From Burkholderia sp. BCC0322 (GTDB lineage Bacteria; Pseudomonadota; Gammaproteobacteria; Burkholderiales; Burkholderiaceae): DNA of 64,000 nt. Position numbers and translations under genes: made by a program. Under the pieces are notes generated by a model, which was not told the origin of the DNA, ran no database searches, and saw only the letters and a list, made by a program, of their open reading frames with translations. The stretch's first letter is position 1. Every line of letters begins with the position of its first letter. Below, piece after piece: positions 1-64,000 of the stretch. The stretch covers positions 761,927 to 825,926 of the forward strand of contig NZ_CADFDU010000001.1 in assembly GCF_902833045.1 (NCBI RefSeq), in the 5' to 3' direction.

Positions 1-36
1 GGGATAAAAGGCGCGGCGGCGTGCCGCGCCGGGAGG

Positions 37-387
37 TCAGGCCTTTGCCTTCAGGCCGGATGCGTCGACGTGCTTCACGCCCTTGACCGCGCGCGACACG
101 GCGATCGCCTTCTTCACGGCGATCTTGGTCGGCAGCACGCCGGTCAGCGTGACGACGCCGTCGACCGTCGTCACGCTGATGTCGACGCTCTTCAGGCCGT
201 CGACGGTGGCCAGCCGGCTCTTCACCTTGGTCGTGATCCACGTGTCGGTGACGGGCTGGTTCGATTCGGCCTTCATGCCGTTGTCGGTCGATGCGTCCTG
301 CGCAACCGCGTTCGTGAGCGGCGCGGCGCCGAGCAGGAAAGCCCCGCTGACGGCGAGCAGCGTCGAAAGGTGGCGGGTCTTGTTCAT
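37..387 (-). CDS. BON-domain periplasmic protein
   Basis: A 116-aa exported protein of the OsmY/BON type. It has a signal peptide (basic MNKTR start, hydrophobic stretch, cleavage near AVAQ about residue 29) and one BON domain at about residues 48-113, with the typical alternation of 'TTVDGVVTLTG' and a conserved glycine. BON domains are thought to bind phospholipid or envelope surfaces during osmotic and envelope stress. A strong Shine-Dalgarno sequence (AAGGAGG) lies just upstream of the ATG. Family assignment is firm; the stress role is inferred from the family. Confidence 0.9.
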   Translation of the reverse strand: MNKTRHLSTLLAVSGAFLLGAAPLTNAVAQDASTDNGMKAESNQPVTDTWITTKVKSRLATVDGLKSVDISVTTVDGVVTLTGVLPTKIAVKKAIAVSRAVKGVKHVDASGLKAKA

Positions 388-446
388 GGATGGGTCCTCC
401 TTCGGGATAAGCGTGTCAAATCAGCGAGTGCGAGCCGGGTCGTCCG

Positions 447-614
447 TCACCGGGCGATCGGCGTGTCGTAGCCGGGCTCGCGCGGCGGGAGGTCCGGGCG
501 CGGCACGTCGGGCGGCAGCGGAACCGGCGGATCGGTGCCGGGCGGCGGTTCGGGCGGGCTGTCCGGAGGCGGTTCGGGCCGCGTCGGATCGGGTGTCTGA
601 TGCAGCTTCATCAT
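447..614 (-). CDS. small proline-rich protein
   Basis: A 55-aa reading frame with an AGGAG ribosome binding site about 5 bases before the first of two adjacent ATG codons. Nearly half the residues after the first seven are proline, in PPP and PEP runs with interspersed Asp, Arg and Glu, and there is no transmembrane or signal segment. It lies upstream of, and codirectional with, the BON gene, about 60 bp apart, so the two may be cotranscribed. The function is unknown; the ribosome site and clean composition favour a real gene. Confidence 0.55.
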   Translation of the reverse strand: MMKLHQTPDPTRPEPPPDSPPEPPPGTDPPVPLPPDVPRPDLPPREPGYDTPIAR

Positions 615-982
615 GCTTCTCCTCTACGGTTCGGAAAGGCAGCGCATGAGCGCCGATGCAGTACCAGCGTACCGATGCGAACGCGCGCCGACATCGCGCA
701 AATTCACCTGATCGGCTAGTGCGTTTGCACGGGGTGTCGTCACGGGGAGGCGGTGCGCGTGGTGGCGGGGGCGCGCGGGAAGCCGGTGCGGCGGATGTTT
801 TCGGGATCGGCGAGGTACCGCACGGAGGCGGCGCGCGGCGCGAATGTACTATGGCGGATAGTGCATTCACATCTGTCGCGCACCGGTGCGGCACGCGATC
901 ATCGCCACACGCGCCGGCCGGCGCGTGTCGGCGCAGCGGCAACCGGGCCGGCGGTCATGCAGACGACAGGGACAACCATTCG
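615..982. other. 368-bp intergenic region with dyad element
   Basis: This divergent spacer separates the proline-rich gene from the PAS-LuxR regulator. An open frame runs through it in phase with the regulator, but its residues are low-complexity Arg/Gly/Ala, unlike a coding extension. The notable content is the dyad at 843-867. Confidence 0.6.
841..880. promoter_or_regulatory. dyad operator candidate, copy 1
   Basis: Inverted repeat AATGTACTAT, 5-bp spacer, ATAGTGCATT (843-867), followed by CACATCTG and CGCG. A related 40-bp block lies at 2551-2590 before csbD, identical at 30 of 40 positions. A T/C change in the left arm is matched by an A/G change in the right arm, so the dyad is preserved. 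It is a likely binding site for a dimeric regulator, possibly the adjacent LuxR-type protein (inference). Confidence 0.55.
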
Positions 983-2539
983 ATGAACGAACAGGTAAAC
1001 GAACAGGCGCTGAAGTCACATACCGACCGGCGCCAGCTGCACCAGATCATCTCGGGGCTCACCGAGGGCGTGATCCTGATCGAGCCCGACCAGCGGATCG
1101 TCTGGGCGAACGAAGCCGCGCTCGCGATGCATGGCGTGACCGAGCTGAAGGCGCTCGGCGCGACCGTCACCGATTACCGCGAGCGCTTCCGGCTGCGCTA
1201 CCGGAACAACCACCCGGTGCGCGACGGCCACTATCCGATGGATCGCGTGATCGCGGGCGAGGAGTTCAGCGACGTGACGGTCGAAGTCGAATCGGCCGCC
1301 GACGAGACCGTGAGCTGGGTCCACCGCATCCGCAGTCTCGTGCTGACGAACGCGGCCGGCGAACCCGACTGCCTCGCGCTCGTGCTGCACGACGCGACGG
1401 AATGGGCGAGTGCCGAGGAGCGCTTCGAGCGCACCTTCAACGCGAACCCGGCGCCGGCGGTGATCTGCCGGCTCGCCGACCTGCGCTACGTGAAGGTCAA
1501 CCAGGGCTTTCTCGACATGACCGGCTATGCGCGCGACGACGTGCTCGGCCGCTCGGTGTACGAGGTCGACGTGCTCGAACAGGCCGAGCGGCGCGAACTC
1601 GCGATCGAGCGGCTTGGCGAAGGCGCGACGATTCCGCAGATGGAGGCCGTGCTGAAGCTCGCGGACGGCAGCGCGAAGGCCGTGGTCGTCGCCGGGCAGC
1701 CGATCGACATGAACGACGAGGCCTGCATGCTGTTCACGTTCATGGATCTCGAGCCGCGCAAGCAGGCCGAGCGCGCGCTGCGGCAGAGCGAGGAACGCTT
1801 CGCGACGGCGTTCCGGATGGCGCCGGTCGCCACCGCGATCGTCACGGCCGAGCGCTTCGAATTGCTCGACGTGAACGACGCGTTCGCCACGATGACGGGC
1901 CATGCGCAGGACGACCTGCTCGGTAAATCCGCGGACGAGATCGGGCTGTGGGCCGAACGCGGCGCGTGGCAGCGCATCGAAGGCCGGCTCGCGCGCGACG
2001 GCAACGTGCGCAACGCCGACGTGCAGATTCGCACGCGCGAAGGCGATGTGCGCGATTGCGTCGTGTCGGCCGACCCGGTCGCGATACACGGGCGCGACTG
2101 CCTGCTCGTCGCGCTGCTCGACATCAGCGATCGCAAGCGCACGGAGATGGAGCTCGTCTACGCGATCGAAACGGCGATGCAGGATGCGTCATGGTTCAGC
2201 CGCACGCTGATCGAGAAGCTCGCGAACGTGCGGCGCGCGAATGCGCCGGATGCGGGCGCCCAGCTGTCGGACCTGACCGCGCGCGAGCGCGACGTGTTCG
2301 ACCTGCTGTGCCACGGCCTGGCCGACAAGGAAATCGCCGGCCGCCTCGGGCTCGCGCCGAACACCGTGCGCAATCACGTCGCGACGATCTACGCGAAGCT
2401 CGACGTGCACAGCCGCGGCGAGGCGATCGTGTGGGCGCGCGAACGCGGGATCGTCGGCGCGGCCGACGCGAATGGCGCGCGCGGCGAGAAGGGGGGCGAA
2501 AAGGGCGGCGAGAAGGGCGGCGCGAAGGGGAAGGACTGA
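983..2539 (+). CDS. triple PAS-domain LuxR-type transcriptional regulator
   Basis: A 518-aa regulator with three consecutive PAS modules (about residues 10-130, 140-265 and 270-395) and a C-terminal LuxR/FixJ-type helix-turn-helix at about 432-490 (TARERDVFDLLCHGL ... PNTVRNHVATIYAKL). There is no histidine kinase or receiver domain, so it is a one-component sensor-regulator. ATG 983 is chosen because the upstream in-frame sequence is low complexity and ATG 983 directly precedes the first PAS module. The C-terminus ends in a Lys/Gly-rich tail with three GEKG-type repeats. It shares an upstream dyad with the next gene, csbD-like, which may be its target. Confidence 0.85.
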   Translation: MNEQVNEQALKSHTDRRQLHQIISGLTEGVILIEPDQRIVWANEAALAMHGVTELKALGATVTDYRERFRLRYRNNHPVRDGHYPMDRVIAGEEFSDVTVEVESAADETVSWVHRIRSLVLTNAAGEPDCLALVLHDATEWASAEERFERTFNANPAPAVICRLADLRYVKVNQGFLDMTGYARDDVLGRSVYEVDVLEQAERRELAIERLGEGATIPQMEAVLKLADGSAKAVVVAGQPIDMNDEACMLFTFMDLEPRKQAERALRQSEERFATAFRMAPVATAIVTAERFELLDVNDAFATMTGHAQDDLLGKSADEIGLWAERGAWQRIEGRLARDGNVRNADVQIRTREGDVRDCVVSADPVAIHGRDCLLVALLDISDRKRTEMELVYAIETAMQDASWFSRTLIEKLANVRRANAPDAGAQLSDLTARERDVFDLLCHGLADKEIAGRLGLAPNTVRNHVATIYAKLDVHSRGEAIVWARERGIVGAADANGARGEKGGEKGGEKGGAKGKD

Positions 2540-2550
2540 CGCCGTCGGTA

Positions 2551-2590
2551 CGAATGCACCATGTGCGCTGGTGCATCCGCATCTGCCGCG
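2551..2590. promoter_or_regulatory. dyad operator candidate, copy 2
   Basis: ATGCACCA, 7-bp spacer, TGGTGCAT (2554-2576), in a 40-bp block matching 841-880 at 30 of 40 positions. It lies between the PAS-LuxR gene and the CsbD gene, about 100 bp before the latter's start. The arms differ from copy 1 by a compensatory pair, which supports selection on the palindrome itself. Confidence 0.55.
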
Positions 2591-2678
2591 CGCGGCGCCC
2601 GCTTGCGATCCTGTCCATTCGGCGGTGCGGCGCTGGCGTCACATCGCCGGTTCTCCCCAACCATCGCAGGAGACGACC

Positions 2679-2870
2679 ATGGACAGGAATCGCATCGAAG
2701 GCAGGCTCAAGCAGGTCAAGGGTTCGGTCAAGGAAGCGCTCGGCAAGGTGACGGGCGACCGCAAGACGGAAGCGGAAGGCGTCGCCGAACAGCAGGCCGG
2801 CAGGATTCAGGAGCAGGCCGGCGAGGCGGCCGATGCGGTGCGCAAGCAGACGAGCACCGATCGGCACTGA
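2679..2870 (+). CDS. CsbD-family stress protein
   Basis: A 63-aa hydrophilic protein of the CsbD family, as shown by the MDRNRIEGRLKQVKGSVKEA start, the VTGD turn and the EAEG motif, at the normal family length. A GCAGGAGA ribosome site precedes the ATG. CsbD-like proteins are abundant general-stress proteins of unknown biochemical role. The gene follows the PAS-LuxR regulator and carries a similar dyad upstream, which suggests shared control. Confidence 0.92.
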   Translation: MDRNRIEGRLKQVKGSVKEALGKVTGDRKTEAEGVAEQQAGRIQEQAGEAADAVRKQTSTDRH

Positions 2871-3290
2871 CCGATGACGCGGCGCCGCGGGCGTCGCGCT
2901 GGCCGGCCGGGCCGTCATCGCAACGGTGATGAGCCACCGGCATGACCACCGCCGGCCTTGATGGACGGGCACCGGCGCGGCGTCCCACGGCAACTGTCGA
3001 CCCCCGGCCCCCGTTGCGCGGGCCGTGGGCCAGCCGCAAACGCGGAACTTGATGACAAATCCTCACAACATAGTTCCGAATTTTCGTTTGCTGCACGGGT
3101 ATTGGCTATCCACAATCCATTCACCTCTTTCGCGATGAAAGGCTCTTCGGAGACGGAGCCGCGGCGATCGACCGGCCGGTTTGCGGGCATGGCATGACGC
3201 CCCGGCGGCGGACGAAATGACCGGCACGCGGGAGGTTGCCGACGCGCGGCGGTCGCGCGTTGCATCCCGGCCCCCAGAACAAGGATTGTC
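2871..3290. other. intergenic region, 420 bp
   Basis: No credible gene. Several open frames cross it but lack ribosome sites and family resemblance. An AT-richer stretch at about 3050-3140 probably holds the promoter of the substrate-binding-protein gene at 3291. A short G/C-rich run at 3000-3030 has hairpin potential. Confidence 0.6.
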
Positions 3291-4442
3291 ATGACGTTCC
3301 GCATTCGTTCGCTTTCCGGCGTCGCATTGACCGCCGCGATCCTCGCGCTCCAGACCGGCGCGGTTCATGCGCAGGAGACGGTCGTCAAGGTCGGCGTGGC
3401 CGGCCCATTGACGGGCGGTGGCGCCGCGTACGGCAAGGACATCGAGAACGGCGTGCGCATGGCCGTCGACGAAGCGAATGCCGCGCATACGACGGTGGGC
3501 GGCAAGCCCGTGAAGTTCGTCGTCGCGTCGCAGGACGACCAGAGCGATCCGCGCACCGGCGTGCAGGCCGCGCAGCAGCTCGCGGACGCGCAGGTGGCCG
3601 TCGTGATCGGCCACTTCAATTCGGGCACGACGCTGCCCGCATCGAAGATCTACGCAAAGGCCGGCATTCCGATGATCACGCCGTCGGCGACCAATCCCGA
3701 CATCACGCGCGCCGGTCTCGGCACCGTGTATCGCGTGATCGCAACCGACACGCAGAACGCCGGCAACGCAGGCGCCTATGCGGCGAGCGTGACCCGGGCG
3801 AAGCGCATCGCGATCATCGACGACCGCACCGCGTTCGGCCAGGGCGAAGCCGACGAATTCGAGAAGGCCGTGAAGGCGAACGGCGGCACGATCGTCGCGC
3901 GCGAATTCACGAACGACAAGGCGGTGGACTTCAGCGCGCAGCTCACGAAGATCAAGAGCACCCAGGCCGATCTCGTGTTCTTCGGCGGGCTTGACGCACA
4001 GGCCGCGATGCTCGTGAAGCGCATGCGCCAGCTCGGCATCCGCGCGCAGTTCCTCGCGGGCGGCGGCGTGATGAACGCGAACTTCATCAAGCTGGCCGGC
4101 AATGCGGCGGAAGGTGCGTCCGTGTGGGAATACGGGCAGCCGCTGTCGCGCCTCGCGAAGGGCAAGCAGTTCGAAACGAAATTCAAGCAGAAGTACGGCA
4201 TCGACATGCTCGCGTATGCGCCGTTCGCGTACGACGCGACGTGGATCGCGATCAATGCGATGCAGAAGGCGAACTCGACGAAGCCGGCCGATTTCAACGG
4301 CGCGCTGAAGGGCACGCGCTACGACGGCATCACGGGCACGATCGCGTTCACGAACACGGGCGACCTGAAGAACCCGAGCTCGACGCTGTATGAGGTGAAG
4401 AACGCCGCGTGGCAGCCCGTCACGACGAAATCGGCGGATTGA
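3291..4442 (+). CDS. branched-chain amino acid ABC transporter substrate-binding protein
   Basis: A 383-aa periplasmic binding protein of the LivJ/LivK type I fold. A Sec signal peptide ends at about VHAQ (residue 28). The mature protein begins VVKVGVAGPLTGGGAAYGKD, the classic ligand-pocket start, and carries the DDQSDP, GHFNSG and TPSATNP segments of the family. No permease or ATPase genes sit beside it, so this is an orphan binding protein. The next gene, an amino-acid oxidase-like flavoprotein, may use the same substrate class (inference). Confidence 0.93.
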   Translation: MTFRIRSLSGVALTAAILALQTGAVHAQETVVKVGVAGPLTGGGAAYGKDIENGVRMAVDEANAAHTTVGGKPVKFVVASQDDQSDPRTGVQAAQQLADAQVAVVIGHFNSGTTLPASKIYAKAGIPMITPSATNPDITRAGLGTVYRVIATDTQNAGNAGAYAASVTRAKRIAIIDDRTAFGQGEADEFEKAVKANGGTIVAREFTNDKAVDFSAQLTKIKSTQADLVFFGGLDAQAAMLVKRMRQLGIRAQFLAGGGVMNANFIKLAGNAAEGASVWEYGQPLSRLAKGKQFETKFKQKYGIDMLAYAPFAYDATWIAINAMQKANSTKPADFNGALKGTRYDGITGTIAFTNTGDLKNPSSTLYEVKNAAWQPVTTKSAD

Positions 4443-4635
4443 ACGCACCACGCGCGCGGACTTTCGCGGCGATGCCGGACGTGCTGAAATGCCATCGGCG
4501 ACCGGTTGCGCTCGCGGCGCACGCCGGTGTTGCAGCCGCACGAGCCTGCCCGCGCGACGCCGCGCGTGACGCGGCACGAACAACCCACGGGCGCGGCCGG
4601 CTGGCCGCGCCCAACATGTGCAACTGGAGTCAGTC

Positions 4636-5808
4636 GTGAGTTCTCAAGTCGTCATCGTCGGCGGTGGTGTGATCGGCAGCTCGATCGCCTATTTCCTGCG
4701 CGCCACCGATCCCACGGTTTCCGTGACCGTCATCGAGCGCGACCCCACCTATGCGCGATCGTCGTCGGCCTTGTCGGCCGCGTCGATTCGCCAGCAGTTC
4801 TCGACGCCGCTGTCGATCGAGATGTCGCTGTTCGGCATCGACTTCCTGCGCACGATCGGCGAACGGCTCGAAGTGGACGGCCACCGGCCGTCGATCGACC
4901 TGCACGAAGGCGGCTACCTGTTCCTCGCGACGCCGGCCGGCGATGCGACGCTGCGCGAGAACCATGCGTTGCAGACGAGCCTCGGCGCGGACATCCGGCT
5001 GATGGATCGCGATGCGCTGCGCGCGAAGTTTCCGTGGCTGAACGTCGACGATCTCGTGTCCGGCGCGTATGGCGTGAGCGGCGAAGGCTGGTTCGACGGC
5101 TACGGGCTCGTGCAGGCGCTGCGCAAGAAGGCGCAGGCGCTCGGCGCGCGTTACGTGGCGGCCGACGTGAAGTCGGTCGAGCGCGACGGACGCAGGATCA
5201 CGCAGGTCGTGACGGGCGACGGCGAGCGTTATGCGTGCGACACGCTGGTCAACGCGGCCGGTGCGTGGACGCGCACGCTGTCGTCGATGATGGGCATCGA
5301 CATTCCCGTGTATGCGCGGCGCCGCAGCATCTTCAACGTGTCGTCGCCGGCGAAGCTCACGGATTGCCCGCTGCTGATCGATCCGACCGGCGTGTATTTC
5401 CGGCCGGAAGGGCGCACGTATATCTGCGGGACGTCGCCGAGCCCGGATCGCGACCCGGACGACCTGCCGCTCGACGAAGTCGATCACGACCTGTTCGACG
5501 AGGTGATCTGGCCGACGCTCGCGAATCGCGTGCCGGAGTTCGAGGCATTGCGCGTGGAGAACTGCTGGTCCGGGTACTACGAGTACAACGTGTTCGACCA
5601 CAACGCGATCATCGGGTATCACCCGGAACTCGACAACGTCGTGTTCGCGAACGGCTACAGCGGCCACGGGCTGCAGCAAGGGCCGGCGACGGGGCGCGGC
5701 GTCAGTGAACTCATTCTGGGCGGGCGTTACGACACGCTCGACCTGTCGACGCTCGGCTGGTCGCGCGTGCTGGAAAACCGGCCGATCGTCGAAAAGAACG
5801 TCGTGTAG
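4636..5808 (+). CDS. FAD-dependent oxidoreductase (DAO family)
   Basis: A 390-aa flavoprotein with an N-terminal dinucleotide fold (VVIVGGGVIGSSIAYFLR) and the DAO signature near the C-terminus (ANGYSGHGLQQGPATGRGVSE). The family oxidises amino or imino acids and related amines. GTG 4636 is chosen because CTGGAG lies about 6 bases upstream and the protein then begins at the nucleotide-binding strand; an upstream GTG at 4618 would put the GGAG inside the gene. It may work with the upstream amino-acid binding protein. The exact substrate cannot be read from the sequence. Confidence 0.88.
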   Translation: MSSQVVIVGGGVIGSSIAYFLRATDPTVSVTVIERDPTYARSSSALSAASIRQQFSTPLSIEMSLFGIDFLRTIGERLEVDGHRPSIDLHEGGYLFLATPAGDATLRENHALQTSLGADIRLMDRDALRAKFPWLNVDDLVSGAYGVSGEGWFDGYGLVQALRKKAQALGARYVAADVKSVERDGRRITQVVTGDGERYACDTLVNAAGAWTRTLSSMMGIDIPVYARRRSIFNVSSPAKLTDCPLLIDPTGVYFRPEGRTYICGTSPSPDRDPDDLPLDEVDHDLFDEVIWPTLANRVPEFEALRVENCWSGYYEYNVFDHNAIIGYHPELDNVVFANGYSGHGLQQGPATGRGVSELILGGRYDTLDLSTLGWSRVLENRPIVEKNVV

Positions 5809-5819
5809 CGCGGCGTAAT

Positions 5820-5889
5820 CCGCCCGGTGTGGTGGGCGGGATTCTCCTTGTGTCTCGACTCATTGGCCCGACCGTGTCGGGCCTTTTTT
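5820..5889 (+). terminator. intrinsic terminator with upstream hairpin, copy 1
   Basis: The terminator stem is GGCCCGAC (5865-5872) pairing with GTCGGGCC (5876-5883), followed by six T. A separate hairpin, CCGCCC (5820-5825) with GGGCGG (5834-5839), precedes it. The whole about 70-nt arrangement recurs at 15307-15379 with a compensatory base pair. It ends the flavoprotein gene and faces the convergent serine hydrolase gene. Confidence 0.85.
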
Positions 5890-5911
5890 GTTGTGCACGT
5901 CATTGCGCGTG

Positions 5912-7093
5912 TCAGCCTGCGCCGTAGACCGCGTCGCGCAGATCGAGCGTGTACTGGCCGTTCATTCCTTCGTAGAGCGTGTTCGACAGCGACACGACGG
6001 TGAGCCCGCGGGCGCGATCGACGAACCACGAATGGCCATAGACGCCGCCCCAGCGCCAGGTGCCCACGGACTCCGGCGACGCGGCCGCTTGCGGGTCGCG
6101 CAACACGGAAAACCCGATCCCGAAACCCGCGCCGGGCAGGTCGGGCAACGCGAGGTTGCCGGTGTGGACACGCCCCATCTCGTCGACCAGGTCGGCCGGC
6201 AGCAGCGTGCCGCCGCCCGCCCGCAGCGTGTCGAGCACATTCAGCACGTCGCCGGCGGTGCCGACCATTCCGGCGCCGCCCGATGCGAATGCTCCCGGGT
6301 CGAGCGCGCGCGACGGCGAGTACGTCACGCCGACGGTTCCTTCGAAGATGGGCACGGTTTCGCCCTCGGCGAGCCGGTGCGGCTGCGGCGTGTCATTGAC
6401 GTAGGGCGTCGCGAGCCGCGCGGCGTCGCGTGCGACGAATCCCGTGTCGCGAATACCGAGCGGGCGGAGCACAAGCGCATCGATTGCATCGGCGAGCGGC
6501 AGCCCGCTGACGGCCTCGATGACAGCGCCGACCACGTCGATGGAGATCGAATAGTTCCAGCCGGTGCCGGGTGCGTACTGCAACGGCACGCTTGCGATCC
6601 TGCGCATGTTTTCGGCGAGCGTGATCGATGCGCCATCGAGCCCGTCGGAGACGTCCGCTCGTGCATACGCGCACATCGCGTCGGCTTCCGCGTAGCGATA
6701 GCCGAGGCCGGCGGTATGCGTGAGCAGATGACGCACCCTGATCACCGGCACGCTGCCGTCACGCAGTGCCGGACGGAACTCGGGCAGCCAGCGCGTGACG
6801 TCGTCGTCGAGCGACAGCTTGTGCTGTGCAACGAGCGCCATGGCGGCCGCCGAGACGATCGGCTTCGTCACCGACGCGAGCCTGAACAGCGTGTCCTCCT
6901 GCATCGGCGTGCGCGCTTCGCGGTCGGCGAACCCGGCTGCGCGGCGATAGACGAGTTCGCCGTCGCGTGCGACCAGGACGACCACGCCGACGAGGCGTTG
7001 CGTTTCGAGTTGGCGGGACAGCACCGCATCGACGCGTTCGGCGAGCGCGGGATCGGCCGACGGCTGCCGTGATGATGCTCGGTTGGGGATCAT
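5912..7093 (-). CDS. serine hydrolase, class C beta-lactamase/esterase family
   Basis: A 393-aa protein of the beta-lactamase-related serine hydrolase family (AmpC/EstB fold). The SxxK motif is in LASVTKPIV at about residue 74, and an HxWF segment (YGHSWFVD) lies near the C-terminus. No signal peptide is evident from this start, so it may be a cytoplasmic esterase or peptidase rather than a periplasmic beta-lactamase. ATG 7093 has a weak purine-rich site (CAGAG) upstream; ATG 7126 is an alternative. It is transcribed towards the flavoprotein gene. Confidence 0.85.
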   Translation of the reverse strand: MIPNRASSRQPSADPALAERVDAVLSRQLETQRLVGVVVLVARDGELVYRRAAGFADREARTPMQEDTLFRLASVTKPIVSAAAMALVAQHKLSLDDDVTRWLPEFRPALRDGSVPVIRVRHLLTHTAGLGYRYAEADAMCAYARADVSDGLDGASITLAENMRRIASVPLQYAPGTGWNYSISIDVVGAVIEAVSGLPLADAIDALVLRPLGIRDTGFVARDAARLATPYVNDTPQPHRLAEGETVPIFEGTVGVTYSPSRALDPGAFASGGAGMVGTAGDVLNVLDTLRAGGGTLLPADLVDEMGRVHTGNLALPDLPGAGFGIGFSVLRDPQAAASPESVGTWRWGGVYGHSWFVDRARGLTVVSLSNTLYEGMNGQYTLDLRDAVYGAG

Positions 7094-7418
7094 CGAAGAC
7101 TCTGTCGTGAAGGGGGGAGTCGACATGGTAGGCGGCACCCGGCGGAAGTGCCATTTGTCCATACATGGAACAGGGCTTCGAGGGCTTCGTGCGCTGCAAC
7201 GGTCGGCGTGGACGGCCACGGGGCGGGCGGTTCAGCCGGGGGGCGCCCACGTCGGGCATGCGCCGGGCGGCCGACAAAATATGCGCCAAGCGGTGCGCGG
7301 TGTTCGTTAGAATCTGCTTTCGTCGAGAAAATAACGCAATTGCATGGGTGCAGCGCGGTATCGCATGACGGACACTGCTTGCCCAGATTCCATCGTTCAT
7401 CTTTCACCGGAGGCGAGC

Positions 7419-8546
7419 ATGCCAGGATTACTTCCCGATGTTGACCGCGAGGGGCTCCTCGAATATTCGGTGGTGTACACCGATCGCTCGGTCAACCATA
7501 TGTCGCAGCGCTTTCAGGGCGTCATGCGCGACATCTCCGGCACGCTGAAAAAAGTCTACAACGCGAAGTCCGTCGTGATCGTTCCCGGCAGCGGGACGTT
7601 CGGCATGGAAGCCGTCGCGCGGCAGTTTGCAACGAACAGGAAGTGCCTGGTCATCCGCAATGGCTGGTTCAGCTTCCGCTGGTCGCAGATTTTCGACATG
7701 GGCAGCATTCCGTCCGAAACGACGGTGCTGAAGGCGCGCCCGGTCGAAGCGGGACGGCAGGCCGCGTATGCGCCGGCCCCGATCGACGAAGTGGTTGCCG
7801 CGATCAAGGAACACAAGCCGGATCTGGTCTTTGCGCCGCACGTCGAAACCGCGTCCGGGATGATGCTGCCCGACGGGTATCTGCGCGCGGTGTCGGATGC
7901 CGTGCATGCGGTCGGCGGGATGTTCGTGCTGGATTGCATCGCGTCCGGCACGGTGTGGGTCGACATGCAGGCGAGCGGCGTCGATATCCTGATCAGCGCG
8001 CCGCAGAAGGGCTGGAGCGCGTCGCCGTGCTGCGCGATGGTGATGCTCAGCGCGCTGGCCCGCGAACGCATCGATGGCACGACCAGCACCAGCTTCGCGT
8101 GCGATCTGCGCAAGTGGCTGCAGATCATGGAAGCCTATGAGGGCGGCGGGTTCGCGTACCACGCGACGATGCCGACGGACAGCCTCACGACGCTGCGCGA
8201 CGTGATGAAGGAAACCGACGCGTATGGCTTCGACAAGGTGAAAGAGGAGCAACTCGAGCTGGGCAAGCGCATCCGCGCGCTGCTGGCTGAAAAGGGTTTC
8301 CGGAGTGTCGCGGCGCCAGGGTTCGAGGCGCCGGGCGTCGTGGTCAGTTATACGGACGATGACGGGATCCGGACCGGGAAGAAATTTGCCGACGTTGGCT
8401 TGCAGATCGCGGCTGGCGTTCCGTTGCAATGTGATGAGCCGGAGGATTTCAAGACCTTCCGCCTGGGGTTGTTCGGTCTCGACAAGCTGCATGATGTCGA
8501 TGGGGCGGTTGCGCGGTTTGCGGATGCGCTGAATCGGATTCTTTGA
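7419..8546 (+). CDS. class V aminotransferase (alanine/serine-glyoxylate type)
   Basis: A 375-aa PLP-dependent enzyme of aminotransferase class V. The PLP lysine is K197 in ISAPQKGWSASP, preceded by VLDCIASGTVWVDM; the aspartate of the cofactor ring is DC. The N-terminal PGSGTFGMEAVAR segment binds phosphate, as in serine-glyoxylate and alanine-glyoxylate aminotransferases. An ACCGGAGG ribosome site sits just before ATG 7419. Specificity is not resolvable by eye. The gene stands alone, divergent from the serine hydrolase. Confidence 0.88.
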   Translation: MPGLLPDVDREGLLEYSVVYTDRSVNHMSQRFQGVMRDISGTLKKVYNAKSVVIVPGSGTFGMEAVARQFATNRKCLVIRNGWFSFRWSQIFDMGSIPSETTVLKARPVEAGRQAAYAPAPIDEVVAAIKEHKPDLVFAPHVETASGMMLPDGYLRAVSDAVHAVGGMFVLDCIASGTVWVDMQASGVDILISAPQKGWSASPCCAMVMLSALARERIDGTTSTSFACDLRKWLQIMEAYEGGGFAYHATMPTDSLTTLRDVMKETDAYGFDKVKEEQLELGKRIRALLAEKGFRSVAAPGFEAPGVVVSYTDDDGIRTGKKFADVGLQIAAGVPLQCDEPEDFKTFRLGLFGLDKLHDVDGAVARFADALNRIL

Positions 8547-8723
8547 GGCGGTTCGCGGGGTTGGCGAGGCAGTGGATGGTGGGTGGCCGCACCGGCGGTC
8601 CATCGCCTCGCCGGACTCATGGTCATGGTCTTGCCCGATGCGCGCGTTCGGGTTCCGGGTTCGAGGTACGCATGCGCAGCGAGGTCGGTTCCTCTGCCTG
8701 TACGGCTAACCTGAAGGGTTCGC

Positions 8724-9134
8724 ATGGCATACGTCGTTCGACAGGAAGTCCCGTCGGTATCCGCGTATATCGACATTCGTCTTGCCGCAGGGTTGAGCAT
8801 AAAGTCGGAGCGGGCCGCGACGATCGGGTTGAGGAATGGCCTGTTCAGTGTCGTAGCGTATTGCGACGGCGTCCCGGTCGGAATTGGCCGGGTTATCGGC
8901 GACGGCGGCTGCTTCTTCGAAATCGTCGATATCGCGGTATTGCCGGCTCACCAGAAGAAAGGCGTGGGCGACCAGATGATGCGAGCACTCATGGGCTACA
9001 TTCACGAGCATGCGCCGCCGACCGCCTATGTCAGCCTGATGGCGGATCACGGGACACCGAAGTTCTACGCGCGCTACGGGTTTCAACCGTCGCTGTTGCC
9101 CGAGAAGGCGGGGATGTTCCTGCGGATTGCGTAA
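8724..9134 (+). CDS. GNAT-family N-acetyltransferase
   Basis: A 136-aa acetyltransferase of the GNAT superfamily. The acetyl-CoA pyrophosphate loop is seen as HQKKGVGDQMM (Q-x-x-G-x-G pattern), after the strand FFEIVDIAVLP. The C-terminal FYARYGFQPS is the typical end of the fold. Substrate unknown. It is a single gene with no obvious partner and about 180 bp of upstream spacer. Confidence 0.9.
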   Translation: MAYVVRQEVPSVSAYIDIRLAAGLSIKSERAATIGLRNGLFSVVAYCDGVPVGIGRVIGDGGCFFEIVDIAVLPAHQKKGVGDQMMRALMGYIHEHAPPTAYVSLMADHGTPKFYARYGFQPSLLPEKAGMFLRIA

Positions 9135-9405
9135 CGTGCGGGATGCGTCAGTCGCGATACGGGCACGGGGCGGAATGATGCTGCATTCGTTCGGTGGTGA
9201 GTGCTTGCTCGACGGTCGCGACTTCTTCACCGGCAAGGTGCCCACCCATCGCCTGCGCGTGCCGCCTTCCGGACACGCCATCGCGCGCGATATCTCGCGT
9301 GACGCGCTTCAGGCGCTGGGCACACCGGCTGTCTCGCGGTCACGGCATACTGCCGCACGCCCCCCGTATTTCCCTTCATTCCGGCCATGCTAAGGAGAGA
9401 CATCG

Positions 9406-9600
9406 ATGCCCGTGATTCGCGTTGAGATGTCGTCAGGGCGCACGCGCTCCAAAAAACAGGAGGTGACCGATGCGATTACCCAAGCCATGATGACGCACCG
9501 CGGATCCACACTCGAAAGCATCCATGTCGAGTACCTGGACGTGCCGGCTTCGGCGTGGGCTATCGACGCGAAGTTCCTTGCGCCGCCAAGCGAGGCTTGA
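9406..9600 (+). CDS. tautomerase (4-oxalocrotonate tautomerase family)
   Basis: A 64-aa protein of the 4-OT family, at the usual length. Proline follows the initiator Met (MPVIRVEM), and after Met removal it would be the catalytic base. The 'SxxxIHVEYLDV' segment matches the second half of the fold. An AAGGAGA ribosome site precedes ATG 9406. These enzymes act as hexamers on keto-enol substrates, sometimes in aromatic catabolism; no such pathway is adjacent. Confidence 0.9.
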   Translation: MPVIRVEMSSGRTRSKKQEVTDAITQAMMTHRGSTLESIHVEYLDVPASAWAIDAKFLAPPSEA

Positions 9601-9690
9601 GTTTCCCTGACCGGCCCTGAACGGCACCGGTCCATGATTCGATGGGAGGGAGCACCCTGTCCCACGAGCGTTGACTTATCGAGAGTTGAA

Positions 9691-10344
9691 ATGACAGCAG
9701 TTCGCTTGCAATCCCGCTGGACCCGTTTCGGTTATGTCTCAGGCATGTTGGCACCGCTCTGGCTGGCGATGGGGGTGACCCTCGTCGCGCACTTCTACCC
9801 TGGCTACAGTCACATCACGCAAGCGATGAGCGAGCTCGGTGCCGTTGGCGCTCCCACGCATCAGTGGTCACCGTTGATCAACAACTTCCCCTTGGCATTC
9901 TGGTTTGTTGCCTTCGGATGCGCGGTATGGCAAACCTTTCCGGAGAGTCGACTCGCCCGGACGAGCGCCGTCTTGCTGGTCGTTCACGGCTTGGCGAATG
10001 TCGCGACGGGAACATGGAGCTGCGACGTCGGTTGCCGGCTCGACGCCGCTTCGTCATCCCAACGGATCCACAATCTGGCCGGCCTCGTCATGGCGCTGTC
10101 GTTGCTCGGGGCCAATGTCCTGTGGACGGTGTTGGGAAAGCGCGTGCTCGGTCTGGGGTGGCTCAGTGCGCTTTCGGCCGTCACGACGCTCATCTGCCTC
10201 GCGACGCTGCCGCTGATGGTTCAGGCCGCAGGGACCGGCGGTCCCTTCGGGTTGTATCAGCGCATCAACTACGGCGTGTCGATCGCGTGGGTCGGCGTTC
10301 TGGCTGCGACACTGTGCTCGCGTTGTACACGACGGAACGCTTGA
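9691..10344 (+). CDS. DUF998 membrane protein
   Basis: A 217-aa integral membrane protein with about six hydrophobic segments. The HITQAMSELGAVGAPTHQW motif after the first segment is the DUF998 hallmark. ATG 9691 is chosen because it follows an AT-rich GAGAGTTGAA sequence and begins just before the first membrane helix. The function of the family is not established. Its G+C content looks slightly below that of its neighbours. Confidence 0.8.
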   Translation: MTAVRLQSRWTRFGYVSGMLAPLWLAMGVTLVAHFYPGYSHITQAMSELGAVGAPTHQWSPLINNFPLAFWFVAFGCAVWQTFPESRLARTSAVLLVVHGLANVATGTWSCDVGCRLDAASSSQRIHNLAGLVMALSLLGANVLWTVLGKRVLGLGWLSALSAVTTLICLATLPLMVQAAGTGGPFGLYQRINYGVSIAWVGVLAATLCSRCTRRNA

Positions 10345-10576
10345 AATACTTCATCGGTTGCGATGTACCAATTGCCGGCCGGCGAGGCGGCTTTGTGCAG
10401 CCACACTCGGATTGGTCCATAGGTTCCATCGCGTGGGCCTCCCAGTTCGTCGAGTTGCGCGAACGATCGCTCCTGGCCGTTTCCCGACGAAAGCCCTCAT
10501 CGTTTCCGACTCCGAGCAATCCTTCCATCTTGCCGGCGACGGACAAGACAGATGATGCGAGCCACGCGAGCGAGCG

Positions 10577-11035
10577 CTACCGCATCAAGCAATACAAAAC
10601 ATCGGGACAACCTTCCTCGTTCCTGCTTCCATCGCTGTATGCAATCGCAACGAACCCGTGCCGTTCATAAAACGCGGCAGCATCGCGATTCATCAGGAAC
10701 GTATGGAGCTGGAGCCTGCCAACCGTCTGCGATTTCACCGATTCCAGGAGGGAAGAGCCAATCCCGCGTCGCTTGAATTCGGGGCACACATACAACTGGT
10801 CAAGCCACGCCACGCCGTTGGCGACGACGTGTGCGGCCATGCCGACGATGCGCTGATCGTTCACGGCAACGGTAACGTTGCCCGAAGGCACGAGGATGTT
10901 GGCAATCCAATCGCGGACGGCGGCTTCGGAATGCGCGAGCGGCGCGTAGGATGCCAGCGTGTTGCGCGACCGTAGATAGACTTCGGCTACCTCCGCGGCA
11001 TCGGCCGCAATCGCTCGACGCAAGATCAAGGGCAT
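10577..11035 (-). CDS. GNAT-family N-acetyltransferase
   Basis: A 152-aa GNAT acetyltransferase. It has the acetyl-CoA loop CPEFKRRGIGSSLL (R-R-G-I-G), the preceding strand LDQLYVCP, and the terminal FYERHGFVAIAYSDG. A GGGAG ribosome site lies 5 bases before the ATG. The substrate is not known. It is transcribed away from the AraC gene, sharing a 268-bp divergent promoter region. Confidence 0.9.
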   Translation of the reverse strand: MPLILRRAIAADAAEVAEVYLRSRNTLASYAPLAHSEAAVRDWIANILVPSGNVTVAVNDQRIVGMAAHVVANGVAWLDQLYVCPEFKRRGIGSSLLESVKSQTVGRLQLHTFLMNRDAAAFYERHGFVAIAYSDGSRNEEGCPDVLYCLMR

Positions 11036-11303
11036 GTATCTCCCGCTCCCAAATCTTCAAAAGGTGCACAACGATAGCAGCACGGAATGGACCTTCCAAG
11101 ATCGCGTGGACTGCGCTGAAACCGGCGAGACCGAAAGTTCAACGCGACCTATCGAGTGTGGGGTACAGCGAATCGACAGCGCGATCTCGTGACCGATTCG
11201 CTGCTTCGTTCCACGATCCCCGGGATTCGACATTCTCGTATCATCTGTCCGATTCGCCGGGACCGCATGACCTGGCGATTCCATACAAACGAGAGGACGA
11301 GCG

Positions 11304-12170
11304 ATGAAGGTCGAAGGGCGCGGCCACGGCAACGCGATCGAGCAAAACACGGCGGCAGGGCCGAAGCGTGCCGGTATCGCACGCGCGACGAAGAGCACCG
11401 ACCCGCGCGACTACCAGCATGCACCCGGTATCGCCGCCGTCATGCCGAAAGCATTCCCCGACGGTTTCGTCGTCCCGGAGCATCGGCATCGACGCGCACA
11501 ACTCGTCTACACCACGACGGGCATCGCCGAAGTCATTGCCTGCCAGTCGCTCTGGATGATCCCGCCGCATCGCGCACTGTGGATTCCGCCCGACCTGCCG
11601 CACGCGATGCGTGCACACGGGCCGCTCGAATTGCGCACCGCCTACGTCGACCCGTGCGCATACCGATCGGCAACCCCGAACCGGCCGCGCCTGGTCAACG
11701 TGTCGCCGCTGCTGCGTGAGTTGATCGTGCGCGCGTCGTCGTTCCCGGTCGAGATCCATCCCGACGGACGCGACGATCTCGTCATCCAGCTGATGCTGGC
11801 CGAAATCGAGTGGTCCCCCGAGCAGCCCCTGCGGCTGCCGTCCGGCCAGGATCGGCGTCTTGCCCGCGTCTGCGACGCGATTCTGGCGAATCCGGCCGAT
11901 CCGCGAACGCTGGCGGAATGGGCCGATGAAGTCGGTGCGTCGAGCCGGACACTGGCCCGGCTTTTCACTGCCGAAACCGGGCTGTCGTTCAGCCAGTGGC
12001 GCCAGCAGGCCCGGATTTCGGCCGCGCGCCCGCTGCTGGCGTCGGGGCGCTCGGTGATCGCCGTCGCGACCGAACTCGGCTACGAAACCGCGAGTGCCTT
12101 CTCGACCGTGTTTCGCCGGTTTGCCGGCATGACGCCCAGCGCTTACGCGAAACTGTCCGATTCCGCGTAG
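11304..12170 (+). CDS. AraC-family transcriptional regulator
   Basis: A 288-aa regulator with an N-terminal cupin-like sensor (about residues 45-115, with HRHRRAQLVYT) and a C-terminal double helix-turn-helix at about 185-285 (LAEWADEVGASSRTLARLF, then ELGYETASAFSTVFRRFAG). This layout matches the NimR/YdeO-like subgroup that controls an adjacent gene. The alpha/beta hydrolase gene, now broken, lies 87 bp downstream in the same direction and is the likely former target. Confidence 0.9.
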   Translation: MKVEGRGHGNAIEQNTAAGPKRAGIARATKSTDPRDYQHAPGIAAVMPKAFPDGFVVPEHRHRRAQLVYTTTGIAEVIACQSLWMIPPHRALWIPPDLPHAMRAHGPLELRTAYVDPCAYRSATPNRPRLVNVSPLLRELIVRASSFPVEIHPDGRDDLVIQLMLAEIEWSPEQPLRLPSGQDRRLARVCDAILANPADPRTLAEWADEVGASSRTLARLFTAETGLSFSQWRQQARISAARPLLASGRSVIAVATELGYETASAFSTVFRRFAGMTPSAYAKLSDSA

Positions 12171-12848
12171 CACACGTCTTTCCGGCAAACGCAGCGCGTG
12201 GCGCGCACGCTTATCGTGTCGGTCATCGAATCCACTGACCGAACGAGGTAAGCCGACATGACGCGACACGACATCGAATTCCTGTCCGAAGCCGCCACGC
12301 TGCGAGGCTGGTACTACGAACCGGCGCAGCGCATCGCCGATACGGCAACGTATCCGGCCATCGTGATGGCGCACGGTTTCTCCGGCGTGAAGGAACAATA
12401 TCTGGACCGCTACGCCGAGGTGTTCGCCGCCAGCGGTTTCGGCGTGCTGCTCTACGATCACCGGAATTTCGGCGCGAGCGACGGGTATCCGCGTCAGGAG
12501 ATCGACCCCGTGCAACAGAAGCGCGGCTATCGCGACGCGATCAGCTATCTGCTCACCCGCCCGGACGTCGACGCCGCCCGCATCGGCATCTGGGGCACCA
12601 GTTACAGCGGCGGCCACGTGCTCGAAGTCGCGGCGATCGACCGGCGCGTCAAATGCGTGGTGTCGCAGGTGCCGACGATCAGCGGCTATCGGTCGGCGTT
12701 GCGCCGTACGCGTTCCGATCTGGTGCCGGCGATGCTGGCTCGCTTCGCTGAAGATCGCAGGCAGCGATTCGCGGGCGGCCCGCCGGCGATGTTGCCGGCA
12801 GTCAGCGCCGATCCCGCGACAGCCTGCGCGATGGCCGGTGCGGATTGC

Positions 12849-12871
12849 GGATTCAACCGGTCGATGCAACA
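12849..12871 (+). repeat. left terminal inverted repeat of the IS30-family element
   Basis: 23 bp, starting GGATTCAACCGGTCG. It is the exact reverse complement of 14049-14071. Confidence 0.93.
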
Positions 12872-12906
12872 CACTAGAATCTGCGCAAGCAGTGGAGGTG
12901 TTGCAA

Positions 12907-14067
12907 ATGAAGCGGAGGCCGAGGATCTACTATTCTGAGAGTCAGAAAGCACTCATGTGGGACCGCTGGCGCAAAGGTGAAACGATTCATCAAATTGCCA
13001 AACTGTTCGATCGGGGCCACTCTTCGATACAGCGGATCCTGTCAGAGGCCGGCGGCATCGAGCCACCGCAAAGACATCGCGCACCGCAGACATTGACGCT
13101 CGCGGAACGCGAGGAAATCTCTCGCTGCCTGGTGAGCGGATTATCGATTCGGTCTATCGCGGCCAAGCTGGGACGTGCTCCTTCCACGATCAGCCGCGAG
13201 CTGCAGCGCAACGGAGGCAGCCAAGGTTATCGAGCGAGCCGGGCGGATGAGCTCGCCTGGGATCGGGCACGTCGCCCGAAGATTTGCAAATTAGTGAGCA
13301 ACCAGACGCTGGCGCGAGTTGTCGCTGCAAAGCTGAAGCTGCAGTGGTCCCCTGAGCAGATTTCTGGTTGGCTCAAGCATGCGTATGCCGTCAACAAGGA
13401 CCATCTGGTGTCACACGAGACGATCTATCGGAGCCTCTATATCCAAGCTCGCGGTGCCCTGAAAAAGGAATTGCTTGAACACTTGCGACGCTCTCGAGCG
13501 ATGCGCCGGTCTCGCCATCACACATTGAAAACCGAAGACCGCACGAACATTCGCGACGCTGTATCGATCAGTGAACGCCCCGCGACGGCGGAGGATCGCG
13601 CGATACCCGGGCACTGGGAAGGGGACTTGCTGTTTGGCAACGCTACCAGCCAGATTGCGACTCTTGTCGAACGTCAGAGTCGATACGTGATGCTGGTAAA
13701 AGTAGCCGGCAAGGATTCCGAGGCTGTGGTCAACGCGCTGATACGACACGCCAGCAAGTTACCTCGGGAACTATATAAATCGCTGACCTGGGACAGGGGC
13801 ACGGAAATGGCTGATCACAAACGCTTTACCGTGGCGACCAAGATCCAGGTCTATTTCTGCGATCCGCAGAATCCGTGGCAACGCGGCTCGAATGAAAACA
13901 TGAACGGACTGCTGAGGCAGTACTTCCCGAAAGGTACCGACCTCTCTGCCTATTCCCAAGCCCAACTCGACGCTGTAGCGAGGCGTCTCAACGAGCGTCC
14001 GCGTAAGACGCTAAACTTTGACACACCCGCCCAGCGGTTCCATCAATCTGTTGCATCGACCGGTTGA
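12907..14067 (+). CDS. IS30-family transposase
   Basis: A 386-aa DDE transposase. N-terminal helix-turn-helix regions (about residues 20-50 and 62-105, the second with RSIAAKLGRAPSTISREL) bind the ends. The catalytic acidic residues lie in GHWEGDLLFG, SLTWDRGTEM and WQRGSNENMNGLLRQY, the last being the IS30 E-region signature. ATG 12907 is chosen because GGAGG sits 8 bases upstream; an in-frame opening further upstream would begin within host DNA. The stop codon lies inside the right inverted repeat. The gene is full length, so the element may be active. Confidence 0.95.
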   Translation: MKRRPRIYYSESQKALMWDRWRKGETIHQIAKLFDRGHSSIQRILSEAGGIEPPQRHRAPQTLTLAEREEISRCLVSGLSIRSIAAKLGRAPSTISRELQRNGGSQGYRASRADELAWDRARRPKICKLVSNQTLARVVAAKLKLQWSPEQISGWLKHAYAVNKDHLVSHETIYRSLYIQARGALKKELLEHLRRSRAMRRSRHHTLKTEDRTNIRDAVSISERPATAEDRAIPGHWEGDLLFGNATSQIATLVERQSRYVMLVKVAGKDSEAVVNALIRHASKLPRELYKSLTWDRGTEMADHKRFTVATKIQVYFCDPQNPWQRGSNENMNGLLRQYFPKGTDLSAYSQAQLDAVARRLNERPRKTLNFDTPAQRFHQSVASTG

Positions 14068-14071
14068 ATCC
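14049..14071 (-). repeat. right terminal inverted repeat of the IS30-family element
   Basis: 23 bp, the perfect reverse complement of the left end. It contains the transposase stop codon. Confidence 0.93.
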
Positions 14072-14403
14072 GCAATGCGTACCGGTTCTTCACCGAGTCG
14101 GCGGCGCGGTGTGCGCCGAACTGGAAGAACGAAGTGACGCTGCGCAGCGCCGAGCTGTCGCGCGAGAACGAGCCGGGCCAGTATGTCGATCGCATTTCGC
14201 CCACGCCGTTGCTGATGATCGTGGCCGACCAGGATCTGCTGACGCCCACCGACCTGTGCCTCAAGGCATGGGAGAACGCGCTGGAGCCGAAGCGCTTGCT
14301 CTTGCTCCAGGGCGGACATTTCACGCCGTATATCGAGCACTTCGATGCAACCAGCCAGGCGGCGGTGGAATGGTTCACGCTGCATCTGTCTGGCGCGCGT
14401 TGA

Positions 14404-14805
14404 TCGGGCCCGCTGCAGGGCGTGCGTGCGGCATCCGGGGCTTACGCGAATGGCAACGCCGCTGGCTTTGACGGCGACTGCGTATGCAGGGCAAATGGAA
14501 GGTTGAAGCGCGTCGGCGAACGACACGCGGAGCCAAGTCGTTACGCGGGCTCACGGACGATGCGTCACCACTTGGCCGTACACGACAGCGGCCGAGGCTT
14601 CGTCATATGGAGTAATAGCTGTAATTTGGCCTGAAATTTTCTTTCGGGCGGCTCGGGCTAGACTGGCCTCGCCTTGATACCCCCCCCCAAGGTGTTGTTG
14701 TGTTCTCGGTTGGGCCCGCGCTTTCCGGTGCGGGCCAATTTTTCGGGCGGGCGCCACCGGCGGCCGAACGATCGCCGGCCGGATGCACATCGGAGGAAAC
14801 GCAAC
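14404..14805. other. intergenic region with C9 tract and hairpin
   Basis: No gene seen. A run of nine C (14680-14688) is followed by a hairpin, GGCCCGC (14713-14719) with GCGGGCC (14730-14736), and then AATTTTT. This resembles a transcription attenuator or terminator in the leader of the exported-protein gene at 14806. The C tract could be prone to slippage. Confidence 0.55.
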
Positions 14806-15192
14806 GTGACAGTACGCCCGACAGTCCGCGATGCCGGTTCGCTCGTGCGGATCGCCGCGTTGAGCGCGGCGGCTGCCGCCGTGACGGTGTCCGCCGTGCC
14901 GCCGGCGTTCGCGCAAGCCAGCGAACCGGTGACCAGCAGCGTGTTCGTGCACCGGTCGTACGACACGGGCAATAGCGCGATCAACGACAACTTCCAGTAC
15001 ATCGCGCATCCGCCGCTACCGCCGGTCGCCGCGAGCGCGCCGCCGGTCGCGCGTGGCGCGCACCGCGGCCGCCGCGGACAGACGGGCACCGCGAATACAG
15101 CCGGCGCGTCGGGCGGCGGGGCGAACAGCGCGGCCATTCCTTTGCCGACGATGCCGGCGGACGGGTCATCCGGCACGCCGGTTTCGCAGTAG
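14806..15192 (+). CDS. hypothetical exported protein
   Basis: A 128-aa protein with a signal peptide (AAAAAVTVSAVPPAFAQA, cleavage after about residue 40) and a mature region rich in Ala, Pro, Gly and Ser. It includes a short structured part (SSVFVHRSYDTGNSAINDNF) and a low-complexity C-terminus. GTG 14806 is chosen because CGGAGG lies about 9 bases before it; longer in-frame openings cross the C9 tract and read as Arg-rich noise. No family recognised. It is followed by the second copy of the hairpin-terminator element. Confidence 0.65.
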   Translation: MTVRPTVRDAGSLVRIAALSAAAAAVTVSAVPPAFAQASEPVTSSVFVHRSYDTGNSAINDNFQYIAHPPLPPVAASAPPVARGAHRGRRGQTGTANTAGASGGGANSAAIPLPTMPADGSSGTPVSQ

Positions 15193-15306
15193 CCGCTGCT
15201 TTCCGAATCCTTCCAGGCAAGCCTGTCGATCGACGATCGGTCGCAATGCCGTGCCCGGTAGTCGGCTATCGCCAGGATCACGATGACGTCAGGTCGTACG
15301 GTGTGA

Positions 15307-15379
15307 CCGCTCGATGAGGGGTGAGCGGGATCTTTCCTTGTATCTCGCTCGTTGGCCCGACTGTGTCGGGCTTTTTTTT
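15307..15379 (+). terminator. intrinsic terminator with upstream hairpin, copy 2
   Basis: Hairpin CCGCTC (15307-15312) with GAGCGG (15323-15328), then a linker close to that at 5840-5864, then GCCCGAC (15355-15361) with GTCGGGC (15365-15371) and eight T. Relative to copy 1, one C-G pair in the first stem is replaced by T-A, so pairing is kept. It lies about 110 bp after the exported-protein gene. Confidence 0.8.
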
Positions 15380-15485
15380 GTTCGGTCGCGAGCGGGTGTG
15401 CCGGCGACGGCTACGTGTGGCAACATCGCGGTGATTTGCACATTCCATCCGGGTGCCGGCAGACCCATCTATCCGAGGGGGAGTC

Positions 15486-15860
15486 ATGTTTGACCATGTC
15501 AAATTCGGCGTGAGCGACTTTGCAGCCAGCAAGGCGTTTTTCCTGAGCGCACTTGAACCGCTTGGCGTCGTGGTGCAGGGGGAGGGCGAGCCTTCGTACG
15601 GCATCGAGATTTCTCCGCCGGGCAAGCCTTCGTTGTGCCTGTTCCAGACGACGGAGAAACCGGCGCATCTTCACATCGCGTTCGTGGCCGACAACCGGCA
15701 GCAAGTCGAGGCGTTCTATCGCGCGGCGCTGGCGGCCGGCGGGAAGGACAACGGCGCGCCGGGGCTGCGGCCGCATTACCACGCGAACTACTACGCGGCG
15801 TTCGTCATCGGGCCGGATGGGCACAATATCGAGGTGGTGTGTCATCAGGCGGAGGGGTGA
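15486..15860 (+). CDS. VOC/glyoxalase-family protein
   Basis: A 124-aa protein of the vicinal-oxygen-chelate superfamily. It starts FDHVKFGVSDFAASKAFFLS and ends with the metal-binding-type GPDGHNIEVVCH, both typical of single-domain glyoxalase/dioxygenase-like proteins. The ATG follows GAGGGGGAG. Metal ligands may be H4, H65 and E121 (by pattern, approximate). Substrate unknown; it stands alone. Confidence 0.88.
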   Translation: MFDHVKFGVSDFAASKAFFLSALEPLGVVVQGEGEPSYGIEISPPGKPSLCLFQTTEKPAHLHIAFVADNRQQVEAFYRAALAAGGKDNGAPGLRPHYHANYYAAFVIGPDGHNIEVVCHQAEG

Positions 15861-15987
15861 TTCCCTGTCGAGCAACATGGGGAGGCGAGGCCGCTTGCGA
15901 CGTCACGCGTTGATGGTCGGCGGTCGGCCGATGCCTTCGAAGCGATGAGCGAATACATGCCGCACCCGAGCAACGGAGCCTTTGGGG

Positions 15988-16098
15988 ATGAGTGACATCG
16001 CCATCGATATCCCCTTTCCAGTCATCGCGATTCTCATGGGGTCCATTTACTGGCCCGTGCACTTTGCGTCGGTGCTGTCGGGTTATATGTCGGTGTGA
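15988..16098 (+). CDS. tiny hydrophobic protein or 5' half of a frameshifted gene
   Basis: A 36-aa frame beginning MSDIAIDIPFPVIAIL, with one hydrophobic segment and a GGAG about 13 bases upstream. Its last codons overlap, in another frame, a GTG that opens a second 37-aa membrane peptide (16095-16208). Either the two are coupled small proteins, or they are halves of a two-helix protein of about 73 aa broken by a frameshift. No family recognised. Confidence 0.35.
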   Translation: MSDIAIDIPFPVIAILMGSIYWPVHFASVLSGYMSV

Positions 16099-16208
16099 CT
16101 CGTCTGCGTGGTATCGGGCGCGTTGTGTGCATCGTCATCGCGCTCTTGTTCATTGTTGATGCGGGCGCGGGGATTTATGAGTCCCTTCGGCAGGGTTTGA
16201 ATACTTGA
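16095..16208 (+). CDS. tiny membrane peptide overlapping the previous frame
   Basis: A 37-aa frame from GTG 16095: a basic start (TRLRGIGR), a strongly hydrophobic helix (VVCIVIALLFIVDAGAG), then IYESLRQG. Start and upstream stop overlap as GTGTGA. The basic-then-hydrophobic order would suit an inner-membrane helix. It may instead be the 3' half of the preceding frame after a -1/+1 shift. Confidence 0.35.
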   Translation: MTRLRGIGRVVCIVIALLFIVDAGAGIYESLRQGLNT

Positions 16209-16338
16209 TGCGAGTGTATCGAGCGAACAGTCTCACCCTCTGTCGCGCGTCCCGTGCGAGCGGCTCCCGGGTCGGCGAATTCTGCATCATGCCAGGAGCG
16301 GCGATGATGGGCCGTAGACATTTCAGCGGAGAAATTCG

Positions 16339-16590
16339 ATGACGTATGGGTTCCAGGTGGCTTCGGATGTCCGCCGCGACGGTTTGGGCATCGAGCTGAT
16401 CGACGCAGACGGTAATGTGCTGGCCGAGGTGTTCAGGTGCGACGCCGACAATTCCCTGACCGTTTCGTTGTTTCAAGCAGGACTTCCGTTTCCACAGGTC
16501 GAAAAGCTGGTGCTGATGGCGCAGGAATCGCTGGGCTCGTTTGAAGACGGAACGCCGCTGCCGGTTCGCGTTGAACGTAACGGCGAATAG
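16339..16590 (+). CDS. hypothetical protein
   Basis: An 83-aa soluble protein with an alternating strand pattern (GIELIDADGNVLAEVFRCD, then SLTVSLFQAGLPFPQVEKL) and an acidic pI. CAGCGGAGA sits about 8 bases before the ATG. The layout suggests a small alpha/beta domain, but I recognise no family. A GNAT gene follows 65 bp downstream and may be cotranscribed. Confidence 0.65.
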   Translation: MTYGFQVASDVRRDGLGIELIDADGNVLAEVFRCDADNSLTVSLFQAGLPFPQVEKLVLMAQESLGSFEDGTPLPVRVERNGE

Positions 16591-16655
16591 TCCAGGCGCC
16601 CCGTCGGAAACAAGCGGCATTTTCTTACCGGCACGCTTCAACGGAGATACGAACG

Positions 16656-17150
16656 ATGGCTTCGAAACGCATCCGCCGGGCAACGGAAGAGGATGTATCG
16701 ATTCTCGCCGTGATCCGGAACGACGCTCACACGAAGAAGCTCAGGTACGGCGACCATGTGTGGGGCAAGGAAGGCGACGGATTTTCCGAGGCGTGGGTAC
16801 GCAACAACGTCTCCCAAAAGGACGTGTATGTCGTCGAACTGGACGGCACGTTGGCCGGAACGTTCTCGCTCGCCTTCGACGAGGACAAGCATTGGGGGCC
16901 GCAGGAGCCGATCGCCGGTTATGTGCACGGGCTGTGCGTGCGGGAAGGTTTCAACGGGCAGGGGCTCGGCAGCGTCATGCTCGACTGGTGCGCTCACAAG
17001 GTGAGCAGCTTGAACCGGCGCTTTGTTCGACTCGATTGCGCGGTTGAAAACGCGACGCTCTGCGCTTACTACGAGTCGCTTGGCTTCGTTCGCGTCGGGT
17101 TGAAATCAGACGGGATCGTCTGGTCCCTGTACGAGAAGCCGGCTGAGTAG
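16656..17150 (+). CDS. GNAT-family N-acetyltransferase
   Basis: A 164-aa acetyltransferase. Its core is YVHGLCVREGFNGQGLGSVMLDWC, whose Q-G-L-G loop binds the acetyl-CoA pyrophosphate, followed by RLDCAVENATLCAYYESLGF, a typical GNAT C-terminal half. ACGGAGAT lies upstream of the ATG. Substrate unknown. Confidence 0.9.
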   Translation: MASKRIRRATEEDVSILAVIRNDAHTKKLRYGDHVWGKEGDGFSEAWVRNNVSQKDVYVVELDGTLAGTFSLAFDEDKHWGPQEPIAGYVHGLCVREGFNGQGLGSVMLDWCAHKVSSLNRRFVRLDCAVENATLCAYYESLGFVRVGLKSDGIVWSLYEKPAE

Positions 17151-17222
17151 TTTTCGACTGGAACCCCGGTGAATTCTCCCGGACGGTTCAACCCGTCACC
17201 CGCACAACCCCTTCGATTTCCC

Positions 17223-17253
17223 TTGCACCTGACGCTACGTCAGCTTTTATGGT
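17223..17253 (+). promoter_or_regulatory. MerR-type promoter and operator
   Basis: A -35-like TTGCAC (17223-17228) and a -10-like TATGGT (17248-17253) are separated by 19 bp, the long spacer typical of MerR-controlled promoters. The spacer holds a perfect dyad, CTGACG CTA CGTCAG (17229-17243). Transcription would begin near 17260, which excludes the ATG at 17249 and points to ATG 17276 as the start of the MerR fusion gene. Confidence 0.7.
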
Positions 17254-17275
17254 CGACTCCGACGACTGGGAAAAC

Positions 17276-19168
17276 ATGCGACTGAAAATCGGCGATCTGG
17301 CGAAGAAGGCAGGACTGAGCGTCCGGACCTTGCATCACTACGATGCAATCGGGCTGCTGTCACCGTCGCAGCGCACCGACGGCGGCGCGCGCCTGTATGG
17401 GCGCGACGACCTCATCCGGCTGCATCGGATCGAGGCGCTGAAGCGGTTCGGGTATTCGCTGCCGGACATCAAGGCCAGCCTCGACGGCCAACTGGCCGGC
17501 TCACCGCTCCAGCTTCTGCAGCGCCAGATCGCGGAGCTCGATGCGCAGGCATCGCGCGCGCAGCGCCTTGGTCGTCACCTGAGATACCTCGTGGACATGA
17601 TCGCCGCCGGCGACGAGACCACGGCGACCGACTGGCTGAACGCTCTGGAGCTGATGAACATGATCCAAAAACACCTTGATGACGACGAACTCGATACGTT
17701 GCTGGCATCCGGGCCGGATACGATCGCGCCGACGGACCCATCGTGGGTCGCGCTGATCGACGAGGTCCGCGTTGCCTGGCAGCAGGCGCTGCCGGCCGAC
17801 AGCGAAGCCGCCCACGCACTGGCATGGCGCTGGATCCGGCTCGTGGTCCGCATGACCCGCAACGACCCGACGCTCGCGACCAAGCTGATGATGATGCAGC
17901 TCGACGAGCCGCGCGCCCCGCAAATCGTCGGCATCACGGCCGGGATGCTGGCATGGATCGACGAAGCGTTCACGCACGCGCGTTGCGCGCTGCTTGCGAA
18001 GTACCTCGATCCGGCTCAGGCCGACGAAGTGCGGCGGCGCCAGTTCGCCGCGATGAAGCATCGGGCGTGGCCGGCACTGGTGGTCGAACTGAGAGCGCAC
18101 ATGGAGGCGGGCGTCGACGCCGGCGCCGCTGCGGTGCAAGCCATCGTGAGGCGCTGGCAGCAGCTGTTTCTCGACAGCTTCTGCGGCAGCGACGCCGCGC
18201 TGGAAGCGCGTGTGCGCGATGCGATGATGCGCGAACCGGATCTGCAACTGGGCATCGGCCTCGACGATGCGCTGCTGGCCTATCTGAACCGGGCGTATAT
18301 CGTCGGCCACGACACGACACCGGTGAACGCCGGGCCCAAGCCGAGCGCGTTGATGGTGGCCACGCAGCGGGCCGCGCACCAGCTGCTCGACCGGCCGCTG
18401 GTGCTCGACGATCCGGTCGCACTGACCGTCCTAGGGCCGGCCGAGGCGCAGGCCTTGCACGACAACCTCGACAAGTTCCGCGAGCCGATGACCGTGGGCA
18501 TGCGCAGCACGGTGGTCGTACGCAGCAGGCTGGCCGACGACGTCTGGGTCGATGCGATCGAACGTGGCATCCGCCAGTATGTGGTGCTCGGCGCGGGGCT
18601 CGATACCAGCGCATACCGGCGACCCGATGCGCCGGGGCGCGTGTTCGAGGTCGACTTGCCGGCGACGCAGGCGTGGAAGCGGGCCCGCTTGCGCGAGGCG
18701 GGCATCGCGGTGCCGGCGTCGCTGCAATTCGTGCCGGTCGATTTCGAGCGTGTCGGTCTCGCGCAAGGGCTGGCGCGCGCCGGTTTCGATGCCGATGCGC
18801 CGGCGCTGTTCAGCTGGCTGGGCGTGACGATGTATCTCGACGAGGCCGCGGTCATCGAGACGCTGCGCTTCATCGCCGGTTGCGCGAAAGGCAGCGCCGT
18901 ACTGCTCGAGTATGTGGTTCCGCTGCCGAGCCTGCCGCCGATCATGCGCATCGCGATGGAGCAGATGGTGGCGCGATTCGCCGAGCGCGGTGAACCGTGG
19001 AAGAGCTTCTTCGAACCCGCCGAGTTGACCAAGCGGTTGGCTGCGCTGGGCTTCAGCCACTGCAACACGTGGACGCCGGACGAGTTGAACCGGCGTTATC
19101 TCGCGAATCGTTCTGACGGGCTGCACATCGGCGCGTCACCGGGGCGTCTGGTTCTGGCCACCGTCTGA
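17276..19168 (+). CDS. MerR regulator fused to a SAM-dependent methyltransferase
   Basis: A 630-aa two-part protein. Residues 1-100 form a MerR DNA-binding domain and coiled coil (MRLKIGDLAKKAGLSVRTLH, YDAIGLLSP). A helical middle (about 110-340) resembles the antibiotic-binding region of TipAL-type regulators. The C-terminal third is a leucine-carboxyl/polyketide-type methyltransferase with the SAM motif VLGAGLDTSAYR (G439-T444), VFEVDLPATQAWK and WLGVTMYLDE. Its own promoter carries a MerR-type dyad, so autoregulation is likely. A catalytic domain on a MerR protein is unusual and may link DNA binding to a metabolite or modification state. The methyl acceptor is unknown. Confidence 0.85.
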   Translation: MRLKIGDLAKKAGLSVRTLHHYDAIGLLSPSQRTDGGARLYGRDDLIRLHRIEALKRFGYSLPDIKASLDGQLAGSPLQLLQRQIAELDAQASRAQRLGRHLRYLVDMIAAGDETTATDWLNALELMNMIQKHLDDDELDTLLASGPDTIAPTDPSWVALIDEVRVAWQQALPADSEAAHALAWRWIRLVVRMTRNDPTLATKLMMMQLDEPRAPQIVGITAGMLAWIDEAFTHARCALLAKYLDPAQADEVRRRQFAAMKHRAWPALVVELRAHMEAGVDAGAAAVQAIVRRWQQLFLDSFCGSDAALEARVRDAMMREPDLQLGIGLDDALLAYLNRAYIVGHDTTPVNAGPKPSALMVATQRAAHQLLDRPLVLDDPVALTVLGPAEAQALHDNLDKFREPMTVGMRSTVVVRSRLADDVWVDAIERGIRQYVVLGAGLDTSAYRRPDAPGRVFEVDLPATQAWKRARLREAGIAVPASLQFVPVDFERVGLAQGLARAGFDADAPALFSWLGVTMYLDEAAVIETLRFIAGCAKGSAVLLEYVVPLPSLPPIMRIAMEQMVARFAERGEPWKSFFEPAELTKRLAALGFSHCNTWTPDELNRRYLANRSDGLHIGASPGRLVLATV

Positions 19169-19274
19169 TGGTGTCGGCCGGCGGGCATTGCGGGCCGCAA
19201 CCGTTCATTCGACAGAAGTGGCCGGATCATCGACAATTCGCGGCTATCAAAACATGAGAGAAGGGGGCGGGTGC

Positions 19275-19955
19275 ATGCGCGGGTTCTGTCGAACGCTTGG
19301 GGTGATTCTGGGCCTTACTGTTGCCGGCGTCACCGGCGTTCAAGCCGCTTCCAGCGAACTTGCCTTCCCGCGTTTCACCCAGGCGGAGGGCCGGCTGGAC
19401 ACCGACGGGCTCCCGCTGTCCGGCGTGAAACTCTGCGTGCTTCCCGACCATGCGCCGTGCTTCGAGATGCCGCCCGCGCCGCTTCCCGATGGCTCGACGA
19501 AGGTGCAATACCAGTTCGGGCTGGATCCGCGATCCGAACGCTTGCCGATTGCGTCGGGCGGCTCCTGGGTGTTCTTCTCGGGAATGTTCTCCGGCGGCGG
19601 CAGCGGGATGCTGGAGCGTGTGGCGGTATTGCGTTATGGCGCGAACGGCAAGATCGAGAACGTGATGCCGAAAGTCACCCAGACCGAGCTGGCCGACCGC
19701 GCGATGTGGACGGTGCCGGACGTGTCGCCCTATCCGCTGTTCGTTCGCGCGGATTATGTGTGGGGCAAGGACGAGAGTCATTTCGGCCCGCACTTTTTCG
19801 TCGTCGACGCGTGGGTATTCGATCCCGCCGCCAGCCTGTACACGAAGCGGTTTTCCTACCGGACGACCAGGCGCTATGACCGCGGCGAGGGCTCGGACCA
19901 TGTGCTGGCTGCCGAGCGTGCGGAAATCATGCGGCGCCTCGCCGCGAGCAAGTAG
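19275..19955 (+). CDS. hypothetical exported protein
   Basis: A 226-aa protein with a signal peptide (MRGFCRTLGVILGLTVAGVT, cleavage after VQA near residue 24). The mature part has two closely spaced cysteines (LCVLPDHAPCFEM) that could form a disulfide, and many aromatic residues (SGGSWVFFSG, HFGPHFFVVDAWVF), suggesting a beta-rich periplasmic domain. The ATG at 19275 follows an AGGGGGCGGG site; an in-frame ATG at 19254 is an alternative. No family recognised. Confidence 0.72.
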   Translation: MRGFCRTLGVILGLTVAGVTGVQAASSELAFPRFTQAEGRLDTDGLPLSGVKLCVLPDHAPCFEMPPAPLPDGSTKVQYQFGLDPRSERLPIASGGSWVFFSGMFSGGGSGMLERVAVLRYGANGKIENVMPKVTQTELADRAMWTVPDVSPYPLFVRADYVWGKDESHFGPHFFVVDAWVFDPAASLYTKRFSYRTTRRYDRGEGSDHVLAAERAEIMRRLAASK

Positions 19956-19962
19956 CCTGCGG

Positions 19963-20006
19963 CCGGTGTGCCCGGTGTGCCCGGTGTGCCCGGTGTGCCC
20001 GGTGTT
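19963..20006. repeat. 9-bp tandem repeat, unit CCGGTGTGC
   Basis: Four perfect copies (19963-19998) and a partial fifth ending CCGGTGTTC, starting 8 bp after the stop codon of the exported-protein gene. The array lies between convergent genes, so it does not affect a reading frame. Copy number could vary by slippage. Confidence 0.9.
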
Positions 20007-20072
20007 CGTCGAGACGCATGACCGTTTTCGGCGGACCCGGCGGGCCGTTCAACGCGGGCGGTGCGTGAACCG

Positions 20073-21044
20073 CTACCGCTGCGCTTCCCCGTAAGTCTCC
20101 CTGCACACCTCGCGCAGCGCCTCGACGAGGAGATCCCGCGCAGGCATGCGCGAATCGGCGGCGCGGGTAAACAGCGCGATGGGCGGAAGCGTCCACACCA
20201 GCGAGTACGGGACGATCGCCACGCCGGCGATCCGCACCAGTTCTTCCGCGATATCGGCGGGCACGATCGAGACGGCCTCGTCGCTCGACGCGATCATTTC
20301 GCCGATCAGCTTGGAGGAATAACTCTCGACGATCGGAACGGGCGGCGCGATGCCGGCGGACAGAAACAGGTCGGTGACCTGTTCCCGCATCGGCGTATGC
20401 GGCGCGCCGAGAATCCAGTCGAGCGCGTGCAGCTTGTGCCAGTCGAGCACGGTGCGGGCCAGTTTCGCCGCAAGACGCCGGCTCGCGATCATGCGCGGCT
20501 GTTGCTGGTACAGCACTTCGAAGGAGACCTGGCCCAGGTCGATCGCCGACGATGCCCGCCCGATCACGATGTCGACGCTGTGATCCCGGAGCTGAAGGAG
20601 CAGCTGATCGCTGGTGCCTTCGTGAATCGTCACGGTCAGGCGCCGCTCCATGCGCGCTTGCAGCCGCTTGAGCGCCGCCGACAGCATGTGCCCGGAAATG
20701 AACGGAATCACGCCGATATGCAGGTGGGCCGCATGCCCGGCGGCGACAGCCTCCATTTCGCGAGCGAGGTGGTCGAGATCCTTGATCATCGCCTTCGCCC
20801 GCTCGAGCACGACCGCGCCGAGCGCGGTGGGCCGCATGCCGCGCGACGAGCGCTCGAACAGCGGCGTGCCGAACATGCTCTCCAGCTCGGACAGCGCATT
20901 CGTCACGGCCGGCTGGCTGCTGGCCATGTGCTCCGCGACGCGCGTCAGCGACCCGTGCTGCTGGATCTGCAGCAACAGCACCAGGTGCCGCATCTTCAAG
21001 CGGGCGCCCAGCCGCCTGACCACGTCGTTTGCATCAAAGGTCAT
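20073..21044 (-). CDS. LysR-family transcriptional regulator
   Basis: A 323-aa LysR regulator with an N-terminal winged helix (residues about 15-75, RHLVLLLQIQQHGSLTRVAE and SSQPAVTNALSELE) and a periplasmic-binding-protein-like effector domain (about 105-310). The N-terminus resembles the GbpR/CbbR-like group, with RVAEHM. It is divergently transcribed from the malic enzyme gene across about 135 bp, which makes that gene the likely target. The effector is unknown. Confidence 0.9.
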   Translation of the reverse strand: MTFDANDVVRRLGARLKMRHLVLLLQIQQHGSLTRVAEHMASSQPAVTNALSELESMFGTPLFERSSRGMRPTALGAVVLERAKAMIKDLDHLAREMEAVAAGHAAHLHIGVIPFISGHMLSAALKRLQARMERRLTVTIHEGTSDQLLLQLRDHSVDIVIGRASSAIDLGQVSFEVLYQQQPRMIASRRLAAKLARTVLDWHKLHALDWILGAPHTPMREQVTDLFLSAGIAPPVPIVESYSSKLIGEMIASSDEAVSIVPADIAEELVRIAGVAIVPYSLVWTLPPIALFTRAADSRMPARDLLVEALREVCRETYGEAQR

Positions 21045-21180
21045 TGACTGGCCACGTAATCATCATGAAAAAGTGATGGACCGATATTAAAACAGAATCA
21101 TCGCCTTATGGCGGATCCCTAGAATCCCGTTCATGGATCGCGCCGGGACTGGCCTGGCGCCCGTGCCCGGACCGAAAAAC

Positions 21181-23481
21181 ATGAAACAGACTGAGACACA
21201 GCAGCAGGCAGCGTTCGACTATCACGAATTTCCGACCCCGGGGAAGGTCTCGGTCGTCGCCAGCAAGCCGCTCGTGACCCAGCGCGATCTCGCGCTGGCC
21301 TATACGCCGGGCGTGGCGGGCGTGTGCGAGGCGATCGCCGCTGATCCGCTGCAGGCGCACCGTTTCACGAGCCGCGGCAATCTGGTGGGCGTGATCACGA
21401 ACGGCACGGCCGTGCTGGGCCTGGGCAACATCGGCCCGCTCGCATCCAAGCCGGTCATGGAAGGCAAGGCCGTCCTGTTCAAGAAGTTCGCGGGGATCGA
21501 CGTCTTCGACATCGAGATCAACGAAACCGATCCGGACAAGCTGGTCGACATCATCGCCGGCCTCGAACCGACGTTCGGCGGCATCAACCTCGAGGACATC
21601 AAGGCGCCCGAGTGCTTCACGGTCGAGCAGAAGCTGCGCGAACGCATGAAGATTCCGGTCTTCCATGACGATCAGCACGGTACCGCCATCACCGTCTCCG
21701 CCGCGTTCATCAACGGGCTGAAGGTCGTCGGGAAGTCGATTTCGGAAGTGAAGGTCGTGACGTCGGGGGCCGGCGCCGCCGCGCTGGCCTGCCTGGACCT
21801 GCTGGTCGACCTCGGGCTGCCGGTTGAAAACGTCTGGGTGACCGACATCGAAGGCGTCGTCTATCGCGGCCGCACCACGCTGATGGACCCGGCCAAGTCG
21901 CGCTTTGCGCAGGAAACCGATGCGCGCAAGCTGGCTGAAGTCATCGGCGGCGCGGACGTGTTCCTGGGCCTGTCGGTCGGCGGCATCCTGACCGCCGACA
22001 TGCTGAAGGCGATGGCGCCGCGCCCGCTGATTCTCGCGCTGGCGAATCCCACTCCGGAAATCTTCCCGGAACTGGCGCATGCGACGCGCGACGACGTCGT
22101 GATCGCGACGGGCCGCTCGGACTACCCGAACCAGGTCAACAACGTCCTCTGCTTCCCGTACATCTTCCGCGGCGCGCTGGACGTGGGCGCGACGACCATC
22201 ACCCGTGAAATGGAGATCGCCGCGGTTCACGCGATCGCGGGGCTGGCCGAGGAAGAGCAGAACGAAGTCGTCGCGGCGGCCTATGGTGCTTACGACGTGG
22301 CGTTCGGCGCGCAATACCTGATTCCGAAGCCGTTCGACCCGCGCCTGATCGTCCGGATCGCGCCGGCCGTGGCCAAGGCGGCGATGGAAGGCGGCGTGGC
22401 GAAGCGCCCGCTGACCGATCTCGACGCGTACGTCGAGCAACTGCAGCAATTCGTCTACCATTCCGGCGCGTTCATGAAGCCGTTGTTCGCGACGGCGCGC
22501 CGGCTGGTGCGCGACGGCGGCAAGGCGCGGATCGTCTTTACCGAAGGCGAGGACGAGCGCGTGCTGCGCGCGGTGCAGGTGATCGTCGACGAGAAGCTGG
22601 CGCGGCCGATCCTGGTCGGGCGCCCGGAGGTGCTGCTGGCGCGCATCGAGCGTTTCGGCCTGCGGATCCGGCTCGGCCAGGATGTCGAGGTGACCAATCC
22701 CGAATATGACGAGCGGTTTCCGCAGTACTGGACGACGTATTGGGAGCTGCGCTGCCGGGACGGCATCTCGAAGGAAATGGCGCGGGTCGAGATGCGGCGC
22801 CGCCTGACGCTGATCGGCGCGATGATGGTGCGGCTCGGCGATGCGGACGGGATGATCTGCGGGACGGTGGGCGAGTATCACAACCACCTGCGGTTCGTCG
22901 ACGAAGTGATCGGGAAGAAGCCGGGGGCGTCGACCTATGCGGCGATGAACATCCTGTTGCTCGACCAGCGGACGGTCGCGCTGGTGGATACGCACGTCAA
23001 CGACAACCCGGACGCGGAGCAGATCGCGGAATTCACGATCGCCGCGGCGCGTCAGATGGAATGGCTGAATCTGACGCCGAAGGCGGCGTTGCTGTCGCGG
23101 TCGAACTTCGGGTCGGGGAGCGCGGCTTCGGGCGTGAAGATGCGCCGGGCGCTGGAGATCGTCCGGGAGCAGGCGCCGGATATCGAGGCGGACGGCGAAA
23201 TGCATGGCGACTGCGCGCTCGACGAGGGCTTGCGGTCGAAGCTGCTGCCGATGTCGCCGCTGAAGGGTGCTGCGAACCTGCTCGTTTGCCCGAACGTGGA
23301 TGCGGGGAACATCGCGTACAACCTGCTCAAGACCGAGGCGGGCAGCAACGTGGCGGTGGGGCCGTTCCTGCTGGGCGTCAACGCGCCGGTGAACATTCTC
23401 ACGTCGAGCTCGACGGTGCGGCGGATCGTGAACATGGCGGCTTTGACGGTGATCGAGGCGAATCGCAACGCGTCCGCGTGA
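21181..23481 (+). CDS. maeB: NADP-dependent malic enzyme with C-terminal phosphotransacetylase-like domain
   Basis: A 766-aa MaeB-type enzyme converting malate to pyruvate and CO2 with reduction of NADP. The N-terminal malic domain shows [32 protein letters not shown] and FHDDQHGTA (metal-binding acids). The nucleotide fold follows at about 160-420 ([17 protein letters not shown]). The C-terminal half (about 430-760) is a phosphate acetyltransferase-like regulatory domain, usually sensing acetyl-CoA. ATG 21181 is the family-like start; the ATG 48 bp upstream gives a tail without family resemblance. The divergent LysR gene is a candidate regulator. Confidence 0.93.
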
Positions 23482-23528
23482 ACAGGTAACGGAAGCGGGG
23501 CGGTGGCAACTCCGCAAGGCGCCGCGTA

Positions 23529-23557
23529 GCGGAATCCCGGTGGTGGCGGGGTTCCGC
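23529..23557 (+). terminator. hairpin after the malic enzyme gene
   Basis: GCGGAATCCC (23529-23538) pairs with GGGGTTCCGC (23548-23557), ten base pairs with one G-T wobble. It starts 48 bp after the stop codon. No T-run follows, so it may be a weak or factor-dependent terminator or an mRNA-stabilising stem. Confidence 0.4.
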
Positions 23558-23728
23558 TATCCGGTTGCCCGATGAACGGGTGCCGCTGGTGGTTCGTGGC
23601 GTGGTGCCGCGCATGCATGTCGAGGTCGGTCGAGACCGGCCTCGGACGTCGGCAATCGTTTGCGTGCAGCCAACCGGACATCGGCTTTACCCTGACGCGC
23701 ACCCGCCGCCTCGCCCGCACCCGTTCCC

Positions 23729-23748
23729 TGCACTAATGCTGTAGTGCA
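23729..23748. promoter_or_regulatory. dyad TGCACTA-N6-TAGTGCA
   Basis: A perfect 7-bp inverted repeat with a 6-bp spacer, about 170 bp before the glycoside hydrolase start. Its arms match the half-sites of the dyads at 843-867 and 2554-2576 (TrGTGCA), with one base less spacing. It may bind the same regulator (inference). Confidence 0.4.
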
Positions 23749-23917
23749 TTTAATCAGCATCACGTAACAACTGCCTCGGCGCGACACCCTGTCGCAGCCA
23801 CGTTTGATACCGATCCTAACCATTTTTTTAGGGCTCGCCACTTCCGATATCATCCGATAATTACCTTTTATTTTCGTCTAAAATCGCGCTTCTTCTTACT
23901 TTTGGACGGAAATTGTT

Positions 23918-24886
23918 TTGAAAAGACTGACGAAAAAACTCTCGCGCACGGCCATCGCCGCATGCGTTGCTTATGCCGGGCTCCTGCCTTTATCCCGGCC
24001 TGCCGAAGCCCAGGTCGAACCTCTGAAGAATCCCGTCTACGGTGTGACCCTCGACGACCTGACCAAGCTGGACGCGATCGTCGCGTCGCTGCAGAACCTG
24101 CCGTACAAACCCACCGTGCGTGTCGTGTTCGATCCGGGTACGTCGGCCGCCGACTACTACGCGCCGCTGCTGCGCCTGCATGCAGTCGCCTACGTGATGG
24201 GCGAAGTCTACGATTCTTACTATTTCCCTACGGATCTCGCGACGTATCAGGCACGTACGCAGGAACTGGTGTCGCAGTTGAAGAACACCGTCGACGTCTG
24301 GGAGATTGCGAACGAAATCAACGGCGAATGGCTGCGTAACGATCCGAGCGGCACGAAATCCGTGGTCAACTCGGAAGAGCAGCAGATCGGCCAGATGGTT
24401 GCGGCGGCCAACCAGATCGTCAAATCGAACGGCGGCAAGACGGCCATCACGCTGTACTACAACGACGACAGCAAGGGCAACAACTGCTGGGAGAAGCCGC
24501 AGGATTACTGGAAGACGTGGCCGACCACCTTCCTGTCCTCGACGGTCCGCCAGCAAGCCGACTACGCACTGTTCAGCTACTACCCGTACCAGGATTGCCC
24601 GGGGCTGAATCCGACGTGGAAGAACGATTTCGCGGCGCTGGAAAGCATCTTCCCGAACGCGAAGGTCGGCTTCGGCGAAATCGGTACCTCGGATACCTCC
24701 GCGCCGGCGTCGGTGCAGCAGAGCCTGATCAAGACGTACTACCCGATGGTCAACAGCATGGCCGATCCGCGTTTCATCGGCGGATTCTTCTGGTGGAACT
24801 ACGTCGAGCAAATGGTCCCGTATTCGACGAGCGCGTACTTCCAGCTGCTGCGTCAAACGATCATCACGCTCAAGGCGCCCAACTAA
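23918..24886 (+). CDS. exported glycoside hydrolase-like protein of the EPS locus
   Basis: A 322-aa secreted protein starting at TTG 23918, with GGACGG upstream, and a signal peptide ending near PAEAQ (residue about 32). The mature part looks like a (beta/alpha)8 glycosidase of clan A. The candidate acid/base is E133 (VWEIANEINGEW) and the candidate nucleophile E254 (VGFGEIGTS), 121 residues apart as expected. FFWWNYVEQ near the end fits the last barrel strand. It converges with nfrA and probably trims the polymer made by the NfrB-type synthase (inference). The family number cannot be set by eye. Confidence 0.7.
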   Translation: MKRLTKKLSRTAIAACVAYAGLLPLSRPAEAQVEPLKNPVYGVTLDDLTKLDAIVASLQNLPYKPTVRVVFDPGTSAADYYAPLLRLHAVAYVMGEVYDSYYFPTDLATYQARTQELVSQLKNTVDVWEIANEINGEWLRNDPSGTKSVVNSEEQQIGQMVAAANQIVKSNGGKTAITLYYNDDSKGNNCWEKPQDYWKTWPTTFLSSTVRQQADYALFSYYPYQDCPGLNPTWKNDFAALESIFPNAKVGFGEIGTSDTSAPASVQQSLIKTYYPMVNSMADPRFIGGFFWWNYVEQMVPYSTSAYFQLLRQTIITLKAPN

Positions 24887-24924
24887 GCAGTCGCGTCATT
24901 CGAAAGCAAGCGTCAGCGTCGCAG

Positions 24925-26619
24925 TCAGAACCACAATGTCGCGCGTACCACGAGACCCCGTGCGCGTGCCGCTGACGTCAACCCGAACCGGTATTGCACC
25001 GTGACATCCAGATAGCTTGCCGGCGCGCTATATCGGCCCTCGCGAAACCAGTACCGAAACTGGATGCCGGGCCCGGCGCCGATCGCCGTCTTGTCCGGCT
25101 CTCGATTGTCGTGATCGCCGGCCACCGCGGCGTGCGGGTAGACGGTCAGCCGATCGCTGATCATCGGCAACCGCCAGGTGTGCCCGTAACGCAACTCCGA
25201 ATAAATGATGTATCGACCCGCGCTGATGAAGTAAGCGCCCTCGATGTACGCCTGCCAGCTGCGCCAGCTCGGCTCGGTCACCCTCAGGTCGGTTCCGCCT
25301 TCCGACGAATAACCCAGGCGCATCAGCCAGTCCGTCATCGACAGGCTGCCGACGTGGAACAGCCGCTCGGCGGTCAGCACGACGTTCTGGTCGGGCAGCG
25401 GCTTGTAGCGCGCGCCCACCGAACCCTGCACGGTCGGCATGCCGGTCACGTTGCCCGTCCCGTCATAGGCCGTGCCGTATCCGCGCACGAAGAACTGGAA
25501 GATGCGGCCGTTCTGATAGCCGAACTTCGGCGGCTGCCAATACACTTCGATACCCGGCTGCAACACGCTGATGGTGCCTTGCGGCCCGAACGCGGCCGAC
25601 TGGTACGGCGCGCTCAGCACGAACCCCCAGGTGCGCTGAAGCTGCTCGACTTCGCGCCGATAGCCGAACTTGTGCTGCGCATCGAAGGTGTGTTCGTTTT
25701 CGTCGGCATCGAGGCTGTGCTCGAACAGGTCGATGGACTCCTGGTTCAGCCCGATCCGCTTGGCGGCGTAGCCCGCGTCCGCGTAGTTCATCGCATTGCC
25801 GGCACCGCCGGAAAATCCCGCGTTGAATGCGTCGAGCGCCTCGCGATCCTTGTGGTCGCGCAGGAGGTCGTAGGCTTCCTGCAATTTCTGTTGCGCGGTG
25901 TTGTCCACCGGCGCTTCGGCGGCCTGGTCTTCCTGCCGCGCCTGCGCCGCGATCGACGTGGCCATGTTGCGCTCGCCGTCGTTCGTCGCGTTGCCGGCCG
26001 CCAGGTCGGCCATGCGGATGGCGGTGTCGCGGTCGCCTGCCTGCAGGCTCATCTGCGCGATGCGCAACTGGATCACGGCCGATTTTTCATCGGCCAGCGG
26101 CGCCAGTGCAATGCCGGCTTCATGCGGACGCTTCGCCGCGAGCGCGCTGTCCGACCAGGCGAGACGCAGGTTGCGCTGCTGATCCTTGCTCCATTTCCCG
26201 GTCGCGACGGCGGCCGCGAAATCGCTGCAGGCAACGTCGTAGCGCATCTGGCGCTGCGCCAGGTAGCCATGCTGCGCGCGTACCGCCGCACTTTTCGGAA
26301 AACGAACGATCAGCGATTCGACCATTTCGTCCGCTTCGTCGACTTTTCCTTCCCGTCTGTATACGTCGACGAGCAGTAGCCCGAGCTGTTCGCTGCCGGG
26401 CTGCATCTTGATGGCGCGCGATGCGTACACCTCCGCGAGGGGCAGGTCGCCGGCGTTGATCGCCTTGTAGGCGCTGTCGGCGAGCTTGTAGGCCTTGGGT
26501 GTCAGTTGCTGGGCGGCGGATGCCGGCGCCTGCCAGGCCAGCGACACGGCGATCGCCAGTGCGCTCAGCCGTGCGCAGCGCTTGAGGCCGGCCGCGATCG
26601 GAAGTCTCGAATGCTTCAT
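24925..26619 (-). CDS. nfrA: NfrA-like outer-membrane TPR/beta-barrel protein
   Basis: A 564-aa protein related to the phage N4 adsorption protein A family. It has a signal peptide (ALAIAVSLAWQAPASAAQ), helical TPR-like repeats at about 40-300 (LADSAYKAINAGDLPLAEVY and similar), and a C-terminal part of about 230 residues rich in aromatic beta strands ending VVRATLWF, with the terminal Phe of an outer-membrane barrel. It is shorter than E. coli NfrA. ATG 26619 overlaps the nfrB stop as ATGA, so translation is coupled. NfrA is known to export the polysaccharide made by NfrB in E. coli. Confidence 0.8.
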   Translation of the reverse strand: MKHSRLPIAAGLKRCARLSALAIAVSLAWQAPASAAQQLTPKAYKLADSAYKAINAGDLPLAEVYASRAIKMQPGSEQLGLLLVDVYRREGKVDEADEMVESLIVRFPKSAAVRAQHGYLAQRQMRYDVACSDFAAAVATGKWSKDQQRNLRLAWSDSALAAKRPHEAGIALAPLADEKSAVIQLRIAQMSLQAGDRDTAIRMADLAAGNATNDGERNMATSIAAQARQEDQAAEAPVDNTAQQKLQEAYDLLRDHKDREALDAFNAGFSGGAGNAMNYADAGYAAKRIGLNQESIDLFEHSLDADENEHTFDAQHKFGYRREVEQLQRTWGFVLSAPYQSAAFGPQGTISVLQPGIEVYWQPPKFGYQNGRIFQFFVRGYGTAYDGTGNVTGMPTVQGSVGARYKPLPDQNVVLTAERLFHVGSLSMTDWLMRLGYSSEGGTDLRVTEPSWRSWQAYIEGAYFISAGRYIIYSELRYGHTWRLPMISDRLTVYPHAAVAGDHDNREPDKTAIGAGPGIQFRYWFREGRYSAPASYLDVTVQYRFGLTSAARARGLVVRATLWF

Positions 26620-28577
26620 GCCTGTTCTCCCGACGGTGTTTTTACGGGAGCGCCGTGCTGCGCCGCCGGATCGCCGTCGCGTGCGCGTGCGAGTTCGACG
26701 AAGCGCGAGTGCCGCGAGAGTTCGGCGGTAATCTCCGCATCGCACGCGATGAAGTAGGCCACGTTCGATCGGGCGCCCCGCCGCACCACATCCTGCTCGT
26801 CCTGGGTGAGCGGCCGTCCGACCGCGACGTTCAACGTGCCGTCGTCCGCCGTCGAAAACGGGATGGCGCGGTACGCGTACTGCAGTTCGAATGCCAGTGA
26901 ATCCGCGAAGTGGCCCACCGCGACGTTGCCGAGGCTCACCCGGGGCAACTCCGCCTGCTCGGCGATCGCATCCGCCAGCGATTCGGCGGATATCGCGCAG
27001 CCTTCGACCAGAAGTTCACCGAGCCGCTTGCCGCAGGTCAGTTGTTTCTCGAGGCTCGCCTGCAATTGCTCCAGCGTGACCACGCCCCAGCCGACCAGGA
27101 TCTCGCCGACTTTCAGGCGCACCTTCCCGAGTGCTTCGTTGGACAGGTAGGTATGACTGGTCTTGTCCCAGGCGATGGGCTTGCCGGTCGCGAGGTGGCG
27201 GATATAGATGCGCCACGCACGGCAAACCGCGTAGAAGTTGATCAGGTTGTTGACGAACATCCGCGGTATGGAGAGCAGCCCCTGGGTCGGGCCGTTCAGC
27301 TTGCTGACGAAATGGAAGCGCTGCCCGGCGCGCGCAAACAGCATCGCGGTGTTGATCCACAGCAGCGGCATGACCCAGTGGGCTGCCATGACGAACGAGG
27401 CGCCGGGCGGGATGACATGGCCGGATCGATGAAGCGCGCCCAGCAACAGGAAGTTGATCAGCACGCCATAGGCAACGACCGAAAACAGCGAAGTCACGAT
27501 GCCCTTGCGATCGTGGAAGAACATGTATCGCATCAGCAGATTGCCTTTCCAGCCGAGCTGCTCCCAGCCTTGAAATGCAATGCCGAGGATCCAGCGCGTG
27601 CGCTGACGGTACGCGGTACGAAATGTTTTCGGAAAATACTCGCGCGTGGCCAGCAGGTTTCGATTGACGGCGCCACCCTGCACACGCTTGTCCGCTGCAT
27701 CGCGCACGATCCCCGTCAGTGGAATGCACGCGAAGGTTTCCTTCATCCCCAGGTCTCTCAACCGAAAACTGAAGTCATAGTCCTCGGTCAGCGAGCTGGT
27801 GTTGAACGGCGCGCCGTTGCGCTCCTTCATCGCCGCTTCGATCGAGCGCCTGCTGTAGCACGATGCCACCCCTGCGCCGGGGACGATGCCGGTCAGCCGG
27901 GCGCGCACCGGTACATCCTTCTGGTGCGTCTCGCTGAAGTCGTCCAGGTAGCATCCGGCGACGAACTCGTTCCATTTCCGCGGCAACGACAGCACGGGAA
28001 GCTGGACCAGGTCGCTATCCGCCAGCGCGTGGTTGAGGTACTTGAGTTCGACCGGATGAATGACATCCTCGCAGTCGTGCATGACGACGCCCGCGAACTG
28101 AATGTGATGGACCGATTCGTAACGCAGGATGGCTTCGATGATCCAGTTCAGGCAGTCCGCCTTGCAGGTCGGCCCGTCGTTCATGACGGTCGCGCGCGTG
28201 ACCCTGCCCGGATACCGGCGGATCATCCGTTCGACCTCGGCGGTAGTCTCGGCATCGTTGTGATAGGTGCCGACGAATATCACGTATCGCTCGTACTCGA
28301 GCGTCGCCAACGTGTTTTCGATCATCTTGGCGATGACGTCGTATTCCTTCCACGCCGGCACCATCAGCGCCAGATGCCGCTCTTCCAGCGCGCGCAGCGT
28401 GCCGATATCAACCGTTTGGGATTTTTCGCGGCGCAGGATGCGACGGATTTCAAAGGACCAGTAGCAGGCGTCCAGCGTGAGGTCATCCAGTGTGCTCACC
28501 AGGATGACGATTGCGGTGACAATGGCGACAAGGTTGAGTGCATATAAATACGCATTCCAAATCATGTTATCCATCAT
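26616..28577 (-). CDS. nfrB: NfrB-like inner-membrane glycosyltransferase with c-di-GMP-binding MshEN domain
   Basis: A 653-aa family-2 glycosyltransferase. It has an N-terminal membrane helix (about 10-30), a catalytic domain with DCED (168-171), TEDYD (264-268) and QRTRW (325-329), and further membrane helices at about 345-460. The C-terminal MshEN/GspE-N module starts at about 488: KVGEILVGWGVVTLEQL, then RLGELLVEGCAISAESL. These match the tandem nucleotide-binding motif, with Cys replacing Gly in the second. E. coli NfrB is reported to be a c-di-GMP-gated glycosyltransferase. ATG 28577 follows GCGGAACAA; the longer frame lacks family-like sequence. Confidence 0.85.
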   Translation of the reverse strand: MMDNMIWNAYLYALNLVAIVTAIVILVSTLDDLTLDACYWSFEIRRILRREKSQTVDIGTLRALEERHLALMVPAWKEYDVIAKMIENTLATLEYERYVIFVGTYHNDAETTAEVERMIRRYPGRVTRATVMNDGPTCKADCLNWIIEAILRYESVHHIQFAGVVMHDCEDVIHPVELKYLNHALADSDLVQLPVLSLPRKWNEFVAGCYLDDFSETHQKDVPVRARLTGIVPGAGVASCYSRRSIEAAMKERNGAPFNTSSLTEDYDFSFRLRDLGMKETFACIPLTGIVRDAADKRVQGGAVNRNLLATREYFPKTFRTAYRQRTRWILGIAFQGWEQLGWKGNLLMRYMFFHDRKGIVTSLFSVVAYGVLINFLLLGALHRSGHVIPPGASFVMAAHWVMPLLWINTAMLFARAGQRFHFVSKLNGPTQGLLSIPRMFVNNLINFYAVCRAWRIYIRHLATGKPIAWDKTSHTYLSNEALGKVRLKVGEILVGWGVVTLEQLQASLEKQLTCGKRLGELLVEGCAISAESLADAIAEQAELPRVSLGNVAVGHFADSLAFELQYAYRAIPFSTADDGTLNVAVGRPLTQDEQDVVRRGARSNVAYFIACDAEITAELSRHSRFVELARARDGDPAAQHGAPVKTPSGEQA

Positions 28578-28740
28578 TTGTTCCGCACTTTTATCTTGTA
28601 CTGGATGATTCCTCCTCGTACCGACGCAAGACGAAACCTTCCCCGTCCTCGTCGCCCCCGTCATGTCCACGCCTTCGCTTGCGCCACGCGAATGCCTGTC
28701 AACCGGAACAGCCCTGTCGACACGCGAGCTTTCCCGATGT

Positions 28741-28774
28741 GAACACGTTGCATCGTGCGCGATGCAACGTGTTC
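28741..28774. repeat. perfect 34-nt palindrome
   Basis: GAACACGTTGCATCG (28741-28755), loop TGCG, CGATGCAACGTGTTC (28760-28774). All 15 pairs match. T5 lies 10 nt beyond it on the plus strand. It could be an operator, or a terminator for an unrecognised transcript. Confidence 0.9.
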
Positions 28775-28998
28775 AGTGGATGACTTTTTGACCGCCCGTT
28801 TCCCGCTTTCCTGCTTCCGTGCCTGCATGCTTGAACGCTTGCAGCGGCTTTCCACCCGGCACCCGCGCGGTGCTCCCCGCGCACCGGCTTCGCGGCACAC
28901 AGATCATGTAGCAAGTCGTGCGCCATCGCGGCGTGACCCTTGAGGCTGCGGGCGGCGCGCGAAGCGGCACCGGACCGGTCCGCCGAATCCGAGCCAAA

Positions 28999-29016
28999 TG
29001 TTTCAGTGCTGAAACA
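28999..29016. promoter_or_regulatory. 18-bp palindrome, activator site candidate
   Basis: TGTTTCAG TG CTGAAACA, perfect, about 365 bp before the sigma-54-like promoter at 29380. Position and TGT...ACA ends suit an enhancer-binding-protein site. No specific protein can be named. Confidence 0.5.
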
Positions 29017-29379
29017 CGCGGCCGATCGACTGCATCACACATCGTTTTCAGACCCACTGGCGGATCGCGTCAGCCGCCCCCGGGAGATCGTCATGCGATC
29101 CCGGTGGTGACTGTCTGGATGGATTGGCGTCGAACCGGAAAGCCGACGCCCGAGTCGTCATTGCGCGTGCATGCCCCCTGTGGAGCGCGCCGCATCGCGT
29201 GCTGCGCCGCGCGGTGATCGACTGGTTTTCCCTGAATCGTACGAACGGGTTTCGCGCGTTTGTCCGATTTGATTCGTATCGCAACCGCGTTGCACGCCTG
29301 AAACGTTTTATCGACGCATTTTCGAAATGTGTCGCTGCGTCGATTTTGTCCTCTTGGCCCTATGCCCATTTGCGACGGA

Positions 29380-29395
29380 TGGTACGGTTCTAGCT
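29380..29395 (+). promoter_or_regulatory. sigma-54-like promoter
   Basis: TGGTACGGTTCTAGCT shows the GG-N10-GC spacing and matches the consensus TGGCACG-N4-TTGCW except for one base in each half. It lies about 155 bp upstream of the small exported-protein gene at 29548 and would drive the downstream EPS enzyme genes. Confidence 0.5.
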
Positions 29396-29547
29396 TGAAA
29401 GTCAAACCATCTCCTCCCGGATTTATTTGTCTGGTTTCAATTGCGCCGCGGAATTTCACGACATGGCGCCCCGATTCCGGATGGTGATTCGCCGTGCTCG
29501 TTTCGTTAACGAGATGAATTTATTTTGCATATCAAAGGATGAAAATC

Positions 29548-29844
29548 ATGCCTTCGCATCGCAAGCAATCTTTTCGAAACGGGTTGAGCACAGCCGGATC
29601 AATCGTCGCATTGATCGCGACGCTCGTCTTTGCCGTCGGCGTTCAGGATGTGGGGGCGCAGCAGACGAGTAATTCCTCTGCTCCGAAGATCAAACCGCCT
29701 CCGCTGCCGGTCGGCTCGGCCCAGATCAACGTGAAAGCAGGGATGTCCGACGAGGATTGGGACAAGGCGTACAAGGAAACGGGGCGCCCGAAGTTCAACC
29801 GGAAGTGGGTCAAGAAATCCAACGGCAATGTGGAACGCGAATAG
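29548..29844 (+). CDS. small exported protein of the EPS locus
   Basis: A 98-aa protein with a signal peptide (ALIATLVFAVGV, cleavage near VGAQ, residue about 37). The mature part is Pro-rich then charged (MSDEDWDKAYKETGRPKFNR). ATG 29548 is chosen because AAAGGA lies 8 bases before it; the in-frame ATG at 29539 abuts that site. It is 12 bp upstream of the DUF2334 gene, so they form an operon. Role unknown; possibly a periplasmic accessory factor. Confidence 0.7.
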   Translation: MPSHRKQSFRNGLSTAGSIVALIATLVFAVGVQDVGAQQTSNSSAPKIKPPPLPVGSAQINVKAGMSDEDWDKAYKETGRPKFNRKWVKKSNGNVERE

Positions 29845-29856
29845 GGAGAAACGGCC

Positions 29857-31497
29857 ATGAAAAAGATCTTGCTCGTCATCGCCCTGCTCGCGGGACTCGC
29901 GCAAATGACATTGCCGGGCACCGCCCACGCACAGGCCACCACTGCCCATACGCTCGTGCTGTACGACAATCCGGCCAACGATCCCTATTCGAAGCTGGGA
30001 CTGATGTACAGCATCATGCTGAGGAACTTGTTGGGCCACTTCAATACGACGGTCGATCTGGTTCCGATCCAGAACTACACGTCCGGAATGGTCGGCAGCC
30101 ACGATGCGACGTTCTATATCGGCGACTACTACAACAACCCGATTCCGACGGCGTTCATGAGCGACGTGATGACCACCACGAAGACGGTGGTCTGGTTCAA
30201 GTACAACCTGTGGCAGCTGGCCTGGAACACGGCCTACACGTTCAACCAGACCTTCGGGTTCAGCTTCCTGGGCCTCGCCGGGATGAACGCGACGCCTTCG
30301 GCGAGCAATCCGAATCCGGGCTTCTACGACACGGTCACGTACAAGAACCTGTCGATGGTCAAGTACTACTCGTATAACGCGTCGACCGGCGTCATCAGCG
30401 CGGATCCGGATGTCGGCCTGACCCAGATCAATTCCACCAAGGCGCAAGCGCTCGTCACCATCAAGAACAGCCAGAGCGGGGCAACCACGCCCTACATCGT
30501 GCGCTCGGGCAACTTCTGGTACTTCGCGGACATGCCGTTTTCCTACATCGGACCGACGGACCGCTACCTGGTGATTTGCGACATCCTGCACGACATCCTG
30601 CAGACCAATGCACCGGTGAATCACCGTGCGCTCGTCCGCCTGGAGGACCTCGATGCCTATACGACGACGAGTTCGATGCAGCAGCTGACGAATTACCTGT
30701 ACTCGAAGAAGATCCCGTTCACGATGGCCACCATCCCGGTGTATACGGACCCGAACGGCTATTACAACGGCGGCGTGCCGGAAACGATCCACCTGGCGCA
30801 GGCAACCGGCCTCAAGACTGCGCTGAACTATGCAATCGCGCGCGGCGGCTCGATCGTGATGCACGGTTATACGCACCAGTACGATTCGACGCCGAACCTG
30901 CAGAATGCAGTGAGCGGGAGCGACTACGAATTCTGGTTCGCCGTGCAGAACCGGCCGGTTGATGAGGACTCCATCCCGTGGGCGGAGGGCAGAATGGCCG
31001 ATGGCCTGGCGGAGTTCAAGACCAACGGCTACAAGGTCGTCGGCTTTGCCGCGCCGCAGTACCAGATGTCGCCGGCCGCATCGACGGCGACAGCCCTGAC
31101 GTTCCCGACCACATTCCAGCGGGCCGTGTATTACACCGCGACCAATCCGCAACTCGGAACGGGCGCCGCCAACCAGGACTTCTCGGCCGGGCAGTTTTTC
31201 CCGTACATCATCAACGCCGATTACTACGGGCAACGGATCGTTCCGGAGAACCTGGGCAGCATCCAGTACAACATCTGCAAAATCGACCCGTTCTCGTGCA
31301 TCTCGTACACGTGGCAGCAAATCGTGACCAATGCGCAGTATGGCCTGGCGGTGCGGGACGGTTTCGCGTCCTTCTTCTTCCATCCGTACTGGCTCGAACC
31401 GGATCTCGGATTGCCGGCGTTCCAGGACTTCCAGAGTCTCATTACCGGTATCACGAATCTGGGCTACAAGTGGGTGGACGGCACGACGGCCAAGTGA
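29857..31497 (+). CDS. DUF2334 polysaccharide deacetylase-like exported protein
   Basis: A 546-aa exported protein with a signal peptide ending AHAQA (about residue 27). The first 230 residues form an amidotransferase-like region; the second half is a DUF2334 domain in the polysaccharide deacetylase superfamily. Candidate metal ligands and catalytic acids are D264 and D266 in RLEDLDAY, and H336 and H340 in HGYTHQY. Such enzymes remove N-acetyl groups from exopolysaccharides. Its position after the small exported protein and near nfrAB suggests action on the exported polymer. Confidence 0.8.
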   Translation: MKKILLVIALLAGLAQMTLPGTAHAQATTAHTLVLYDNPANDPYSKLGLMYSIMLRNLLGHFNTTVDLVPIQNYTSGMVGSHDATFYIGDYYNNPIPTAFMSDVMTTTKTVVWFKYNLWQLAWNTAYTFNQTFGFSFLGLAGMNATPSASNPNPGFYDTVTYKNLSMVKYYSYNASTGVISADPDVGLTQINSTKAQALVTIKNSQSGATTPYIVRSGNFWYFADMPFSYIGPTDRYLVICDILHDILQTNAPVNHRALVRLEDLDAYTTTSSMQQLTNYLYSKKIPFTMATIPVYTDPNGYYNGGVPETIHLAQATGLKTALNYAIARGGSIVMHGYTHQYDSTPNLQNAVSGSDYEFWFAVQNRPVDEDSIPWAEGRMADGLAEFKTNGYKVVGFAAPQYQMSPAASTATALTFPTTFQRAVYYTATNPQLGTGAANQDFSAGQFFPYIINADYYGQRIVPENLGSIQYNICKIDPFSCISYTWQQIVTNAQYGLAVRDGFASFFFHPYWLEPDLGLPAFQDFQSLITGITNLGYKWVDGTTAK

Positions 31498-31603
31498 CGA
31501 CGACGTAGCGACAACCCCGTGCGACCCGCATTGGCAACGCGGGTCGCACGCATTCGCTTGATCGGCTACGATGACGCGCAGGCATGCTTCCGGGGAACCA
31601 GCG

Positions 31604-32572
31604 ATGACCACGTATGCGATCCCGGCCTTGCGCAGGATTCGACAGCGTATGGGCCGGTTCCGGCTCGCAGCACGGCCGGGCTTGCCTGCCGCCGCGCCGC
31701 GTTCGCCTCGCGCGGCGACGCTCGCGGCGATCGGCGCATCGCTCGTGGTGGCCGCCTGCAGCTGGACCGCGCACGACGTGCACGCGGACGGCATCGTCTG
31801 GCAGGTGGACAACGCGACGACCAATCCGTCCGGCAACTGGCAGATACTCGGCATACACGATCTGCTGATTCAGTGGACCGTCGTCGACGATACCGCGTAC
31901 CTCCCCAACACCCGCATCCAGCCTGCCGCGCATCTTCCCGACTGGGAACGTATCGGTCGTGAGCCGTGGGCCCGGAACGTGATCCTGGGGCTCGCCGGCT
32001 ACCAGGACGAAAAGCGCGCGCGCACCCATCTGTCGACGCTGGCCGACCAGTCGCTGGAAGTGGCGCGCGCATCGATCCCGCTGCATGTCACGGGCTACTA
32101 CTTTCCGGCCGAGATCGATCCGACCTGGCAGGACGCGCCCAAGCTCGCCGCGATCCTGCAACGGCTGCCGCGCCCGCTCTGGGTGAGCGTGTACGACCAG
32201 ACCAATATCGGCGGAAAGGCGCTCGCGGAGTGGCTCGCCGCGTGGCTGCCCGCGGATGTCGGCGTGTTCTTCCAGGATGGCTGCGGCGTCTATGCCCGCG
32301 AGCCGTATGTCGCGCGCAGCTACCTCGACGAGCTGGCTGCAAGGCTGGGCAAGCAGCGCGTGCGGGTCATCGCCGAGGCGTTCCGGCCCGCCGAGCGCGG
32401 CGGCTTCCGCTCCGCCAGCGCCGGCGAGTTGAGCAAGCAGTTGCTGGCGTATCGCGGCTATCCGGTCTATCTGTTCGATGGTCCGCACTATGTGTCGGAC
32501 GACCTCACGCGCGCGCTCTCGACGTGGAAGCCCACGCCGCCGCCGGCCGCGTCTTCCGGGACGCCGCACTGA
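31604..32572 (+). CDS. DUF4434-like lipoprotein of the EPS locus
   Basis: A 322-aa protein with a signal ending in a lipobox (SLVVAACSW, Cys at about residue 51), preceded by an unusually long basic N-terminus, so a start further downstream is possible. The mature domain (LLIQWTVVDDTAYLP, VTGYYFPAEIDPTW, DVGVFFQDGCG) resembles DUF4434-type TIM-barrel glycosidase relatives, with candidate acids in the AEID and FQDG strands. ATG 31604 follows GGGGAAC. It is 106 bp downstream of the DUF2334 gene, likely in the same operon. Confidence 0.6.
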   Translation: MTTYAIPALRRIRQRMGRFRLAARPGLPAAAPRSPRAATLAAIGASLVVAACSWTAHDVHADGIVWQVDNATTNPSGNWQILGIHDLLIQWTVVDDTAYLPNTRIQPAAHLPDWERIGREPWARNVILGLAGYQDEKRARTHLSTLADQSLEVARASIPLHVTGYYFPAEIDPTWQDAPKLAAILQRLPRPLWVSVYDQTNIGGKALAEWLAAWLPADVGVFFQDGCGVYAREPYVARSYLDELAARLGKQRVRVIAEAFRPAERGGFRSASAGELSKQLLAYRGYPVYLFDGPHYVSDDLTRALSTWKPTPPPAASSGTPH

Positions 32573-32880
32573 TCCGGCGCGATTCCGGCAAGCGGGGCAG
32601 GGCGGGCGCATCGCGAAACAATCGGCGGGATTGCCTTTCCGCCGGCAACACACGCCCGAAACCCGGTGCCGCCGCGCCGAAGGACGGGGCGTTTCGCCGC
32701 TCCCGCCCACGCCCCATGTGATGACCAAACCGCAAGACCTAGTGCATAGATATCGTTTGCCGCGGCCTTAATGACTCTCGACAATCGTGACTCGATTTCA
32801 CCGCCGCGGCGCCAGAAGCGCCGCGGTGGGCGGTCTCCGGCGGCTATCCCGGCCGTCCGCGCCATCCAGCTCACGACGAC
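32573..32880. other. intergenic region, 308 bp
   Basis: No gene seen. CGGCGG and CCGCCG near 32621-32645 could form a stem after the lipoprotein gene. The region before 32881 has no clear Shine-Dalgarno sequence for the aminotransferase ATG. Confidence 0.5.
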
Positions 32881-34080
32881 ATGTACGCGTTCACTCCCTC
32901 ATTCCAGAATCCCGCCGGCTCGCCGATCCGCGAACTGTTCAAGTATCTGTCCGAACCGGGCATGATTTCCTTCGCAGGCGGCTATCCGGCCAGCGACCTG
33001 TTCGACGTCGACGGCCTGGACGCAGCCGCCGAGCGTGCGTACGCGCAGCCCGTGCGCTGCCTGCAATACGGCCCGACCGACGGACTCGCCGAACTGAAGC
33101 AGCAACTGATCGCGCTGATGGGGCGCCGCGGCGTGGCGTGCACGCCGGCCGAACTGCTCGTCACGACCGGTTCGCAGCAGGGCCTCGACCTGCTGCTGCG
33201 CGTGATGGTGTCGCCCGGCGACGTCGTGCTGACCGAGCAGCCGGCCTATCCGGCGACGCTGCAGGCGATGCGTCTGCAGCAGGCGCGCATCGTGACGATT
33301 CCGGTCGACGGCGCGGGCCTCGACGTCGATCGTCTCGGCGAACAGCTTGCGTCCGGCGCGATCGCGCAGCCGAAGCTGCTCTATACGGTGCCGACCTTCG
33401 CGAACCCGACGGGCGCGACGCTCACGCGCGAGCGCCGGCTGAAGCTGCTGCGTCTCGCCGTGCAATACCGCTTCCTGATCGTCGAGGACGATCCGTACGG
33501 CGACCTGCGTTTCGCGGGCGAAGCCGTGCCGTCGATGCTCGCGCTCGCCGATCACGTGGACGGCGCGCGCGACTGGATCGTGCACTTCGCGAGCCTGTCG
33601 AAGATCGTCGCGCCAGGGCTGCGCGTGGGCTGGACGATCGCGCCGGCCGAGATCGCGCGGCGCTGCGTGATCGCGAAGCAGACGGTCGATCTGTGCAGCA
33701 CGCCGTGGACACAGGCGGCCGCCGCCGAATATTTGGCCGACGGCGCGCTCGAACGCCATCTGCCGCGCATCACGGCCGCCTACCAGCGCAAATGCGATGC
33801 GATGTGCGATGCGTTGCGCGACGGCCTTGGCGAGGCGATCGAATTCCACCGTCCCGAAGGCGGGATGTTCGTGTGGGCGCGGATCGGCGCGGTGTCGTCG
33901 GACGCGCTGCTGCAACAGGCGATCGCGAACAAGGTCGTGTTCGTGCCGGGCAAGGCGTTCTTCGCGGACAACGTCGACGCGGCCTCGCTGCGCCTGTCGT
34001 TTGCCGCGCCGGACGTCGACGCGATCCGGGAAGGCGTTGCGCGCCTCGTGCGCGCCTATGGTGCGGCGCTCGCCGCGTGA
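32881..34080 (+). CDS. PLP-dependent aminotransferase, class I/II (2-aminoadipate type)
   Basis: A 399-aa fold-type I aminotransferase. It has TTGSQQGLDLL (cofactor phosphate loop), TVPTFANPTGATL, VEDDPYGDLRF (ring-binding Asp/Tyr) and the PLP lysine in FASLSKIVAPGLRVGW. It resembles the LysN/MocR catalytic domain without a GntR DNA-binding part, a group acting on 2-aminoadipate, aromatic or branched amino acids. A 63-aa gene follows 12 bp downstream and is likely cotranscribed. Confidence 0.9.
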   Translation: MYAFTPSFQNPAGSPIRELFKYLSEPGMISFAGGYPASDLFDVDGLDAAAERAYAQPVRCLQYGPTDGLAELKQQLIALMGRRGVACTPAELLVTTGSQQGLDLLLRVMVSPGDVVLTEQPAYPATLQAMRLQQARIVTIPVDGAGLDVDRLGEQLASGAIAQPKLLYTVPTFANPTGATLTRERRLKLLRLAVQYRFLIVEDDPYGDLRFAGEAVPSMLALADHVDGARDWIVHFASLSKIVAPGLRVGWTIAPAEIARRCVIAKQTVDLCSTPWTQAAAAEYLADGALERHLPRITAAYQRKCDAMCDALRDGLGEAIEFHRPEGGMFVWARIGAVSSDALLQQAIANKVVFVPGKAFFADNVDAASLRLSFAAPDVDAIREGVARLVRAYGAALAA

Positions 34081-34092
34081 GGAGACAGCAAC

Positions 34093-34284
34093 ATGAACAT
34101 CACCGTCAACGACACCGTATCGACGGACGCGGCGCTGGGCGCGGGCGATAGCCGGCCGGTCGCGCACCGGTCGTCGCAGATCAGCGCGGGGCCGCAGTAT
34201 GTGGCCGACGTGCTCGGCCGCTTCGGCGCGGAGCCGGCGGCCGACCTCGGCGACGCGGCGCCGGTCGTACTCGGCTACAACTGA
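34093..34284 (+). CDS. small hypothetical protein after the aminotransferase gene
   Basis: A 63-aa protein with a GAGGAGAC ribosome site 6-12 bases before the ATG and tight linkage to the aminotransferase gene. The sequence is Ala, Asp and Val rich, with HRSSQISAGPQYVADVLGRF in the middle and the C-terminus APVVLGYN. It has no signal peptide or membrane helix. A leader-core split typical of ribosomal peptides cannot be ruled out, but no maturase gene is nearby. Function unknown. Confidence 0.6.
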   Translation: MNITVNDTVSTDAALGAGDSRPVAHRSSQISAGPQYVADVLGRFGAEPAADLGDAAPVVLGYN

Positions 34285-34388
34285 GCCGCACGGCGACGGC
34301 GCGCGCGCGGCCCGAGCCGCACGCGTGCCGTTGCCGCCGCAAACAGTTAAGCTTGCGCGATCGCAACCCGCACGATCGCCGCTCCGTC

Positions 34389-34976
34389 ATGCCCGCCTCG
34401 ACTTCCGAATCGCTCGTGCAAACGTACGAGCGCCTGTGGTCCTGCCTCGAATCCGGCGTGAGCGCACAGCGCTCGCCGTTCACGATGCTGCAGGCCGCGA
34501 CGCTCGGCGTCGACGGCACGCCGAAGGTGCGCACGATCGTGTTGCGTCAGGTGAGCCGAGCCGACCGTGTGCTGTCGTTTCATACCGACGCGCGTTCGGA
34601 GAAGGTCGCCGAGCTGCGGCGCGATCCGCATATCGCGCTCGTCGCCAACGATCTCGATGCGCTCGTGCAGATTCGTGCGGAGGGCGTTGCATCGATCTGC
34701 GACGACGAAGCGCAACGGCGCGCGGTCTGGCAATCGAGCCGTCCGCATACGCTGCTGCTGTATCGCGCACCGTTGCCGCCGGGTACGCCGGTCGAGTCGC
34801 CCGAAGCCGCGCATGCCGACAGCGCCGCCTCGACCGACGACGGCTACGACAACTTCTGCCTGCTTCGCGTGAGCGTGACGCGCATCGACTGGCTCGAACT
34901 CGCGCGCGCCGGCCATCGCCGCGCGGTGTTCGACCTGCACGAAGGCGGCTACGAAGGCCGCTGGATCGCGCCCTGA
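34389..34976 (+). CDS. pyridoxamine 5'-phosphate oxidase-like FMN protein (Alr4036 type)
   Basis: A 195-aa protein of the split-barrel FMN-binding superfamily. QRSPFTMLQAATLGVDGTPKVRTIVLR and LSFHTDARSEKV form the FMN-binding half, and the C-terminal WLELARAGHRRAVFD matches the Alr4036/PNPOx-like group. ATG 34389 follows a weak site, so the start is tentative. Placement after an aminotransferase gene could hint at vitamin B6 metabolism, but it may be a general flavin reductase. Confidence 0.8.
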   Translation: MPASTSESLVQTYERLWSCLESGVSAQRSPFTMLQAATLGVDGTPKVRTIVLRQVSRADRVLSFHTDARSEKVAELRRDPHIALVANDLDALVQIRAEGVASICDDEAQRRAVWQSSRPHTLLLYRAPLPPGTPVESPEAAHADSAASTDDGYDNFCLLRVSVTRIDWLELARAGHRRAVFDLHEGGYEGRWIAP

Positions 34977-34992
34977 CGCCGCCGAATGTCGC

Positions 34993-35886
34993 TCAAGGGC
35001 GTCCGCCCGACACCACCTGCGCGGCCATCCACTCGCGCATCATGACGATCGCGTCGTCGTCGCGCCGCTCGGCCGGGTACACGAGATAGAACCCCACCGA
35101 CAGCGGAAACGCGAAATCGAACGGCTTGCACAGCCTGCCCGCGGCGATGTCGCGCTCGACCAGCGGATCGGTGGCGAGCGCGATGCCCTGGCCGGCGACG
35201 GCCGCATCGATCGCGAGCGACGTCTGGTTGAAGCGCAACCCCTTGTGCGGATCGACGTCGACGGGCTCGGGCATCGCGGCGAGGAACTCGGGCCACAGGT
35301 CGTGCGCGTCGTGCAGCAGCACGTGGCCGGCGAGCGCGCGCGGCGACGCGGGCGCGGCCAGCAGCGCAGGGCTGCACACCGCGCACACGTCGAGCGGGAA
35401 CAGCGCATGCGTGGCGAGATGCTTGCCGAACGGCGGCTTGCCATAGCGGATCGCGAGATCGACACCGTCGTGGCGGAACGTCGCGATCTGCGGGTCGGCG
35501 ATCACGCGCACGTCGTAGTCGGGATGCGCATCGGTGAACTGCGCGAGCCGCGGGATCAGCCATTTCGACGCGAACGACGGCGTCGTGCTGATGGTCAGCG
35601 CGGCGCGCCGCTTCACGAGTTTGTCGGTCGCGTCGGCGATCGCATGCAGCGCGCGCTGCACGTCGGAGAAGTACGCGGCGCCGTCATGCGTCAGTGCGAG
35701 GCCGCGCGGCAGGCGTTCGAACAGCTTCAGGCCGAGCACGTCCTCGAGGTGGCGCACCTGCTGCGCGACGGCGCCCTGCGTGACGCCGATCTCGTCGGCG
35801 GCGGCGCGGAAATTGAGGTGCCGCGCGGACACTTCGAACGCGCGAAGCGCATTCAGCGGCGGCAGGCGGGAGGGGCGAGGCGGCAT
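34993..35886 (-). CDS. LysR-family regulator (GcvA-like)
   Basis: A 297-aa LysR regulator. It starts PPLNALRAFEVSARHLNFRAA, the characteristic GcvA/AmpR-group N-terminus, with GVTQGAVAQQVRHLE in the recognition helix. The effector domain follows at about 90-290. The gene is divergent from the SDR gene at 36021 across 134 bp, which suggests it controls that gene. It converges with the FMN protein gene. Confidence 0.9.
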   Translation of the reverse strand: MPPRPSRLPPLNALRAFEVSARHLNFRAAADEIGVTQGAVAQQVRHLEDVLGLKLFERLPRGLALTHDGAAYFSDVQRALHAIADATDKLVKRRAALTISTTPSFASKWLIPRLAQFTDAHPDYDVRVIADPQIATFRHDGVDLAIRYGKPPFGKHLATHALFPLDVCAVCSPALLAAPASPRALAGHVLLHDAHDLWPEFLAAMPEPVDVDPHKGLRFNQTSLAIDAAVAGQGIALATDPLVERDIAAGRLCKPFDFAFPLSVGFYLVYPAERRDDDAIVMMREWMAAQVVSGGRP

Positions 35887-36020
35887 CGTCAGGCTGTAGA
35901 AAAACTATCGGCTGAAGGCAGAAATACTGGTTCGACAGTCATGATTGATGCGCCTACATTACCACCATGGCGCACCAAACGGCGGTTGCGCGGCGGCAGG
36001 ATTCGAACGAGGAGCAAATC

Positions 36021-36725
36021 GTGACTGTAGAAAAAGTAGCGTTGATCACGGCGGCAGGCAAGGGCATGGGTGCGGCGATCGCGCGCGAACTGGCGGCGAC
36101 GGGCTATCGCGTCGCGCTGATGTCGCCGTCCGGCAGCGCGGTGGCGCTCGGCGAGGAACTGGGCGGGTTCGGCCTCCAGGGCTCGGTGACGGACGAAGCC
36201 GATATCGACCGGCTCGTGCAGGAAACGGTCGCGCGCTACGGCCGCATCGATGCGGTCGTGAACAACACCGGGCATCCGCCGAAGGGCGACCTGCTGGCGA
36301 TCACCGACGACAACTGGCACGCGGGGCTCGACCTGATCCTGCTGAACGTGGTGCGCGTGATGCGCCGCGTGACGCCGATCTTCCAGAAGCAGGGCGGCGG
36401 CGCGGTAGTCAACATCTCGAGCTTCGCGGCGGACGCGCCCGAGCAGCCGATGCCCGTTTCGTCGGCATTGCGCGCGGCGCTGAGCGCGTGGACGCGTCTT
36501 TACGCGGAACGCTATGCGGCCGAGAACATCCGGATGAACGCGGTGCTGCCGGGCTTCATCGACAGCTGGCCGGAAACGCCGGAGATCGTCGCACGCATTC
36601 CGGCCGGCCGCTTCGGCAAGACCGGCGAGATCGCGAAGACGGTCGCGTTCCTGCTGTCGGACGGCGCGGGCTACATCACCGGGCAGAACATTCGCGTCGA
36701 CGGCGCGATCGTCAAGGCGCTCTGA
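36021..36725 (+). CDS. short-chain dehydrogenase/reductase-fold protein lacking the YxxxK pair
   Basis: A 234-aa SDR-fold protein from GTG 36021, with GAGGAGC upstream. The nucleotide loop is atypical (TAAGKGMGAAIA, with an intact G-x-G core), and VNNTGHPP and VVNISSFAAD are normal. Where active SDRs carry Y-x-x-x-K, this protein reads SSALRAAL, with Ser for Tyr and Arg for Lys. It may not catalyse standard reduction, or may use other residues. The divergent LysR gene probably regulates it. The C-terminal GQNIRVDGAIVKAL is typical. Confidence 0.85.
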   Translation: MTVEKVALITAAGKGMGAAIARELAATGYRVALMSPSGSAVALGEELGGFGLQGSVTDEADIDRLVQETVARYGRIDAVVNNTGHPPKGDLLAITDDNWHAGLDLILLNVVRVMRRVTPIFQKQGGGAVVNISSFAADAPEQPMPVSSALRAALSAWTRLYAERYAAENIRMNAVLPGFIDSWPETPEIVARIPAGRFGKTGEIAKTVAFLLSDGAGYITGQNIRVDGAIVKAL

Positions 36726-36928
36726 GCGTCGCACCGGCGAGCGGTCGCGCAGGCCGGGCCGCTCGCCGCGCCTCCGGCAGTGGGTGAGCGGGCGTCATGC
36801 ACGGGAGACCATGCGGGTTCCTTCCGGGTGGCCGGGAACGAGCGCAACGCATTGCATGCAAACGGTCATCCAGTCACGGCACTGGACGTGGCGGGTTGTC
36901 AGCCGGAGTGGCGAAGTCGCCACCGGTG

Positions 36929-37783
36929 TTACGCGCCCCGGCAATAATCTGAATGGGGTGCAACGTGGGCTGCATCCCACTCGTTGTGATCCGACAGAAA
37001 GCGCAGGAGCGTCCAGTTGAATGTCCTGGCGCAGTCGAGATTCGGATGATGCCCGCTTCCCGGCAGCGCACTGAATCGTGCGCCCGGGATCATCGCGGCG
37101 AGCCGCTGGCCCTCGATCGCCGGGTGAACGCCATCGTCGTCGCTTTGCAGGACCAGTGTCTCGCTGCGGACGAGGTTCAATCGTCTGCGCACGTCGTGGT
37201 TCGCGATTCCCTCGCAAAGGCGCGCCAGGAAGGCCGAATCCGTGCCTGCCGCATGCGCATGGCCGATCTGATAAGCGATCTCTCCGTCTTCCGTTTGAGC
37301 AAACTCGGCGCTCACCATTAACGGCCACATTTCCTCGAACCAGCGAGTCGCGCCGTCGCCGCGCTGGAATCCGGCCTTCCAGAGTTCGAACCGGCGCGCG
37401 ACATCGTCGGCCACCAGGTTCGAGAAGCCGTTGCAGATGACCAGCTTGCCAACACGTGAGGGGGCGTCGATCGCCACCGATAGCGCAATGGCGCCACCGA
37501 GCGACAGGCCAACCAGGTTCGCGCTTTCCAGCCCGAGATGATCCAGCAGACATTCGAGGCCGCTGGCGCATGCTGGAATATCCAGCATGCGATCCGGACA
37601 GGACGACGCGCCGTGGCCGGGAAGGTCCGGCACGATCACGCGAAAACCCGCCTGACGCAGGAACGACATCTGGCGCGCCCACGCGCGCCCGCAACTGCCT
37701 AAATCGTGAATCAACAAAACGGGCGTGCCACTGCCGACATCCGCGTAGTAGAGATCGTGGTCTCCGAATGATAGTTTTGTCAT
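36929..37783 (-). CDS. alpha/beta hydrolase (enol-lactonase-like)
   Basis: A 284-aa alpha/beta hydrolase. The oxyanion region is LLIHDLGSCGRAW, the nucleophile Ser is in LVGLSLGGAIAL (about residue 95), the acid is in QSDDDGVH and the His in PGSGHHPNLD. It resembles 3-oxoadipate enol-lactonases and related esterases. It is divergently transcribed from a MarR regulator over a spacer carrying a MarR-type palindrome, so it is probably de-repressed by a small ligand, likely an aromatic acid or ester (inference). Confidence 0.88.
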   Translation of the reverse strand: MTKLSFGDHDLYYADVGSGTPVLLIHDLGSCGRAWARQMSFLRQAGFRVIVPDLPGHGASSCPDRMLDIPACASGLECLLDHLGLESANLVGLSLGGAIALSVAIDAPSRVGKLVICNGFSNLVADDVARRFELWKAGFQRGDGATRWFEEMWPLMVSAEFAQTEDGEIAYQIGHAHAAGTDSAFLARLCEGIANHDVRRRLNLVRSETLVLQSDDDGVHPAIEGQRLAAMIPGARFSALPGSGHHPNLDCARTFNWTLLRFLSDHNEWDAAHVAPHSDYCRGA

Positions 37784-37823
37784 GGGTCTGCTCCGTTGTC
37801 GCGCCCAACATGCGCTCTCGCGA

Positions 37824-37841
37824 TTATCTTAATATTGAGAT
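37824..37841. promoter_or_regulatory. MarR-type operator
   Basis: TATCTTAATATTGAGATA, an 18-bp palindrome with one mismatched pair, in the divergent region between the hydrolase and MarR genes. Size, AT-richness and position match operators of MarR/HpaR-type repressors, so control of both genes is likely. Confidence 0.7.
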
Positions 37842-37891
37842 ATATTGATGACAAGCGCTCAACGAGAGCCCCTTCAAATGCGAGGACATTC

Positions 37892-38428
37892 ATGATGGCG
37901 TGTGCCAAGGAGGATCATGTCGATCGGGTTGTGGCTCAATGGCGCCACGAACGCCCCGAGCTCGACGTCGCGTCGATGGAAATCTTTGGCCGGCTCGCGC
38001 GGCTTGCGAAGCACTGCGAGAAAGCGCGTACCGAGGCGCTTTCGCCGTTTGGATTCAAGGAAGGCGAATTCGACGTGCTGGCGACGCTTCGACGTGCCGG
38101 CAAGCCTTACGAACTGTCGCCGACGCAACTTTACCGCTCGCTCATGATCACGTCTGGAGCGATCACGAACCGATTGATGCGCCTGGAGCAGGCTGAACTC
38201 GTCGAGCGTGTGCCGAATCCACAGGACGGCCGAAGCCTCACCGTGCGGTTGACGCCAGCAGGTCTTGAGCTGATCGACCGGGCGGTGCATGTGCACGTGG
38301 ATACGCAGAATCTGCTGCTCGGAGGGCTCGATGTCGATGACCGTACCATGCTCGCGGCGCTCCTGAAGCAGGCGCTGCTCGCATTGCCGGGAGAGGAACT
38401 GCCACAGGACGAGGCTGGCTTGGCGTGA
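37892..38428 (+). CDS. MarR-family transcriptional regulator
   Basis: A 178-aa winged-helix regulator. The DNA-binding part is LSPTQLYRSLMITSGAITNRLMRLEQ followed by the wing NPQDGRSLTVRLT (the D-x-R turn is conserved), and long flanking helices dimerise. ATG 37892, with GCGAGGAC upstream, is preferred; ATG 37895 is equally possible. An operator palindrome lies about 60 bp upstream in the spacer shared with the hydrolase gene, suggesting repression of that gene and itself. Confidence 0.9.
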   Translation: MMACAKEDHVDRVVAQWRHERPELDVASMEIFGRLARLAKHCEKARTEALSPFGFKEGEFDVLATLRRAGKPYELSPTQLYRSLMITSGAITNRLMRLEQAELVERVPNPQDGRSLTVRLTPAGLELIDRAVHVHVDTQNLLLGGLDVDDRTMLAALLKQALLALPGEELPQDEAGLA

Positions 38429-38496
38429 TGGGAAAGGGCGATCGATGATCGCCGGAGTATCGCCGGGGCGTTGAGGGGAACCCGGAAAAAGTCCCG

Positions 38497-39477
38497 ATGA
38501 CAACAACAACGAGGAAAATCGTGCTCAACAGTAACGTATTGCGCCAGCTCGACTTACAAGACGTGATGGTGTTTCTGTGTCTGTACGAACACAAAAGCGC
38601 ACGCCGCACCGCCGAGGTCATGAGCATCAGCCAGCCCACCGTCAGCTATTGCCTGAAGCGGTTGCGCAATTGCTTTCACGACGTGCTCTTCGATGTCGAT
38701 CACGGCAGCCTCGTCGCGACGCCCAAGGCCGAGGCTATCGAGCCCTATCTGCGCAACGTGATCGATGCGGTGAACCACTGCGCCGACATGGATGACGACC
38801 AGGTGGTCGCGGCGGCGCGCCGCGTGATGCGTGTCTGTGCGCCGGAGTACTTCGAGCTGCTGCTGCTGCCGGGCGTGCTCGAGTCGTTCATGAAGCGTGG
38901 CCGCGAAACCTCGCTGATCGTCGATCGCCTCGGCCGCGAACTGCCGGTGGAACGGCTGCTGGCCGGAGAAATCGATTTCGCGATCGGCTTCGGCCCCGGC
39001 TATCACCGGCTGCATCCCGACCTGCAATGGGAATCGGTTCTTTCCGACACCTTCGTGTGCCTGACCGCGTCGCGCAAGCTCGCGCAGTCGACGCGCGTCT
39101 CGCTCGACGAATTCTGCGACATGGACCACGTGTTCCCGACGCCGTGGGTCTCCGAGCGCAACATGATCGACGGCTGGCTCGAAAAGCTCGGCCGCTCGCG
39201 CAGCATCGTCGCGCGCGCCAACACGTATCAGGCCTGCCTGAACATCGTTGCGCGGCTGCCGGTTGCGCTGACGTTGCCGCGGCGCCTGATCCCGTACCTG
39301 TCGATTCCGGCGACCGTGCAGATCTGCGAAGTGCCGCTTGGCTTCCCGACCTTTACGCTGGACGTGATCTGGTCGACGCCGATGGAGAGGAACCCCGACA
39401 TCCGCACCATGCGCACCCTGTTCAAGGATCTCGCGAGCGCCAACGCGCTCGAGCCGGGGGAATTGCCGCGCGCGTAG
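38497..39477 (+). CDS. LysR-family regulator of the dioxygenase/ligase cluster
   Basis: A 326-aa LysR regulator of the NodD-like group (LDLQDVMVFLCLYEHKSARR and MSISQPTVSYCLKRLRNCF). The effector domain spans about 105-310. It lies upstream of, and in the same direction as, a biosynthetic-looking operon starting 208 bp later. It is probably the pathway regulator, but nothing in the sequence shows its effector. Confidence 0.9.
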   Translation: MTTTTRKIVLNSNVLRQLDLQDVMVFLCLYEHKSARRTAEVMSISQPTVSYCLKRLRNCFHDVLFDVDHGSLVATPKAEAIEPYLRNVIDAVNHCADMDDDQVVAAARRVMRVCAPEYFELLLLPGVLESFMKRGRETSLIVDRLGRELPVERLLAGEIDFAIGFGPGYHRLHPDLQWESVLSDTFVCLTASRKLAQSTRVSLDEFCDMDHVFPTPWVSERNMIDGWLEKLGRSRSIVARANTYQACLNIVARLPVALTLPRRLIPYLSIPATVQICEVPLGFPTFTLDVIWSTPMERNPDIRTMRTLFKDLASANALEPGELPRA

Positions 39478-39639
39478 CCGCAACTTGCCCGCACTGGCCG
39501 GCGATCGCCGCCGTCCGGTTTATTGCCGGTGGGGAAGCAAAGCCGGGCTTCCTTGCAAGACCCTAAACAAAATTTACATCCACCATTTAATTTTTAAAAC
39601 GGTGTGCCCGGCCGTGTCGGTAGATTGGTCAGTGTTCGA

Positions 39640-39654
39640 CGAAGCAGTGCTTCG
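39640..39654. promoter_or_regulatory. dyad in the leader of the dioxygenase operon
   Basis: CGAAGCA G TGCTTCG, perfect 7-bp arms, centred about 40 bp before the dioxygenase start, within a wider GTTCGA...TTCGAAC context. It may be a LysR-regulator site or an mRNA hairpin. The upstream 39550-39600 stretch is AT-rich, as expected for the promoter. Confidence 0.4.
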
Positions 39655-39685
39655 AACGCAAAACTAACCACTCTGAGAGGCAACC

Positions 39686-40615
39686 ATGATGGATGTTGTT
39701 GACGTAGTCACTGCGCAGGTTCAGCACAAACCATTGCCGCGTTTCGGCTTCGAGTTGATCGAAAGCCTCGAGCCCGGTCAAAAGGCGATCGACCTTGTCG
39801 ATACCGACGGGTTGTACGAGCAGCTCGCCCATTCGGGTGTCGTGATCTATCGCAATTTCGCGGATACGCTCGAGGATTTCAATCACTTCGTCAGCCAGCA
39901 TTCGGCGCGCGTCACGTTCGATCCGGCTCGCAAGACCTCGACGGAAAACACCGCGGAAATCGATGCCGGCGACCTCGAAATGGGCCTGCACCGTGAGAAC
40001 GGCAACCTGCCGTTCACGCCTGACCTGCAATGGTTCTACTGCCTCGAGCCGGCTCGCGTCGGCTCCGAGACGACGATCTGCGACGGGCAGCGCGTGCTGC
40101 ACGAACTGACGCCGGCCGTGCGTCGCCTGTTCGAGCAACGCCAGATCAAGTATTCGCGCCGCATTCCCTGGCCGAACGTACAACGCTTCCTGAGCGTCGA
40201 GCTGCAGGTGCCGGCGCACGAAGTGAACGACTCGCATCTCGAGGTCGTCAACCAGCGCGTTCGAGGCCAGCACTATCGCCGTCTCGACCCGTTCCTCGTG
40301 TCGTCCGAGCGTGTGACCGATGCGATCATCACCAGCTGCTTCTCCGGCCGTCGTGCGTTCTGCAACTCGCTCCTCGGGCCGAGCGTGAACTATGAGCCGC
40401 CGCTGATCACGTGGGCCGACGGCACCGACATCGATTTCGAGGTGTGGGACGAAATCAAGGACGTGACCGCCCGTTATACGTACGACCTGTTCTGGAACAA
40501 GGGCGACATCGTCGTGATCGACAACAGTCGCGTGATGCACGGCCGCCGCCGTCTCGCGGACACGGGGCGCCGCATCTTCGGTGCGCAAAGCTATCGCAAG
40601 GGAGCCATTGCATGA
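39686..40615 (+). CDS. Fe(II)/2-oxoglutarate-dependent dioxygenase (TauD/ClaS-like)
   Basis: A 309-aa non-heme iron oxygenase of the TauD superfamily. The ligands are H102 and E104 (GLHRENGNLPF, H-x-E rather than H-x-D) and the distal H285 (SRVMHGRRR); the Arg of RRIFGAQSYR likely binds 2-oxoglutarate. GAGAGGCAACC precedes the ATG. Such enzymes hydroxylate, desaturate or halogenate biosynthetic intermediates. Its stop overlaps the ligase start (ATGA), so the two are coupled and probably act in one pathway. Confidence 0.88.
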   Translation: MMDVVDVVTAQVQHKPLPRFGFELIESLEPGQKAIDLVDTDGLYEQLAHSGVVIYRNFADTLEDFNHFVSQHSARVTFDPARKTSTENTAEIDAGDLEMGLHRENGNLPFTPDLQWFYCLEPARVGSETTICDGQRVLHELTPAVRRLFEQRQIKYSRRIPWPNVQRFLSVELQVPAHEVNDSHLEVVNQRVRGQHYRRLDPFLVSSERVTDAIITSCFSGRRAFCNSLLGPSVNYEPPLITWADGTDIDFEVWDEIKDVTARYTYDLFWNKGDIVVIDNSRVMHGRRRLADTGRRIFGAQSYRKGAIA

Positions 40616-42087
40616 TCAGCGCACTCATCGAACGTCATTTCGCCGAAGCGCCGAACCGTGTGGTCGTGCGCGAGATGGAAGGCCGCGAATACTCGCTGGA
40701 CGAACTGCGCGCGGACGTCGCGCGCATCGCGGCGACGCTGCAGGACGTCTATGGCGATTGCAGCGGCCTCGTCTTCGGGATCGCCGCCCGCTCCAGCTAC
40801 ACGTGGGTGGCGACGATGCTCGCGATCTTCCGCGTGAAGGCCGTGCTGCTGCCGGTGCCGATCGAATTCTCCGACGAGCAGATCGGCAGCCTGCTGCACA
40901 AGGCGACCGCGATCTTCACGCAGGACGCCCACACGGCCGCGCGGATCGGCGCGATCCTGCCCGGCATCGCGTGCATCGACGCCGCGAGCGAGCGCGGTGC
41001 ATGGCCGGCGGCGGGCGCAGCCACCGGCGAGCGGATCGAGCCGGGCATCTGCGGGATCATCCATACGTCCGGTACGACGTCGAAGCCGAAGGGCGTGAAG
41101 ATCCGCGACGAGGCTGTCGGCCTGCTGGTGACGAACGTGCTCAAGCGCGTGCCGGCCGGCCCGCTCGACTACCTGTCGATCGTGCCGATGAGCCTGCTGA
41201 TCGAACAGGTGCTCGGCGTGTTCCTGCCGGTGCTGTCCGGCGGCTCGCTGACGCTGATGCCCGCGAACTACGCCGAGTACGGCGCACGCAGCGGCAATGC
41301 GCGCGACTACCTGGACCTGATCGCCCGCGTCGATCCGAACTTCCTGTACCTGCCGCCGAAGCTGCTCGAGGAGGCCGACGCATTGCTGGAGTCGACCAGT
41401 ACGACGCAACTGTTCGGCCGCCGCAATCCGCACATCATCACGGGCGGCGCGAAGATTCCGGCCACCGTGCTCGAATCGCTGGACAAGCGCGGCGTCCAGG
41501 TCTACGAGGCCTACGGGCTCAGCGAGAACAGCTCGATCATCTCGCTGAATTACCCGGGGCAGCGCCGCATCGGCTCCGCCGGGACGCTGCTCGACGGGAT
41601 CGAGCCGGTGATCGTCGACGGCGAGTTGCGCGTGCGCACACCGACGCTCTGCGCGGGCTACTACAACTCGGACGATACGTCGTGCGAGCTCACCGACGGC
41701 TACCTGCACACCGGCGACATCGCCGAGATCGTCGACGGCTTCCTGTACATCACCGGTCGCAAGAAGCACGTGATCATCCTGTCGACGGCGCGCAACATCT
41801 CGCCGGAGTGGGTGGAGACGGTCTACAAGGAAAGTGCGCTGATCGACGACATCGTGGTGTTCGGCGAAGGGCGCGAAGAGCCGGCGGCGATCGTGCTGTC
41901 CGCGCACGACGAAGCGGCGGTGCGTGACGAGATGGCGCGGCTCGAACCGCGGCTCGCGGATTTCGCGCGCGTGCGGCGCTTCCGGGTCGTGACGGACATC
42001 GAACGGTTCCGCAAGGATTACTACACGGTCACCGGGCGGCCGCGCCGTCAGCTGATCGAGCGGGATCATGCGGCGTCGCTGTACTGA
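40612..42087 (+). CDS. AMP-dependent synthetase/ligase
   Basis: A 491-aa adenylate-forming enzyme of the ANL superfamily. The P-loop is IIHTSGTTSKPKGVK (about 145-160), followed by VYEAYGLSENSS, YLHTGDIAEI and GRKKHVIILSTARNI (hinge). The C-terminal lysine region (RFRKDYYTVTGRPRR) is present. It is shorter than typical acyl-CoA synthetases and has no carrier domain, so it probably activates a free acid for transfer by another enzyme. ATG 40612 overlaps the dioxygenase stop. Confidence 0.9.
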   Translation: MISALIERHFAEAPNRVVVREMEGREYSLDELRADVARIAATLQDVYGDCSGLVFGIAARSSYTWVATMLAIFRVKAVLLPVPIEFSDEQIGSLLHKATAIFTQDAHTAARIGAILPGIACIDAASERGAWPAAGAATGERIEPGICGIIHTSGTTSKPKGVKIRDEAVGLLVTNVLKRVPAGPLDYLSIVPMSLLIEQVLGVFLPVLSGGSLTLMPANYAEYGARSGNARDYLDLIARVDPNFLYLPPKLLEEADALLESTSTTQLFGRRNPHIITGGAKIPATVLESLDKRGVQVYEAYGLSENSSIISLNYPGQRRIGSAGTLLDGIEPVIVDGELRVRTPTLCAGYYNSDDTSCELTDGYLHTGDIAEIVDGFLYITGRKKHVIILSTARNISPEWVETVYKESALIDDIVVFGEGREEPAAIVLSAHDEAAVRDEMARLEPRLADFARVRRFRVVTDIERFRKDYYTVTGRPRRQLIERDHAASLY

Positions 42088-42100
42088 CCGGGAGCCGACC

Positions 42101-42727
42101 GTGCACATCGTACGAAGCTTTCATCCGGGCCAGAGCGCCTATCGCGAGATTCAGCTCGCGGTCTCTCAGCATTACTACCAGGCGCACGGCGCGCGTCCGG
42201 AGCCTCGCCCGGACCAGTTCTGGTGCCTGACCGATCGCGCGATGACGTTGCCCGGCTACGCGTGCCTGGGGCTCAGCTGGGGCGACAGCGCCCCGCTGTT
42301 CTCCGAGCACTACCTCGACGAATCGCTGACGAGCCTTTACGGGCTGTCGCGTGCGGAGCTGGTCGAGCTCGGGCAGTTCTCGTCGTTCGGCTCGAAGGGC
42401 GCCGGGCGCTACCTGATCGCGAACGTGTTCCGCACGCTGGCGCAGCATCACTACCGGTACGTACTGATGACGGCGACGGAGCGGGTGCGTCACATCGTGC
42501 AGTCGCTGCAAATCACCTATGACGATCTCGGCCGCGCCTGCGTGAGCCGGGTACGCGACAGGCATGTCGACTGGGGCACGTACTACGACAACTCGCCGCG
42601 CGTCATCATGGTGAAGATCGGCGATATGGCCTGGCGCAACGGCTTGCCGAAGTGGAGTCCGTTCGACGATCCGCCGTCGGCCCGCATGCCGCCGAGGCAG
42701 GTTGAATTCACCGCAAACGGTCACTGA
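42101..42727 (+). CDS. thermostable-hemolysin-family protein
   Basis: A 208-aa protein matching the thermostable hemolysin family pattern: SEHYLDESLTSLYGL, ELGQFSSFG, RYLIANVFRTLAQH, YVLMTATERVRHIV and DWGTYYDNSPRVIMV. The family is related to acyl-CoA N-acyltransferases and autoinducer synthases, and its members often sit beside AMP-ligases. GTG 42101 is chosen because GGGAG lies 8 bases upstream. It is 13 bp from the ligase gene. I infer an acyl or aminoacyl transferase step; haemolysis itself is unlikely. Confidence 0.75.
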   Translation: MHIVRSFHPGQSAYREIQLAVSQHYYQAHGARPEPRPDQFWCLTDRAMTLPGYACLGLSWGDSAPLFSEHYLDESLTSLYGLSRAELVELGQFSSFGSKGAGRYLIANVFRTLAQHHYRYVLMTATERVRHIVQSLQITYDDLGRACVSRVRDRHVDWGTYYDNSPRVIMVKIGDMAWRNGLPKWSPFDDPPSARMPPRQVEFTANGH

Positions 42728-42784
42728 TCCCGACGGGCCGCACGCATTCGCGTCGGCCTGTCCCGTCATTTCAGGAACGTCCCC

Positions 42785-43975
42785 ATGTCCGACTCAAAAA
42801 GATACGAAAACTTTCTCGTGTTCCTGGCGCCGCTGATCAACAGCGTCGGCGGGATCGCGATCGACCTCTACGCGCCGAGCATCCCGGCCATCGGTCGAGA
42901 ACTCAACGTCATGCCGAGCATGATGCAGAACACGATCACGATCACGCTCGTGTTCTATGCGATCGGCCAGCTCGCGTTCGGCATGCTGGCCGACTGGCTG
43001 GGCCGGCGCCCGTCGGTGCTGTTCGGCCTCGCGCTGTTCATCGCCGGCAGTGCGCTTGCGGTCGCCGCGCCGTCGTTCGAGGTACTGATGGCAGGACGCG
43101 CGATCCAGGGCTTCGCGATCGGGTCGTGCCAGGTCGTCGCGCGCGCCGTGCTGGTCGACCGGCTGAAGGGCGACCGCTTCCGCGTGGCGATCGTCTATCT
43201 CAGCCTGGCGTTCGGGCTCGGCCCCGTGATCGCGCCGTATATCGGCGGACACGTGCAGGAGTGGGCCGGCTGGCGCTGGAACTTCGTCGTCTACTGCGGC
43301 TACGGGCTCGTCGTGCTGTCGTTCGCTTTCGCGGGCCTGCGCGAGACGCTGCGACCGGAGTTGCGGCGCACGCCGCGGCAAACCATCGCGGGCTATCGCG
43401 AGATCCTGTCCGATTCCCACTTCCAGTCGGCGGTCGCGATGCTCGGGATGAGCTTCTCGGCATTCCTGATGTGGAACGTGATCGGGCCGTACATCGTGCA
43501 GTTCCGCCTCGGGCATTCGGCGTCGTATTTCGGTTCGACCGCGCTCGGCGTCGGGCTGTGCTACCTGTGCGGCACGACGCTGAACCGGAGCCTGATCCGG
43601 CGCTACAGCGGCGAGCAGCTGATGCGCGGCGGCATTGCGACCTTTGCGCTCGGGGTGGCCTGCGTGGCGTCGAGCGGCGGCGAGCTGATCCTGGTGACCG
43701 CACTCGGCGGGATCATGCTGATTGCGTTTGCGCAGGGCTTCATCTTCTCCAACGCGATGGCGCGCTCGATGGCCCTGTTCCCGGGCCGCGCGGGCGCCGC
43801 CGCGAGCCTGCAGGGGTGCCTGATGCTTGCGCTCGGCTCCATCGTGTCGGGGGTCGTCAGCGCGCTGCCCATGGAGACGAACGCGGCGATTGCCGTCATG
43901 TTCGCGTGTTTGCTGGGCGTGACCATGATCGGTTTCCGGCAACTGCATCGCCTGCATCCGCAGGTGGCGCGATGA
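42785..43975 (+). CDS. MFS drug-resistance transporter (Bcr/CflA type)
   Basis: A 396-aa membrane protein with twelve predicted helices. ADWLGRRPSVLFG is the MFS loop 2-3 motif, and the early GIAIDLYAPSIPAIGREL segment is typical of Bcr/CflA drug exporters. It is 57 bp after the hemolysin-family gene, in the same operon, and overlaps the DoxX start by 4 bp. It probably exports the product of the upstream enzymes or confers self-resistance. Confidence 0.9.
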   Translation: MSDSKRYENFLVFLAPLINSVGGIAIDLYAPSIPAIGRELNVMPSMMQNTITITLVFYAIGQLAFGMLADWLGRRPSVLFGLALFIAGSALAVAAPSFEVLMAGRAIQGFAIGSCQVVARAVLVDRLKGDRFRVAIVYLSLAFGLGPVIAPYIGGHVQEWAGWRWNFVVYCGYGLVVLSFAFAGLRETLRPELRRTPRQTIAGYREILSDSHFQSAVAMLGMSFSAFLMWNVIGPYIVQFRLGHSASYFGSTALGVGLCYLCGTTLNRSLIRRYSGEQLMRGGIATFALGVACVASSGGELILVTALGGIMLIAFAQGFIFSNAMARSMALFPGRAGAAASLQGCLMLALGSIVSGVVSALPMETNAAIAVMFACLLGVTMIGFRQLHRLHPQVAR

Positions 43976-44406
43976 AGACCGCCGTCGCACTCGTGTTGCG
44001 GCTCGTACTCGGCGTGTTCTGGATCTGGGCCGGCTTGACGAAGATCTTCGGGCACTTCGATGCGGGGCCGTTCCTGACGGCTGCCGTCACGCGATCCGCC
44101 GCGGCGCCCGAAGCCGTGCGGCTCGCGCTGGCCAGCGCGATCGGACACGTCGCGCTGCCGCACGTCGTCGCGGTCAACCTGGCCGTGCCCTGGCTCGAAC
44201 TGGCGGCAGGGCTGTCGATCCTGCTCGGCATCGCAACCGCGTGGGGCGTCGCCGGCGCCGCCGCGATGTCGGTGCTGTTCCTCATGTGCGGCGCGGTCAG
44301 CACCAATCCGTTGCTGCTGTTCGGCGCCGTCCTGTTGGCGATGTCACACCCGTATGCGCGCGCATGGACCCTTCATGCGTCGCGATCGCCGGCCACGACG
44401 ATCTGA
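43972..44406 (+). CDS. DoxX-family membrane protein
   Basis: A 144-aa membrane protein with four helices: LVLRLVLGVFWIWAGLTKIF (DoxX/DoxD-type start), then LAVPWLELAAGLSILLGIAT. The start ATG overlaps the MFS stop. DoxX proteins are often linked to quinone or redox enzymes. Here it closes the putative biosynthetic operon, just before a strong terminator. Confidence 0.85.
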   Translation: MKTAVALVLRLVLGVFWIWAGLTKIFGHFDAGPFLTAAVTRSAAAPEAVRLALASAIGHVALPHVVAVNLAVPWLELAAGLSILLGIATAWGVAGAAAMSVLFLMCGAVSTNPLLLFGAVLLAMSHPYARAWTLHASRSPATTI

Positions 44407-44428
44407 CCTCGTGGCGGGTGTCTTTTCA

Positions 44429-44466
44429 CCGCATGTCCCGTTCGTCCCGGGCATGCGGTTTTTTTT
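44429..44466 (+). terminator. intrinsic terminator after the DoxX gene
   Basis: CCGCATG (44429-44435) pairs with CATGCGG (44452-44458), with further internal pairing, followed by eight T. It separates the dioxygenase/ligase/export operon from the RND operon. Confidence 0.88.
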
Positions 44467-44572
44467 CGTGTCAGGCACGCGAAATATTTAAACAGGGATT
44501 CAAAAAATTGACATCCGAGGCAGGCCGCTCCACACACACTGATGTCATGACTGATTGATTGGGGAGATATCG

Positions 44573-45670
44573 GTGAGACGCTCAATGTTTTTTACCGCGG
44601 GCGCGTTGATCGTCCTGTTCGGCGCGTTGTTCCTGTGGCGCACGGAACGCGTATCGGCCGCCGATCGGCCTGCGTCGCCACCGGCGCCGTTGCCGGTCGA
44701 AACCATCGTCGTGAATCCGCAGGCGACGGCGCCCACGCTCGACGCGGTCGGTTCGCTCGAAGCGGTCCGGCAGGTGACCATCGCGCCGGAAGTCGCGGGT
44801 CGCATCGTCGGCATCCAGTTCGTCGCGGGGTCGCGCGTGAGTGCCGGGCAACCGCTCGTGCAGCTTTACGACGCGCCCGAGCAGGCGAAGCTCGCCGGGC
44901 TGCAGGCGAAGGCCGACTATACGCGCCGGCAATTCGCGCGCGCCGAGCAGCTCGTGCCGAACGGCGCCGAGCCGAAGGCGACCTTCGACGCACGCCGCTA
45001 CGAGCTTGACGCCGCGCGCGCCGATATCCGCGAGACCCAGGCCGTCATTACGCAGAAGTCGATCCGCGCGCCGTTCTCCGGCGTGATCGGCTTGCGCCGC
45101 GTGAACCTCGGGCAGTACCTGAACCCGGGCGACGCGATCGCGACGCTCACGGATCTCGACGTGTTGCACGCGAACTTCACGGTGCCGCAGAAAGCGCTGA
45201 GCCGCGTGGCGCTCGGCCAGACCGTGCGCGTGACGACAGATGCGTATCCGGGCCGCACATTCGAAGGGCGCGTGACCGCGATCGAGCCGCAGGTCGGCGA
45301 CGAGACCCGCAACATCACCGTGCAGGCCACGGTGGCCAATACCGACCAGTTGCTGCGCCCGGGGATGTATATCGACGCACATCTGGCGCTGCCGGGTCGC
45401 GACGCGGTGATCAGCGTGCCGGATACCGCGGTGCAGACCTCGCAGGCGGGCGACACCGTGGTGGTGGTCGAGCAGCGCGATGCGCACGGCGTCGGCGTGG
45501 CGCGCGTGCGCCAGGTGCGGGCCGGCGCGCGCGAGCGTGGCCGCATCGTCATCGACGACGGGCTGCGCGCCGGCGACGTGGTCGTGACGACCGGGCAGTT
45601 GCGCGTCGCGCCGGGCGCGAAGGTGCAGGCGCTGGCCGATGCGTCCACGCAACGGGAGACGGTGCGATGA
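44573..45670 (+). CDS. RND efflux membrane fusion protein
   Basis: A 365-aa periplasmic adaptor of the AcrA/MdtA type. The membrane anchor is MFFTAGALIVLFGALFL, then the barrel-sandwich domain (VTIAPEVAGRIVGIQFVAG and SIRAPFSGVIGLRRVNLGQY) and beta-barrel (TVRVTTDAYPGRTFEGRVTA). GTG 44573 follows GGGGAGAT; ATG 44582 is the alternative. TTGACA at 44508-44513 may be the -35. Its stop overlaps the RND permease start. Confidence 0.92.
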   Translation: MRRSMFFTAGALIVLFGALFLWRTERVSAADRPASPPAPLPVETIVVNPQATAPTLDAVGSLEAVRQVTIAPEVAGRIVGIQFVAGSRVSAGQPLVQLYDAPEQAKLAGLQAKADYTRRQFARAEQLVPNGAEPKATFDARRYELDAARADIRETQAVITQKSIRAPFSGVIGLRRVNLGQYLNPGDAIATLTDLDVLHANFTVPQKALSRVALGQTVRVTTDAYPGRTFEGRVTAIEPQVGDETRNITVQATVANTDQLLRPGMYIDAHLALPGRDAVISVPDTAVQTSQAGDTVVVVEQRDAHGVGVARVRQVRAGARERGRIVIDDGLRAGDVVVTTGQLRVAPGAKVQALADASTQRETVR

Positions 45671-48600
45671 GCCAGACCACGCAAGGCGCGCGCTTCACCG
45701 ACATCTTCGTGCGGCGGCCGGTGCTGGCGCTCGTCTGCAGCCTGCTGATCCTGCTGGTGGGCTTGCGCTCGCTCGGCGCGCTGCCGGTACGCCAGTATCC
45801 GATGCTGGAGAGCGCGACGATCAGCGTCGAGACGGCCTATCCCGGTGCGTCGCAGGCGTTGATGCAGGGTTTCGTGACGACGCCGATCGCGCAGTCGATC
45901 GCGACGGCGGACGGCATCGAGTACCTGACCTCCACGTCGACGCAGGGCAAGAGCGTCGTGAAGGCGCGGCTGCGCCTGAATGCGAACGCCGACCGCGCGA
46001 TGACGGAAATCATGGCGAAGGTGCAGGAGGTCAAGTACAAGATGCCCGAGGGCGCGTACGACTCGGTGATCACCAAGCTGACCGATGCGCCCACGGCCGT
46101 CATGTATCTGGGCTTCTCGAGCGATACGTTGTCGATCCCCGAGATCACCGATTACGTGGTGCGGGTGGCGCAGCCGCTGGTCACCACGGTGCCGGGCGTC
46201 GCGTCGGCTGAAATCGTCGGCGGGCAGAATCTCGCGATGCGGGTCTGGCTCGACGCGTCGCGGCTCGCCGCGCATGGGCTGTCGGCCGCCGACGTCGCGG
46301 CCGCGCTGAAGGCGAACAACGTGCAGGCCGCGCCGGGCCAGTTGAAGGGCGCGCTGACCGTTGCCGACATTTCCGCGAACACCGACCTGACCGACGTCAG
46401 CGCGTTCGGCAACCTCGTCGTGAAATCGGACGCGAGCGGCAGCTTCGTGCGGTTGCGCGACGTCGCGACGATCGAGCTGGGCGGCCAGCAATACAACGCG
46501 AGCGCGCTGATGAACGGGCACCGCGCCGTCAACATCGCGATCAACGCGACGCCGTCGGGCAACCCGCTCGATATCGTGCGCGGCGTGCAGGCACTGCTGC
46601 CGACGATGGAGCGCAGCAAGCCGGCCAGCATCAGGATCGGCGATGTGTTCGACGTCGCGCGCTTCGTCAACGCGTCGATCGACGAGGTGCGCGAAACGAT
46701 CATCGAGGCGATCGCGATCGTCGTGGTCGTGATCTTCCTGTTCCTCGGCTCGTTCCGCGCGGTCGTGATCCCGGTCGTGACGATTCCGCTCGCCCTCGTC
46801 GGCTCCGCCGCGCTGATGCTGGCCGCGGGCTTCTCGCTGAACCTGCTCACGCTGCTCGCGATGGTGCTGGCGATCGGGCTGGTCGTCGACGATGCGATCG
46901 TCGTCGTCGAGAACATTCACCGGCACATCGAATCGGGAGAGCCGCCGGCGCGCGCGGCGTTGCTCGGCGCGCGCGAGATCGCGTCGCCGGTGATCGTGAT
47001 GACCATCACGCTCGTTGCGGTGTATGCGCCGATCGGGCTGATGGGCGGGCTGACCGGCTCGTTGTTCCGCGAATTCGCTTTCACGCTTGCAGGGGCGGTG
47101 TGCGTGTCCGCGGTGATCGCGTTGACGCTTTCGCCGATGCTGAGCTCGCTGCTGCTCGACAGCCGGATGTCGGAGGGCCGCGTCGCGCGGGCGATCGAAC
47201 ACACGCTGTCGCGCGTCACGCACGGCTACCGGCGCCTGCTGCACGCGAGCCTCGCCGCGCGGCCGGCGGTGCTGGTGTTCGGCGCGGGCGTGCTGCTGGG
47301 CATCGGCGTGCTGTTCAGCGGCGTGAAGCGGGAACTGGCGCCGCAGGAGGACCAGGGCTCGATCATGCTGCAGGTGAAGGCGCCGCAGTATGCGAACCTC
47401 GACTACCTCGAACGCTACGCGCCGCAGATCGAGAAGGTGTTCCGCTCGCTGCCCGAAGCGGATACGAGCTTCGTGCTGAACGGTGTCGGCGGGGCCAACC
47501 TCGGCTTTGCCGGCGTGAACCTCGTCGACTGGTCGAAGCGCACACGCGGTGCGGCCGACCTGCAGGCGCTCGTGCAGGCGCGCACGAACGCGATCGCCGG
47601 CGACCAGGTGTTCACGTTCCTGCTGCCGTCTCTGCCCGCGTCGAGCGGCGGCCTGCCGATCCAGATGGTGCTGCGCGCGCCCGCGGACTTCAAGGACATT
47701 TTCGCGACGATGGACAAACTGAAGGCCGCCGCCGCGAAGAGCGGACTGTTCGCGGTCGTCGACAGCGATCTGACATTCGACAGCCGCGCGGTCGGCGTGA
47801 CGATCGACCGCAACCAGGCGAATGCGCTCGGCGTGACGATGAAGGACATCGCCGATACGCTCGCCGTGCTCGTGGGCGAGAACTACGTGAACCGCTTCGA
47901 CCACAACGGCCGCTCGTACGACGTGATTCCGCAGGTCGCGCGCGCGGAGCGCCTGTCGTCGGAGATGCTCAACCGCTACTACGTGAAAACGCGCGGCGGC
48001 AAGATGGTGGCGCTTTCGACCGTCGTGCGCGTGTCGAACGGCAGCCAGGCGAACGCCCTCACGCAGTTCAACCAGTTGAACTCGGCAACGCTGTCGGCGG
48101 TGGCCGCGCCCGGCGTGACGATGGGGCAAGCGGTCGAATTCCTGCAGAAGCAGCCGCTGCCGGCCGGCTACGACATCGACTGGCTCGGCGAATCGCGGCA
48201 ATACGTGCAGGAGGGCAATCGGCTGACCGTCACGTTCGTGTTCGCGCTCGTCGTCATCTTCCTGGTGCTCGCCGCGCAGTTCGAGAGCCTGCGCGATCCG
48301 CTGGTGATCCTCGTGTCGGTGCCGCTGTCGGTGTGCGGCGCGCTGGTGCCGCTGTACCTCGGCTTCGCGACGCTGAACATCTATACCCAGATCGGGCTCG
48401 TGACGCTGATCGGCCTGATTTCGAAGCACGGGATCCTGATGGTGAGCTTCGCGAACGAACTGCAACGCACGCAGCACCTCGACCGGCGCGCGGCGATCGA
48501 GCACGCGGCCGCGGTACGGCTGCGGCCGATCCTGATGACGACGGCCGCGATGGTCGCCGGGCTCGTGCCGCTGATTTTCGCGCGCGGCGCGGGGGCGGCC

Positions 48601-48753
48601 AGCCGCTTCGCGATCGGGATCACGGTCTCCACCGGCATGCTGGTCGGGACGCTGTTCACGCTGTTCGTGCTGCCGACCGTGTACACGCTGATCGCGAAGC
48701 GCCATCGCGAGGCGGCGACCAGCGAGCGTGCTCGCGTGCTGGAGGCCGTATGA
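45667..48753 (+). CDS. RND efflux inner-membrane permease
   Basis: A 1028-aa AcrB/MdtB-type proton-driven pump with twelve membrane helices and two large periplasmic loops. It starts FTDIFVRRPVLALVCSLL. The proton-relay aspartates are in MVLAIGLVVDDAIVVVENIHRH (helix 4). The second repeat contains GLISKHGILMVSFANELQ. It overlaps the adaptor stop and the reading start of the outer-membrane gene region. Substrates are not evident. Confidence 0.95.
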   Translation: MSQTTQGARFTDIFVRRPVLALVCSLLILLVGLRSLGALPVRQYPMLESATISVETAYPGASQALMQGFVTTPIAQSIATADGIEYLTSTSTQGKSVVKARLRLNANADRAMTEIMAKVQEVKYKMPEGAYDSVITKLTDAPTAVMYLGFSSDTLSIPEITDYVVRVAQPLVTTVPGVASAEIVGGQNLAMRVWLDASRLAAHGLSAADVAAALKANNVQAAPGQLKGALTVADISANTDLTDVSAFGNLVVKSDASGSFVRLRDVATIELGGQQYNASALMNGHRAVNIAINATPSGNPLDIVRGVQALLPTMERSKPASIRIGDVFDVARFVNASIDEVRETIIEAIAIVVVVIFLFLGSFRAVVIPVVTIPLALVGSAALMLAAGFSLNLLTLLAMVLAIGLVVDDAIVVVENIHRHIESGEPPARAALLGAREIASPVIVMTITLVAVYAPIGLMGGLTGSLFREFAFTLAGAVCVSAVIALTLSPMLSSLLLDSRMSEGRVARAIEHTLSRVTHGYRRLLHASLAARPAVLVFGAGVLLGIGVLFSGVKRELAPQEDQGSIMLQVKAPQYANLDYLERYAPQIEKVFRSLPEADTSFVLNGVGGANLGFAGVNLVDWSKRTRGAADLQALVQARTNAIAGDQVFTFLLPSLPASSGGLPIQMVLRAPADFKDIFATMDKLKAAAAKSGLFAVVDSDLTFDSRAVGVTIDRNQANALGVTMKDIADTLAVLVGENYVNRFDHNGRSYDVIPQVARAERLSSEMLNRYYVKTRGGKMVALSTVVRVSNGSQANALTQFNQLNSATLSAVAAPGVTMGQAVEFLQKQPLPAGYDIDWLGESRQYVQEGNRLTVTFVFALVVIFLVLAAQFESLRDPLVILVSVPLSVCGALVPLYLGFATLNIYTQIGLVTLIGLISKHGILMVSFANELQRTQHLDRRAAIEHAAAVRLRPILMTTAAMVAGLVPLIFARGAGAASRFAIGITVSTGMLVGTLFTLFVLPTVYTLIAKRHREAATSERARVLEAV

Positions 48754-48800
48754 ACGTGCAATCTGAAACGCGTGCCGCGGCGGCGCGCCACGGGAGCAAC

Positions 48801-50282
48801 ATGAGTCGAATTCGCATCGCGGCTGTGGCGGCGGCCGCGCTCTTCGCTGCGGGCTGCACGATGGCGCCGCACTACACGCGGCCCGACACACCCGTCGCGC
48901 AGGCGTTCCCGTCCGGCGGCGTCTATTCGACGCAGCCGGGCGCCGCAGCGGGTGCGCGCAGCGCGAACGGCCAGGCGGCGACCGCCATCGGCTGGCGTGA
49001 ATTCTTCGCCGATCCGCGCCTGCAGCGGCTGATCGAGATCGCGCTGACGAACAATCGCGACCTGCGCGCGTCGGTGCTGAACGTCGAGGCGGCGCGCGCG
49101 CAGTACCAGATCACGCGCGCGGGGCTGTTCCCGACGCTTGACGGCATGGGGACGGGAAACATCCAGCGCTATCCGCAGGGTGTTTCTCCGACGGAGCAGG
49201 CCACGATCACCCGGACCTACAACGTCGGGCTTGCCGCGTCGTGGGAACTCGACCTGTTCGGCCGCGTGCAGAGCCTGAAGGACCAGGCGCTCGCGCAGTA
49301 TCTGTCGACCGCGTACGCGCGGCAGGCGTCGGAAATCTCGCTAGTGGCGCAGGTGGCCGATCAATACCTGACGCTGCTGTCGACCGACGACCTGCTGAAG
49401 GTCACGGAGAACACGCTGAAGACCGCGCAGGCATCGTACGACCTGACGAAGCTGCAGTTCGACAACGGCACGGGCACGGAACTCGATCTGCGCCAGGCGC
49501 AGACGGTGGTCGAGACGGCGCTCGCGAACCAGCAGCAGCAGGCACGTGCACGTGCGCAGGCGCTGAACTATCTGGTGCTGCTGATCGGCGAGCCGCTGCC
49601 GGACGATCTGCCGGCGGGCCTGCCGCTCGATGCGCAGAACCTGCTCCCGGACGTGCCGGCAGGCCTGCCGTCGGATCTGCTGACGCGTCGCCCGGACGTG
49701 ATGCAGGCCGAGCAGGCGCTGCTGGCCGCGAACGCGAACATCGGGGCGGCGCGTGCCGCGTTCTTCCCGAAGATCTCGCTGACGGCCGCGTTCGGCACGG
49801 CAAGCCCGACGTTGGGCGGCTTGTTCAAGGCCGGCTCGGCGGCATGGTCGTTCGCGCCGAACATCGCGCTGCCGATCTTCGAGGGCGGCTCCAACATCGC
49901 GAACCTCGATCTCGCGCACGTGCAGAAGCGCATCGAGATCGCGAACTACGAGAGGACGATCCAGTCGGCGTTCCGCGACGTGGCCGACGGGCTGGCCGCA
50001 CGCGGTACGTACGACCAGCAGATTGCGGCGCTGGAGCGCAACGCGCACGCGCAGCAGCGCCGCTTCGACCTGTCGGACCTGCGCTACAAGAGCGGTGCCG
50101 ACAGCTATCTGTCGGTGTTGACCGCACAAACCGACCTGTACAACGCGCAGCAGTCGCTGATCAATGCGCGTCTGGCGCGCTGGACCAACCTGGTCAACCT
50201 GTACCGTGCGCTGGGGGGCGGATGGATCCAGCGCAGCGGCGAGACGCCGCGTCCGGCAGATCAGCCGATCGCATCCCGATAG
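48801..50282 (+). CDS. outer-membrane efflux lipoprotein (NodT/OprM type)
   Basis: A 493-aa TolC-family channel with a lipoprotein signal (AAVAAAALFAAGCTM, Cys at about residue 16) and two outer-membrane efflux repeats (IEIALTNNRDLRASVLNVEA and the TRRPDVMQAEQALLAANANIG segment). ATG 48801 has CGGGAG 5 bases upstream and gives a short lipoprotein signal; ATG 48750, overlapping the RND stop, would add 17 residues. It completes the tripartite pump. Confidence 0.92.
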   Translation: MSRIRIAAVAAAALFAAGCTMAPHYTRPDTPVAQAFPSGGVYSTQPGAAAGARSANGQAATAIGWREFFADPRLQRLIEIALTNNRDLRASVLNVEAARAQYQITRAGLFPTLDGMGTGNIQRYPQGVSPTEQATITRTYNVGLAASWELDLFGRVQSLKDQALAQYLSTAYARQASEISLVAQVADQYLTLLSTDDLLKVTENTLKTAQASYDLTKLQFDNGTGTELDLRQAQTVVETALANQQQQARARAQALNYLVLLIGEPLPDDLPAGLPLDAQNLLPDVPAGLPSDLLTRRPDVMQAEQALLAANANIGAARAAFFPKISLTAAFGTASPTLGGLFKAGSAAWSFAPNIALPIFEGGSNIANLDLAHVQKRIEIANYERTIQSAFRDVADGLAARGTYDQQIAALERNAHAQQRRFDLSDLRYKSGADSYLSVLTAQTDLYNAQQSLINARLARWTNLVNLYRALGGGWIQRSGETPRPADQPIASR

Positions 50283-50580
50283 GTGGGGATGTCCTGGTGC
50301 GCGGCCCGCACGCAACCGGCCGAAGGATGGCCCGGTCGGTGCCGTGTGACGAAGCGTCAGATCGTGCGTGGGGCAGCCAACCGGTCATGAAATCGACGAA
50401 CGCGGGGCGGCGCAGTCATGCCGCTCGCGTTCGTTTCCTTTTTATGGCGAGAACGGCGATGATTGGATCGCTGTTTGCAGAAGCAACACGCGCTTGCTCA
50501 CACGATTGAATGACATATCGATGAAATGTGCTCTTATGGATCGAAAAATTTCAACGTAATTATCTGATCTGAAAGCGATT

Positions 50581-50594
50581 TTGATAGAAATCAA
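50581..50594 (+). promoter_or_regulatory. FNR/ANR box
   Basis: TTGATAGAAATCAA is an exact TTGAT-N4-ATCAA consensus, 121 bp before the fabI start. It implies activation under low oxygen, as expected for the following phosphotransacetylase/acetate kinase genes. Confidence 0.8.
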
Positions 50595-50652
50595 GAACAC
50601 GTCGCGTGAATGATCAGATGGTTTGAAACCCTCAATACAATGATTCTCCGCA

Positions 50653-50672
50653 TAAAGGCCAACCGGCCTTTA
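50653..50672 (+). promoter_or_regulatory. leader hairpin of the fabI operon
   Basis: TAAAGGCC (50653-50660), loop AACC, GGCCTTTA (50665-50672): eight perfect pairs, 43 bp before the fabI ATG. It could stabilise the leader or act in translation control. No T-run follows. Confidence 0.6.
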
Positions 50673-50714
50673 CGCAGTTTCGTCTGGTGAAAAAATTCGA
50701 CCCGAGGTTTCGCG

Positions 50715-51524
50715 ATGACGAATCACGACGTGCGCGAGTCGAACGTGTCTCGCAATGGCTTGCCGCCCCTTGAAGGCAAAAGGGGAATCGTCGTCGGCCT
50801 GGCGAACGAGCAGAGCATCGCGTGGGGATGCGCGCGCGCATTTTACGCAGTGGGTGCCGAGCTGGCCGTGACCTGGCAATCCGACCGCGCGTTGCCGTAC
50901 GTCGAGCCGCTGCTGGAACAGCTGAAGCCGCCGATTGCGATGCCTCTCGACGTGAGCCGGACCGACCAGATGCGCGAGGTGTTCGACGCGATCGGCGAGC
51001 AGTGGGGCGGCCTCGACTTTCTGCTGCATGCCGTTGCCTATGCTCCCCGGGCCGATCTGCACGGGCGGGTCGTCGACAGTTCGCCGGAAGGGTTCGCACT
51101 CGCGATGGATACCTCCTGCCACTCGTTCATCAGGATGGCCAAGCTTGCCGAGCCGTTGATGACCTCCGGCGGCAGCCTGATGGCGATGACCTACATCGGC
51201 GCCGACCGGGTCATCGACGAGTACGGCGTGATGGGGCCGGTCAAGGCGGCGCTGGAGGCCTCCGTTCGCTACCTGGCCGTCGAACTGGGGCCGGCGGGCA
51301 TCCGGGTGAACGCCGTTTCGCCCGGTGCATTGCCCACGCGCGCGGCGTCCGGGCTGCCGAACTTCGATCACCTGCTCGACGACACCGCACGACGTGCGCC
51401 ATTGCGCCGGGCGCTCGACATCGACGACGTCGGCGCGCTGTGCACCTTTCTCGCCAGCGATGCCGCACGCGCGATGACCGGCGGCGTTCACTACATCGAC
51501 GCCGGGATGCACGTGCTCGGCTGA
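50715..51524 (+). CDS. fabI: enoyl-ACP reductase (FabI)
   Basis: A 269-aa FabI-type SDR. The NAD-binding start is GKRGIVVGLANEQSIAWGCA, and the active-site region YIGADRVIDEYGVMGPVKAA holds the Tyr and Lys of the Y-x6-K pattern. It reduces the last step in fatty acid elongation. The operon context (FNR box, DUF3141, acetate kinase) suggests an accessory copy used in low oxygen or in PHA-linked metabolism rather than the housekeeping fabI. The neighbouring export genes make a resistance role conceivable but less likely. Confidence 0.92.
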   Translation: MTNHDVRESNVSRNGLPPLEGKRGIVVGLANEQSIAWGCARAFYAVGAELAVTWQSDRALPYVEPLLEQLKPPIAMPLDVSRTDQMREVFDAIGEQWGGLDFLLHAVAYAPRADLHGRVVDSSPEGFALAMDTSCHSFIRMAKLAEPLMTSGGSLMAMTYIGADRVIDEYGVMGPVKAALEASVRYLAVELGPAGIRVNAVSPGALPTRAASGLPNFDHLLDDTARRAPLRRALDIDDVGALCTFLASDAARAMTGGVHYIDAGMHVLG

Positions 51525-51585
51525 CGCGAGACGGCCGCTCCCGGCATGCGTCGAGATTCACCTAGCCTCTCTGGAGAACAGTGTT

Positions 51586-53934
51586 ATGGATGCTGCCACG
51601 CAACTGGCGCGCAGTGACGAGATCGCCGCGGAGATTGTCCACGTCCTGCAAAAGCGCACGCGGCACGCGCTGGAACAGTACGGGAAACGGTTGGGCGAAG
51701 CACTCGACGGCAGCGACAGCCCGAGCCGCGACCCGGGCGCCGCGCCCGTTGGCACGCTGTTCTCGCCGCTGAGCGCATGGCATTACGCGGTCGACGCCGT
51801 CCAGCGCTCGCTGCTGTTCTGGGACACGCTGCGCGAGCGCGGCACGCAATACGTCGAGCGCGCGGCCCAGGGGCTCAAGCCGGTGCTGCATTTCGACTAC
51901 GACGTCGTGCTCGACGGCCGGCAGTTCGAGCGGCCCGTCAATTACGCGCTCGTTCACATCCAGCCGCCGGACGGCGTGATCGTCGACGCCGCGAAGCGGC
52001 CTTACCTGATCATCGATCCGCGCGCGGGGCACGGCCCCGGTATCGGCGGCTTCAAGGACGATTCGCAAGTCGGCGTTGCGTTGCGCGCGGGGCATCCGGT
52101 GTACTTCGTCGTGTTCTTCCAGGCGCCCGAGCCCGGCCAGACGCTGCTCGACGTGTGCGCGGCGGAACAGGCGTTCGTCCGGAAAGTGCGGGAACTGCAT
52201 CCGGACAGCCTCAAGCCGGCCATCGTCGGCAACTGCCAGGGCGGCTGGGCCGCGATGATGCTCGCGAGTTCGTCGGCCGACGATACGGGCCCGATCGTCA
52301 TCAACGGCGCCCCGATGTCGTACTGGAGCGGCGCGTGGAGCGAGGGGCCCGGCGACAATCCGATGCGCTATGCCGGCGGCCTGCTCGGCGGCACCTGGCT
52401 CGCATCGTTCTCGTCGGACCTCGGCAACGGCAAGTTCGACGGCGCGTATCTCGTGCAGAACTTCGAGAACCTGAACCCGGCGAACACGTTGTGGGACAAG
52501 TATTACCACGTGTACGACAACATCGACACCGAGCCGCCGCGCTTCCTCGAGTTCGAGCGCTGGTGGGGCGGCTACTACCTGATGAACCGCGAAGAGATCG
52601 AATGGATCACGCGCAACCTGTTCATCGGCAACAAGCTCTGGTCCGGCGAGGTGCGGGACGGGGCGGGCAAGGCGTTCGACCTGCGCGAGATCCGCTCGCC
52701 GATCATCCTGTTCGCGTCGATGGGCGACAACATCACGCCGCCGCAGCAGGCGTTCAACTGGGTCGCGGACATCTACGGCAGCACGGAGGAGATCAAGTCG
52801 CGCGGGCAGGTCATCATCGGGTTGATGGAGGAGGATGTCGGGCATCTCGGCATCTTCGTGTCGGGCAAGGTCGCGAAGAAGGAGCACGCGCAGATCGTCA
52901 GCGTGCTGGATGCCGTCGAAACGCTGCCGCCGGGCCTTTATGCGATGTCGATCGAGGAGGTGAAAGGCGCCGACGGGAAGGTCGCGTACGACGTCACCTT
53001 CGCCGAGCACCGTCTCGAAGAGATCGCGCAATACTTCAACCGCTTCGGGCGCAAGGACGAACAGGCGTTCGCGGCCGTCGCCGAGCTGTCCGAATTCACG
53101 CAGCGCGCGTATGAACTGTTCATGCAGCCGTTCGTGCAGCAGGCATCGAACGAGACCACGGCACAACTGTTGCGCGATTTTCATCCGCTGCGCTTTCAGC
53201 GCTGGGCGTTTTCGGACCTGAATCCGTGGCTGCGCTGGCTGAAGCCGGCCGCCGACACGGTCAAGGCGAACCGCCGGCCGGCCGGCGATATCGAGCCGTG
53301 GCGCAGGCTCGAGCGTCGCGGCTCGGACATCATCAGCGCGTCGCTCGACTATTTCCGCGCGATTCGCGATGCGGGCACCGAGGCGCTGTTCTTCACGCTG
53401 TACACGCAGCCGTTCATGCTGCGTTTCGCGGAGCAGTATCGCGACCGTCACGCTGCTTCGCCGGCGGCGAAGGATCCCCGCGACCTGCCGTTCGTGAAGG
53501 AGGCGCTCGCGTCGATCGACCGGGGCGGCTACACCGAAGCAGTGGCGCGCGCAGCGTTCCTGCTCGAGCGCAGCGGCGAGCCGTTTCCGCTGGCGCAGCT
53601 TGCGACCGAGCGCGAACTCGCCGAAACCTACGCCGAATACCTTCCGGAACTGCCGCCCGACCAGTGGCGGCGCATCTACGGCGAGCAGGAGATCATCGCG
53701 ACGTACGCGTCGCAACAGGCCATCGCCACGCTGCCGGCCCTGCTTGCCCGGCCAGAGGATCGCCGGCGGCTGCTGACGTTGCTGGACAAGCTGCTGGGCG
53801 ATCCGCGCGTGCAAAGCGCGGCGGTGAGCGAGCAACAGTGGGCGGCCCTGCAACGCATCCGCGCGGTGCTGGGTGCGCCGCCCGCGAAGCGGCCGGCCAA
53901 GGGGCCGGTCGCGGCCCTCGATCGTGTGCAGTGA
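51586..53934 (+). CDS. DUF3141 poly(3-hydroxyalkanoate) synthase-like protein
   Basis: A 782-aa protein whose central part resembles PhaC: FRLs of the alpha/beta fold lead to the nucleophile C217 in VGNCQGGWAAMM, in the G-x-C-x-G box used by PHA synthases. NAPMSYWSG and GQVIIGLMEEDVGHLGIF, with candidate acid and His, follow. It is longer than PhaC, with extra helical N- and C-terminal parts. DUF3141 proteins commonly sit with phosphotransacetylase and acetate kinase. It is 61 bp after fabI; polymer synthesis or acyl transfer is inferred. Confidence 0.82.
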   Translation: MDAATQLARSDEIAAEIVHVLQKRTRHALEQYGKRLGEALDGSDSPSRDPGAAPVGTLFSPLSAWHYAVDAVQRSLLFWDTLRERGTQYVERAAQGLKPVLHFDYDVVLDGRQFERPVNYALVHIQPPDGVIVDAAKRPYLIIDPRAGHGPGIGGFKDDSQVGVALRAGHPVYFVVFFQAPEPGQTLLDVCAAEQAFVRKVRELHPDSLKPAIVGNCQGGWAAMMLASSSADDTGPIVINGAPMSYWSGAWSEGPGDNPMRYAGGLLGGTWLASFSSDLGNGKFDGAYLVQNFENLNPANTLWDKYYHVYDNIDTEPPRFLEFERWWGGYYLMNREEIEWITRNLFIGNKLWSGEVRDGAGKAFDLREIRSPIILFASMGDNITPPQQAFNWVADIYGSTEEIKSRGQVIIGLMEEDVGHLGIFVSGKVAKKEHAQIVSVLDAVETLPPGLYAMSIEEVKGADGKVAYDVTFAEHRLEEIAQYFNRFGRKDEQAFAAVAELSEFTQRAYELFMQPFVQQASNETTAQLLRDFHPLRFQRWAFSDLNPWLRWLKPAADTVKANRRPAGDIEPWRRLERRGSDIISASLDYFRAIRDAGTEALFFTLYTQPFMLRFAEQYRDRHAASPAAKDPRDLPFVKEALASIDRGGYTEAVARAAFLLERSGEPFPLAQLATERELAETYAEYLPELPPDQWRRIYGEQEIIATYASQQAIATLPALLARPEDRRRLLTLLDKLLGDPRVQSAAVSEQQWAALQRIRAVLGAPPAKRPAKGPVAALDRVQ

Positions 53935-53953
53935 CGGACGGCAAGGAATCGCA

Positions 53954-54892
53954 ATGGAAACCCGACACGAGAAATATCACCGCCTCATCGAACACTGCCG
54001 GACGCTGGCGCCGATGCCGACGGCCGTCGTGCATCCGTGCGATCGAAGCTCGCTCGAGGGGGCGCTGGAGGCGGCGCGCAAGCGGCTGATCGCACCGATC
54101 CTGGTCGGCCCGCGCGCACGTATCGAAGCGACCGCCGCGCAGTGCGGGCTGTCGATCGCCGATCACGAGATCGTCGATGCGCCGTACAGCGAGGCGTCGG
54201 CGGCCGCGGCGGTGCGGCTCGTTCGCGACGGGCGGGCGGCCGCGCTGATGAAGGGCAGCCTGCACACCGACGAGCTCATGGCCGAAGTGGTGCGTCACGA
54301 TGCCGGATTGCGCACCGGCCGGCGCATCAGCCATTGCTTCGTCATGGACGTGCCCGCGCACGCCGATCCGCTGATCGTGACCGACGCGGCGATCAACATC
54401 GCGCCGACGCTCGAGGAAAAGGTCGACATCCTGCAGAACGCGATCGATCTTGCGCATGCGCTGGCGTTTCCGCAGGTGTACGTGGCGATCCTGTCGGCGA
54501 TGGAGACGGTCAACCCGAAAGTGCCGTCGACGCTCGAAGCCGCCGCGCTGTGCAAGATGGTGGACCGGCGGCAGATTACCGGCGCGCTCGTCGACGGTCC
54601 TCTTGCGCTCGACAACGCGATCGACCCCGAGGCCGCGCGCATCAAGCAGATCGATTCGCCGGTGGCCGGGCATGCGAACGTGCTGATGGTGCCGGACCTC
54701 GAAGCCGGCAACATGCTCGCCAAGAGCCTGTCGTTCCTCGCGGGCGCGGACGCGGCGGGGATCGTGCTCGGCGCGCGCGTGCCGATCATCCTGACGAGTC
54801 GCGCCGATTCGTTGATCACCCGGCTGGCTTCATGCGCGGTCGCGATGCGCGTCGCGTACGTGCAGCGTGAAGCGGCCACGCGTGCGGGGTGA
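53954..54892 (+). CDS. phosphate acetyl/butyryltransferase
   Basis: A 312-aa member of the PTA/PTB family, which swaps CoA for phosphate on acetyl- or butyryl-CoA. It shows LIAPILVGPRARIEATAA, AALMKGSLHTDELMAEV, HCFVMDVP and GHANVLMVPDLEAGNMLAKSL. It is shorter than the two-domain Pta, as for the PTB-like group. AAGGA precedes ATG 53954. Acetate kinase follows 4 bp later, so the pair makes acyl phosphate and then ATP. Confidence 0.92.
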   Translation: METRHEKYHRLIEHCRTLAPMPTAVVHPCDRSSLEGALEAARKRLIAPILVGPRARIEATAAQCGLSIADHEIVDAPYSEASAAAAVRLVRDGRAAALMKGSLHTDELMAEVVRHDAGLRTGRRISHCFVMDVPAHADPLIVTDAAINIAPTLEEKVDILQNAIDLAHALAFPQVYVAILSAMETVNPKVPSTLEAAALCKMVDRRQITGALVDGPLALDNAIDPEAARIKQIDSPVAGHANVLMVPDLEAGNMLAKSLSFLAGADAAGIVLGARVPIILTSRADSLITRLASCAVAMRVAYVQREAATRAG

Positions 54893-54896
54893 CGCC

Positions 54897-56075
54897 ATGG
54901 CAGACGTGATTCTGGTGTTGAATGCCGGCTCGTCGAGCATCAAGTTTTCCGCATTCGACGTGCAGGGCGACACGCTCGGGCTGATCGTGCACGGTGAGGT
55001 CGACGGCCTGTATACGGCCACCGCGCACTTCAGCGCCGTCGACCGTCACGCGGAACGTCACGAGCAGCAATGGGGCGGCGGCGATACGTTTGGCCATCAC
55101 GAAGGGCTCGCGCAGATCGCCGCGTTCCTGGAGGCGCATCGGGAAGGGCATCGTCTCGCGGCGGTGGGCCATCGCGTCGTGCACGGCGGGCAACGCTTCA
55201 GCGGCCCGGTGCGCATCACGCCCGCGATCGTGGCCGAACTGGAAAAGCTCACCCCGCTCGCGCCGCTGCATCAACCGCACAACCTGACGCCGATTCGCAT
55301 CCTCGCAACGGTGCGGCCCGGTATCGAGCAGGTGGCCTGCTTCGACACGGCGTTCCACTGCACGCAGCCCGCGGTGGCCCAGGCGTTCGCGCTGCCGGAG
55401 TCGATCACCAGCCGGGGCGTGCGCCGCTACGGCTTCCACGGGCTCTCGTACGAGTACATCGCGAGCGTGCTGCCCGACATCGCGCCTCAGGCGGCGCGCG
55501 GGCGCACGGTCGTCGCCCACCTTGGCAACGGCGCGAGCATGTGTGCGCTCGTGGCGGGCAAGAGCGTCGCGAGCACGATGGGGTTCACGGCGGTCGACGG
55601 ACTGCCGATGGGCACGCGTTGCGGCAACCTGGACCCGGGCGTCGTGCTGTTCCTGATGGAAGAACTCGGGATGGACGTGCGCGCCGTCGAGGATCTGCTG
55701 TACCGGCGCTCCGGCCTGCTTGGCGTGTCCGGCATATCGAGCGACATGCGCACCCTGCTCGCGAGCGACGATCCACGCGCGCGCTTCGCGATCGAGCTGT
55801 ACGTCTACCGCATCGCGCGCGAACTCGGCTCGCTTGCCGCCGCCATGGAAGGCATCGACGCCATCGTCTTCACGGCGGGGATCGGCGAGCACGCGGCGGC
55901 GATTCGCGAAGGGGTGATGCGCCGCGCGGCCTGGCTCGGCGTCGAGATCGATGTCGACGCGAACCATGCCGGCGGGCCGCTCATCACGACGGCGTCGAGT
56001 CGCGTACCGGCGTGGGTGATTCCGACCAACGAAGAACTGATGATCGCGCACCATACGCGCGAGCTGATCCGGTGA
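54897..56075 (+). CDS. ackA: acetate kinase
   Basis: A 392-aa AckA-type kinase with the ASKHA signature LVLNAGSSSIKFSAFD, plus VGHRVVHGG, FDTAFH and RRYGFHGLSYEYI, and GNGASMCALVAGKSVASTMG. The C-terminal VFTAGIGEHAAAIRE and PTNEELMIAHHT complete the fold. It forms ATP from acyl phosphate, useful in fermentation under low oxygen. ATG 54897 follows the PTB stop by 4 bp, with GCGGGGTGA upstream. Confidence 0.95.
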   Translation: MADVILVLNAGSSSIKFSAFDVQGDTLGLIVHGEVDGLYTATAHFSAVDRHAERHEQQWGGGDTFGHHEGLAQIAAFLEAHREGHRLAAVGHRVVHGGQRFSGPVRITPAIVAELEKLTPLAPLHQPHNLTPIRILATVRPGIEQVACFDTAFHCTQPAVAQAFALPESITSRGVRRYGFHGLSYEYIASVLPDIAPQAARGRTVVAHLGNGASMCALVAGKSVASTMGFTAVDGLPMGTRCGNLDPGVVLFLMEELGMDVRAVEDLLYRRSGLLGVSGISSDMRTLLASDDPRARFAIELYVYRIARELGSLAAAMEGIDAIVFTAGIGEHAAAIREGVMRRAAWLGVEIDVDANHAGGPLITTASSRVPAWVIPTNEELMIAHHTRELIR

Positions 56076-56108
56076 CGGGCGGACGAACGAACAGAGAAAG
56101 GAGCCGTC

Positions 56109-56363
56109 ATGGCCGAACTGTTGCTGGTCAATGTCGAGGAACACGCACGCGACGACGAGGTCGGCGCGTTCCTGACGCAGTATGGATTCCCGCGGTTCGA
56201 TGCGATCGAGCGCGTGCCGGCCGGGATTGGCAACCCGGTCGCGCTGCTCAGCTTCAGTACGCTGTCGTCGGTGGCGCTCTACACGCTGCGCGCACGGATC
56301 GACCACATTTCGTGGCGGGGGCGGTCGATTCGTGCCCATATCCTGCCGGACCGGAAGGACTGA
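56109..56363 (+). CDS. small conserved-type hypothetical protein at the end of the ackA operon
   Basis: An 84-aa protein with an AAAGGAGC ribosome site, 33 bp after ackA. The sequence alternates helices and strands (EEHARDDEVGAFLTQYGF, then ISWRGRSIRAHILPDR) and ends basic. It could be a small RNA- or ligand-binding domain. No family recognised, but its consistent operon position argues for a role with the acyl-phosphate enzymes. Confidence 0.7.
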   Translation: MAELLLVNVEEHARDDEVGAFLTQYGFPRFDAIERVPAGIGNPVALLSFSTLSSVALYTLRARIDHISWRGRSIRAHILPDRKD

Positions 56364-56633
56364 ACGGCCTCGTGTGCCTGGGTGGCTCGAGTGGTGAATG
56401 CGGGTCGACTCGCCCGCCAATGCGCGTTTCCAGCACGATTTTTGAATCGTCGTGTGTCGTGTTCGCGCACAGATACGTTGGGATACAAAGCCTCCAGAGG
56501 CCTTGGGTATAAATCCGGTGAAGCGATTCGCGCGGCAGCGCGGTGCCCTGCGCCGCCGCTGCGAACGCCGATTCCCGAGCGGCCGCACGCGCCGCGGGGC
56601 CCCTTCTTAGCGATCGACACTGGAGAACGAGTC

Positions 56634-57677
56634 ATGCCTGATACCGTGAACACCCGCCGCCGCCTGATCCTTGGTACGACGCTGGCGAGCCTGAGCCTCG
56701 CCGACCTCGGGTTCAGCGCCCTTGCGCATGCGCAGTCGGCACCCGACGCGGCGCCTGCGAAGCGCTCGGCCGGCGTCGCGTCGCTGGGCACGATCCACCA
56801 GATCGACGCGGGCGTGCTCAACGTCGGGTATGCGGACCTCGGGCCGCAGAACGGCCCCGTCGTGTTCCTGCTGCACGGCTGGCCGTACGACATCTACAGC
56901 TACGCGGAAGTCGCGCCGCTGCTCGTCGCGGCCGGCTATCGCGTGATCGTGCCGTACCTGCGCGGCTACGGGTCGACGACGTTCCGCTCGGCCGACACGG
57001 TGCGCAACGGCCAGCAGGCCGTCACGGCTGTCGACATCATCGCGCTGATGGACGCGCTGAAGATCGACCGCGCGGTGTTCGGCGGCTACGACTGGGGCGC
57101 GCGCACGGCCGACATCATCGCGGCGCTGTGGCCGCAGCGGGTGAAGGCGCTGGTATCGGTGAGCGGCTACCTGATCGGCAGCCAGGAGGCGAACCGCAAG
57201 CCGCTGCCGCCGCAGGCCGAGTTCCAGTGGTGGTATCAGTTCTACTTCACGACCGAGCGCGGCGCGCTGGGCTACGCGGCGAACCGCGACGCGTTCAACA
57301 AGCTGATCTGGCAACTCGCGTCGCCGAAGTGGCCGTTCTCCGACGAAACCTACGCACGCTCGGCCGCGTCGTTCCAGAACCCGGATCACGTCGCCGTCGT
57401 GATCCACAACTATCGCTGGCGCCTCGGGCTCGCGAAGGGCGAGGCGCAGTACGACGACATCGAGCGGCGTCTTGCCGCCGCGCCCGCGATTACGGTGCCG
57501 ACGATCACGATGGAAGGCGACGCGAACGGTGCGCCGCATCCTGAACCGGCCGCGTATGCGAAGAAGTTCACGGGCAAGTACCAGCACCGGACGATCACCG
57601 GCGGCATCGGCCACAACCTGCCGCAAGAAGCGCCGCAAGCGTTCGCGGAGGCGATCCTGCAGGTGGAGCACCTGTGA
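56634..57677 (+). CDS. exported alpha/beta hydrolase (epoxide hydrolase-like)
   Basis: A 347-aa protein with a twin-arginine-like signal (NTRRRLILGTTLASL) and an alpha/beta hydrolase domain. The nucleophile is Asp in FGGYDWGARTADI, as in epoxide hydrolases and haloalkane dehalogenases, and the His is in TGGIGHNLPQEAPQ. FLLHGWPYDIYSYAE forms the oxyanion part. GGAG precedes ATG 56634. Its stop overlaps the cytochrome P460 start, so both periplasmic proteins are likely translated together. Confidence 0.88.
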   Translation: MPDTVNTRRRLILGTTLASLSLADLGFSALAHAQSAPDAAPAKRSAGVASLGTIHQIDAGVLNVGYADLGPQNGPVVFLLHGWPYDIYSYAEVAPLLVAAGYRVIVPYLRGYGSTTFRSADTVRNGQQAVTAVDIIALMDALKIDRAVFGGYDWGARTADIIAALWPQRVKALVSVSGYLIGSQEANRKPLPPQAEFQWWYQFYFTTERGALGYAANRDAFNKLIWQLASPKWPFSDETYARSAASFQNPDHVAVVIHNYRWRLGLAKGEAQYDDIERRLAAAPAITVPTITMEGDANGAPHPEPAAYAKKFTGKYQHRTITGGIGHNLPQEAPQAFAEAILQVEHL

Positions 57678-58219
57678 TGCGGGCATGCGTGGGCGTGGTG
57701 CGGCGCACCGCGCGCCGCGTGTTCGTCGCGGGCGTGCTGGTGGCCGGCGCGGGGTTGGCGAGCGGCCCGGCCGCGTTGGCCGAGCAGCCGAAGCCGGCTG
57801 CCGCCGCGTCGCCGATCTACGGCGTGACGATTCCGCCCGGCTACCGGAAGTGGGAAATGGTCGCGCCGGCCGAAGAGGCCGCGCCGCTCGATGAGCTGCG
57901 CGTGGTGCTCGGCAACCCCGTCGCGATCCGTGCGCTCGAACAGGCGACGCTGCCGTTCCCGGACGGCACGATCCTCGTGAAGCTCGCGTACAAGCGCAAG
58001 CAGTCCGACGCGTTTCCACCTGCGACGGTGCCGGGCCAGGCGACGACCGTCCAGGTGATGGTGAAGGACTCGCGCCGCTATGCATCGACGGGCGGCTGGG
58101 GGTTCGGGCGCTTCATCAACGGCGTGCCGGCCGATATCGGCCAGCATCAGACGTGCTTCGCGTGCCACGAGGCGCGTGTGAAGAACCACGATGACGTGTT
58201 CACACGGCTGGCGCCGTGA
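57677..58219 (+). CDS. cytochrome P460-family protein
   Basis: A 180-aa protein with a signal peptide (cleavage near AALAEQ, residue about 37) and a single c-type heme motif, CFACH, near the C-terminus. PIYGVTIPPGYRKWEM and LRVVLGNPVAIRA match the P460/monoheme family. Such proteins are linked to hydroxylamine, nitric oxide or unknown periplasmic oxidations. ATG 57677 overlaps the hydrolase stop; the partner suggests a periplasmic oxidation or detoxification pair (inference). Confidence 0.88.
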   Translation: MRACVGVVRRTARRVFVAGVLVAGAGLASGPAALAEQPKPAAAASPIYGVTIPPGYRKWEMVAPAEEAAPLDELRVVLGNPVAIRALEQATLPFPDGTILVKLAYKRKQSDAFPPATVPGQATTVQVMVKDSRRYASTGGWGFGRFINGVPADIGQHQTCFACHEARVKNHDDVFTRLAP

Positions 58220-58523
58220 CGCGCGTGGCGTGATGTGTTCGACGCGAAAGGCGTGCCGTGCGTGGCACGCCTTTTTTCATGGCGGGTGAGCTTTGGGGGA
58301 GCACATCGGCAGACGGGGCCGTGAACGATGCGGCAGCCCGGTTTGTATCGCACTGTATCTGCGGCCGCGCCTGAAAAACTGGCATGCAGAAAGCACCGGT
58401 TTCGGAAACATGGCAGATACGTGCGCGGGTTCTACTGTCGACATGCAGGAAACGTTCGATGCCAGACGATCTGGATCGGATGCCGAATGATCGACTGACC
58501 TACTTCCTTCAAGGAGAACCCTC
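58220..58523. other. intergenic region, 304 bp
   Basis: It holds the terminator at 58250-58277. Downstream sequence lacks a gene and probably contains the promoter of the DUF4148 gene. Confidence 0.5.
58250..58277 (+). terminator. intrinsic terminator after cytochrome P460
   Basis: GGCGTGCC (58250-58257) pairs with GGCACGCC (58264-58271), six-base loop, then six T. Confidence 0.88.
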
Positions 58524-58850
58524 ATGAAAGCCGCTCGAATCCTCGCCGTCGCCGTCCTCGCCGCCATCCCCGCATTGTCGTTCGCCGATACCGGCCACGG
58601 CCTCACGCGTGCCGACGTGCGCGCCGAACTCGTCCGCCTGGAGCAGGCCGGCTACAACCCGGCCCGCAGTGAACCGCATTACCCGGAAGACGTCGCCGCC
58701 GCGCTGCAGGTCGCGCGTTCCGACCAGAACGGCCCGTCGAAGTCGCAGGGCGACAACATGGCCGACGCATCGACGCCTGTCGGCCATCGCGGCGCGACGC
58801 AAGCGCCCGCCGCACCGAATGCCGCCGACAACTTGTACGCGCATTCGTGA
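58524..58850 (+). CDS. DUF4148 exported protein
   Basis: A 108-aa Burkholderiales-type protein with a signal peptide (ILAVAVLAAIPALSFAD) and the DUF4148 pattern LTRADVRAELVRLEQAGYNP, then HYPEDVAAAL. The AAGGAGA site lies 8 bases before the ATG. Function unknown; many paralogues occur in this group. The hydrolase gene at 58934 follows closely. Confidence 0.92.
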   Translation: MKAARILAVAVLAAIPALSFADTGHGLTRADVRAELVRLEQAGYNPARSEPHYPEDVAAALQVARSDQNGPSKSQGDNMADASTPVGHRGATQAPAAPNAADNLYAHS

Positions 58851-58933
58851 TGCGCTGCCGCGCTTGCCGTCGGCGGGCGCGGCCACCCCTTCAGCACTTC
58901 GGTGAAAAACACAGCAGAACAAGGAGCATGACG

Positions 58934-59725
58934 ATGGCCGGTTTGATGAAACGCGTTCTGGTATCCGCCGCGGTGGTCGGCGGACTGTTCGGTGCGGCGG
59001 CGGCGCAGGCCGCGCCGAAAGAAGACCTGAAGGGCACGAACGTCGTGCTCGTGCACGGCGCGTTCGCCGACGGGTCGAGCTGGAGCCGCGTGATTCCGCT
59101 GCTCGAGGCGCGCGGGCTGCACGTGGTGTCGGTGCAGAATCCGTTGAGCTCGCTCGCGGACGATGCGGCCGCGACGAAACGCACGATCGACGCGCAGCAG
59201 GGGCCGGTCGTGCTGGTCGGCCATTCATGGGCCGGTGTCGTGATCAGCGAGGCGGGCAACGACGACAAGGTGAAGTCGCTCGTGTACGTCGCCGCGTTCG
59301 CGCCCGACAACGGCCAATCGATCGCCGACGTCACGCAGGGGCTGCCGGCGCCCGCCTGGGCCGGTGAACTGCGCAAGGACGCGGGCGGTTTCGCGACGCT
59401 GTCGGACAAGGCGATCGCGCAGGATTTCGCGCCGGACCTGGCGCCCGCGCAGCAGCGCATCGTCGCGGCGACCCAGGGGCCGTGGTATGGCGGTTGCATC
59501 TCGGAGAAGGTCACGCAGGCCGCGTGGCATGCGAAGCCGTCGACGTTCGTCGTCGCGACGCAGGACAGGATGATCGACCCGACGCTGCAGGAATCGATGG
59601 CGAAGCGGATCGGCGCGACGGTCGCGCGCGTGAACGGCAGCCATGTGTCGATGCTGAGCCAGCCGAAAGCCGTGGCCGATGCGATCATCGCGGCCGCGGA
59701 GCGTGTGAAGCAGGATGCGCAGTGA
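58934..59725 (+). CDS. exported alpha/beta hydrolase
   Basis: A 263-aa protein with a signal peptide (MAGLMKRVLVSAAVVGG, cleavage after QAA). The alpha/beta hydrolase core has VVLVHGAFADGSSWSRVIPL, the nucleophile Ser in VLVGHSWAGVVI and the His in VNGSHVSMLSQP. ATG 58934 is chosen because AAGGAGC lies 7 bases before it; ATG 58928 would be too close to that site. It resembles salicylate-esterase/hydroxynitrile-lyase-like hydrolases. Confidence 0.88.
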   Translation: MAGLMKRVLVSAAVVGGLFGAAAAQAAPKEDLKGTNVVLVHGAFADGSSWSRVIPLLEARGLHVVSVQNPLSSLADDAAATKRTIDAQQGPVVLVGHSWAGVVISEAGNDDKVKSLVYVAAFAPDNGQSIADVTQGLPAPAWAGELRKDAGGFATLSDKAIAQDFAPDLAPAQQRIVAATQGPWYGGCISEKVTQAAWHAKPSTFVVATQDRMIDPTLQESMAKRIGATVARVNGSHVSMLSQPKAVADAIIAAAERVKQDAQ

Positions 59726-59779
59726 GTGAGAGCGGCGCCGTATGGCGCCGCGAATCGTGCACCCGCGCAACGTCGATGG

Positions 59780-60109
59780 TTAGTCGCTCGATTGAATCGT
59801 GGCTGCCGTCGGAATGTTGGTATTTCCGTCCGAAACACCAGGCATGACGGAAATATGACTGGGGTGAAAGTTGGCGACACACGAGAAACCGACACTCGTG
59901 TTGTTGAGAGTCGTCATTGAAACATCGGTCGCTTGCCTGTGCAGCGAGGTTTTTGTCCACGGCGCCCCAGACGATGCCGTGCATGCCTCGTTACCCGTGA
60001 CCGATGTACAGGAATGCTCAGGAACGTCTGCGCATGCACCGGTGATGCGGGCAGCAGCAGTGGAGTCGACAGAAGTGTCGAGATTCATTCTACTTGGGGC
60101 TTTGTTCAC
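59780..60109 (-). CDS. possible hypothetical protein
   Basis: A 109-aa frame opening at GTG, with AGAGG about 10 bases upstream; an internal ATG at about codon 8 is an alternative. The sequence is Ser/Thr-rich with several cysteines (VPEHSCTSVTGNEACTA) and no clear signal peptide. Codon third positions are less G/C-biased than in neighbouring genes, so it may be spurious or acquired. It fills most of an otherwise empty 646-bp interval (59726-60371). Confidence 0.3.
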   Translation of the reverse strand: MNKAPSRMNLDTSVDSTAAARITGACADVPEHSCTSVTGNEACTASSGAPWTKTSLHRQATDVSMTTLNNTSVGFSCVANFHPSHISVMPGVSDGNTNIPTAATIQSSD

Positions 60110-60223
60110 TCAACGTTGACCTCTAAAGTTACTTCAAGGTAGTGGTCGAAGCCGGTCCGCGGGCCTCGGGGTTGCACTGAGGCTCGATTCGGCCACGAAC
60201 GGCCAATCCCCCGAAATATCCTC

Positions 60224-60251
60224 AGGCCGCTTCGATCGACAAAGCGGCCTT
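60224..60251 (+). terminator. hairpin, possible terminator
   Basis: GGCCGCTT (60225-60232) pairs with AAGCGGCC (60242-60249); only three T follow. It lies in the gap between the exported hydrolase and the convergent LysR gene, so it may serve either strand weakly. Confidence 0.45.
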
Positions 60252-60371
60252 TCATCAATGCAATGATCAAGCGGTGCGCGTCACGGCAAACGCGTCTGCC
60301 GCTGCTACCGTGTGCAGCACGTCACACAACAGCTGAGGGCGGGCAGCCAGCCGTTCAGCTCGTCGAAGCCA

Positions 60372-61289
60372 TTACTTCGGCCATCGCCATGACGGCTCGG
60401 ACAGATGTTCCGCAAAATAATCGGACAGCGCGGCCACCTTCGCGGGACGGGCGCGCGCCGACGGCGTGACGAAGTAAAGGCCGCCCTTCGTCAGCGACCA
60501 GTCGGTGAGGATCGCTTCGAGGCGGCCATCGGCCAGATACTCGGCGGCGATGAATTCGGGCAGCTCGGCAATTGCGAGTCCGTCAAGCAGCGTGGGCAGC
60601 AGCGCATCGGAATTAGTCACGCGCAGCGGACCGGCCGGCATGACCGGTTCCTCCTCCCCCGAGGCGTTCGTGAAGCGCCAGACGTCGCTGCGTGCGCGGT
60701 ACGCGTATGAGAGACACGGCCGGCTCACCAGTTCGCGCGGATGCGCGGGCCGTCCTTCGCGCTTCAGGTACTCGGGCGACGCCACCACAAATTGTGTGAC
60801 CGCGCATAGCCGTCGCGCCACCAGCGACGAATCCGGCAGCGCGGCAATGCGCAGTGCGGCGTCGAAGCCATCGGCAACCAGGTCGACCGACGCATCCGAT
60901 AGATGCAGGTCGATCGACACTTCCGGATACGCGCGAAAGAACGCGGGCAGCAGGGGCGCGACCCAGCGCAGCCCGAACGACATCGGCACGGCCAGACGCA
61001 CCAGTCCTCGCGGCTGCACCGACATCTCGCGCGCGGCGTTTTCTGCTTCTTCGGCCTGACGGTAGATTTCTCCGGCCGTCTCGCAGATCGTTCGGCCGAA
61101 CTCGGTGAGTGAGAGCTGGCGCGACGTGCGGTTGAAGAGCCGCGCGCCTAACCGGTCTTCCAGACGGGCGACGCCACGAGATACCGTGGCCACCGACACC
61201 CCCATCACGCGCGCCGCGGCCGCGAACGATCCTTCCTCGGCGACCTTCGCGAACATCGCGAGTCCTTCGAAATCAGGCAGCTTCGCCAT
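60372..61289 (-). CDS. LysR-family regulator
   Basis: A 305-aa LysR regulator. The helix-turn-helix (EEGSFAAAARVMGVSVATVSRGVARLED) is the type common among SDR-linked repressors/activators. The effector domain follows at about 95-290. It is divergent from the SDR/pirin pair across 141 bp containing a TTGAT-N4-ATCAA palindrome, so it probably regulates them, as in many Burkholderia LysR-SDR-pirin groups. Confidence 0.9.
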   Translation of the reverse strand: MAKLPDFEGLAMFAKVAEEGSFAAAARVMGVSVATVSRGVARLEDRLGARLFNRTSRQLSLTEFGRTICETAGEIYRQAEEAENAAREMSVQPRGLVRLAVPMSFGLRWVAPLLPAFFRAYPEVSIDLHLSDASVDLVADGFDAALRIAALPDSSLVARRLCAVTQFVVASPEYLKREGRPAHPRELVSRPCLSYAYRARSDVWRFTNASGEEEPVMPAGPLRVTNSDALLPTLLDGLAIAELPEFIAAEYLADGRLEAILTDWSLTKGGLYFVTPSARARPAKVAALSDYFAEHLSEPSWRWPK

Positions 61290-61318
61290 TTCCCCTCATC
61301 GTTTCATTTTTGCAACGG

Positions 61319-61332
61319 TTGATTTCAATCAA
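61319..61332. promoter_or_regulatory. palindrome in the LysR/SDR spacer
   Basis: TTGATTTCAATCAA, identical in pattern to the FNR consensus. Because it lies midway between a LysR gene and its divergent target, with a T-N11-A core, it is more likely a LysR site than an FNR site. Confidence 0.5.
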
Positions 61333-61430
61333 TTCTATTTCGAAAAGATGCGGCCGTCGATATTCTCCTCACATCGCAGCACGCAACACCGAACGCAGTC
61401 CTCCAGTTACTGATCGAAAGGAGAAACACC

Positions 61431-62195
61431 ATGGCACACAAGCTCGACAACAAGATTGCACTCGTTACCGGCGCAACCAGCGGCATCGGCCTCGCGACCG
61501 CACAGCGTTTCGCGGCAGAAGGCGCACACGTCTACCTCACCGGCCGCCGTCAGGCCGAACTCGATGCCGCGGTGCAGGGCATCCGCGAAGCAGGCGGCAA
61601 CGCGACGGGTGTACGTGGCGATTCCACGAAGATGGGTGACCTCGACGCGCTGTATGCGCAGATCAAGGAAGAACAGGGGCATCTCGACGTGCTGTTCGCG
61701 AACGCCGGCGGCGGCTCGATGCTGCCGCTTGGCAGCATCACCGAAGAACACTACGACGACACCTTCGATCGTAACGTGAAGGGCGTGCTGTTCACGGTGC
61801 AAAAGGCGCTGCCGCTGCTCGCCGAGGGTGCGTCGGTGATCGTCACGGGTTCGACGGCAGGCAGCGCGGGCACGGCTGCATTCAGCGTGTATTCGGCATC
61901 GAAAGCCGCAGTGCGCGCCTTCGTACGCAGTTGGATTCTCGATCTGAAGGATCGCCGCATCCGGGTGAACACGATCAGCCCGGGTGCGACGCGCACGCCC
62001 GGCCTGCTCGACCTCGCCGGTGACGATGCCGCCCAACGCCAGGGTCTCGCCGATTACCTGGCTGTCCAGATCCCGATGGGGCGTCTTGGCGAGCCGGGCG
62101 AGATCGCGAGCGCCGCGCTGTTCCTGGCCTCTGACGATGCGAGCTTTGTGAACGGCGTCGAGCTATTCGTCGATGGCGGCCAGCAGCAGGTCTAA
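61431..62195 (+). CDS. short-chain dehydrogenase/reductase
   Basis: A 254-aa classical SDR. It has [16 protein letters not shown] (G-x-x-x-G-x-G), VLFANAGGG and the catalytic Ser in VIVTGSTAG, and the active-site [15 protein letters not shown] (Y-x-x-x-K intact). The C-terminal [14 protein letters not shown] is canonical. GAAAGGAG precedes the ATG. Pirin follows at 62279. Substrate unknown. Confidence 0.92.
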
Positions 62196-62278
62196 GCGCA
62201 GCCTGGGCGCGCGGTTGCGGGGCCATCGACGATCGCACCAGCGCCCGGCGAGTGCGTGCGTTTGAGCGGATGCACATC

Positions 62279-62986
62279 ATGATCGAACATCGTCCTTACC
62301 TTTCGCTTGGCGCAGTCAGGCGCAACTGGCTCGATACGCGACTGCATTTCCGCTTCGGCGAATGCGGACGAGTCGGCCATGCGCCGCTTGGCGCGCTCTA
62401 CGTGTGGAACGACGATGAGTTCGCGCCGCGCTCGGGCTTCAACCTGCATGCTCACCGCGACGTTGAGATCGTGACATGGGTGCGCTCGGGCGCGATCACG
62501 TATGAAGACGACTCGGGCAATCGCGCGCGACTGGTCGCCGATTCCCTGCAGGTGATGAGTGCAGGCACCGCGGTCCACCATTCCGAGCGTAACGAAGAAG
62601 ATGCGCCTGCGCGGCTATTCCAGATCTGGTTACATCCGCACACGCCGGGCGGCACGTCCCGTTGGGCGACGCGAATCTGTTCGCGCGGATGTCGCGAAGG
62701 CCACTTCGTCACGCTGGCGAGCGGCGATGCCGACGATGTGCGCGCGGGAGCGCTGCCTGTCCACGCGGACGCGCGCGTGCGTATCGCGACGTTACGCGAA
62801 GGCATGACGGTGCATCACGTGTTGCCGGCGTCACGCATGGCGTATCTGGTTGCCGATCATGGTCGGCTTGATGTCGGGGAAATCCAGCTCGCGCCACGCG
62901 ACGGAGTTGCCATACGCGATGAATCGCAGCTTACGTTGGTAGCGCGAGACGACACCGATGTCCTGATAGTCGAGCTTTTACGGTAG
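62279..62986 (+). CDS. pirin-family protein
   Basis: A 235-aa bicupin of the pirin group. The metal-binding set is HAHRDVEIVTWVRSGAITY and AGTAVHHSERN (His and Glu ligands), with FQIWLHPHTPG between the domains. ATG 62279 gives the usual MIEHRPYLSLG start; ATG 62270 is possible. Pirins act as quercetinase-like or redox-regulated proteins. It probably forms an operon with the SDR gene. Confidence 0.85.
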   Translation: MIEHRPYLSLGAVRRNWLDTRLHFRFGECGRVGHAPLGALYVWNDDEFAPRSGFNLHAHRDVEIVTWVRSGAITYEDDSGNRARLVADSLQVMSAGTAVHHSERNEEDAPARLFQIWLHPHTPGGTSRWATRICSRGCREGHFVTLASGDADDVRAGALPVHADARVRIATLREGMTVHHVLPASRMAYLVADHGRLDVGEIQLAPRDGVAIRDESQLTLVARDDTDVLIVELLR

Positions 62987-63129
62987 GGAAATTATGCAGT
63001 TGCGCTCGCGCGCGACGACATTCTTCACAGGTTCCACGTTTTGCACACGCCTCGGTTTGGTAGCTTTAAATGGCTGCTTTGCGATGAGGATTCGACGTCG
63101 ATCCCGCGCGACCGGATGTCCGTGATGGG

Positions 63130-63307
63130 TCGGTAACGGCCCGCCCTCAAAAGGGGAGGCGTAGGTGTTGGCGTAGCTTTGTGCGCCGATCCTTGTCAGA
63201 TAAGCTGCAGGTACTGCTGCATCATTGGAGTGACGGGGCAGGTGTTGCGGCAGGTTGCTTGCTCATGTGACCGGGAAAAGTTGCTTTGCCCGAGTTTACC
63301 AGTGGCC
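63130..63307. repeat. mutS-derived direct repeat, copy A
   Basis: About 178 bp, roughly 80-85% identical by eye to 63812-63996. On the minus strand it encodes a start like MSKQPAATPAPS, but a missing base shifts the frame before TPMMQQYL, the conserved N-terminus of MutS. The similarity then ends after about QQYL. It lies 144 bp after the pirin gene. Confidence 0.75.
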
Positions 63308-63407
63308 CGCGCGGGATCGCTCGAAGTTCACCATCCCGGCCAGTTGTCGGCGATAGCGAGAGGAAGCTAGTATCTTGCGCACGACAGTCCTTGGAGCGCG
63401 TCACTAT

Positions 63408-63728
63408 ATGGTCAAAGAACGGATCTCCTTTGTTGCCTCCGCGCTGTTCACCGTTCTCCTGCTCGGAGGGGTGTTTTTTATCACTTGCGATAAATTGCCC
63501 TTCAATTTTCGGATTCTACTCGGTTCGGGCTATGGCTTAGCGCTGGCCATATACGCAATTGCGTTTGCTTTCGCCTTAGTGGACACGACGCTCCGATACT
63601 TTTACTTGTTTGCCGACCGAGGCACCGCGCTTCAACCGCGAATGTCGCGCAGACGTGCATGGATACTTCTCGGTGCGGTTCTTATAGGGTTCTGGGCGCT
63701 CCATTGGTCCGCGTATCTGTGCCGTTGA
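63408..63728 (+). CDS. small membrane protein between the repeats
   Basis: A 106-aa protein with three or more hydrophobic helices (ISFVASALFTVLLLGGVFFI, then LALAIYAIAFAFALVDTTL, and WILLGAVLIGFWALHW). ATG 63408 lacks a good ribosome site; TTG 63375, with AGAGGAA upstream, is an alternative start adding 11 residues. The gene sits exactly between the two mutS-fragment repeats and looks lower in G+C than the flanking genes, suggesting acquired cargo. It may be an immunity-type protein (speculative). Confidence 0.6.
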   Translation: MVKERISFVASALFTVLLLGGVFFITCDKLPFNFRILLGSGYGLALAIYAIAFAFALVDTTLRYFYLFADRGTALQPRMSRRRAWILLGAVLIGFWALHWSAYLCR

Positions 63729-63811
63729 GAAAAGCATTAATTGCAGGTCGAATCGGAGTATTCGACCGTTCCCAAAGTCCGTACATGGGAATGGCACGCG
63801 TCTCGTCCGGG

Positions 63812-63996
63812 GCGGTAACGACTCATCCAGGAAAGTGCCAGCGTAGGTCTTGGCGTAGGATTACGCGCTGATCCTTGTCAGATAAGCCGCAGGTACTGCT
63901 GCATCATTGGAGTGACGGGTGCAGGTGCTGCGGTGGGTTGCATGCTCATGTGACCGGGAAAAGTTGCTTTGGCTGCCCGAGTTTACCAGTGGGCCG
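63812..63996. repeat. mutS-derived direct repeat, copy B
   Basis: About 185 bp, matching copy A (63130-63307). On the minus strand it reads MSMQPTAAPAPVTPMMQQYL followed by RLI and a stop. TPMMQQYLRL is the invariant start region of MutS domain I. The element continues to, or beyond, the end of the window. Confidence 0.75.
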
Positions 63997-64000
63997 GACG

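Follow-up and report, generated by a model that had tools for sequence, protein, structure and literature searches.

What does the gene cluster at positions 23918..32572 of the window, the 64,000-nucleotide stretch of Burkholderia sp. BCC0322 DNA analyzed here, produce, and how does it relate to the nfr pathway of Escherichia coli? All six open reading frames claimed for this region by the first-pass annotation were found in place, with nfrAB on the minus strand opposite a small gene and a DUF2334 gene on the plus strand. NfrB, NfrA, and a YbcH relative make up the Burkholderiales version of the E. coli nfrBA-ybcH (N4 glycan receptor) pathway, and the additions to this known system are the DUF2334 protein, a small exported protein, and a clan GH-A-type hydrolase. 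The first-pass annotation had described four secreted partners: these three are indeed additions, whereas the fourth, a DUF4434-like protein, is a YbcH relative and belongs to the operon already known from E. coli. Sequence supports the description of the partners as secreted proteins or lipoproteins. The genes exist and are conserved as a set; the chemistry, that is, the polymer and the enzyme activities, is a prediction. We think it likely that the cluster is a tailored relative of the E. coli exopolysaccharide pathway, and its product is probably a c-di-GMP-gated polymer of N-acetylhexosamine, most plausibly ManNAc, that is partly de-N-acetylated before or after export.

The identity of NfrA and NfrB is supported by PF13283, the PRK15489 model, and alignment to both E. 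coli proteins. The gene nfrB (26616-28577, minus strand) encodes a processive GT2 synthase that scores 1043 bits against PRK15489 (NF012033; cut-off, 537), is 37.6% identical to E. coli NfrB, and retains HDxED, TED, and QxxRW, the motif set of an NfrB-type GT2 synthase (DxD/HDxED, TED, QxxRW). Its open frame spans 26616-28670, and the likely start lies at 28577, since the alignment of several relatives begins only at residues 31-33 of the long frame. At the C terminus we observe a tandem c-di-GMP motif of the MshEN type (26955..27110, minus strand), as had been claimed: it scores 49.5 bits against NF053729 (cut-off, 38) at residues 521-572 of the long frame, or 490-541 counted from the likely start, which matches the 488-541 of the first-pass annotation, and it reaches 22.2 bits with the Pfam MshEN model, just under the cut-off of 23.1. 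The module aligns to MshE (PDB 5HTL, E 9e-8) and to the MshEN domains of PilB/PilF. The repeat retains the glycines found to be important in E. coli. Motif 1 reads KVG instead of RLG, and Cys takes the place of the second glycine of motif 2. According to the available text of PMC8669469, E. coli NfrB binds c-di-GMP with a Kd of 1 uM.

The nfrA gene (24925-26622, minus strand; open frame extending to 26745) overlaps nfrB and encodes an outer-membrane TPR/beta-barrel exporter of 565 amino acids, with a PF13283 (NfrA_C) score of 174.5 bits (cut-off, 25) and TPR matches that stay under their cut-offs. It is about half as long as E. coli NfrA (990 amino acids), to which it aligns locally (E 4e-6). 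The third shared member, a YbcH/DUF4434-family predicted lipoprotein (31571-32572, plus strand; lipobox ending in AAC, by eye), falls under both curated cut-offs (PF14488, 12.9 versus 30; NF007404, 34.7 versus 344). Alignment to E. coli YbcH gives E 3e-5, and both proteins have the conserved E181, D236, and E269; the lipobox Cys occurs in the 14 Burkholderiales rows of the alignment and is absent from YbcH. In Trinickia, this gene lies directly 3' of nfrA, as ybcH does in E. coli. The protein is a YbcH family relative and, far under the YbcH equivalog cut-off, not an equivalog. No convincing PDB structure related to it by sequence was found.

The DUF2334 protein (29857-31497, plus strand; 546 amino acids; signal peptide by eye) matches PF10096 with 144.2 bits (cut-off, 26). 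In all 22 relatives compared we find E263-D264, H336xxxH340, R422 (its role assigned by position only), and H509, which is the ordered set of a NodB/CE-type enzyme: acidic base and Asp, HxxxH metal triad, Arg, and catalytic His. The catalytic base position is occupied by Glu, whereas characterized enzymes have Asp. Relatives that are 37-96% identical to the window protein all retain the entire set, an argument against the gene being dispensable. In a predicted model (pLDDT 77, with low confidence at residues 339-371, which include H340), the first Foldseek hit is the heparan sulfate N-deacetylase NDST1 (8CD0, E 2e-8, TM-score 0.32; PMC10864358), a fold-only match, followed by a GMP synthase and then ArnD (E 3e-6); the TM-scores of the NDST1 and ArnD hits are low. 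Agd3 was not among the best 50 hits, no solved PDB structure related by sequence was matched, and a phage source was dropped after the protein found no match in a phage collection. The complete active-site set and the fold match strengthen the earlier deacetylase reading, and we infer that the protein is a predicted metal-dependent polysaccharide de-N-acetylase.

Directly 5' of this gene lies the small exported protein (29539-29844, plus strand; 101 amino acids, proline-rich), which has no family match in Pfam or NCBIfam. The same arrangement was seen in all Burkholderiales loci inspected (Burkholderia, Trinickia, Paraburkholderia, Pararobbsia, Ralstonia, unlinked DUF2334 copies, and a Comamonadaceae plasmid), and no convincing counterpart was found in five Myxococcales loci. 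The small protein goes with DUF2334 and not with nfrAB as such.

Enzymes of clan GH-A have a (beta/alpha)8 barrel, with an NE acid/base after strand 4 and a nucleophile Glu at strand 7. The product of 23918-24886 (plus strand, TTG start, convergent with nfrA) has a signal-like N terminus ending AEA|Q (by eye), and both catalytic Glu residues, E133 within an NE pair and E254, are present in 21 of 21 relatives. In the predicted structure, a barrel (pLDDT 80), they occupy the ends of strands 4 and 7, so that sequence and model agree with the clan GH-A pattern. Foldseek returned GH1, GH10, and heparanase barrels (TM-scores of about 0.4-0.5), along with some nonhydrolase barrels in the top 50. The protein reaches no Pfam family at cut-off, hence carries no GH family number, and has no convincing PDB relative by sequence; it is a predicted secreted clan GH-A-type glycoside hydrolase.

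The earlier reading had been staked on conservation of the whole set with nfrAB, and such conservation is what a genome survey found. Of 43 fetched NfrB loci, 37 contain DUF2334, 31 the hydrolase, and 22 the DUF4434 protein, so the gene set is not a product of chance. The survey covered 249 genomes (37 with close NfrB, 44 with distant NfrB only, and 168 without NfrB), which are related, so that co-occurrence counts are not independent events and a hypergeometric figure calculated from them is not taken as a probability. DUF2334 is present in 37/37 genomes with close NfrB, lies within 15 kb at 35 of 39 NfrB places, and is found at E 1e-20 in none of the 44 genomes with distant NfrB only; the hydrolase is present in 36/37 and linked at 35/39 places. 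Away from NfrB we find 21 of 56 DUF2334 rows, some of them fragments, so this protein may serve other polymers, as well as 17 of 52 hydrolase rows. In one genome (G100), NfrAB and the hydrolase stay together with DUF2334 200 kb away. Gene orders differ among Burkholderia, Trinickia, Paraburkholderia, Ralstonia, and uncultured Myxococcales, and the Comamonadaceae plasmid carries the single-strand run wecB-nfrB-small-DUF2334-nfrA-DUF4434.

The product of wecB makes UDP-ManNAc. This gene lies inside the nfr locus in Trinickia, Paraburkholderia, and Ralstonia; WecB occurs in 37/37 genomes with close NfrB, compared with 62 of the 168 without NfrB, and at least 28 of the 39 NfrB places have it no more than 15 kb away. 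No wecB was seen beside the window locus, and its nearest relatives have the gene elsewhere.

Sigma-54 promoters are marked by a GG and a GC dinucleotide at a spacing of 10 bases, kept from species to species, and by an enhancer. A sigma-54-like element 5' of nfrB, TGGCGCACGACTTGC (28911..28925, minus strand, 1 mismatch), has both dinucleotides in 14 of 14 Burkholderia rows and a 16-base stretch identical in 11 of them, ranking 8th of 985 windows in conservation; a second, TGGTACGGTTCTAGC, 5' of the small gene (29380..29394, plus strand, 2 mismatches), ranks 20th of 985 over 14 Burkholderia rows. Such sites are frequent by chance (60 found versus 71 expected), and none with at most 2 mismatches precedes the five Trinickia operons checked. 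Between the two elements lies a perfect palindrome, TGTTTCAG-TG-CTGAAACA (28999..29016, no strand assigned), a candidate activator site. With up to 3 mismatches allowed, the window holds no other match; the expectation is 0.05, and one turned up in 5 of 100 shuffled sequences. The palindrome also ranks 8th of 985 in conservation, and a match with at most 1 mismatch is absent at nfrB in two of six Burkholderia genomes. Similar repeats are found 5' of some VpsR-type activator genes. The other palindrome matches lie away from nfr: one in genome G213 precedes such a gene, and the ORFs listed around one in G113 include none. The conserved sigma-54-like elements and the palindrome common to VpsR-type activator genes suggest a second control layer, for which the candidate activator would be a VpsR-type protein, BerB or another. 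No diguanylate cyclase, as found beside the locus in some Pseudomonas, was seen among the flanking ORFs scanned. The long spacer between nfrB and the small gene was also considered as the site of a riboswitch or another known RNA, an idea dropped because 23400-33000 holds no Rfam match at the gathering threshold.

Taken together, expression would probably proceed from sigma-54 with a VpsR-type activator, and c-di-GMP bound to the MshEN module would switch on the inner-membrane synthase, as published for E. coli NfrB. The sugar polymerized by NfrB would be an N-acetylhexosamine, with ManNAc from WecB as the most likely choice; WecB is the enzyme to which E. coli genetics points in the available text of PMC8669469. 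The DUF2334 enzyme and its small partner may then deacetylate part of the chain, in the envelope or after secretion, as active site and fold suggest, leaving free amino groups and positive charge. NfrA would export the chain with assistance from the YbcH-like lipoprotein, and the hydrolase might trim, release, or recycle the polymer. A tentative and rather doubtful extension is that the product is a poly-ManNAc that has lost part of its acetyl groups, a cationic polymer of mannosamine distinct from the products of the other systems compared here, under double c-di-GMP control by a VpsR-type activator on the promoter and MshEN on the synthase.

Unlinked DUF2334 copies in several genomes, and an unlinked hydrolase copy in Ralstonia (G003) and 14 further genomes, would fit a scenario in which both enzymes act on another glycan (peptidoglycan, O antigen, or a host or fungal polymer) and share only regulation with nfrAB. 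We regard this as unlikely, in view of the near-perfect co-occurrence of both genes with the close NfrB clade, a physical linkage that survives rearrangements, and the insertion of the small-DUF2334 pair between nfrB and nfrA in the plasmid operon. An ordinary nfrBA-ybcH locus that makes the E. coli polymer, with dispensable extra genes, would accommodate the kinship of synthase, exporter, and YbcH protein with their E. coli counterparts and the wecB linkage in many relatives; it appears very improbable against an active-site set kept whole over 37-96% identity and an E. coli K-12 operon that, neighboring genes included, lacks DUF2334 and hydrolase genes.

The sugar itself is less settled. Deacetylases of similar architecture act, in the available texts, on GalNAc (Agd3, PMC7229062; PelADA, PMC13254593) or GlcNAc (NDST1, PMC10864358) chains, and the polymer could conceivably consist of one of these, as in PNAG or Pel, with the wecB linkage reflecting a second use. 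We give this possibility limited weight against the occurrence of WecB in all 37 close-clade genomes, its place inside the locus in three genera, and the E. coli genetics (PMC8669469), and retain ManNAc as the probable residue.

Compared with the E. coli pathway (PMC8669469, PMC8669472), the locus has in common NfrB with a C-terminal MshEN, the NfrA exporter, a YbcH-family protein, and, judging from its relatives, dependence on or linkage with WecB. It differs in its three added genes, in an NfrA of about half the length, in an NfrB without the E. coli C-terminal extension, and in having nfrAB and DUF2334 on opposite strands. The Pel system comprises PelF, PelD, and PelB (synthase, c-di-GMP receptor, and exporter). 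The first-pass comparison with Pel holds as an analogy only: a hydrolase is paired with a deacetylase, as in Bacillus cereus PelADA (PMC13254593, available text) and Pseudomonas aeruginosa PelA (PMC12022489), but synthase and exporter differ, the two activities are encoded by separate genes, and the catalytic base is Glu, not Asp. A Pel identity for the locus was dropped, since searches of Pfam and NCBIfam gave no Pel match for any of its six genes. The active-site order is that described for Agd3 (CE18) in the available text of PMC7229062; unlike NDST1 and Agd3, the DUF2334 protein has no sulfotransferase domain, sits in a bacterial exopolysaccharide locus, and has no PDB match by sequence. 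The nfr locus of Simplicispira suum has an alginate-type acetylation module (PMC8669469, available text); such loci likewise hold polymer-modifying genes, yet they add O-acyl groups (AlgF, AlgX, MBOAT), whereas for the Burkholderia locus the prediction is removal of N-acetyl groups. An AlgF, AlgX, and MBOAT module was also seen here in L067.

Phage N4 uses the nfr pathway to enter E. coli, and the nfr polymer is known mainly as a phage receptor, chemically undefined in PMC8669469 and PMC8669472. No title or abstract in the literature searched reports an nfr locus with a DUF2334 or hydrolase gene, and the available text of PMC8669469 does not mention deacetyl-, glycosidase, glycoside, hydrolase, or DUF. 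The substrate preference of these enzymes would reveal the chemistry of the Nfr polymer, and the DUF2334 protein, whose name occurs in a single paper of the literature searched, would gain a role. If the cationic mannosamine polymer is real, deacetylation would remove the type of acetyl group on which the tailspike deacetylases of N4-like phages act, and the Nfr glycan could stay yet be hidden from N4-like phages. More broadly, with this locus the pairing of deacetylase and hydrolase familiar from Pel, PNAG, and galactosaminogalactan would reach a separate family of c-di-GMP-gated synthases in Burkholderia, Trinickia, Paraburkholderia, and Ralstonia.

All six genes that the first-pass annotation had named are found at window positions 23918-32572. 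A secreted hydrolase-like gene on the plus strand, starting at 23918, is the leftmost; to its right lie nfrA and nfrB, which overlap each other on the minus strand, and beyond a spacer of ~960 bases follow the small exported gene, the DUF2334 gene and the DUF4434-like lipoprotein gene, in that order and all on the plus strand, to 32572. The flanking genes that were scanned have housekeeping or unrelated roles (malic enzyme/phosphotransacetylase, an aminotransferase, LysR regulators). A transposase gene at 12838-14067, some 10 kb from the locus, encodes HTH and integrase-core domains and looks IS30-like by eye, and at 17249-19168 a leucine carboxyl methyltransferase-like domain is fused behind a MerR-type regulator in one gene. 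The closest relatives in the NfrB tree come from Burkholderia sp. D-99, B. puraquae, B. metallica and B. lata, and from the membership of these species we take the source to lie within the Burkholderia cepacia complex.

Judged by its core genes, the locus is of the nfrBA-ybcH kind. Over 671 columns, NfrB shares 37.6% identity with its E. coli K-12 counterpart, and it has the HDxED, TED and QxxRW motifs. The DUF4434-like protein, regarded earlier as an added partner, is instead a relative of YbcH and so already part of the nfr system: it aligns with E. coli YbcH (E 3e-5), the two have conserved acidic residues in common, and in Trinickia its gene directly follows nfrA, the same place as ybcH. 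Model NF007404 (cut-off, 344) gives 520 bits for E. coli YbcH and 34.7, below the cut-off, for the window protein. A close relative (E <1e-130, our own count) occurs in 23 of 37 genomes with close-clade NfrB (at least 55% identity), and 3 of the other 14 hold a more distant one; any match is seen in 56 of 249 genomes.

The expectation that nfrAB is conserved together with its partner genes holds across loci, genomes and gene orders. Among 43 NfrB loci from named genomes (our own count), we observe DUF2334 in 37, the hydrolase in 31, a DUF4434 protein in 22 and NfrA in 39; the six without DUF2334 are L011 and L041, which lie at contig ends, and L030, L031, L036 and L042. In a survey of 249 genomes from the family, close-clade NfrB is present in 37 and DUF2334 in 38, comprising all of these 37 and one genome (G167) where NfrA adjoins DUF2334 at a contig start. 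DUF2334 lies within 15 kb at 35 of 39 close-clade NfrB places, three of the four unlinked places being contig fragments and one (genome G100) real, whereas none of 44 genomes that have distant NfrB alone contains it at E 1e-20, and it is linked at 0 of 59 distant NfrB places. The hydrolase occurs in 36 of the 37 close-clade genomes (missing from G041) and is linked at 35 of 39 places, with 17 of 52 hydrolase rows unlinked. Since the genomes are related, these counts are not independent, and rearranged gene orders are stronger evidence for a real gene set. The genes of the set are divergent in Burkholderia, ordered small-DUF2334-wecB-nfrB-nfrA-ybcH-like with a convergent hydrolase in Trinickia, nfrB-nfrA-wecB-small-DUF2334-hydrolase in Ralstonia, and DUF2334-nfrB-nfrA in uncultured Myxococcales, where nfrA was not found in locus L039. 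In a tree of 52 NfrB proteins, the DUF2334-linked ones fall in one 40-row clade (100/99), 38 of them linked (exceptions, L055 and L011), with L071 apart. This Comamonadaceae plasmid locus carries wecB-nfrB-small-DUF2334-nfrA-DUF4434 on a single strand, and its divergent NfrB of 515 residues stops short of the MshEN part; it is a second nfr-DUF2334 association outside the clade, of unsure placement because of its long branch.

In the DUF2334 protein, E263-D264, H336xxxH340, R422 and H509 are the same in all 22 sequences aligned (relatives 37 to 96% identical to the window's). This order matches that of Agd3 and PelADA, namely base, metal ligand, HxxxH metal ligands, base-orienting Arg and catalytic His (accessible text of PMC7229062 and PMC13254593), although the base is Glu rather than Asp; from its position, R422 would be the base-orienting Arg. 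In the predicted model (mean pLDDT, 77; poor over residues 339-371, including H340), the N terminus forms an alpha/beta domain and the C terminus a deacetylase-like one. The top Foldseek match is NDST1, the human heparan sulfate N-deacetylase (8CD0, E 1.8e-8); next in rank come a GMP synthase, ArnD, a second GMP synthetase and ThuA-like proteins, and several CE4-type deacetylases appear lower in the list, all at low TM-scores; a sequence search of the PDB gave no match even at E 10. The proline-rich small exported gene lies directly 5' of DUF2334 in all Burkholderiales loci inspected, and the two look like one unit because they are also adjacent on the Comamonadaceae plasmid and at second, unlinked DUF2334 copies (L050-L053 and L056, 62 to 66% identical to the window's and away from any NfrB). 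No convincing small-protein counterpart precedes DUF2334 in five Myxococcales loci inspected. At locus L057 (genome G081), DUF2334 gene pieces lie at 14-976 and 4961-5239 of the same contig.

The hydrolase reaches the cut-off of no Pfam family. E133, within a W-E-x-x-N-E motif, and E254 do not vary in any of the 21 sequences, and the modelled structure (pLDDT 80) forms a beta/alpha barrel in which the two sit where strands 4 and 7 end, as in clan GH-A. Its first Foldseek matches are GH1, heparanase and GH10 barrels (TM about 0.4-0.5), and the top 50 also include aldolase-type and other non-hydrolase barrels. Fifteen genomes hold an unlinked copy such as those at L064:6617-7612, L065:6513-7508 and L066:6370-7365 (Ralstonia G003 and two further genomes), which are ~65-67% identical to the window protein, the genomes' own nfr-locus copy being ~40% identical. 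The pairing of a predicted deacetylase with a predicted hydrolase is shared with Pel and galactosaminogalactan systems, and to this extent the suggested Pel analogy stands; the locus itself, however, is neither of these. According to the accessible text on Agd3, Burkholderia has distant homologues of it and some Gram-negatives show Pel-like neighbours; NfrB is not named there (PMC7229062).

The MshEN module ascribed to NfrB is borne out by the NCBI model for the MshE-type c-di-GMP motif, which scores it at 49.5 bits (cut-off, 38), and by alignment of the NfrB C terminus with the MshE domain in PDB 5HTL (E 9e-8). Both RLG-type glycines are retained; their E. coli counterparts, G491 and G519, matter for N4 infection (PMC8669472, accessible text). 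Despite KVG at motif 1, Cys in the second glycine position of motif 2 and a Pfam MshEN score slightly under cut-off, this match and these glycines make c-di-GMP binding likely, as judged from sequence. For E. coli NfrB, the available portion of PMC8669469 gives a Kd of 1 µM, and its authors conclude that binding switches on the synthase.

Within the spacer, sigma-54-like sites precede nfrB (28911-28925; conservation rank, 8/985) and the small gene (29380-29394; 20/985), and a palindrome, TGTTTCAG-TG-CTGAAACA, lies at 28999-29016 (8/985), as ranked over 985 windows among 14 Burkholderia spacers of 70% mean pairwise identity. Against sigma-54 control, such sites show no excess over chance in the window (60 versus 71 expected), the leader to nfrB would exceed 300 bases, and none (at most 2 mismatches) precedes the hydrolase gene or five Trinickia operons. 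Even with 3 mismatches allowed, nothing else in the window matches the palindrome (0.05 matches expected; one arises in 5 of 100 shuffles); at up to 1 mismatch, six whole genomes have one or two matches each, of which one lies at nfrB in four genomes and none does in G113 and G213. In three Burkholderia genomes, GTTTC-N6-GAAAC repeats lie 5' of a single VpsR-domain sigma-54 activator gene each; they were not found at the other five VpsR loci fetched. A VpsR-type activator lies upstream of the nfr operon at each of the five Trinickia loci whose flank is long enough (L015-L019) and in L055, with a repeat of this type 5' of its gene in three of the five (L015, L017 and L018; 0.02 expected in single-base shuffles). 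VpsR responds to c-di-GMP. The Burkholderia activator BerB does so too (PMC5552954, accessible text), and for this reason double c-di-GMP control, of activator and synthase, is plausible.

WecB, which converts UDP-GlcNAc to UDP-ManNAc, is encoded in 37 of 37 close-clade, 53 of 56 distant-NfrB and 62 of 168 NfrB-less genomes, and at least 28 of 39 close-clade NfrB places have wecB no more than 15 kb away, in agreement with the proposal that E. coli NfrB uses UDP-ManNAc (PMC8669469, accessible text). None was seen beside the window locus, and relatives such as genome G001 carry it elsewhere. Plasmid pBPJTT of Burkholderia pyrrocinia (L073:9908-21150) holds an nfrB-nfrA-wecB group in which no DUF2334 gene is annotated, and 5 kb beyond it an alginate-lyase-family gene.

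Beyond families, motifs and linkage, which are read from sequence, we infer activities, sugar and regulators for the nfr locus. In the most likely mechanism, c-di-GMP would activate NfrB, whose chain would pass the inner membrane; the DUF2334 enzyme and its small partner would then remove acetyl groups from part of it, NfrA would export it, aided by the YbcH-like lipoprotein, and the hydrolase would trim or free the polymer. The published Nfr locus comparison names linked wecB, diguanylate cyclases and an alginate-type acetylation cluster, and the words deacetyl-, glycoside and hydrolase are absent from the paper (PMC8669469). At a distant NfrB locus (L067:9-12110, genome G029), AlgF, AlgX, MBOAT and AMP-ligase (by Pfam) and a 90-residue acyl-carrier-like protein (by eye) are encoded before the DUF4434 gene. 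They form an O-acylation module, the reverse of the tailoring predicted at the window locus, and Nfr loci thus seem to come with opposite tailoring modules.
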